Below are positions 1-26,002 of a stretch of DNA of 26,002 nt, piece after piece (the stretch's first letter is position 1; the number at the start of each line of letters is the position of its first letter). A model generated the notes under the pieces. That model was not told the origin of the DNA. It saw only the letters and a list, made by a program, of their open reading frames with translations, and searched no databases. Source of the stretch: a virus; IMG/VR virus record IMGVR_UViG_3300007760_000924, positions 1 through 26,002 of that record; one strand, 5' to 3'. The translations under genes were made by a program, and so were the position numbers.

Positions 1-38
1 CTGTCTCGTCCGAAGCACGGTCGCAGAGTCGCGGGACG

Positions 39-374
39 CTAGAAGACGAGCGCTCGCGTCGCGTCCTCGACGAGCTGAAGCGCGTCGTCGATGTCGCTCT
101 CGATGTCGAGTCGCTCGAGCCCGCGACGGAGGACAGCGATCCGATCGAGGAGCTGATACCCGTTCAGATCGCCCGACTTGACGTCGCGAACGAGATCGAG
201 ACAGTCGCGAGCTTCGTCGCGGAACCACTGGAGAAGCTCAGATTCTCTCGTCAGCGCAGCGGAGACGAGCGAGGAGCGCGTTTCTACGCTCCTCGCGACA
301 CTCTGCTCGAGGAGAGCGTCCACGTCGGGAGAGAGCGACACAGAGCGTCGGACGCGCGGTAGAGTCGCCGGCAT
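39..374 (-). CDS. Small ribbon-helix-helix-like protein
   Basis: 111 residues from an ATG at 374 to a TAG at 39. Residues 5-35 read as a short basic strand (RRSVSLSP) followed by two helices (DVDALLEQSVARS, TRSSLVSAALTRE). This pattern is seen in ribbon-helix-helix (CopG/MetJ-type) DNA-binding proteins, which usually act as dimers on palindromic operators. The rest is helical with charged residues. The frame stays open upstream of this ATG, but that extension has the composition of a shadow of the rightward tail gene, so the internal ATG was chosen. The ATG shares the CATG at 372-375 with the start of the rightward gene. Function beyond possible DNA binding is not known; a structural or moron protein is also possible. 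Confidence 0.55.
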   Translation of the reverse strand: MPATLPRVRRSVSLSPDVDALLEQSVARSVETRSSLVSAALTRESELLQWFRDEARDCLDLVRDVKSGDLNGYQLLDRIAVLRRGLERLDIESDIDDALQLVEDATRALVF

Positions 375-3300
375 GGCTGAACGCACGCCTCGGAACAAGA
401 TCGTCGGGTCGTTCGTCGCACTCGAGCCGAGATGGATCGACTCGAACGTCCGAAGCAAGTCCGCGGCGGACGCTCCGAGCGACTTCACCGAAGCGGGTCC
501 TCGAGCCGGCGAAGCCGTCCCGACGCAGACGAGCGGGCTCGTCGTGAAGACGGACGGCGTCCAGACCGCAGACAAGGTGCTGAACGTCCAGACGCAGCGC
601 GGCGGGCACCCGATCCCCGAGGTCGCGTCGTTCCTCTGGCAAGAGAGCGACGACGCCGCCGACGAGCATCAGGGGCACGACGGGTATCAGGCTCTCTCCG
701 CGTTCGAGGGGCTCGATCACTCGACGAGCGGACTCGGTCTGCTCGCTCGAGCGTCCGTGATCCGACTCCAGTCCGGCGAGCTGCTCTCCGCGGACTCGAG
801 CAACCAGACGAACCACACGATCCGGGTCTACGACCCGAAAGCGGGCGGATGGAGCACTCGAGACACGCTCGTTCTCGGGCCCGGAAGCTCCGACGGAGCG
901 CATGCGCTGATCCAGCTCCCGAGCGGTCGCGTCGTCTTCTTCTTCATCGATGCGAGCTACAAGCAAGTCCACGCCCACTATTCGGACGACGACGGCGCGT
1001 CCTGGGACGAGTACTCGAACACGGTCCTCCGGCAAGACGCGGACGAGGGGATCACGGAGATCGCTGTCTCGTTCTCGCGCGGCGTGATGGTGATGATCAC
1101 CGGAGAGCGCGTCCTCTCGGGCGGCGCCCCGACGGGCACGCTCCACGCCGAGCAGTGGATCTCCTACGATCTCGGGCAGAGCTTCGATCGCGTCGCTGAC
1201 GAGTGGAACTCCTCCGCGTCGATCGAGCCGCGTCTCTTCTCGCTCGTCGGCACTCGCTCGGGTAAGCACGTCGTCGCGTATCTCGACGAAGCGGGCTCCG
1301 ACTCCTACAAGGTGATGCCGTTCGCCCCGGGCGAGGCGGCGCATCTGACGGGCTCCGTCATCTCTGCGCTCACGGATCTCTCGAACGTGAACGAGTCCGC
1401 GATCTGCATGTGGGAGGACGAAGATCGGACCATCTTCGTTCTGCTCTCGCAGGGCAACACGACGACGGAGCGAATGCACCGACTCCGACGCTCGACGGAC
1501 GAAGGAGCGACGTTCGGGCTCTTCACGTCCGGCTTGATCTCGATGATTCACTCCGGGTCGGAGCGCATCGTTCAGCTCGTCGCAGCGTCCACGGGCGGGC
1601 GAACCGCGCTCCTCTGCCGATGGGACTCCTCCGGCTCGACGACGGAGCGCTCTCTCGCGTGCATCTGGCTCGGGGGACACGCGACGCATACGTTCCCGAC
1701 AGCGCTCCCCGCGGGGACGACGCCTCCGACGCAGTTCAGCGATCGCGGCTATCTCGGGTTCTGCTTCGAGCGCGAAGTCAATCCGGCGTCGCAGCATTTC
1801 GGGATCGGGTGGATCCCGATCTGTCTCCCCGACTCCGCGGGCTGGACGCTCTCGACGTTCGGCACCCCGACGGCTGCGCTCGCGTCTCCGGGGGTCCTGA
1901 ACATCGTCAGCTCCGGCGATCGGAATTACTACACCTACGCGGACACGAACTCGCAGCCGACGACGGCGGGTCTGTACTTCGCGGCGATGCTTCAGGTCGT
2001 CTCCGGCGGATCGCTCTCCGTCGTCTCTTGCGGCGTGAAGCTGCGGATCACCGACTACGACTCGCAGACCCCCGCGAACAACACGTGGGAGCATCAGATC
2101 GCGCTCCGCTTCACGACGACCGCGCTTCGCATCTACGACACGCAAGCGGGCGCCGCGGTCGGCGGAGACATCTCCTACGACTTCACGAAACACACGTGGG
2201 TCGCCGTCGCGGTCAAGGGCAAGGCGGGGAACACCGCGGAGCTGGCTGTCTGGATCGGAGATCCTCTCGTCCCGAAGCGCGTCCTGACTCTCGAGCGGAC
2301 ATCGACAGCGATCAACACGTCCGGGGGCGGCAACGCGAACGCGACGACGATCGATTGGGGCGCGGTCGATGCGGGGACGTCGGAGTCGAATTGGTCCGTT
2401 GTCGGCGCCGGCGCGCGGATCCGCGAGTTCGCTCCGCGACCCGTAGATAACTGGGTCAGCGGTTGGGGCAACCCGGGCGACGTCCGCGGTCGCGACTGGA
2501 GCACCGCTCCGATTCTCGTCTACGACGACGTCCGCGTCGCTGTCGAGGGCGGTCCGACGAAGCAAGGCGACAAGTGGGTGATCGCGACGGAGTACGCGCA
2601 TCCGATCTCGAACATCTTCCCGCGCTCGAGCCCGTCTCCTCGGCAGACGTGGCGCTCGACCGCGGACAATGTCGATCAGCGGATCGCGCTCGATCTCGAG
2701 GACGATTCGATCTTCACCGCGTCGCGACTCCTCTCGCACTCGATCGGTCTTCTGATCCTGAACGCGAACATTCGCGAGCTGCGACTCGAAGCGCAGAGCG
2801 GCGCCGGCGCATGGACGACGATCGGGACGTTCACTCCTCGAGAGGACGGGCTCGCGTTCCGTCGCTCGGGGTCCATCGTCCGACCGGATCCGGGCGCGAC
2901 GGACGCCGCGTCGTTCTTCTTCATGCGCGCGCAGCATGTCGGAGACACGGTCGATCTCGGGGTCGGAGAAGGGGACGATCTCCACAAGATCGCAGTGAAT
3001 CGCGGCGGAGCGTGGAACACGGACGGAAGCGGAACGCCGCCGCAGCAACTACCGGAGCTGCTCCTCGAGCCCGACAACCTCGTCGCGGGGACTCCGTCGT
3101 CGGGCTCCTCCGCCGACATCTGGTTTCGCGATTGGGCCGCGGTGCTTCACGAGTACGACCGGACGGACCATCGTCTCTCGCTCTTCATTCCCGCGCATAA
3201 GACCGCGGACGGGTACTACGAGATCGGACTCGCGTTCTTCGGGGATCTCCTCCTCCTCGCGCACCGCTTCGATCGCGGATACACCGTCGTTCGAGAGAAG

Positions 3301-3735
3301 AACGTCGATGTCTTCGATCGCGCAGACGGAGTCCGTCGGACGCGGAAGCGAGGACCGCAGTCGAGACAGTTCGAGTTCTCGTTCTCCTCGACAGCGATTC
3401 ACGCGCGGAACGTCCAGAAAGCGACGCCGGCCCCGGACTGGATTTCGATGCAGGACGGCGGCGGCGGGCTTCCCGTCGCGACGCCGGAGAGCACGATCCG
3501 CGAACTCGAGGGGATGCTCGAGGAGTCCGACGGAGCCGACGTCCCCGTCGCGTATCTGCACAAGCTCCCGCAGCTCGTCGCGCCGACGACGACGGACGTG
3601 ATCGGGCTGCGACGTCACATCGTCTACGGGCATCTCGAGACTGCTCCTCTGACGGAGACGCCGTGGGCGCGTCGAGGACCGGGATCGGACGAGTGGGAAC
3701 GTCTTCAGGCGCTTCTTCTCGTCGAGCAGAGCTGA
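373..3735 (+). CDS. Large tail protein with sialidase-like Asp-box repeats (receptor-binding or tail-tip)
   Basis: 1120 residues. Three Asp-box-like motifs (S-x-D-x-G-x-x-W/F) are visible: SDDDGASW near residue 204, SYDLGQSF near 264 and STDEGATF near 374. They suggest a sialidase/BNR-type beta-propeller in the first 400 residues. A glycine- and threonine-rich beta region follows (about 510-690) that could be a concanavalin-like carbohydrate-binding fold. The C-terminal 250 residues show neither signature. Such modules are common in phage proteins that contact the host surface; enzymatic activity cannot be claimed. The open frame begins at 178, but residues before the ATG at 373 look like a shadow of the opposite gene. 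There is no clear ribosome binding site at 373; a GTG near 544 is an alternative. The next tail gene starts 3 bases after the stop. Confidence 0.7.
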   Translation: MAERTPRNKIVGSFVALEPRWIDSNVRSKSAADAPSDFTEAGPRAGEAVPTQTSGLVVKTDGVQTADKVLNVQTQRGGHPIPEVASFLWQESDDAADEHQGHDGYQALSAFEGLDHSTSGLGLLARASVIRLQSGELLSADSSNQTNHTIRVYDPKAGGWSTRDTLVLGPGSSDGAHALIQLPSGRVVFFFIDASYKQVHAHYSDDDGASWDEYSNTVLRQDADEGITEIAVSFSRGVMVMITGERVLSGGAPTGTLHAEQWISYDLGQSFDRVADEWNSSASIEPRLFSLVGTRSGKHVVAYLDEAGSDSYKVMPFAPGEAAHLTGSVISALTDLSNVNESAICMWEDEDRTIFVLLSQGNTTTERMHRLRRSTDEGATFGLFTSGLISMIHSGSERIVQLVAASTGGRTALLCRWDSSGSTTERSLACIWLGGHATHTFPTALPAGTTPPTQFSDRGYLGFCFEREVNPASQHFGIGWIPICLPDSAGWTLSTFGTPTAALASPGVLNIVSSGDRNYYTYADTNSQPTTAGLYFAAMLQVVSGGSLSVVSCGVKLRITDYDSQTPANNTWEHQIALRFTTTALRIYDTQAGAAVGGDISYDFTKHTWVAVAVKGKAGNTAELAVWIGDPLVPKRVLTLERTSTAINTSGGGNANATTIDWGAVDAGTSESNWSVVGAGARIREFAPRPVDNWVSGWGNPGDVRGRDWSTAPILVYDDVRVAVEGGPTKQGDKWVIATEYAHPISNIFPRSSPSPRQTWRSTADNVDQRIALDLEDDSIFTASRLLSHSIGLLILNANIRELRLEAQSGAGAWTTIGTFTPREDGLAFRRSGSIVRPDPGATDAASFFFMRAQHVGDTVDLGVGEGDDLHKIAVNRGGAWNTDGSGTPPQQLPELLLEPDNLVAGTPSSGSSADIWFRDWAAVLHEYDRTDHRLSLFIPAHKTADGYYEIGLAFFGDLLLLAHRFDRGYTVVREKNVDVFDRADGVRRTRKRGPQSRQFEFSFSSTAIHARNVQKATPAPDWISMQDGGGGLPVATPESTIRELEGMLEESDGADVPVAYLHKLPQLVAPTTTDVIGLRRHIVYGHLETAPLTETPWARRGPGSDEWERLQALLLVEQS

Positions 3736-3738
3736 CGA

Positions 3739-5334
3739 GTGCCCGTCTTCACTCCCGCGGATCTCCGCGCCGATGACTTCGTGTGGCTGCTCGATCTCCA
3801 GCTCGCGGGGCGAGAGCTTCACGTCGCAGAGGAAGCCGTCTCCGCGGACGTCGGGAAGCTCGACGCGACGATCGAGTATCGAGCGGGACTGAGCTTCGAC
3901 GGCGAGCTCGTCCGACGGATCGACCCGTACTCCGACGCTCCGCCGAGCTTCTCTCCTTCGCTCGTCATCGATCCGGCAGCTCTCGGGCTCGACGTTCCTT
4001 CGCTCGTCGCGGACGGGCACTCCTTCGCCGCTGCGCGCGGTCGTCTGCGACTGTGGGCGCGAGGAACGTCTCGAGCTGCGACGTTCGTCGAGGGGATCGT
4101 CGTCGGCTTCTCCTACGCGTTCAAAGACGAACCGATCGCGCTCGAGCTGCGCGAAGACGACAGCGACGACGCGGGGCTCTTTCCGCCCGAGAACGCGCGC
4201 ATCAACGCGAATACCTGGCCGAGCGCGGCGGACAATGCGGTCGGGCAGTTCCCGCCGTGGATCTTCGGGACTCCGGGGCTCGGGGACTTCTACGCGACGC
4301 CCGCGTTCATGGTGGACACGACCGGCGGCGCGCAGATTCTCCAGATCGCGGGGCATGAATGCGGCGCGACTCAAGTCGATGTGATCAACGACGGCGACGG
4401 GACGACGGCGACGATCTCGGTCACGACGGCGACGGACGGTCTCGGCCGGACGGTCTCGACGATTGCGATCGGCGGGACCTTGGTCACGGCGGATCCGGAG
4501 GCTCGATACTGGATCCAATGGAGCAGCGGCGGAGGGCTCGTCGGCGCGGACGGGACGTCGATCGGCGGCGCCGGCTCTCTCTGGACGTGGTTGATGACGT
4601 TCTCGAAGATGCGTGTCGATTGGGCGCGGACGCGCTCCGCGGAGCCCGCGCTGAACGCGTATCAGATCGACATGGGCGTGACGACCGACGAGCGCTTCTC
4701 CCCGTGGGGGTTCATTCAGGATCATCTCCTCCCGATCCTCCCCGTCTCCATCCGCTCCGGGCCCGCGGGCTTCTTCCCGTCCATCTATCCGCTCGGGGCT
4801 GTCACCGCTCGAGCTTCGCTCTCGGACGCTCGTCTCGAAGTCGAAGCGACGACGGACGTCTCGTTCTCGCGTCGAGAGGACGTCCGAAACGTCTTCGTCC
4901 TGAAGTACGCGAACGATCAGCGCGCGGACACGTTCTCGAAGCGGAAGGCCTTGACCGGCGACGCGAGCGACACGGACCCGGACGCGGTTCTGAATCTCTA
5001 CTGTGTCCGCTCGAGGAACATCTACAGAGACGGCGACGGACTGCCGGAGGATCGCGTCGATGAACTCTCGAGCGAAGCGATCTGCGAGGACGCGACAGCC
5101 GCCGCGGTCCTCCTCTGGCGCGCGCAGTGGAAGAGCATTCAGCAGCCGTTGATCGGAGTCAGCGCGAAGCCGGAGATCGCCGGAGTCCTCGACGAAGGAG
5201 ACGTCGTCGAGCTGACCTACTCTCCGTTCTCGATCTCAGCTCGAATGTTCGTCGTCGAGGAGATCGGGCACGCTCCGGGCGGGTTCGTCGGGCTGGATCT
5301 GCGCGGGTTGAACGACGTCGCGCGGGACTCGTAG
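3739..5334 (+). CDS. Tail-tip or baseplate-hub-like structural protein
   Basis: 531 residues starting with GTG three bases after the stop of the large tail gene, so the two are probably co-translated. The protein is rich in beta strand. It has an N-terminal domain with strand-like repeats, a glycine- and threonine-rich middle (about residues 205-280), and a C-terminal domain with the segment RREDVRNVFVLKY and a long helix with RAQWKSIQQPL. Size and position after a receptor-binding-like protein suit a tail-hub or tip component, but no specific family was recognised. The last 99 bases overlap a leftward gene on the other strand. Not an enzyme as far as can be seen. Confidence 0.6.
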   Translation: MPVFTPADLRADDFVWLLDLQLAGRELHVAEEAVSADVGKLDATIEYRAGLSFDGELVRRIDPYSDAPPSFSPSLVIDPAALGLDVPSLVADGHSFAAARGRLRLWARGTSRAATFVEGIVVGFSYAFKDEPIALELREDDSDDAGLFPPENARINANTWPSAADNAVGQFPPWIFGTPGLGDFYATPAFMVDTTGGAQILQIAGHECGATQVDVINDGDGTTATISVTTATDGLGRTVSTIAIGGTLVTADPEARYWIQWSSGGGLVGADGTSIGGAGSLWTWLMTFSKMRVDWARTRSAEPALNAYQIDMGVTTDERFSPWGFIQDHLLPILPVSIRSGPAGFFPSIYPLGAVTARASLSDARLEVEATTDVSFSRREDVRNVFVLKYANDQRADTFSKRKALTGDASDTDPDAVLNLYCVRSRNIYRDGDGLPEDRVDELSSEAICEDATAAAVLLWRAQWKSIQQPLIGVSAKPEIAGVLDEGDVVELTYSPFSISARMFVVEEIGHAPGGFVGLDLRGLNDVARDS

Positions 5335-5538
5335 AGCCTCAGCAGCACCGGGAGCGCACCCGGTCGCCACGGCGCCGAAGAGGAGGATCCATCCCACGGT
5401 CGCGATCCACGCCCACCCGCGAGCCGCGGACCGTGCGGCGCGCCTCCGGCGCTCCGCCGCGGTCCACTCGTTCCTCCAGTAGTCGCGCTCCGCTTTCAGG
5501 AGACTCTCGCGAGACGCGAAGCCGCGGAGATCGGTCAT
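5236..5538 (-). CDS. Small membrane protein, single transmembrane segment with lipobox-like Cys
   Basis: 100 residues. A charged N-terminus (about 40 residues, rich in Arg, Glu and Trp) is followed by one hydrophobic segment (residues 41-60) ending in AVATGC. The proline-rich, acidic C-terminus has no further membrane span. Cys61 sits where a lipobox would place it, but it lies too far from the N-terminus for a normal lipoprotein signal. An N-in single-span protein is therefore more likely. A spanin-like role is conceivable because of the single span and Pro-rich tail, but no partner was seen. The ATG at 5538 overlaps the stop of the upstream gene in an ATGA arrangement. Its last 33 codons run antisense to the end of the tail-hub gene. 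Last gene of the 6900-5236 leftward unit. Confidence 0.55.
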   Translation of the reverse strand: MTDLRGFASRESLLKAERDYWRNEWTAAERRRRAARSAARGWAWIATVGWILLFGAVATGCAPGAAEALRVPRDVVQPAQIQPDEPARSVPDLLDDEHSS

Positions 5539-5816
5539 CTCGAGCCCCCGGAGACAGAGTCGAAGACGCCGACAGCTCCTCGAACTCGATGGGCGACGAG
5601 ACTTCCGATCATCGGATGCTCGTCGGCGCGGAGCGTCGGAGGAGGAGCGCTCTCGAGATCGCAGTCGTAGCCGGCGACGGTGCGAAAGACGACGCCGGAC
5701 GGGTCCTCGACTTCGACGACGCGGACGAGCTCTCCGAAGATGACGATCTCCGCGAGAGTCCTCCACGACCACCCGAAGCGGCGGAAGACTTCGATCGTAT
5801 CCGTCGGGCGCTTCAT
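5535..5816 (-). CDS. Small hypothetical protein
   Basis: 93 residues beginning MKRPTDTIEVFRRF. It looks like a small beta-rich domain, with strands such as LAEIVIFGELVRVVEVED and GVVFRTVAGYDCDL, which recalls short SH3- or OB-like barrels. No family was recognised. It overlaps the genes on both sides by 4 bases (ATGA type), which implies translational coupling inside the leftward unit. The last ten residues are Gly- and Ser-rich. Confidence 0.6.
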   Translation of the reverse strand: MKRPTDTIEVFRRFGWSWRTLAEIVIFGELVRVVEVEDPSGVVFRTVAGYDCDLESAPPPTLRADEHPMIGSLVAHRVRGAVGVFDSVSGGSR

Positions 5817-6079
5817 GGCGTCGCCCCACGATACGCGTAGACCGCGAGATCGAGCGGTGCCTCGTCGCCCGGGTTGAGGTTGTAGATGTGCTCGAGCTGC
5901 TCGACGTCCAGCTCGCGGAGCAGTCGGAGGATCTCTCCTCCGTCGCGCAGCTCGCGTAGAGCGAAGTTCAGCGCCGCGGAGAGGCTCGGGTGGTCCTTCA
6001 GCGCGAACTGGACGAGGTCCGCGTCGAGCGAGACGGAGTGCTTCGTTCGGGCGGTCCGGCCGATGGGGCTACGGGGCAT
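5813..6079 (-). CDS. Small ribbon-helix-helix-like protein
   Basis: 88 residues from an ATG at 6079. The stretch KHSVSLDADLVQFAL followed by LSAALNFALREL has the strand-helix-helix layout of small ribbon-helix-helix proteins, with an acidic helical C-terminus (LLRELDVEQLEHIY). It may bind DNA and regulate its own cluster. The longer open frame to 6130 would run deep into the upstream Cys-rich gene. The chosen start gives only an 11-base overlap with that gene, which matches the tight packing here. The protein is similar in layout, though not clearly in sequence, to the product of 39-374. Confidence 0.6.
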   Translation of the reverse strand: MPRSPIGRTARTKHSVSLDADLVQFALKDHPSLSAALNFALRELRDGGEILRLLRELDVEQLEHIYNLNPGDEAPLDLAVYAYRGATP

Positions 6080-6314
6080 CGAGCACCCCCTCGATCGCAT
6101 CGAGCGCGCTCGACGCGACGAAGGGCCCAAGCAACCCGGAAAACGCCTCCGCCTGACCGTTCGGGGTGTCTTCCCACTCGAGATCGTCGCAGCGCTCGCA
6201 GGCGACGCGAAAGCGCGCGTCGTAGCGCGCGTCGCATCCTTCGCAGCGCTCGCAGTGACAGACGTCCGCGGGGTCGCGCTCGTTCGTCGTCGTATTGCAC
6301 GTCGCGCAGATCAT
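6069..6314 (-). CDS. Cysteine-rich zinc-ribbon-like small protein
   Basis: 81 residues. Eight cysteines lie in the first half, at about 3, 6, 19, 21, 24, 27, 39 and 42, in CxxC-type pairs, with a histidine at 20. This layout fits two zinc-binding knuckles or a treble-clef fold. The C-terminal half is a plain amphipathic segment (AEAFSGLLGPFVASSALDAI). The start ATG overlaps the stop of the upstream gene by the ATGA arrangement, which fixes the start against the longer open frame. Zinc-ribbon mini-proteins are frequent in phage early regions, where some bind host RNA polymerase or nucleases; no such role can be shown here. Confidence 0.6.
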   Translation of the reverse strand: MICATCNTTTNERDPADVCHCERCEGCDARYDARFRVACERCDDLEWEDTPNGQAEAFSGLLGPFVASSALDAIEGVLDAP

Positions 6315-6649
6315 CGTCCGCCCCTCCCGAGCTGCGTCTCGAGGTGGTCCGCGTAGGTCTGGATCGAGGTCACGGCGACGCCGCGAATGACTCGCTCGAG
6401 GTTCCGCTGTTTCCCGCTCTCTCCGTACCACGCGCCCTGCCGGTGCGCTTCCGCGGGGAAGATCGCGTCGTGATCGGACGGGTCCATGGTGCGGATCCAG
6501 AGTCGCGGGCGCTCCTCCCACGCTGCGACGGAGAAGTCGAACCCCTGAATCTTCTCGGGGTGCGCGCCTTGAAGCTCCGCGAGAACTCCGAGGGCGACGA
6601 GGAGGGCGCTCGTGCGCCCCGCGTCGGTGTCGAGATCGAAGCGCGTCAT
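6311..6649 (-). CDS. Hypothetical protein
   Basis: 112 residues from the ATG at 6649, which overlaps the preceding stop (ATGA). The N-terminal half is hydrophobic helical (RTSALLVALGVLAELQ). The middle has FDFSVAAWEERPRLWIRTMDPSDHD, and the C-terminus is a basic helix ending QLGRGGR. No recognised family and no catalytic motif. The open frame extends upstream to 6829, but that part is arginine-rich shadow sequence across the acidic gene. Function unknown; it belongs to the leftward cluster of small early-type genes. Confidence 0.6.
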   Translation of the reverse strand: MTRFDLDTDAGRTSALLVALGVLAELQGAHPEKIQGFDFSVAAWEERPRLWIRTMDPSDHDAIFPAEAHRQGAWYGESGKQRNLERVIRGVAVTSIQTYADHLETQLGRGGR

Positions 6650-6900
6650 CGTCCGCCCCCTTTGTGCGTCGCTGCGCCGAGCATCTCGGGGCAGTCGAAG
6701 AGGTTCGCCCATTGGTTCGCCTCTTCCTCTTCCTCGTCGAGCTTCTCCTCGCAGGCCGCGCAGATGTCGAGATCCTCGGGCTCGAGCTCGTCGTCGTCGA
6801 TCTCGTAGTCGATCTCTTCGCCGCAGCATCCGCAGTAGCAGGGGTCCAGCTCGTACCAGGACGGGTGAGCGGTCTTCCAGTCGTCGTAACGGGTCATCAT
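6646..6900 (-). CDS. Highly acidic Cys-rich small protein, first gene of leftward cluster
   Basis: 84 residues, with roughly a third Asp or Glu, including a run of five Glu near residues 56-60. Cysteines at 21, 23, 25 and 26, then 47, 50 and 70, suggest a zinc site. The start is one of two adjacent ATG codons (6900 or 6897), preceded by a purine-rich GTAGGAG ribosome binding site. It is the promoter-proximal gene of the 6900-5236 unit and is coupled to the next by an ATGA overlap. A strong negative charge is a feature of DNA-mimic anti-restriction proteins (for example Ocr and ArdA), but also of many unrelated phage proteins, so this is only a hint. Confidence 0.65.
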   Translation of the reverse strand: MMTRYDDWKTAHPSWYELDPCYCGCCGEEIDYEIDDDELEPEDLDICAACEEKLDEEEEEANQWANLFDCPEMLGAATHKGGGR

Positions 6901-6917
6901 CGGCTCCTACTCCGAGG

Positions 6918-6947
6918 GGGTCGTTCGTTCGACCCAGGGAAAGAGTA
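6918..6947 (-). promoter_or_regulatory. Promoter -10 with leader hairpin, shared element (copy 1)
   Basis: Read leftward, a -10-like TACTCT (6947-6942) is followed by TTTCCCT and the inverted repeat GGGTCG-AACGAA-CGACCC (6935-6918). The 30-base block matches 15903-15932 at 29 positions. It lies 18-47 bases upstream of the ATG at 6900. The -35 region is weak here, so the block may be an activator- or operator-controlled early promoter with a structured 5' leader. Confidence 0.55.
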
Positions 6948-6983
6948 ACACCGATTCGGAAAAGTGCTACTAAAAACGAAGAA

Positions 6984-7006
6984 ACCCTCGAGGGAAGCTC
7001 GAGGGT
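6984..7006 (-). terminator. Leftward intrinsic terminator
   Basis: A perfect 9-bp stem (ACCCTCGAG / CTCGAGGGT) with a 5-base loop. On the leftward strand it is followed by TTTCTTCGTTTTT, which suits rho-independent termination. It would stop transcription arriving from the 13460-7458 operon after it has read antisense through 7494-7096. It would thereby insulate the separate promoter of the 6900-5236 unit. Confidence 0.6.
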
Positions 7007-7051
7007 CCTTCGTCGCGCGGGAGGTAGGAGGACACCCGGAGACGCGCGACG

Positions 7052-7069
7052 ACTCTACCGCGGTAGAGT
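7052..7069. repeat. 18-bp perfect palindrome, candidate operator
   Basis: ACTCTACCGCGGTAGAGT is perfectly self-complementary with no spacer. It lies 26 bases upstream of the ATG of the lone rightward gene at 7096. The half-site CGGTAGAGT also occurs at 357-365, just before the tail gene start. The palindrome is a likely binding site for a dimeric regulator; ribbon-helix-helix-like genes are present in the window. Confidence 0.45.
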
Positions 7070-7095
7070 GCGGCGGTCATCAACGGAGGACCCCC

Positions 7096-7494
7096 ATGCC
7101 GCCCACGCTCGCGCCGATCCCGCTGAATCTCCCGAAGCCCGCTCGCATGCGGATCGCCGCGGCGGCGCGCGCAGCCGTCCTCGAAGTCGAAGCTCTCGCC
7201 GGCTCGCGCCCGATGTCCTCGAGCGTGAAGTTCGATCGAGCGGAAGTCTTGACGATTCGGAAGCTGAAGGAGCGCGACGCGGGGGACGGAGTCGGCGGAG
7301 GAATGCCGCCCGCGATCCGCGACATGCTCGAGCAGCTCGACGCGGAAGCTCTCGGAGACGCTGCGGGCGACGCGGTGGACGCCGTCGCGAGCATCGTCGA
7401 GGACGCGGAGGGGTGTCGCTGCGATCGACGCGCTCTCGCTCTCCTTCGTGCAATCGTTCAGGCGAGCGTCGAGACGGCGGTCGGGTTTTTGTAG
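7096..7494 (+). CDS. Hypothetical helical protein, isolated rightward gene
   Basis: 132 residues, ATG at 7096 with a strong GGAGGA ribosome binding site five bases upstream. Rich in Ala, Arg and Glu and predicted helical; it contains MRIAAAARAAVLEVEAL and a C-terminal half with CRCDRRALALLRAIVQ. The frame is open back to 6964, but the ribosome binding site sets the internal start. It stands alone between two leftward units, behind an 18-bp palindrome, and its last 37 bases overlap the 3' end of the Mom/DruA-like gene. That overlap makes mutual antisense transcription likely. No family recognised; a regulator or moron is possible. Confidence 0.6.
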   Translation: MPPTLAPIPLNLPKPARMRIAAAARAAVLEVEALAGSRPMSSSVKFDRAEVLTIRKLKERDAGDGVGGGMPPAIRDMLEQLDAEALGDAAGDAVDAVASIVEDAEGCRCDRRALALLRAIVQASVETAVGFL

Positions 7495-8075
7495 TCCTTC
7501 GGGAGTCGCTTCAGCGGTCCGCGGTAGAGCGCGAGCTTCGGCGCGGAGTCGCCCCAGACGCGGGGGCCATGCGTTGAACCCGGGGGCCGGCGGGCTGACC
7601 TCCCCGTCGTCATTCCGATCGAGCGATAACCCGCCCGACGAAAACATGCACCCGGAACAGTAGACGCGACGGCGGACGGGAGAACGAGCGTTTCCCAATG
7701 GACGGGAGCCCATCCGTATCGGTTATCCCATTCTCGAGCCGCAATCGGATGCCAGGCGCGAAGGATCTCGGAGCCCTTTCGCGCGCCCCCTGTCCGTCTA
7801 AAGATGAAGTTGCAAACCGTACGATCGAGCGGGCGGGCATCGTCCAGCCCGAGCCGCCTCCGAGGGGACAGTTTGAACATGGGCTCACCGAGCCCGATCC
7901 ATCCGATAGGGTCGCCGTCCTCCTCTATGCACCAGGCGAGCTTTTTTCCGTAGGGCGGCCCGCGGCTCCCGGTGTAGTGATCGCGGATGGCGCGAACAAA
8001 CTCGGGATCCCACGTCGAGATTCTCACGAAATGGAGACCGGATGCCCGGGAAGCCCAGCGCAGCGGGAGCCTCAT
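7458..8075 (-). CDS. Mom/DruA-like (DUF4338-like) protein, putative DNA-modifying acyltransferase
   Basis: 205 residues. The core resembles the Mom/DUF4338 group of GNAT-like folds. It has an N-terminal IRDHYTGS segment, then GKKLAWCIEEDGDPIGWIGLG (about 44-64), FKLSPRRRLGL, and RYGWAPVHWETLV leading into GACFRRAGYRSIGMTTGRS. In that group the HWETLV and G-CFRRAGY regions form the C-terminal part of the acyl-CoA fold. Mom of phage Mu modifies adenines and blocks restriction enzymes; DruA belongs to a defence system. Which applies here is unknown. It is the last gene of the 13460-7458 operon, joined by an ATGA overlap. Base composition is less GC-biased than in neighbours and the CTCGAG signature is nearly absent, which hints at later acquisition. 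The family call is from memory of the pattern, not a search. Confidence 0.5.
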   Translation of the reverse strand: MRLPLRWASRASGLHFVRISTWDPEFVRAIRDHYTGSRGPPYGKKLAWCIEEDGDPIGWIGLGEPMFKLSPRRRLGLDDARPLDRTVCNFIFRRTGGARKGSEILRAWHPIAAREWDNRYGWAPVHWETLVLPSAVASTVPGACFRRAGYRSIGMTTGRSARRPPGSTHGPRVWGDSAPKLALYRGPLKRLPKDYKNPTAVSTLA

Positions 8076-8158
8076 CTAACCGGCCCGAGGACCCACACGA
8101 TCGCGACATAGGCCGCGACCATCAAGGCGACGAACAGCCGATCTCGGTTGCGACTCAT
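8072..8158 (-). CDS. 28-residue single-span membrane mini-protein
   Basis: Starts at the ATG at 8158 with a basic N-terminus (MSRNRDR), followed by a hydrophobic helix LFVALMVAAYVAIVWVL to the end. Both ends use ATGA overlaps with the flanking genes, which is the main evidence that it is translated. It could be a small membrane toxin, a lysis- or exclusion-type peptide, or a spacer; function is not known. Confidence 0.5.
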   Translation of the reverse strand: MSRNRDRLFVALMVAAYVAIVWVLGPVR

Positions 8159-8301
8159 CGCTTCCCGCCCGCCTTCCCTCGCCCTCGGCGGCGGTCCTCG
8201 GCGTCGGCTATCCGCAGGAGCAGCGCTCCGAGGCTGAGCCCGTCCTCGCGCGCCATCTCGCGCAGGCGGCGCAGTGCCTCCCGGGCGTCGTCGTCGCTCA
8301 T
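8155..8301 (-). CDS. 48-residue charged helical mini-protein
   Basis: MSDDDAREALRRLREMARED leads into a second helix (LGALLLRIADAEDRRRGRG) and a basic tail. The layout suggests a small helical adaptor or DNA-associated peptide. It is locked between the adenine methyltransferase and the membrane mini-protein by ATGA overlaps at both ends. No family recognised. Confidence 0.55.
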   Translation of the reverse strand: MSDDDAREALRRLREMAREDGLSLGALLLRIADAEDRRRGRGKAGGKR

Positions 8302-9569
8302 CCGAAGAGCCCCTCCTGTCCCGGCAGCGCGTCCCGGGCGGGCCATGCCGCACGGTCGACGAGGGGGCGGTTCGACGTGAGCACCTCCCGCTGTTGCTTG
8401 CTGAACGTGCGCCGCTGCCCGATCCGAGCGTCGGCGATGTCGGCAAAGGTCCACCCGTCCGCGACGAGTTCGGGGATCGGCTCGGCCTCGCTGATCACGA
8501 CGTGCGCCCCGGCCTCGGCCCATTTGCGGGCGACTGCGACGACTGCCTCACGCGGGAACAAGTGCGCGTACCCCGTCGTCCCGGCGTAGGGCGGATCGAT
8601 GTAGCAGAGCACGCGGGAGCAGTCCGGGGGCGTCGGCACGTCCTCGGCTCGGGCGCAGAGCACGGCGGCGGGGAGCGAGGCGAGGGCGTCGAGGCGTGGC
8701 GCCAGCTTCACCCGCGCGCCGTCCGTAACGAACTCGGAGACGACGACGCCGCCCTGCTTAAACGGTCGAGACTCGCCGCCGAAGCCCGCCGACGGGCCCT
8801 TACCTAAAACGCCGGTCCCCGCGACGTAGAGCCACGCCCCCACCCGCGCCGGCTCGATGTCCTCCGCTCGCCCGCAGACGACGGTGGCGGGGAGGGGGGC
8901 GAGGGTGTCGAGGCGGCGGGGCGTCTCCTCCGGGTTTTCCCAGTTCCCCGCGCCATGCTCGTATGGCTTAAACGCCTCCGCCCCGTCGAACGTGCGCTTG
9001 CGGAGCCACGTCCACGCCCCCTCACGCTCCGGGCTCGCCTCCGGCCGCTCCTTCCGCAATCGCTCCCACAGCCGACGCGCGTCCTGCTTGCCGGTGCTCG
9101 GGCCCGATGCCCAGCGGCGGATGCTGCCGTCGCGCTTGCGTTCGATGTGGGCCTCGTCCAGATTCAGCGTCCATGAGAGCCCCGTCGTCGCGCAGGAGAG
9201 CGCGATGTCATCCACGGGCACGGCGGGGCTGTCCCACGTCGCGCACTCAAGGCACCACGCCTCCCCGCCCTCGTCGTGTCCGTTCGGGCAAGGGATCCAC
9301 GAGCGGATCACCTCGGCCACGGCAGCCGCGCCACCCGGAGTCGTCAACAGCGCGAGGGTGCGCGCGAGTTCCTCGTCCGGCTCCACCCAAAGGAAGCGCC
9401 GGGGCATGTCGCCCACGCTCAGCCCGAGCGCGCTCAGGATGCTCCACGAGTAGCCCGCCTTGCTCCCCATGCGCGACACGGGGAACTTGAGCCCGCCGAG
9501 CGCCCACGAGAGCGCCGCCGTCCCGGCGCAGAGTTCGACGATCAGATCGTACTTCGGGCGTGTGCTCAT
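8298..9569 (-). CDS. Phage N6-adenine DNA methyltransferase (D12/Dam-like)
   Basis: 423 residues. VELCAGTAALSWAL (11-24) corresponds to the S-adenosylmethionine-binding motif. FPVSRMGSKAGY (29-40) resembles the basic G-K motif of the D12 class. YIDPPYAGTTGY (323-334) is the catalytic DPPY of amino-methyltransferases. SEAEPIPEL and RRTFSKQQREVLT follow and close the Rossmann domain. Expected reaction: methyl transfer to the N6 of adenine, target unknown. Two oddities are a C-x3-H-x7-C-x2-C insert (94, 98, 106, 109) that could bind zinc, and a segment at 218-249 that repeats the one leading into DPPY (291-324). The longer open frame to 10346 is a shadow of the nuclease gene; the ATG at 9569 overlaps its stop (ATGA). 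Composition differs from the structural genes. Confidence 0.8.
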   Translation of the reverse strand: MSTRPKYDLIVELCAGTAALSWALGGLKFPVSRMGSKAGYSWSILSALGLSVGDMPRRFLWVEPDEELARTLALLTTPGGAAAVAEVIRSWIPCPNGHDEGGEAWCLECATWDSPAVPVDDIALSCATTGLSWTLNLDEAHIERKRDGSIRRWASGPSTGKQDARRLWERLRKERPEASPEREGAWTWLRKRTFDGAEAFKPYEHGAGNWENPEETPRRLDTLAPLPATVVCGRAEDIEPARVGAWLYVAGTGVLGKGPSAGFGGESRPFKQGGVVVSEFVTDGARVKLAPRLDALASLPAAVLCARAEDVPTPPDCSRVLCYIDPPYAGTTGYAHLFPREAVVAVARKWAEAGAHVVISEAEPIPELVADGWTFADIADARIGQRRTFSKQQREVLTSNRPLVDRAAWPARDALPGQEGLFG

Positions 9570-10765
9570 CGCTCCTCGAGCTGCGGCGCGATCTCGCTCT
9601 CCGCGGGCTCGATGACGATCGCACTCCCCGCCGGCTTCCTCTTCAGGATCTCGTCGTCCCAAAGTCGCTGAAGCGTGAACTCTCCGATCCCCTTCTTCTT
9701 CGCGGCGAGCTTCGTCAGGTTGACGGAGATCCACGAAGGATCGACTTCGATGTCGTGCGTTCGACAGTACTCGAGGAGCTTCAGGGCGTCGGAGTCGTTC
9801 CTCTCCCTCGGCTTCGCGTGCGCGCGATGACCCCACGCGACGACGTCGCCGTGGTCGCGGACCTCGCCTCGCAGCTCTGCGCGGGCGCGCTTCAGGGACG
9901 CCTCGAGCATGACCACGCGGAGGATGGGCGGGTCCGCCTCCTCGACGTCGTAGGGCCATGCGGCGCACTCGGGGCGGAGCGAGCAGAGGTCGCAGCCCTT
10001 CGTCCGGCGCGGGGTGATCCAGTAGGGATCCATCGGCGGGAGGGCGTCCCGCCCGCGGAAGACGTCGAGCCACGCGAGGAAGTCCGCGACGACGTCCCCG
10101 ACGCGGAACTCGACGACGACAGCGACGCACCACGGAACGGAGAACCATCGGAACTCGATCAGCTCGTCGTCTCCGAGATTGAGCGCGAGCGCGAGCGCCC
10201 CGGAGTACTGGCGCGGCTGGAGCATCTGTCGAAGCTCCGTCTCGCCGGGGATATACGGAGACGTCTTCCAGTCCGTGATCCTGTACCCGCCGGGCTCCGA
10301 CTCGTTCCCGCGATCGACGAGGTCGAGCGCTCCCCGCCAGAGCCACCCGTCGCGAGCGGCGGCCGCCTTGTCTCCGGTGTCGTGATCAAGGTCGGGGATG
10401 AACGGGGAGAACTTCCCCGCCCAATTGACCGCGAGTCCCATCTCGACGCCCTCGACCTCGTGCTCGAGGATGTAGCGTCGACTCCAGCCGTCCCACATCT
10501 TTCGGAGCCCCATCTCGAGCGACGGGGGAACGGCGAACCTCTCGATCGCCCGCTCGACGATCTCGTCCGCCAGGCGGACGTCACACTCGATCCCAGCTCG
10601 AACAAGCGCGCGGATGTACTCGGCCGCGGCCCAATGGAACGCGGACCCGCGCTCGAGGTTGCCGGAGCGCTCGTCGTTCGGGAGCTGTCGCGCGCGGATG
10701 CCGGGTCCGCAGTCGATCGAAGCGCAAGTCGTCGCGCTCCAGATGTTCAGGGTCTGTCTCTTCAT
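9566..10765 (-). CDS. PD-(D/E)XK nuclease, RecB/Cas4-like with Fe-S cysteines
   Basis: 399 residues. The nuclease core shows GALDLV (Asp148), RITDWKTS (Asp165, Lys167) and the QPRQYSGAL helix (183-191), the order seen in PDDEXK_1/RecB-like exonucleases. Cysteines 258, 261 and 267 (CDLCSLRPEC), with Cys14 or Cys19 near the N-terminus, match the iron-sulphur cluster arrangement of Cas4 and AddB. Likely role: 5'-3' or bidirectional DNA end processing for recombination or replication. The final 130 residues are an extra helical region of unknown role. A strong TAGGAGG ribosome binding site lies just upstream of the ATG at 10765. This gene is separated from the C5-methyltransferase remnant by 45 bases, the only gap in the operon. 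It shares the operon with a DnaQ-like exonuclease and a Gp3-like protein. Confidence 0.8.
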   Translation of the reverse strand: MKRQTLNIWSATTCASIDCGPGIRARQLPNDERSGNLERGSAFHWAAAEYIRALVRAGIECDVRLADEIVERAIERFAVPPSLEMGLRKMWDGWSRRYILEHEVEGVEMGLAVNWAGKFSPFIPDLDHDTGDKAAAARDGWLWRGALDLVDRGNESEPGGYRITDWKTSPYIPGETELRQMLQPRQYSGALALALNLGDDELIEFRWFSVPWCVAVVVEFRVGDVVADFLAWLDVFRGRDALPPMDPYWITPRRTKGCDLCSLRPECAAWPYDVEEADPPILRVVMLEASLKRARAELRGEVRDHGDVVAWGHRAHAKPRERNDSDALKLLEYCRTHDIEVDPSWISVNLTKLAAKKKGIGEFTLQRLWDDEILKRKPAGSAIVIEPAESEIAPQLEER

Positions 10766-10810
10766 CGGTGCCTCCTACAGCGGATTCGATTCTACCTCGG
10801 CTGGATAACT

Positions 10811-10918
10811 CTACTTATCTTCGCGGGTGGCAGGGGAAGCCGCCGCAGAGCAGATCGATAGAGGGAGCTGCTGATCCGACAGTCCGCCGATCCCGCTGAA
10901 CAGCCCGCCGATCTTCAT
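10811..10918 (-). pseudogene. Remnant of cytosine-C5 DNA methyltransferase (motifs I and IV fused by deletion)
   Basis: The ATG at 10918 overlaps the stop of the DnaQ-like gene (ATGA) and begins MKIGGLFSGIGGL, the classic N-terminus and motif I of cytosine-C5 methyltransferases. The frame ends after only 35 codons. In another frame of the same strand, 10856-10827 reads DLLCGGFPCH, which matches motif IV with its catalytic Pro-Cys. In intact enzymes these motifs lie about 60-70 residues apart; here they are about 8 codons apart and out of frame. The parsimonious reading is an internal deletion plus loss of all the rest. The 35-residue product may still be made because the coupling signal is intact, but cannot be a methyltransferase. 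Confidence 0.75.
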
Positions 10919-11565
10919 CTCGTCCGCCGATACTCGCGTCTCGCCGCGTCTTGCTCTCGAGCTGCGCGCACGATCGCGCGCTGCGCTTCGCGTCCGTCGT
11001 CGGGGAGTCGCCCCATCCATCGATGGAGGATCCCCGCGGTCAGACGACAGTCCTCGAGTACGCCGTGAAGCGCTTCGGGATCGACTTCGAGCCCGCTCGC
11101 AGCCGCGGCGTTCTCGAGCGTGTGACGTCCTCGCTCCGGGTTCCAGCGATTCGCGTTCCTCCAGTATCGACCGACGTCGTCCATGCGGACGAGAACGAGC
11201 GGGTCGATGAAGACGCGCCCGCGACACGCGTCGTAGAAGCCGGGGCATCGATCGCGGAGCATCGGCCAATCGAAGGAGAGCGCGTTGTATCCGACGATCA
11301 CGTCATGCTCGAGGATCGTCTCGACGATGCGCGGAGCGATCTCCTCGATCGTCGGACAGTCCGCGACGTCGTCGTCGTGGATTCCGTGGATCGCGCTCGC
11401 TCCTTCGGGGATGGGGATCGGTGGACGGACTCGATAGACGAGCTGCGACAGCTCCTCCCCGTCCTGAAAGCGAATCAGCCCGATCTCGACGGGGTGGTGA
11501 TCCTCCGCGGGGATGCCGGTCGTCTCGAGGTCCACGACGAGCCACGGGGCGGACTTCCAGGTCAC
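10915..11565 (-). CDS. DnaQ-like 3'-5' exonuclease (DEDDh)
   Basis: 216 residues with GTG start at 11565, preceded by GGAG. All DEDDh motifs are visible: VVDLETTG (Asp12, Glu14), the SAIHGIHDDDV box, VGYNALSFDWPML (Asp99), and RHTLENAAAASGL followed by HGVLEDCRLTAGIL (His167, Asp172). This is the exonuclease fold of the DNA polymerase III epsilon subunit and related phage proofreading or ssDNA-trimming enzymes. No polymerase was found in the window, so it may work with the neighbouring PD-(D/E)XK nuclease in recombination, or supply proofreading or DNA degradation. The open frame to 11805 is a shadow. A GTGA overlap links it to the upstream zinc-ribbon gene and an ATGA overlap to the methyltransferase remnant downstream. 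The tail after residue 195 is basic. Confidence 0.85.
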   Translation of the reverse strand: MTWKSAPWLVVDLETTGIPAEDHHPVEIGLIRFQDGEELSQLVYRVRPPIPIPEGASAIHGIHDDDVADCPTIEEIAPRIVETILEHDVIVGYNALSFDWPMLRDRCPGFYDACRGRVFIDPLVLVRMDDVGRYWRNANRWNPERGRHTLENAAAASGLEVDPEALHGVLEDCRLTAGILHRWMGRLPDDGREAQRAIVRAAREQDAARREYRRTR

Positions 11566-11699
11566 GACGCGCACTCCGAGCAGACGGGGTCTAAGTCGGG
11601 GGCTCCGGTATCGACGACGTCGTCGTCGTCCGCCGCGTCGTCGAGCACCTCTCCGCAGGCCGCGCACTTCTCCGCCCAGGTCAGGCCGGCGCGGCTCAC
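11562..11699 (-). CDS. 45-residue zinc-ribbon-like mini-protein
   Basis: GTG start at 11699 overlapping the upstream stop, and a GTGA overlap with the DnaQ-like gene downstream. CAAC (residues 12-15) and CSEC (40-43) frame an acidic loop (DDAADDDDVVD). The pair of CxxC knuckles predicts one bound zinc. Function unknown; it may be an accessory to the nuclease that follows. Confidence 0.5.
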   Translation of the reverse strand: MSRAGLTWAEKCAACGEVLDDAADDDDVVDTGAPDLDPVCSECAS

Positions 11700-12097
11700 G
11701 CCTTCTCCGGCGCTGCGAGCAGCGCGGCCGCGAGCGCTTCGATTTCGGTGTCTCCGTTGAACCACTGGAGCGTCGACGCGCCCTGGGGCCCGCGGTCGGG
11801 GCCAACGATCACCACCTCCCACTCTCCAGCGAGGTTGCACCAACGGGTACTGGTGAGCGGAGCATTCCACGCCCGGCGCACCTGGGGCAGCAGAGACAGC
11901 GCCGTGAGTTCGTCGGTGAGGTCGGGGCGGGCGTCTCCGAAGTCGGGGCGGCTGCGGAGGCGGGGGCCGGCGACCTGAGTCCACCCCTTCTCTGTGAATC
12001 GGTACCGTCGCCCCCGGGGACCCGGAAGAGTGAGCGCGCCGAGCGCCCACGTCCAGCGCGCAGCGAGGGCGTCGAGGTCGATGTTCATCGTGGTCAT
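11696..12097 (-). CDS. Hypothetical protein
   Basis: 133 residues from ATG at 12097 (a second ATG at 12088 is possible). Helical N-terminus (LDALAARWTWALGAL), a middle segment RYRFTEKGWTQVAG, and a C-terminal beta part (WEVVIVGPDRGPQGASTLQWF) ending in an alanine-rich helix. No motif recognised. It is held by 4-base overlaps on both sides in the leftward operon. CTCGAG is absent across this gene, unlike both flanking genes, so it may have entered separately. Confidence 0.55.
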   Translation of the reverse strand: MTTMNIDLDALAARWTWALGALTLPGPRGRRYRFTEKGWTQVAGPRLRSRPDFGDARPDLTDELTALSLLPQVRRAWNAPLTSTRWCNLAGEWEVVIVGPDRGPQGASTLQWFNGDTEIEALAAALLAAPEKA

Positions 12098-13152
12098 GCT
12101 GTCTCCGGCCCTTCCCCGGGGAGCGCACCCCCGGCAGCGTGGATCGCGACCTCGAGTCGCGTCCGAATCTCGTCCTCGGTCTTCCCGCCCTTCAGGCAGT
12201 GGACCACGAACCCGCGGCGGATGTACCGACCGCCGATCTCCGCCTTGCAGAGGACCGCCGCCGCCTCGAGCTTCCCGAGGCTCTCGTCCGAGGGAACGGA
12301 TTCGACCTCGACGTCGACCGCCTCGGGGTAGAGGAGGGGATCGGCGGGTTCCAGGTCGACGGACTCGTCCGAGACCCCCGGTCCGGGGAGGAGCTTCACT
12401 CCGACCGCCTCGGGCAGGACGTGTCCCTGCGCGGCCGCCTCGACGCGCCCCATCAACTCGGGGACCGTCTCCGCGGTGTGCAGCGAGAGGATCGGGAGCG
12501 GCGTCCGCGCCCGCTGACCCCCACCTCGGGGGGTCGAGATCCGCTGCATGGTCACGCGCAGCTCGAGCGGGATCGTCCAGAGCTGCGGACCGAGCCCCGC
12601 GAGTCGCCGGATGAACCCGGACAAGTTGATGATCGACCACTTCGACCCGGTCGCGATCATCGTCGCCTCCGTCGCTCCTTCACCCTTCAAGATGACGTAG
12701 AGACGTCCGTTCGCTTTGCACGTCGGCTCCGCTGGAATGTTCCTCGAGCGATCCGCGCGCGCCGGCGTCCACCCCGGATCGTGGTTGTTCGGGTTCCACT
12801 CGCATCCGCGACAGCCCCCATCGACGGGACGGAAGTTCCCCGCGGGGTCGCGTCGGAGCGCCTCGGTACCGTTGTCCCCGTGGCACCAGAGCATCGAGGC
12901 GCGATAGCTCCGCATCTTCGACGAGAGGATCTGCTCGGGCTCCAGGGGGGCGAGCGTGCATGCCAGAGCGATCGGTCGCTGACCGTGCTCGTCGCGCGAC
13001 CGGACGATCGCGGCGGGCGGGATGGGCGGACCGTCCGTCAGCCTGAAGTGGTCGAGCTTGCGCGGGGCGCCGTTCCGGCCGCCTCGATCCCCGATCGCGA
13101 GCTTGCGGACGCGGGGGAGGGTCGGGGCGCCGTCGGTCAGTCCGTGGATCAC
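12094..13152 (-). CDS. Gp3/RDF-like phage protein with four-Cys metal site
   Basis: 352 residues with GTG start at 13152 (GTGA overlap with the upstream gene). Early residues PRVRKLAIGDRGG and RKLDHFRLTD are followed by cysteines 90, 114, 117 and 145 (LWCHGD, GCRGCEW, TCKANGRLYVIL) and then ATGSKWSIINL. The segment IRRLAGLGPQLWTIPLELRV completes a pattern I associate with the Gp3-like recombination directionality factor family (phiC31 Gp3 type). In that family, the founding member turns serine-integrase integration into excision. Many relatives occur in phages without a known integrase, so a general replication or recombination role is equally possible. The C-terminal third ends in a helical region with RRGFVVHCLKGGKTEDEIRTRL. 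The assignment is from pattern memory, not a search. Confidence 0.5.
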   Translation of the reverse strand: MIHGLTDGAPTLPRVRKLAIGDRGGRNGAPRKLDHFRLTDGPPIPPAAIVRSRDEHGQRPIALACTLAPLEPEQILSSKMRSYRASMLWCHGDNGTEALRRDPAGNFRPVDGGCRGCEWNPNNHDPGWTPARADRSRNIPAEPTCKANGRLYVILKGEGATEATMIATGSKWSIINLSGFIRRLAGLGPQLWTIPLELRVTMQRISTPRGGGQRARTPLPILSLHTAETVPELMGRVEAAAQGHVLPEAVGVKLLPGPGVSDESVDLEPADPLLYPEAVDVEVESVPSDESLGKLEAAAVLCKAEIGGRYIRRGFVVHCLKGGKTEDEIRTRLEVAIHAAGGALPGEGPETA

Positions 13153-13460
13153 GAGAAGACCCCGACGACCTCGACGAGCCCGCCGAACGTGGGGACGAGG
13201 AAGACCCGGGCGTCCAGCGTCGGTCGGGTCGGGTCGATGCAGAGACACGCCTCCCGACCGCAGCCCGTCTCGCGCATGTCCGGGCAATCGACACTCGGCC
13301 GACGCTCGCGCAGCTCTCCTCGAGCAGCTCGAGCGCGCTCTCGCATGCTCTCCGCGTCGTCGTCGCGTCCTTCGAGAGCAGCTCGTCGCGCTGCGTCTCT
13401 CGCGTATCGCTCTGCGAAGACGAGATCGTCCTCGCTGTCGTTCTCGAATCGGTTCGTCAT
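13149..13460 (-). CDS. Small Cys-containing protein, first gene of leftward operon
   Basis: 103 residues from the ATG at 13460, with GGAG eight bases upstream; a longer frame to 13508 is unlikely because it has no comparable site. The N-terminal two thirds is a strongly charged helix (FAERYARDAARRAALEGRDDDAES and following). Then CPDMRETGCGREACLC supplies four cysteines that could hold a metal, and the end is hydrophobic (ARVFLVPTFGGLVEVVGVF). As the promoter-proximal gene opposite a Cro-like regulator it is expected to be expressed early. No family recognised. Confidence 0.6.
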   Translation of the reverse strand: MTNRFENDSEDDLVFAERYARDAARRAALEGRDDDAESMRERARAARGELRERRPSVDCPDMRETGCGREACLCIDPTRPTLDARVFLVPTFGGLVEVVGVFS

Positions 13461-13540
13461 CGGCGTCACTCCTGACCGGAGGTTACGCTCTGCCGGAAAA
13501 CCGAGCAAGCCACTTGCCGAAAATCATCCGAACCGGCAAC
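13461..13540. promoter_or_regulatory. Divergent control region between leftward operon and Cro-like gene
   Basis: These 80 bases separate the ATG of the leftward operon from that of the Cro-like gene. Related sites are visible: TGCCGGAAAACCGAGCA (13491-13507), a near-palindrome, and TTGCCG at 13514-13519 paired with CGGCAA at 13534-13539. TTGCCGAAAA and TGCCGGAAAA look like copies of one half-site. They are candidate operators for the adjacent HTH protein. No convincing -35/-10 pair was found for either direction. Confidence 0.45.
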
Positions 13541-13786
13541 ATGATCAGCATGAACAAGCGATCTCCGGCCGAGCGCCGTCTGAAGAAGTGGTCAGCAGAA
13601 ACCGGGCGCCCCCTCGAGGACGTCTCGAGGCACCTGGGGATCTCGCGCTCGACGCTGACCTCGTGGCTCGCCGGACAGACCGAGCCGAAGGTATCGCAGG
13701 CAGTCGCGATCGAGGAGCTGACCGGCGGCTTCGTGCGGCTCTCCCACTTCGTCCCGAAGGGCCGGGGGGCCGGGGCGGGTGGCTGA
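13541..13786 (+). CDS. Cro/CI-like helix-turn-helix regulator
   Basis: 81 residues from ATG at 13541 (a second ATG at 13550 gives 78). Residues 26-46 form a helix-turn-helix: EDVSRHLGISRSTLTSWLAG, with the recognition helix SRSTLTSW. The N-terminus is basic and the C-terminus short, so no peptidase or oligomerisation domain is present. This size fits a Cro-type or helper repressor rather than a full CI. It lies between a divergent operon and the O-like replication gene, as cro lies before O in lambdoid phages. It probably binds the repeats just upstream. The ribosome binding site is poor. The next gene starts at GTG 13779, inside its last codons. Confidence 0.7.
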   Translation: MISMNKRSPAERRLKKWSAETGRPLEDVSRHLGISRSTLTSWLAGQTEPKVSQAVAIEELTGGFVRLSHFVPKGRGAGAGG

Positions 13787-14606
13787 CGTCCAGCTAGAGA
13801 ACGGGCACATCCGGATCGCGAACAACCTGTTCCGTGCGCTCTCGTGCGCGAAGCTGACGGACACGCAGCGGCGGATCATGCTCGAGGCGACCTCTCGTCA
13901 GTTCGGGTGGTCGAACCCGTCGCAGCCGCCGCGACCGTGGTCCGCCGGCGGGACGGACATGTCCCGCTCGGTCGGGTGCGGCCGCACGACCGCGGCGGAG
14001 GTTCTCGGACAACTCGTCGAGCTTCGGATGCTCGTCCGGGTCGCGCCACAGACCTACCTCCTCGTGAAGGACTTCGACCGCTGGCGGTGCGGCTTCCACG
14101 TCGATCCGGACCGCGTTCACTGGACCCCGAAGGAGGGGCATCGGAGGGTGTCCCCGCTTCAGAACAGTGTCCCCGCTTCAGGACAGGGGGTGTCCTCGGG
14201 CGAGGACAGTGGGTGTCCCGAGCCGAGGACACTGAACACCCCGCAAACCCGCACCACGACGGCATCTCCGGCGAGCCTAGAACCACTAGAGAACCAACGG
14301 AGAGAGAGAGAGAACGCGCGCACGCGCGATCGACGATGGAGCGTCTACGACTTGCGCTCGCATCTCGGAGACTCGCGGATGACTCCGCCGGCGATTCAGG
14401 CACCGCAGTGGGTCGGGATCATCGAAAAGAACACCGACGAGCAGATCGACGCGACACTGAAACTCTGCGCGAAGAAAGACCGACCGCTGTCGTACTTCCT
14501 CGCGCTTCACGACGAAGAGGGTAGGAGACTCGACGATGATGGAACGAAGCAGAAGAAGCGACCCGGAGCTTCTCGGAGGCGCCCTCGGGGCCACGTCCGA
14601 AGCTGA
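13779..14606 (+). CDS. Lambda O-like replication initiator
   Basis: 275 residues, GTG start at 13779 overlapping the Cro-like gene. Residues 8-45 (NGHIRIANNLFRAL, LTDTQRRIMLEATSRQFGWS) match the start of the phage replication protein O winged-helix domain, followed by helices with GRTTAAEVLGQLVELRMLV. This domain binds origin iterons as a dimer. The middle (124-151) is a low-complexity linker encoded by four 19-bp iterons, exactly where lambda carries its origin. The C-terminal half has IIEKNTDEQIDATLKLCAKKDRPLSYFLAL, likely the part that contacts the helicase loader. The next gene, a DnaC-like loader, overlaps the end of this one by 71 bases. O plus a DnaC-type loader instead of lambda P is a common alternative pairing. 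Confidence 0.75.
   Translation: MADVQLENGHIRIANNLFRALSCAKLTDTQRRIMLEATSRQFGWSNPSQPPRPWSAGGTDMSRSVGCGRTTAAEVLGQLVELRMLVRVAPQTYLLVKDFDRWRCGFHVDPDRVHWTPKEGHRRVSPLQNSVPASGQGVSSGEDSGCPEPRTLNTPQTRTTTASPASLEPLENQRRERENARTRDRRWSVYDLRSHLGDSRMTPPAIQAPQWVGIIEKNTDEQIDATLKLCAKKDRPLSYFLALHDEEGRRLDDDGTKQKKRPGASRRRPRGHVRS
14148..14231. other. Candidate replication origin: four 19-bp iterons inside the O-like gene
   Basis: Four copies of a hyphenated palindrome TGTCC-N9-GGACA: GTGTCCCCGCTTCAGAACA at 14148-14166, GTGTCCCCGCTTCAGGACA at 14167-14185, GTGTCCTCGGGCGAGGACA at 14190-14208 and GTGTCCCGAGCCGAGGACA at 14213-14231. Start-to-start spacing is 19, 23 and 23 bases. Downstream (about 14270-14335) comes a less GC-rich stretch, a GA dinucleotide run and an alternating CG/CA tract that could ease unwinding. 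The number, size, symmetry and position are those of lambda ori. Confidence 0.75.
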
Positions 14607-15393
14607 AGCCGTCCGGCCGATGCCGCTCCGAGAGCGGCCGGAGCCGGTCGAGTGTCGCGGGGATTGCGGCGAGCTCGTCGAGCCCGTCGAGATCACTCGC
14701 CAGGGGCGGGCGCTCTGGATCACCCGTCGGATCTGCGATCACTGCCGGGTCCGCGAGGGCGAGAAGGAGCAGGCGAGCGCCCACTCCGTCGGGCTCGCGC
14801 GCCGAATGAAGGTGATCCCGCTCCACCTCCGCGAGACTCGAGGAGGAAAGCCGGTCACGTTTGAGACGCTCGATCGCGACGCGGACAACCGGCGGATCCT
14901 CCGCCAGGTCGAGCGGTGGCAGCCGATCTTGGGCTCGGTCATCATCTCCGGGCCCGTCGGCTCGGGGAAGTCCCAGGCGCTCGCGTGTCTCTGTCGGAGG
15001 CTCGTCGAGCGAGGCTCCGCTCCGCTCTGGACGTCGGAGCAAAAGTTGATGCGGATGATCCGCGAGGACTTCGGCCGCCGCGGGTCCACGCTTCAGCGGG
15101 ACATCTGCGACGCGTCGATCCTCTTCCTCGACGATCTCGGCGCCGCAGCTCGAACCGATTGGGAGCGTCGCATCTTCGAGGAGATTCTCTCCGACCGGTC
15201 CGACGCCAGGAAGCCGATCCTCATGTCGTCCAACTACTCGCTCGACGACCTCCGCGACCTGTACTCCGGGGCGTTCGACGAGCGGAACTCCGACCCGATT
15301 CGGGGGGAGCGCATCGTCTCGAGGCTCCGTCAGATGGTCGGGGATCGACAGTGGACCCTCAAGGGGCGGGACCGGAGGAGGGCGGGGCGATGA
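14536..15393 (+). CDS. DnaC-like AAA+ helicase loader
   Basis: 285 residues. Cysteines 40, 44, 67 and 70 (VECRGDCGE, ICDHCR) suggest an N-terminal zinc-binding part. The AAA+ core follows: Walker A GPVGSGKS (139-146), Walker B ILFLDDLG (195-202), sensor I MSSNYS (230-235) and a basic GERIVSRLR helix (257-265) where the arginine finger of DnaC/IstB-type ATPases lies. Expected role: load the host DnaB helicase at the origin bound by the O-like protein. Two ATG codons (14536, 14539) are equally possible. The gene overlaps the O-like gene by 71 bases and is coupled to the next gene by ATGA. The shorter N-terminus, compared with the lambda P system, and the zinc site fit phage and ICE loaders. Confidence 0.85.
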   Translation: MMERSRRSDPELLGGALGATSEAEAVRPMPLRERPEPVECRGDCGELVEPVEITRQGRALWITRRICDHCRVREGEKEQASAHSVGLARRMKVIPLHLRETRGGKPVTFETLDRDADNRRILRQVERWQPILGSVIISGPVGSGKSQALACLCRRLVERGSAPLWTSEQKLMRMIREDFGRRGSTLQRDICDASILFLDDLGAAARTDWERRIFEEILSDRSDARKPILMSSNYSLDDLRDLYSGAFDERNSDPIRGERIVSRLRQMVGDRQWTLKGRDRRRAGR

Positions 15394-15803
15394 GCTGCTC
15401 CCCGACGTGCGGCTATTGGTCCGCCGACCGGATGTATTGCTGTCTGGGCGGGACGCTCGGCCCAGGCGGGGCGGCGGAGACGCCCGAGACGACGCGCGCC
15501 CGGAGGAGGGCATCGCGCATCCGGCGGACTCGTGCGCTGCTCCGCGCGCGCCGGACTCTACTCACCGCAGCGATCGAGGGTCCGGGCTCCCCGCCGGGAT
15601 GGTCGACCCGGACCAACGACCAGGGATCGGTGAGACACTCCGACGATCTCGACTATGCCGCTGCGGAGATCGAAGCGGAGATCCGCCGGGGTCCGCCCCT
15701 GTTCCCCGCGTGGCTCCGGGCTCGAATCTCCCGGCTGCGGGACGCGCGCTACCGCCGGAACATGGAGGAGGCGGATCGGGCCTGGAGGGCGGCGACCCGA
15801 TGA
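15390..15803 (+). CDS. Small basic protein with N-terminal cysteines
   Basis: 137 residues; ATG at 15390 overlaps the stop of the loader gene (ATGA). Cysteines 3, 7, 17 and 18 (CSPTCGYW, YCCLGG) start the protein. An arginine-rich helical region (RARRRASRIRRTRALLRARR) and a second helical pair with DYAAAEIEAEIRRG and RLRDARYRRNMEEADRAW follow. Nucleic-acid binding is plausible given the charge. No family recognised. Composition lacks the CTCGAG abundance seen in the flanking loader, as in the next two genes. Confidence 0.55.
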   Translation: MSCSPTCGYWSADRMYCCLGGTLGPGGAAETPETTRARRRASRIRRTRALLRARRTLLTAAIEGPGSPPGWSTRTNDQGSVRHSDDLDYAAAEIEAEIRRGPPLFPAWLRARISRLRDARYRRNMEEADRAWRAATR

Positions 15804-15883
15804 TCCGCCGCATCCTCGGCATCGACAGCGCGCGCCCGGGTTTATTGCAAGGCGGTGGACAATTGATTCAAACTAATTGTTGA
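15800..15883 (+). CDS. 27-residue ORF, possible truncated RuvC-like gene start
   Basis: ATGA overlap with the previous stop, then MIRRILGIDSARPG, which recalls the first strand of RuvC-like resolvases (LGxDP-x-x-x-x-G). The frame enters an AT-richer stretch after about 14 codons and ends at 15883, inside the -35 region of the next promoter. This may be a gene start cut off by insertion of a promoter-plus-gene cassette, or a leader peptide. Confidence 0.3.
   Translation: MIRRILGIDSARPGLLQGGGQLIQTNC
15859..15880. repeat. AT-rich inverted repeat overlapping a -35 box
   Basis: ACAATT (15859-15864) and AATTGT (15875-15880) form 6-bp arms with a 10-base spacer. It lies directly against the -35 hexamer at 15880-15885. 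Such a site would suit a repressor that blocks polymerase. The AT-richness stands out strongly from the surroundings. Confidence 0.4.
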
Positions 15884-15932
15884 CGGGGCAGGGATAAGGT
15901 CATACTCTTTCCCTGGGTCGAGCGAACGACCC
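15880..15932 (+). promoter_or_regulatory. Sigma70-like promoter with leader hairpin, shared element (copy 2)
   Basis: -35 TTGACG (15880-15885) and -10-like TACTCT (15903-15908) are 17 bases apart. The inverted repeat GGGTCG-AGCGAA-CGACCC (15915-15932) follows, then GGGAGA and the ATG at 15947. The block 15903-15932 matches the leftward 6947-6918 block with one mismatch. It drives the short genes starting at 15947 and probably the terminase-side genes. Confidence 0.65.
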
Positions 15933-15946
15933 GGGAGACAGAGACC

Positions 15947-16147
15947 ATGACGACGCGCACCGCACAGAAGATCAGCAACGCCGCCGCCAACCTCATCCGC
16001 TTCAACGGGGGCACGGTCGAGTTGGCCGAGGGTGCGTACCGGGTCCGGCTGCCCAAGGCCGCGAAGTGGGTTCGCAGGAACACCTACCGCCTCGACGGGT
16101 TTACGATCTCGTTCCTCGCGTCGGGTTCAGTGGTGGCGCTGCCATGA
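15947..16147 (+). CDS. Small hypothetical protein behind the shared promoter
   Basis: 66 residues, ATG at 15947 with GGGAGA upstream. An N-terminal helix (TAQKISNAAANLIRF) is followed by a strand-rich basic part (TVELAEGAYRVRLPKAAKW, YRLDGFTISFLASGSVVAL). No family recognised; a small nucleic-acid binding or regulatory protein is plausible from size and charge. It is the first gene after a strong-looking promoter and is coupled to the next gene by an ATGA overlap. Confidence 0.6.
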   Translation: MTTRTAQKISNAAANLIRFNGGTVELAEGAYRVRLPKAAKWVRRNTYRLDGFTISFLASGSVVALP

Positions 16148-16416
16148 GTGGCCACGACTACAGAGTGTGCCCGAAGTGCGGCGGGTCCTACCGCCCGCCC
16201 TACGGGTGCTGCCTGCCGCCATCTAGACCCCGCAAACCCGGCCGCCCCGCCCTCTCCCCCGAGGGCAAGCGGCGGCGCTGCGGCCCCTTCTCCCTGCCGC
16301 CCGACGTGGCGCGCAGGCTGGACGACGAGACGAACAAGTCCGCAGCGGTGGCCGAGGGGCTGATGCTGCTGTGGGCGCAGCGAGGAGAGACGCGATGTCG
16401 GAAGCCGTCCGAGTGA
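16144..16416 (+). CDS. Small protein with zinc knuckle and ribbon-helix-helix-like C-terminus
   Basis: 90 residues from ATG at 16144 (ATGA overlap). VCPKCGG and YGCCLPP give four cysteines (9, 12, 22, 23) at the N-terminus. A Pro/Arg-rich linker (RPRKPGRPALSPEGKRRR) leads to GPFSLPPDVARRLDDETNKSAAVAEGLMLLW, a strand-helix-helix pattern like ribbon-helix-helix proteins. A small DNA-binding regulator is the best guess. The last residues are basic. Start chosen by the overlap rather than by the longer open frame. Confidence 0.55.
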   Translation: MSGHDYRVCPKCGGSYRPPYGCCLPPSRPRKPGRPALSPEGKRRRCGPFSLPPDVARRLDDETNKSAAVAEGLMLLWAQRGETRCRKPSE

Positions 16417-16431
16417 CGAAGGGATGACGCT

Positions 16432-16887
16432 ATGTCGGAGCTGACGACGATCGGAGGACACGCGGACAAGCGAGAGATCCGTCGTCGGCTGTCCATCGTC
16501 GAGCGCTCGATGACGGAGATCGGATGGTCCGTCCGTCTCGCGGAGCAGCTCGCGGAGCAGCTCGGCGTCTCGAAGCGAACGATCTATCGCTATCGGAGCG
16601 AAGTACTTGAGGAGCTCGCGAACGCGTATCGCGGAGCGGACGTCGAGGAGGAGCGCTCCGAGTTCGTGGTTCGACTCCACGCGCACCAGCGAGCAGCGCT
16701 GAAGGCGGGGAAGTTCGGCCCCCTCGCTGCGATGATGTCGATCGAGGCGAAGGTCCGCGGACTCGACAAACCGACCCAGGCCCAGAAACTAGTGATCGCT
16801 GCTCTCTCGCCGGATGAACTGGCGGAGAAGCGGCGGGCGATTGCGGCGCGGCTGCTCGCTGCGAATGGAGGACACGATGACGAATGA
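16432..16887 (+). CDS. Candidate terminase small subunit (helix-turn-helix)
   Basis: 151 residues. Residues 35-56 (RLAEQLAEQLGVSKRTIYRYRS) form a clear helix-turn-helix. VRLHAHQRAALKAGKFGPLAAMMSIEAKVRGLDKP follows, a helical hairpin of the type seen after the DNA-binding part of phage small terminases, then a charged C-terminal helix. In that role it would recognise the packaging site and recruit the large subunit, which is encoded three genes downstream at 18515. The intervening genes make this less certain, and a transcription factor is the alternative. The helix-turn-helix contains a short tandem repeat (LAEQLAEQ). The next gene starts within the last codons. Confidence 0.5.
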   Translation: MSELTTIGGHADKREIRRRLSIVERSMTEIGWSVRLAEQLAEQLGVSKRTIYRYRSEVLEELANAYRGADVEEERSEFVVRLHAHQRAALKAGKFGPLAAMMSIEAKVRGLDKPTQAQKLVIAALSPDELAEKRRAIAARLLAANGGHDDE

Positions 16888-17293
16888 GCGGATCACCGAT
16901 TGGGAGCCTCTCGCCCAGGCGAACCAGCGCGAGATCGCGAAGCTGACGAAGGATCTCGCGGACGCGGAGAAGCTCGTCGAGATCCTCGCGAACACGGCGG
17001 GCGAGCTCGAGCAGCGGATCGAGGAGCTCGAGGTCGCGGCGGCGGATCTCCACGCAGCGAACGGGAAGCTGATCGGGCTCTTCCTCTCGCTGAGGGACTC
17101 GATCGACGCCCTCGTCTCTGCGTTCGCGACCGGTCTCGGCCCGGGTCAGGTCGTCGCCTTCGTCCGGCGGCATGTCGCGGACGAGGCGACGAAGCGCGCC
17201 TCTCGCGTCTCGGGTCGCGCGGTTTCCTCGCGGCGGGCGGGGCTCGGGGTCATCCCCGGCGGGCTGACGTCGAAGGACGGGGGCGCGGTTTGA
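16877..17293 (+). CDS. Coiled-coil protein
   Basis: 138 residues from the ATG at 16877, with GGAGGA upstream inside the previous gene. Residues 12-65 are a continuous heptad-rich helix (ANQREIAKLTKDLADAEKLVE and onward to ELEQRIEELEVAAADL). A second helix (IGLFLSLRDSIDALVSAF) and a basic C-terminus follow. No enzyme motif. It may be a structural adaptor or an accessory to the RuvC-like gene, with whose start its stop overlaps (TTGA). Longer open frame to 16814 rejected because the ribosome binding site fits the internal ATG. Confidence 0.6.
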   Translation: MTNERITDWEPLAQANQREIAKLTKDLADAEKLVEILANTAGELEQRIEELEVAAADLHAANGKLIGLFLSLRDSIDALVSAFATGLGPGQVVAFVRRHVADEATKRASRVSGRAVSSRRAGLGVIPGGLTSKDGGAV

Positions 17294-17814
17294 CCGTCGT
17301 CCTCGGGCTCGACCCGTCGGAGAAGCGCGTCGGGCTCGTCGTCTACGATACGGGGCTCCGGGTCGCCCTCGCGTCCGCGGTCCTGCCGCTCGAGGATGCG
17401 CTCCGAATCGTCCGGGCCGGCCAGGTCGGGGCGGAGGATCCCGTTCGCATGCGCGGCGACCTTCTCTCCGCCCGCTGGTCCGTCGTCGTCGTCGAGCGGT
17501 TCAGGTCCCAGGGGAAAATCAATTCCGACATCATCCGAGGGATCGAGGCGAGCGGGATGCTCTTCGAGGCGGCTCGGGCGGGGATCGTCGAGGGGGGCTC
17601 CGTCGATTGGCTCTTCCGGCTCGACGTCTGCCGCGAGCTCCACGTCTCCGGCAAAGGGAAGGACTCGCAGATCATCGATCGATGTTGCGAGATGCACGGG
17701 GGTTCGCGCTCCGTCGCGCGGGGATTGAAGAAGTCCCCCGGTCCGCTCTACGGGGTCTCCGGGGACGCCTGGCAAGCGCTCGGAGCGGTCCTCGCGTGGA
17801 GCGGGGCGGGATGA
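17290..17814 (+). CDS. RuvC-like Holliday junction resolvase
   Basis: 174 residues with a TTG start whose TTGA overlaps the upstream stop. Motifs fit the RuvC/RNase H fold: VVLGLDPSEKRVGLVVYD (Asp8), VVVVERF (Glu69), and SGDAWQALGAVLAW (Asp159) in the final helix, corresponding to the D-x-x-x-A-x-G/A-x-A ending of RuvC. The expected role is cutting branched DNA from recombination or replication before packaging, as done by phage resolvases. KINSDIIRGIEASG (76-89) is the helix that follows the Glu strand in this family. It is directly coupled to the next gene (ATGA). The TTG start should lower translation relative to neighbours. Confidence 0.75.
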   Translation: MTVVLGLDPSEKRVGLVVYDTGLRVALASAVLPLEDALRIVRAGQVGAEDPVRMRGDLLSARWSVVVVERFRSQGKINSDIIRGIEASGMLFEAARAGIVEGGSVDWLFRLDVCRELHVSGKGKDSQIIDRCCEMHGGSRSVARGLKKSPGPLYGVSGDAWQALGAVLAWSGAG

Positions 17815-18518
17815 CTGCGGCGCTCTATGTAGACGTCGAGCGGGGTCCCTATGCGGGGATCCTGGGGTCGGATCAGTGCTGGGGAGTCGATCGAGACGCG
17901 AAGCGCTACAGCGGCCCGGGTCCGGTCGTCGCGCATCCCCCGTGCGGCCCCTGGGGCCGGCTGGCCCACCTCTGCAAATATCAGGATCCGGAGTGCGGGA
18001 TCCGCGCCGTCGAGCAGGTGCGGGCCTTCGGAGGCGTCCTCGAGCATCCGCGAGACTCTCGTCTGTGGGCGGAATGCGGACTTCCCAGGCCCCAGGATCC
18101 GCCGTTCTTGATTCGGCCGGACGAGTTCACGATCCAGATCGATCAGTGCCGATGGGGTCACCCGTGCAAAAAAACGACTTGGCTTTTCTTCGCAGGCATC
18201 GATCCGGCCGCGCTGCCACCCCTTCCGCCCTGGCGGGAGCCGACTCACTGCATCGACGACGGGGCCGCTCGTCGGGACGGGCGACCGAGTCGATTCAAGC
18301 GACTTCCACATAAAGAGGCACACCTCACGCCGGGCCCGTTTGCGGAGTGGCTTCTCGCGGCGGTGGGTTATGTCCCGAGCGGTATTCCGACGCATGTAAT
18401 CGACACGAACGCGAAGCATAAAAACCAAGGCACTGGCCAGCCCCACCTAGCAAAGACGCGACGCCACCTCACCCCCCCCGCGTTTGCCCGATGGCTCATC
18501 GAGTCGGTGTCGGGATGA
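17811..18518 (+). CDS. Phage PPC-motif protein with duplicated C-terminal unit
   Basis: 235 residues from an ATG at 17811. VVAHPPCGPWGRLAHL (39-54) carries a Pro-Pro-Cys that recalls the catalytic loop of cytosine-C5 methyltransferases. RAFGGVLEHPRDSRLW (71-86) and QCRWGHPCKKTTWLFF (112-127) complete a pattern I know as a common uncharacterised phage protein, sometimes annotated as a methyltransferase. No S-adenosylmethionine-binding motif is visible, so activity is doubtful. The C-terminus holds two related units, THCIDD to FAEWLLAAVG (145-186) and THVIDT to FARWLIESVS (194-233). Runs of seven A (about 18168) and eight C (about 18472) lie within the gene. It sits between the resolvase and the terminase, each joined by ATGA overlaps. 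The region coding the second unit is less GC-rich. Confidence 0.65.
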   Translation: MTAALYVDVERGPYAGILGSDQCWGVDRDAKRYSGPGPVVAHPPCGPWGRLAHLCKYQDPECGIRAVEQVRAFGGVLEHPRDSRLWAECGLPRPQDPPFLIRPDEFTIQIDQCRWGHPCKKTTWLFFAGIDPAALPPLPPWREPTHCIDDGAARRDGRPSRFKRLPHKEAHLTPGPFAEWLLAAVGYVPSGIPTHVIDTNAKHKNQGTGQPHLAKTRRHLTPPAFARWLIESVSG

Positions 18519-20059
18519 CCCCAGCTCTCGCCCTTCCTCCCGACCTCCTCGCGGATCTCGACGAGCTCGAGGAGCTCGAGCGGGCGAATCCGATCTCTCG
18601 GTTCATGCTGAACGAGCCCGGAGTCGACGGCGGGGCGTCCCCGAAACAGCTCGCATACATCCTCGACCCGTCGAAGAACCGGGCGATCCAGGGGGCGAAT
18701 AAGACCGGGAAGACCGCCGTTTGGGCGATCGACATCATCGAGGTGTGCCTCGGATGGCACCCGACGAGGTCGCCAGGCGGGACCGTCGGAGACGTCCCGT
18801 TCCCGTGCAAGGTCTTGTGCGTCGTCGCGGACTTTCAGGGGGGCTATGCGGAGGATGTCTGCGAGGTCTTCCGCGAGTACCTCCCCCCCGGCGTGCTGCA
18901 TGATCGATGCACCTACGACGAGACGAACGGATACAGGGTCGGGCAGAAGCCGGAGATCCGATTCGCGAACGGGTCGCGGATCATCTTCCGAGCCGGGACG
19001 CAGGGGATCCGCGCGATTGCGGGCGTCAAGGCGGACATGGTCGCAATCAATGAGCCCCCGGAGCAGAGGGTTTGGGGCGAGGTCACGCGAGCGGCCGCCT
19101 TTGGCGACGCGCCGATCTGCGCGGTCTTCACGCCCGTGGACGAGCGCCGGAAGGACGGGAGCAAGAGGAACACCTCGGGCGACCTCCATTGGCTCCGCTG
19201 CATCGTCGAGGGCGATCCGTTGACCGGAGCCCCGCCAACGGCGGAGTGGTCGATCCACCGGATCCGCCTGACCGTCGAGGACTGCCCCCACCGGACCCCC
19301 GAGTCGATTCGCACGCAGATCGGCAACGTCCCGCCCTGGGAGTACGAGCAGCGGATCAATGGAGATTGGGAGTCGGTGAACACGAACCGCCGGCTCTCCG
19401 CCTGGACGCCGGAGAAGATCGTCCCCGCGGACGTCGGACCCCTCGAGGGTTGGTTCTCGGCGGAGAGCGCCGCGGCGAAGTGGGGTCGGCGGGTCTTCGT
19501 CTCCCCGATCTACCTCGCGCTCGTCGGGGATTGGGGCGAGAAAGCCGGGGCAACGGCGTGGGGGGCCGACGCTTTCCAATTCGTCAAGACGGGGACGGAG
19601 CGGATCGTCTACATCCGCACGATCGCGGAATACGTCAGCGAGAGCGCCTCCGATGAATTCGAGGACGCGGACGGGATCGAGGACATGCTCGCGGGCGTCG
19701 GGCTGAAGCTCTCGGACATCGATTACGCGTGGGGCGACGTCAACACGGCGGGGAAGAGCAAGGCGGGGCGGAAGCTGAACGACATTCTGACGGAGATCCT
19801 CGCGCGGAAGATGGGGCACAACCCGTATCACCCCGCGCTCGTCGTTCGCCCCGTCCTGAAGGGTCCGGGCTCCGTTGATCTCGGGCTGAAACGGACGAAT
19901 CAGAAAGCGAGACGCGGTACGCTCGCGGTCAGCGAGAATTGTCCGCGACAGATTCGAGCCATCGAGAGATGGGAAGGAGCGTCGGACGATCACGAGCACC
20001 TGATCGACCGGATCCGCTATGCGGTGATGTCGATCGAGCGAGAAGCGGAGCATCTGTAA
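18515..20059 (+). CDS. Terminase large subunit
   Basis: 514 residues from the ATG at 18515, which overlaps the preceding stop (ATGA); an upstream ATG at 18491 would add eight residues. The ATPase domain has a Walker A of the terminase type, QGANKTGKTA (59-68), an adenine-side strand CKVLCVVADF (98-107), and Walker B ADMVAINE (173-180) with Glu180 as catalytic carboxylate. The nuclease domain (RNase H fold) shows VGDWGEKAGATAW (Asp339), AWGDVN (Asp408) and HLIDRIRYAVM near the end. The enzyme powers DNA translocation into the prohead and cuts concatemers. The portal gene follows with its ATG touching this stop codon. Length is normal for the family. Confidence 0.9.
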   Translation: MTPALALPPDLLADLDELEELERANPISRFMLNEPGVDGGASPKQLAYILDPSKNRAIQGANKTGKTAVWAIDIIEVCLGWHPTRSPGGTVGDVPFPCKVLCVVADFQGGYAEDVCEVFREYLPPGVLHDRCTYDETNGYRVGQKPEIRFANGSRIIFRAGTQGIRAIAGVKADMVAINEPPEQRVWGEVTRAAAFGDAPICAVFTPVDERRKDGSKRNTSGDLHWLRCIVEGDPLTGAPPTAEWSIHRIRLTVEDCPHRTPESIRTQIGNVPPWEYEQRINGDWESVNTNRRLSAWTPEKIVPADVGPLEGWFSAESAAAKWGRRVFVSPIYLALVGDWGEKAGATAWGADAFQFVKTGTERIVYIRTIAEYVSESASDEFEDADGIEDMLAGVGLKLSDIDYAWGDVNTAGKSKAGRKLNDILTEILARKMGHNPYHPALVVRPVLKGPGSVDLGLKRTNQKARRGTLAVSENCPRQIRAIERWEGASDDHEHLIDRIRYAVMSIEREAEHL

Positions 20060-21735
20060 TGAACACGATCGAGCAGCCGACGGAGTCCACGCCTCCGCTC
20101 GCTCCCGAGAGCCGACCCGACGATCGTCTCGCTATGCAGGAAGCGACGCGACGACTCGCGTTCACCGACGGACGCTGGTCGAAGCTCGGCAAGGATCATC
20201 TGACTCTTCAGCTCCGCGAGAAGCGATCGATGCTCGTCGGCGCCCCGAACATCTCCGAGAACGCGGTCAAGCAATTCTCGACCGAGATCGCGGTCGTCTA
20301 CGACGAGACTCCGGGGCTGTCGCACGAAGACGCGGAGGGGCTCGAGCGACTCGAGACGCAGCTCGCGAACTGCGGTCGGTGGGAGATCGCCCAGCAGATG
20401 CAGCGCGATCTCGAGGTCGTGAACCAGGCGCTCCTCTATTTCTCGTGGTCCGACTCCGGCGCGGAGGGGCGCCTCGACTGCTGCGCCGCGCGGATGGATC
20501 GCGTCTTCTTCGACCCGATGCCCGGGGACTCTCGTCGTCCGGGTCGCGTCTACTGGTCACGTCAGCGACACGTCCTGAAGAAGAACGGGAAGACGTCCGT
20601 CGAATGGGTGTGGGACGTTTGGGATGTTCGCCCGAACCCGTCGAAGGGCAATCCGGCCGCTCCGCCGCTCGAGGACGGAGAGCCCGAGCGACCGTACTTC
20701 CGGATCCTCGACGCGAAGCTCGAGAACGACTTGACGCAGCAATTCGTGAAGCCGGAGCAGTGGCGCGGAGCTGCGTTCCCGTGGAGGCGAGAGGACTCGA
20801 CGCCCGTCCTTCCGTTCGTCCTCTATCACAAGCAGATCCCCGCGGACGGAGCGCTTCGCGACCCGTGGAGCGGCGCGGAAGTCATCTACGGAACGCTTCA
20901 GGGCTGCGTCGATTGGACGAATCTCGATCACGCGACGATGCGCGCGAGTTGGGACGTCCGCGGCATCATCGGCGGTCGTCTTCAGGGGACGTCTCCGGCG
21001 ACGAGCGTGAAGGGGTCCGAGCCGTCTCCGGTGCTGACGATTCCCGACGACCCGACGGGGATCAAATACGTTCGCCACGACGGAGAGGGGGCCGCGTCAA
21101 CGTTTCAGTGGGGATCGCCCGTGGACATCGAGGCTCACGAGCGGGTGTTTCATCGGAAGTCCGCGCGTCTCGCGATTCACTACGGATTGAGCCCCGCGGA
21201 CGTCTCCATCGAGACTTCGGGCCCGATGTCCGGCGCCGCGTTCTACGTCTCGAGAGAGGGGAAGCGGAAAGCGTCCGCGCGTCGCGTTCCGAGTCTCCGT
21301 CGCGGTGATGTCGAGTCCTTCGTCGTCGTCTCCGCGATCCTCCGAGACAAGGGGGTCAGCGTCCCCGAGTCCGGCTATCGGATCGAGTACGGAACGATCG
21401 AACTCTCGACGAAGGAGCGTCGCGAGATCACAGAGGGCGGGCTCCTCGAAGTCGAAGCGGGCATCTCGACGCGTCTCGAGCTGCGACAGCGACTCAACCC
21501 CGGCGAGACTGCGTCGGAGTCCTTCGTCGCGCTCGCTCGAGCGGAGATCGAGCAGAAGATCGAGAGCGCGTCCTCGACGCCGGAGGGGCTCGAGATCCTC
21601 TCGCAGCTCGTCGCAGGCGACCTCGACGCGGACGAGGCTCGGCAGATGCTTCTCGAGCTGGACGTCGCGCCCGCGGAGCCCCCGCCGGCCTCGGACGAAG
21701 AGGAAGAGGAGGTCGTCGAGAATGAGCTTCCGTAG
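20059..21735 (+). CDS. Portal protein
   Basis: 558 residues; ATG at 20059 shares its A with the TAA of the terminase. N-terminal helical and strand pattern (RWSKLGKDHLTLQLREKRSM, NISENAVKQFSTEIAVVYDE), central FDPMPGDS and WDVWDVRPNP regions, DLTQQF, and a long C-terminal half containing HYGLSPADVSIE (near 380-390). Its last section is strongly acidic (DEEEEEVVENE). Such size, order and the acidic C-terminus are typical of dodecameric portals that form the head vertex for packaging and tail attachment. The acidic C-terminus overlaps the start of the muramidase gene by 14 bases. The assignment rests chiefly on position after the terminase and overall architecture. Confidence 0.8.
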   Translation: MNTIEQPTESTPPLAPESRPDDRLAMQEATRRLAFTDGRWSKLGKDHLTLQLREKRSMLVGAPNISENAVKQFSTEIAVVYDETPGLSHEDAEGLERLETQLANCGRWEIAQQMQRDLEVVNQALLYFSWSDSGAEGRLDCCAARMDRVFFDPMPGDSRRPGRVYWSRQRHVLKKNGKTSVEWVWDVWDVRPNPSKGNPAAPPLEDGEPERPYFRILDAKLENDLTQQFVKPEQWRGAAFPWRREDSTPVLPFVLYHKQIPADGALRDPWSGAEVIYGTLQGCVDWTNLDHATMRASWDVRGIIGGRLQGTSPATSVKGSEPSPVLTIPDDPTGIKYVRHDGEGAASTFQWGSPVDIEAHERVFHRKSARLAIHYGLSPADVSIETSGPMSGAAFYVSREGKRKASARRVPSLRRGDVESFVVVSAILRDKGVSVPESGYRIEYGTIELSTKERREITEGGLLEVEAGISTRLELRQRLNPGETASESFVALARAEIEQKIESASSTPEGLEILSQLVAGDLDADEARQMLLELDVAPAEPPPASDEEEEEVVENELP

Positions 21736-22282
21736 CGCGCTCGACTTCGTCCTCGGGCGAGAGGGGGGATTCGTCGATCATCCGTCGGACCCCGGCGGCG
21801 CGACGAACTTCGGGATCACCCAAGCGACGCTCGACGCGTGGACCGACTCGCGCATGTTCCCGCGGAAGAGCGTTCGAGACATCGAGCGGAACGAACTCGA
21901 GAGCATCTACCGCGAGCGCTATTGGGCCCCCGTCCAGGGGGCGACGCTCGACCCGAGACTCGCTCTCGTCCTCTTCGACTCCGCCGTTCTCTTCGGGGTC
22001 GATGACGCGATCCCGTGGCTTCAGTCCGCGCTATGCGAGGCGAGCGCCTCGGAGATCGTCGTTGATGGAGACCTCGGCCCGAAGACTCGAGCAGCTCTCG
22101 ACGTCGTCCTCGAGCGATCGGACGGAGCCGTCGGGCTCTGCTGCATCGTCGTCCTGTATCGACGGAATCGACATCGACAGCGAGCGCGAACGCATCGACC
22201 GAGTCGCGACTTCCTCGACGGATGGATCGCGCGGACCGATCATCTCCTCGCAGAGCTTGAACGGATCGCTCCTCCCGAATAG
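21722..22282 (+). CDS. Endolysin, GH108-type N-acetylmuramidase
   Basis: 186 residues. The N-terminus ALDFVLGREGGFVDHP followed by DPGGATNFGIT is the GH108 signature. Glu14 is the expected catalytic acid. LESIYRERYWAPV (59-71) belongs to the same fold. The C-terminal half with GDLGPKTRAAL is the peptidoglycan-binding part that usually accompanies this domain. It cleaves the glycan backbone of the cell wall for lysis or as a virion-associated lysozyme. No signal peptide is visible, so access to the wall would need a holin, and a holin-like gene follows at 22509. Position between portal and scaffold is unusual. The starting ATG lies within the end of the portal gene. Confidence 0.85.
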   Translation: MSFRSALDFVLGREGGFVDHPSDPGGATNFGITQATLDAWTDSRMFPRKSVRDIERNELESIYRERYWAPVQGATLDPRLALVLFDSAVLFGVDDAIPWLQSALCEASASEIVVDGDLGPKTRAALDVVLERSDGAVGLCCIVVLYRRNRHRQRARTHRPSRDFLDGWIARTDHLLAELERIAPPE

Positions 22283-22329
22283 GGTGGGCGCATGAGACGA
22301 GAACCCGGGGGCGGGGCGAGGTAGCGCGC

Positions 22330-22530
22330 ATGTCCGCGACGATCCCTACCGTGTCGAGCGAATCGAAGCCGCCGACCTCGCTCCGACGTCTCCGCGGGGG
22401 CATCTGCGCGCGCGAGGAGTGTCTCGACGCTCCGCGGAGTCGAGGAGTGATCCTCCCGACTCTGGACCGACTCGACGGGATCACATCTGGACTGATCCGG
22501 CGGGATCGATGGAAGACGACGAGCGAGTAG
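22330..22530 (+). CDS. Small ORF between endolysin and holin, uncertain
   Basis: 66 residues from ATG at 22330, with GGCGAGG upstream. It carries CAREEC and a basic C-terminus. It overlaps the holin start by 22 bases in a different frame. No family recognised and no coupling signal at its start, so it may not be translated. The rest of 22283-22508 holds nothing else I can support. Confidence 0.35.
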   Translation: MSATIPTVSSESKPPTSLRRLRGGICAREECLDAPRSRGVILPTLDRLDGITSGLIRRDRWKTTSE

Positions 22531-22832
22531 CCGAGCGAATCGCTCGCTCGACGGAGCAGCTCTCAGACGCGCTCGAGCATCTCGCGAACGAAGTCGGAGA
22601 GATGCGACCGGCGGTCGCGCGGATCGACGAGTACGTTCAGGATCAGCGCTTCGAGGACGAAGTCGAGCGTCGCGTTGACGAGCGGATGGAGAAGCACAAG
22701 TCGAAGCCCGTCGAGAAGTCCGATCGCGTCGTTCTCGCGCTCCCGAAGGGTTGGATCAGCGCGAAGATGATCGGCGGGGTCCTCGCGCTCCTCGGGACTC
22801 TCGCGGGGATCCTGAAGGCGATCGTCGGGTAG
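22509..22832 (+). CDS. Holin-like protein (coiled coil plus one transmembrane segment)
   Basis: 107 residues from ATG at 22509 (a GTG at 22419 is an alternative). Residues 6-65 are a long charged helix (ERIARSTEQLSDALEHLANEV, RFEDEVERRVDERMEKH). A single hydrophobic segment closes the protein (ISAKMIGGVLALLGTLAGILKAIVG, within 83-107). The layout resembles XhlA-type holin accessories: an N-terminal coiled coil with a C-terminal membrane helix. It lies one gene after the muramidase, which supports a lysis role: it would permit the endolysin to cross the membrane. A different membrane-tethering function is possible. Confidence 0.6.
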   Translation: MEDDERVAERIARSTEQLSDALEHLANEVGEMRPAVARIDEYVQDQRFEDEVERRVDERMEKHKSKPVEKSDRVVLALPKGWISAKMIGGVLALLGTLAGILKAIVG

Positions 22833-22850
22833 CACTCGATCACGTCTCGC

Positions 22851-22880
22851 TTGCGCGCGTCGGCGCGTCGCGGTTACGCT
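22851..22880 (+). promoter_or_regulatory. Candidate promoter before the scaffold/capsid genes
   Basis: TTGCGC (22851-22856) and TACGCT (22875-22880) are spaced by 18 bases. The intergenic gap 22833-22933 is the largest in the head region, so a separate start for high capsid expression is plausible. The match to consensus is weak. The nearby GGTTACGCTCT also occurs at 13481-13491. Confidence 0.3.
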
Positions 22881-22933
22881 CTTCGCATCCCGCTTCGCCA
22901 CGTTGGGCGTAAAACACGAATGGGAGACGACTG

Positions 22934-23512
22934 GTGCCACCCGAAGAAGATCCGGCGACTCCGCCGCAGACCCCTCCGCAGCCGCTCCAGCCGCCGAGCA
23001 CTCCGACGCAACCGGGCCCCGGTCCGGTTCCTTACGAGAGGTTCAAGTCCGTCCGCGACGACTATCGCGCTTTGATGGAGGAGCACGCCTCCACGAAGCA
23101 GAAGCTCGAAGCGCGCGGATCCTGGCTTTCTCCCGAGGACCACGAGAGCGCCGTCGAGAGCGCCGTGAAGAAAGCCCGCCGGTCGGGCGATCTCGCGGTT
23201 CACCTCGTCGGGGCGGGAGTGGAGCGCGACTCGCGGGAATACAGATTCCTCGCGAGCGAGTTCGACGACGTCGAGCCCGACGGATGGGGCGCGAAGCTCG
23301 AGGAGCTGCGCGAGCAGTCCCCCGGATTCTTCCCGAGTGTCGCCGGTCAGCCGCCGCCGACCCGACGAACGAACCCCGAGTCAGGAACCCGCAGCCCTTC
23401 GACCCCGAGCGGGGGCGTCTTGACCCCGGAGAAGATCCGAGCGATGACGCCCGACGAGTATCTCGCCAACCGCGAAGAGATCCTGAAGAGCATGGGGGCC
23501 CCGACTCGCTGA
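22934..23512 (+). CDS. Scaffold-like protein
   Basis: 192 residues starting GTG at 22934, with GGGAG eight bases upstream. A proline-rich N-terminus (PATPPQTPPQPLQPPS) is followed by a charged helix (YERFKSVRDDYRALMEEHASTKQKLEA) and a second helical region. A Ser/Thr/Pro-rich linker leads to a short helical C-terminus (PDEYLANREEILKS). Small, helical, low-complexity proteins directly before the capsid gene are generally capsid scaffolds. They guide prohead assembly and are then lost. No protease was found, so release would be intact or by another factor. Position supports the call more than sequence does. Confidence 0.6.
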   Translation: MPPEEDPATPPQTPPQPLQPPSTPTQPGPGPVPYERFKSVRDDYRALMEEHASTKQKLEARGSWLSPEDHESAVESAVKKARRSGDLAVHLVGAGVERDSREYRFLASEFDDVEPDGWGAKLEELREQSPGFFPSVAGQPPPTRRTNPESGTRSPSTPSGGVLTPEKIRAMTPDEYLANREEILKSMGAPTR

Positions 23513-23530
23513 TCAGCGAGAAGATCCATC

Positions 23531-24442
23531 ATGGCGAACGAAGTCTACGTATCCAGCTCGAGCGACCTCCTCCAGACCGAAGTTTTGGCGAAGGAACTCG
23601 AGATGCTCCTCCACACGCGTCCGCATCTCCGCGGGCTCTGCACCTACCGCGGCGACACCCGCGGGACCGCGACGGACACGATCAAGGTCCGCCAGGTCGA
23701 CGACGACGACGTCGCGGAGAGCGTCGCGGAAGACGCGAGCCCGACCGGCAACACCGCGATCACGGATTCGAGCTACACGCTCGTCCCGTCGCGTCGCGTG
23801 ATCAAGCGAGAGATGTCCGACTACATGTCGAACATCTCCGATCTCGGGCTTCACAACCCCGTCGGGCTCGCCGCGTACAACTTCGGCGCGGTGATGCGCG
23901 CGTTCGACGCGATCGTGACCGCGCTCTTCCCGAGCTTCACCGGCTCGCAGGGGACGAGCGGCGCCGCGCTGACGTGGACCGACGTGCTCCTCGCGAAGCA
24001 GGTCCTCCGCGAGCGCGAGAACGGCGCGGATCTCGTCTTCGTCGGTCACTCCGAGCAGTGGAGCGACATCGAGAACGACATCGTCGGGCTCGCCGGTCCG
24101 CAGCAGTACATCGAGGGGATTCAGGGACTCTCGCTCGACGCGAAGGGCCCGAACTTCGTCGGCGCCGTCGGTCGGATGGAGTTCTTCACGTCGAATCAGG
24201 TCACGCAGTCCGGCGGCGATCACCGCGGAGCGCTCTTCGCGCGCGGCGGCATCGCCTACGCGGAAGGGTCCCCGAACCCCGTCTCGATGGGCTCGCGCAT
24301 CTTCGCCCCGGGCGGCGTCGTCTACAGCGTCTTCGACATCGACGGCGACAAGGCGAACCAGCTCCTCTGGACGAACTACTTCGTCGCCGCCGGGATCACC
24401 CAGGCGGGGATGGGAATCACGCTGCTCTCCGTGGACGACTGA
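23531..24442 (+). CDS. Major capsid protein
   Basis: 303 residues, ATG at 23531. The composition and pattern (N-terminal helix SDLLQTEVLAKELEML, RGTATDTIKVRQVDDDD, SSYTLVPSRRVIKREMSDYM, and a C-terminal beta part with ALFARGGIAYAEGSPNPV and ANQLLWTNYFVAAGI) fit a HK97-fold coat protein. This fold is expected for tailed phages and was not independently proven. The protein has no long N-terminal delta domain, which agrees with the presence of a separate scaffold gene just upstream. Only 18 bases separate the genes. The ribosome binding site is modest, so strong transcription may come from the candidate promoter at 22851. Confidence 0.75.
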   Translation: MANEVYVSSSSDLLQTEVLAKELEMLLHTRPHLRGLCTYRGDTRGTATDTIKVRQVDDDDVAESVAEDASPTGNTAITDSSYTLVPSRRVIKREMSDYMSNISDLGLHNPVGLAAYNFGAVMRAFDAIVTALFPSFTGSQGTSGAALTWTDVLLAKQVLRERENGADLVFVGHSEQWSDIENDIVGLAGPQQYIEGIQGLSLDAKGPNFVGAVGRMEFFTSNQVTQSGGDHRGALFARGGIAYAEGSPNPVSMGSRIFAPGGVVYSVFDIDGDKANQLLWTNYFVAAGITQAGMGITLLSVDD

Positions 24443-24482
24443 TCGACTGATCGTCGTCCTCGAGAGCTTGTAGGAGAGCTAC

Positions 24483-25448
24483 ATGCCGCACGAACCGACT
24501 CCGAGCGCTCGTCCTGTCGAGGACGGGTTCGCGACCGCGCCGAACCCGTTTCAGAAGAAAGAACGAGACGTTCGGGGTCGGGTCGATGCCGCGACCGATT
24601 TCAAGTTCCATCTCGCGCACCGCGTCGGAGACTGGATCGTCGATGTCGAAGGGAATCTGATCCCCGATCTTCGACGGATCGCGCATGCCCCCGGCGTGAA
24701 CGCGACGAATCGTCAAGACAACTTCCTCGGCACCGCGGTCCAGCACCAGAACGCCGGGTTCGTGTTCGTTCCGCGCGACGCTCTCGGGCCCGGGTCCGAC
24801 TATATGCGCGTCTTCGTGAACAAGAAGGGGAAGCCGGTTCATCGGACCGTCTTCGAGAAGCCGATCCGACGTCAGTCCGGGCGAACGAAGTTCAGGACCG
24901 ATCGCGAGAGCTGGCGCGACTTCTGCTTTCTCCTCCGCGACGGGACCCACTCCGGGTTCAAGCTCGAAGCTCCGCGCCCGGAGCACATCGAGGGACTGCT
25001 CGTCGCTGCGAGGAAGAAGCGCGCTGCGCTGCGCGCCCCGAGCACCGAAGACCCCGCGAAGCGTGCCGAGTACGCGCTCCGCTGCGAGATCGTCGAGAAG
25101 CAGCTCGCGACGCTCGAGCGCGAGTCCTCGATCGCGATCGACATCTACGGAGAGATGCAGTCCGTCGAAGTGACCGCAGACGAAGCGGTCGCCGGGCTCT
25201 CGTCCATCCGCGAGAAGCGTCTCCGAGCCGAGGGGAAGCTCCCGAGTCTCGAGGACGAAGCTCGAGCGCGTCGTCTCGAGGACGAGCGACGTCGCGTCGC
25301 AGCTCTCGAGGAGGAGGAAGAGCGGAAGCACGCGGAGCGCGCGAAACTCGAAGAGAAGAAGCGACTCGCGGCGGAGAAAAAGCGCGCAGCCGCCGCGAAG
25401 AAGGGGGCGACGGGACCCGCGAAGGATCCGCCGCCGCCCCCGGCATGA
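24483..25448 (+). CDS. Structural protein with C-terminal coiled coil, unknown role
   Basis: 321 residues from ATG at 24483 with GGAGAG upstream. Residues 30-150 look like a folded domain (FKFHLAHRVGDWIVDVEGNLIP, NAGFVFVPRDALG, RTVFEKPIRRQSG). The C-terminal third is a strongly charged, Ala/Lys/Glu-rich helix (ALEEEEERKHAERAKLEEKKR) ending in a proline-rich tail. Directly after the capsid gene, it may be a minor head or internal virion protein. No family recognised. Coupled to the next gene by an ATGA overlap. Confidence 0.6.
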   Translation: MPHEPTPSARPVEDGFATAPNPFQKKERDVRGRVDAATDFKFHLAHRVGDWIVDVEGNLIPDLRRIAHAPGVNATNRQDNFLGTAVQHQNAGFVFVPRDALGPGSDYMRVFVNKKGKPVHRTVFEKPIRRQSGRTKFRTDRESWRDFCFLLRDGTHSGFKLEAPRPEHIEGLLVAARKKRAALRAPSTEDPAKRAEYALRCEIVEKQLATLERESSIAIDIYGEMQSVEVTADEAVAGLSSIREKRLRAEGKLPSLEDEARARRLEDERRRVAALEEEEERKHAERAKLEEKKRLAAEKKRAAAAKKGATGPAKDPPPPPA

Positions 25449-25831
25449 TCCGCGAGATCCGCCTCCCGATCGGCGCGTCGGTCCGACTGTGGCCGGACGG
25501 TAGCTACACCGTTCCGAACCCCGATGGGTCCTCGACCTACGTCTGCGACGCCGTCGTCGCCGTCGAGGACGCGTTCGCCCGCGCCTCCGTGTTCGACTTC
25601 GCTGCGAACGAGTACATCGAGGCCCGGGAGGCGGCCGACGAGCTGCGCCGCCGTCGCCACGAAGGGATCGACCGGATGCACGGGGTCGATCACCGACCCC
25701 TGAAGCCCGTCGCCCCGTTCTCCGTGTTCCTCGAGCAATCCCGCGCGCTACGAATCAAGCGAGAGCGGGACGCGACGTGTTACAACGACTCGACCCGACA
25801 CGAGCCCGGCAGGCGCCGGGCCGATCTCTGA
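25445..25831 (+). CDS. Small head-region hypothetical protein
   Basis: 128 residues. ATG at 25445 overlaps the preceding stop (ATGA). IREIRLPIGASVRLWPDGSYTVPNPDGSS forms an N-terminal beta region. A helical middle (FDFAANEYIEAREAADELRRRRHEG) and a basic tail follow. Likely a small virion component by location; no family recognised. Confidence 0.55.
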   Translation: MIREIRLPIGASVRLWPDGSYTVPNPDGSSTYVCDAVVAVEDAFARASVFDFAANEYIEAREAADELRRRRHEGIDRMHGVDHRPLKPVAPFSVFLEQSRALRIKRERDATCYNDSTRHEPGRRRADL

Positions 25832-25847
25832 CCGGAGACGATCCGAC

Positions 25848-26002
25848 ATGGCGACCCCCTCCACTCTCCGCGCCCGCATCATGGGCCGCTTCCGGAACTT
25901 CTTCGTCGCGTTCCTCGGGATCCACATCCTCGCGACCACGACGAGCGCCCCGGAGTCATCGCCCGCCATCCTCTCGGGGGCCGGCGCCCCGGCGATGATC
26001 GC
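25848..26002 (+). CDS. Partial gene at right edge, hypothetical
   Basis: ATG at 25848, open to the end of the window (51 residues seen, no stop). GGAG lies about 10 bases upstream. The start is MATPSTLRARIMGRFRNFFVAF and continues with a Ser/Ala/Gly-rich stretch. Another frame here is also open, so the call relies on the ribosome binding site and spacing. Probably another head gene. Confidence 0.45.
   Translation, partial: MATPSTLRARIMGRFRNFFVAFLGIHILATTTSAPESSPAILSGAGAPAMI

Follow-up and report, generated by a model that had tools for sequence, protein, structure and literature searches.

Palindromic TGTCC iterons inside an O-like initiator gene: a probable lambda-type replication origin in an uncultured phage

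The replication genes

The DNA considered here (hereafter the window) is an IMG/VR record of 26,002 bases. It contains, at 13779-14606 on the plus strand, a gene for an O-like replication initiator of 275 aa, whose product matched PF04492 (Phage_rep_O) over residues 4-102 with an E-value of 4.8e-8 and 33.9 bits, compared to a curated cut-off of 28.7; among the PHROGs, phrog_16826 (E 2e-10) was matched, and the hits comprised O-like and DnaD-like families. An AlphaFold2 model (pTM 0.70) predicted a three-helix plus wing fold for the DNA-binding domain, with pLDDT values of >90 in the core as well as in the helix of residues 69-81 and the two-strand wing following it. The start of the recognition helix of this winged-helix domain (residues 66-75; 13974-14003, plus strand) was assigned from the model and from covariation (see below). 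CRP-type winged helices were the nearest solved folds in Foldseek (probability ~1, weak, E >1e-3), and a PDB sequence search with the O DNA-binding domain gave no convincing match.

Upstream, and overlapping the O-like gene by 8 nt, is a gene for a Cro/C1-type HTH regulator (13541-13786, plus strand; PF01381 HTH_3, E 8.2e-8). The adjoining ORF, for a DnaC-like helicase loader (14536-15393, plus strand; phrog_50, E 1.6e-31; IstB_IS21, PF01695, over cut-off), overlaps the O-like gene at its 3' end; the start codon of the loader ORF is uncertain. A gene of the terminase type lies to the right of the replication genes, and a lysozyme of the glycosyl hydrolase 108 family is encoded further along; the other strand carries genes for a recombination-directionality-factor-like protein (12097-13287, minus strand; PF18897, Gp3-like), a PD-(D/E)XK nuclease and an exonuclease of the DnaQ type (RNase_T). 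Judged by its predicted products, the O-like gene with its setting is a phage replication module, and the directionality-factor-like gene suggests a temperate life style. A sign change of the GC skew near 13-14 kb was not used as evidence, since it coincides with the switch in gene direction.

Single-protein scans of viral contigs yielded no close homologs of the O-like and loader proteins, and a scan with the terminase found two relatives, neither of which extended to the O gene. A sequence from another metagenome (L093) was 100% identical to positions 15532-26002 only and continued for about 3 kb beyond; the phage sequence in the window is thus incomplete on the right.

Iterons and adjacent sequences

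Within the O-like gene, at 14149-14231, are four copies of an 18-bp symmetric unit, TGTCC-N8-GGACA, all given here on the plus strand: TGTCCCCGCTTCAGAACA (14149-14166; one mismatch, ...AGAACA), TGTCCCCGCTTCAGGACA (14168-14185), TGTCCTCGGGCGAGGACA (14191-14208) and TGTCCCGAGCCGAGGACA (14214-14231). A preliminary description of this DNA had reported four inverted-symmetric copies at this place, and their start-to-start spacing of 19, 23 and 23 bases was borne out, as was their location in an O-like gene, the enclosing ORF matching PF04492 over the cut-off. The unit had been described as a 19-mer with an N9 centre; the N9 pattern did not match at the array, even when two mismatches were allowed, and was replaced by N8. 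With up to one mismatch, the N8 pattern matched the four array sites and no other site in the window. Dinucleotide shuffles of the window contained on average 0.62 sites at the same tolerance, and none of 100 reached four; synonymous-codon shuffles of the O-like gene, with the protein kept, contained at most three sites (n = 5000; none with four). The array was also the best same-arm palindrome cluster of the whole window.

Copies 1 and 2 form a tandem of 19-mers which are almost the same (95%); in copies 3 and 4 the half-sites are kept and the N8 centres differ. The start frames of the four copies within the gene are 1, 2, 1 and 0. Since successive copies fall in different frames, the repeat is one of the DNA and not of the peptide; a constraint on the DNA is likewise indicated by the fact that the copies have only the half-sites in common, except for copies 1 and 2, which are alike throughout.

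The preliminary description had also pointed to a lower-GC stretch, a GA run and a CG/CA tract after the iterons, all of which are real. The lowest-GC 40-mer of the gene (14274-14313), which ranks among the lowest 0.5% of the window, is a candidate DNA-unwinding element, although it is only mildly AT-rich, with a GC of 0.50 compared to 0.65 for the gene as a whole. It overlaps a purine run of 16 nt, GGAGAGAGAGAGAGAA (14299-14314, plus strand), and is followed by an alternating purine-pyrimidine (CG/CA) tract (14314-14328), the sole such tract of at least 14 nt in the window. In a set of 33 loci, including the window, which conforms, the lowest-GC 40-mer of the gene was situated on the 3' side of the array, at a distance of up to 120 bp, in 21, compared to 4.9 expected by length (p = 3e-10), and upstream of the array in nine, ties placing some loci on both sides.

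Comparison with lambda and other phages

In lambda (NC_001416), gene O extends from 38686 to 39585 and four 18-mers are annotated as iterons, at 39034, 39054, 39078 and 39101, that is, with spacing of 20, 24 and 23, beginning at codon 116; in the window the spacing is 19, 23 and 23, beginning at codon 123. Both have an O-type initiator with four dyad iterons inside its gene, after the N-terminal, DNA-binding domain, and both have a short first interval, followed by intervals of 23-24 (lambda) or 23 (window). A purine-rich stretch is found 3' of the iterons in each case (AAAAGAAAAAAGAAAAGA in lambda, GGAGAGAGAGAGAGAA in the window), and the next gene encodes a helicase loader, which is lambda P in the one and DnaC-like in the other. 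The resemblance to lambda ori in symmetry, number and position, which had been proposed from inspection of the sequence, therefore holds, and so does the difference in iteron sequence: the half-site is TGTCC instead of ATCCC. The window differs from lambda further in its GC-rich setting and the additional CG/CA tract.

For lambdoid phages, it has been published that individual iterons are bound by the O protein and that unwinding takes place in the AT-rich region (PMC7466680). The O-type genes of lambda, P22 and phage L each possess different iterons (PMC8022706). Like the O-like gene of the window, gene 18 of Salmonella phage L and gene 18 of P22 hold their own iterons; both phages have a gene for a DnaB-type helicase, in contrast to the DnaC-like loader of the window (PMC8022706). 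The repeats of phage L start with TGTCC, as do those of the window, but they are six direct 11-bp repeats, TGTCCAACGGA, without dyad form.

Initiator genes with an internal palindromic array, mostly with 19-24 bp spacing, were also found in Staphylococcus phages 77 and SP120 and in Caldibacillus phage CBP1; 77 and SP120 were detected as relatives of the initiator of another scanned locus (L082), not by PF04492. Their half-sites are TTGAC, TTAAC and GTAAGC, instead of TGTCC, and AT-rich repeats follow. TGTCC-type iterons were not found in the initiators of 77, SP120, CBP1, Butyrivibrio phage Ceridwen and Lactobacillus phage KC5a, which have other repeats, nor in those of Bordetella phage PHB09 and Microcystis phage Mvi-Yong1342-1. 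Phages 77 and SP120 have a DnaC-like loader downstream, as in the window.

An uncultured phage (L016; IMG/VR 3300025674_000286) has a relative of the O-like protein with 27% identity and TGTCC iterons like those of the window. A CG tract starts 81 nt after its last iteron, and then comes an ORF which on sequence inspection resembles a DnaC-type loader. The intervals between its recognised copies (16, 44 and 22) are unlike those of the window, and its O ORF comprises 503 codons, compared to 275 aa. The middle part of this ORF (960-2471) looks like an out-of-frame translation, with an alternative ORF at 1081-1911; a nested gene, a gene overlap or an error in the sequence is possible. The pairing with a DnaC-type loader, from which a new initiator-iteron pair had been concluded, is thus an ordinary one, occurring in 77, SP120 and apparently L016.

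The distance from the last recognised iteron to the start of a CG/CA tract of at least 14 nt is 83 nt in the window, 81 nt in L016 and 63 nt in L036, whereas the background rate in GC-rich loci was 0.0037 per 120 bp; this recurrence in three GC-rich members was spotted after the fact. The tract is possibly a topological or Z-DNA-prone boundary.

Iteron arrays in O homologs selected by protein

With a profile from four O domains, 80 O genes were obtained from viral contigs, which, together with the window, gave 53 non-redundant genes. Each gene was searched de novo for a palindromic array with any half-site and was compared with eight synonymous shuffles of itself. In 41 of the 53 genes an array scored above all eight shuffles, and 37 of these arrays had at least three copies; no array above the gene's own shuffles was found in the remaining 12. 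The first interval was 18-20 in 20 of the 37 arrays and later intervals were 22-24 in 71 of 81; this peak was not built in, since any value from 16 to 30 was accepted for the two array-finding intervals. The first copy began at codons 96-143, with a median of 106. The half-sites included TTACC, TTGCC, TTAGC, TTATC, GTATC, GTTGC, TAAGC, TGTCC and others. Persistence of the repeats in O-like homologs had been proposed as a check at the outset: geometry and position of the array do persist, but the half-site mostly differs, as seen in relatives at about 20-30% identity, of which L016 (27%) shares TGTCC. Conserved geometry and position with a drifting half-site are as predicted for an origin which is read by a diverging DNA-binding domain.

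Recognition helix and half-site

For 38 O genes, including lambda, half-site similarity was compared with residue identity in 8-residue windows along the DNA-binding domain, with correction for the identity of the remaining domain; the permutation test models phylogeny only in part. Residues 66-73 were the best of 92 windows (partial r 0.26), and residues 68-75 gave a permutation p of 0.0045. In an earlier column-by-column version, which included the iteron-encoded linker, the result was less clear (p = 0.065 for the helix versus the remaining columns). Where the helices of close pairs are near-identical, the half-sites were the same or nearly the same; L123 and L126, on the other hand, are 75% identical over the domain and differ in the helix, and their half-sites are TTACC and GTTGC. 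Half-site identity would thus appear to map to the recognition helix. Ser or Thr at position 71 (window numbering) was present in 22 of 34 TGTCC initiators versus three of 34, which can serve as a lead only, as the two groups differ in family.

The predicted origin and alternative explanations

The array of the window is very probably a replication origin of the lambda/O type with a divergent half-site. This is supported by the PF04492 match, the lambda-like geometry, the geometry in homologs, the covariation of helix and half-site and the low-GC stretch on the 3' side. As far as can be read from the sequence, a tailed phage appears to initiate DNA copying within the gene of its own initiator. 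Such an origin belongs to a known kind and is not a new mechanism. By analogy to lambda, the O-like protein would probably bind each 18-bp palindromic iteron as a dimer, with TGTCC in either half read by the recognition helix. Occupation of all four iterons could give an O-some-like complex, which would melt the purine-rich stretch of lower GC immediately 3' of the array. The C-terminal part of the protein might then recruit the DnaC-like loader encoded by the next gene, which would load the host DnaB helicase. Dimer binding, melting, recruitment of the loader, helicase loading and initiation at this site are all suggested by the biology of lambda.

Serial palindromic sites are typical of operators, a gene for an HTH regulator is located directly upstream, and some TGTCC arrays fall outside initiators (see below); the array could therefore be an operator or silencer, at which the Cro/C1-type protein, or O itself, shuts off transcription through the O and loader genes, and no origin. 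This is improbable, because no other TGTCC-N8-GGACA site (up to one mismatch) is present in the window, including the region of the start of the HTH-O-loader operon, because many phages whose half-sites differ have this geometry at the same codon range of their O genes, and because the half-site covaries with the recognition helix of O. Even less credit is due to replication slippage in a GC-rich, repeat-rich linker, where the copies would have persisted since the linker tolerates anything. The tandem copies 1 and 2 and the low complexity of linker regions would fit, but copies 3 and 4 with their differing centres, the start frames of the four copies and the 5000 synonymous shuffles do not; moreover, it is the half-site and not the whole unit which recurs across groups with GC contents of 30-74%. 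Least probable is a centromere-like or res-like site for partition, resolution or recombination that is located in an initiator gene by chance, in spite of iteron series being typical also of partition sites and of the directionality-factor-like gene (PF18897) nearby, since the scanned genes of the window included no partition gene (one ORF matched a ParB-like PHROG weakly and by its HTH only), the number, length and spacing of the copies are nearly those of lambda ori, and a stretch of low GC comes after the array, like that of an origin.

On the lambda-type reading, coordinates can be assigned to a predicted replication origin of an uncultured, GC-rich phage, and a defined initiator-iteron pair is available for testing.

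Searches with the DNA motif

Viral sequences were scanned, on DNA alone, for pairs of TGTCC-N8-GGACA sites 0-12 bp apart, with the reversed motif as a control. Pairs were present in 89 viral stretches, versus nine with the control motif, and their spacing peaked at 21-23. Of 67 non-redundant groups, 33 had the array inside an initiator-like winged-helix ORF, at codons 51-165 in 31 of the 33 and mostly at 81-165. Because the initiator profile was built iteratively from the scanned loci, E-values from its later rounds are inflated; already in round one, array-covering ORFs accounted for 38 of the 41 matches among all nearby ORFs. Independent PHROG scans agreed, with 40 of 81 proteins matching phrog_270 and 35 matching phrog_678. 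About half of the groups were outside recognisable initiators, and the covering ORFs of L048 and L010 were tail fibres by family scan, their arrays hence being unrelated; therefore, the pair motif alone is no proof of an origin.

The initiator and its iterons had been considered a new pair, yet the TGTCC half-site is not unique to this phage and recurs in dozens of viral groups. Nor is TGTCC uniquely favoured, as pairs of TTACC-N6-GGTAA were found in a comparable number of stretches (80), inside O or initiator-like genes in 43 of 63 groups; TGTCC is one of several recurrent half-sites. A search for paired palindromes in DNA thus recovers phage initiator genes with either motif.

What may be novel is a readable initiator-iteron code. 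We consider it conceivable, though somewhat short of probable, that winged-helix initiators and the iterons in their own genes form coevolving pairs, in which the first helix turns set the half-site, TGTCC-N8-GGACA and TTACC-N6-GGTAA recurring across distant families; the window would represent one such pair, and the conserved CG/CA tract after the unwinding stretch would be an extra of GC-rich members. If so, origins in uncultured phages could be found from DNA alone and specificity could perhaps be predicted. Natural initiator-iteron pairs should offer a means to test how O proteins read iterons.

Several other arrangements were observed in these scans. A pair of the control motif, ACAGG-N8-CCTGT, was inside an initiator-like gene of L103 (1838-2677) and represents another class of half-sites. 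The initiator genes of L037, L076, L060 and L073 each contained a second TGTCC cluster, separated from the first by about 100-180 bp; L112 likewise has two clusters, in an ORF of 351 aa for a putative initiator. In L009, L012, L034, L050, L058 and L086, related small ORFs (about 60-110 aa) overlap TGTCC arrays of mostly 18-21 bp spacing; no initiator was found at these arrays, the ORFs tested being without family match, and they are possibly intergenic origins or operators. A three-copy scan of bacterial genomes yielded 13 stretches, three of which had an initiator-like ORF at the array or close to it. Tandem TGTCC-N8-GGACA arrays with a period of 21-22 bp and up to nine copies occurred in Bacteroidota (Prevotella, Segatella, Porphyromonas and Paludibacteraceae; L106, L108-L111, L113 and L116), most of them without a recognisable initiator at the array.
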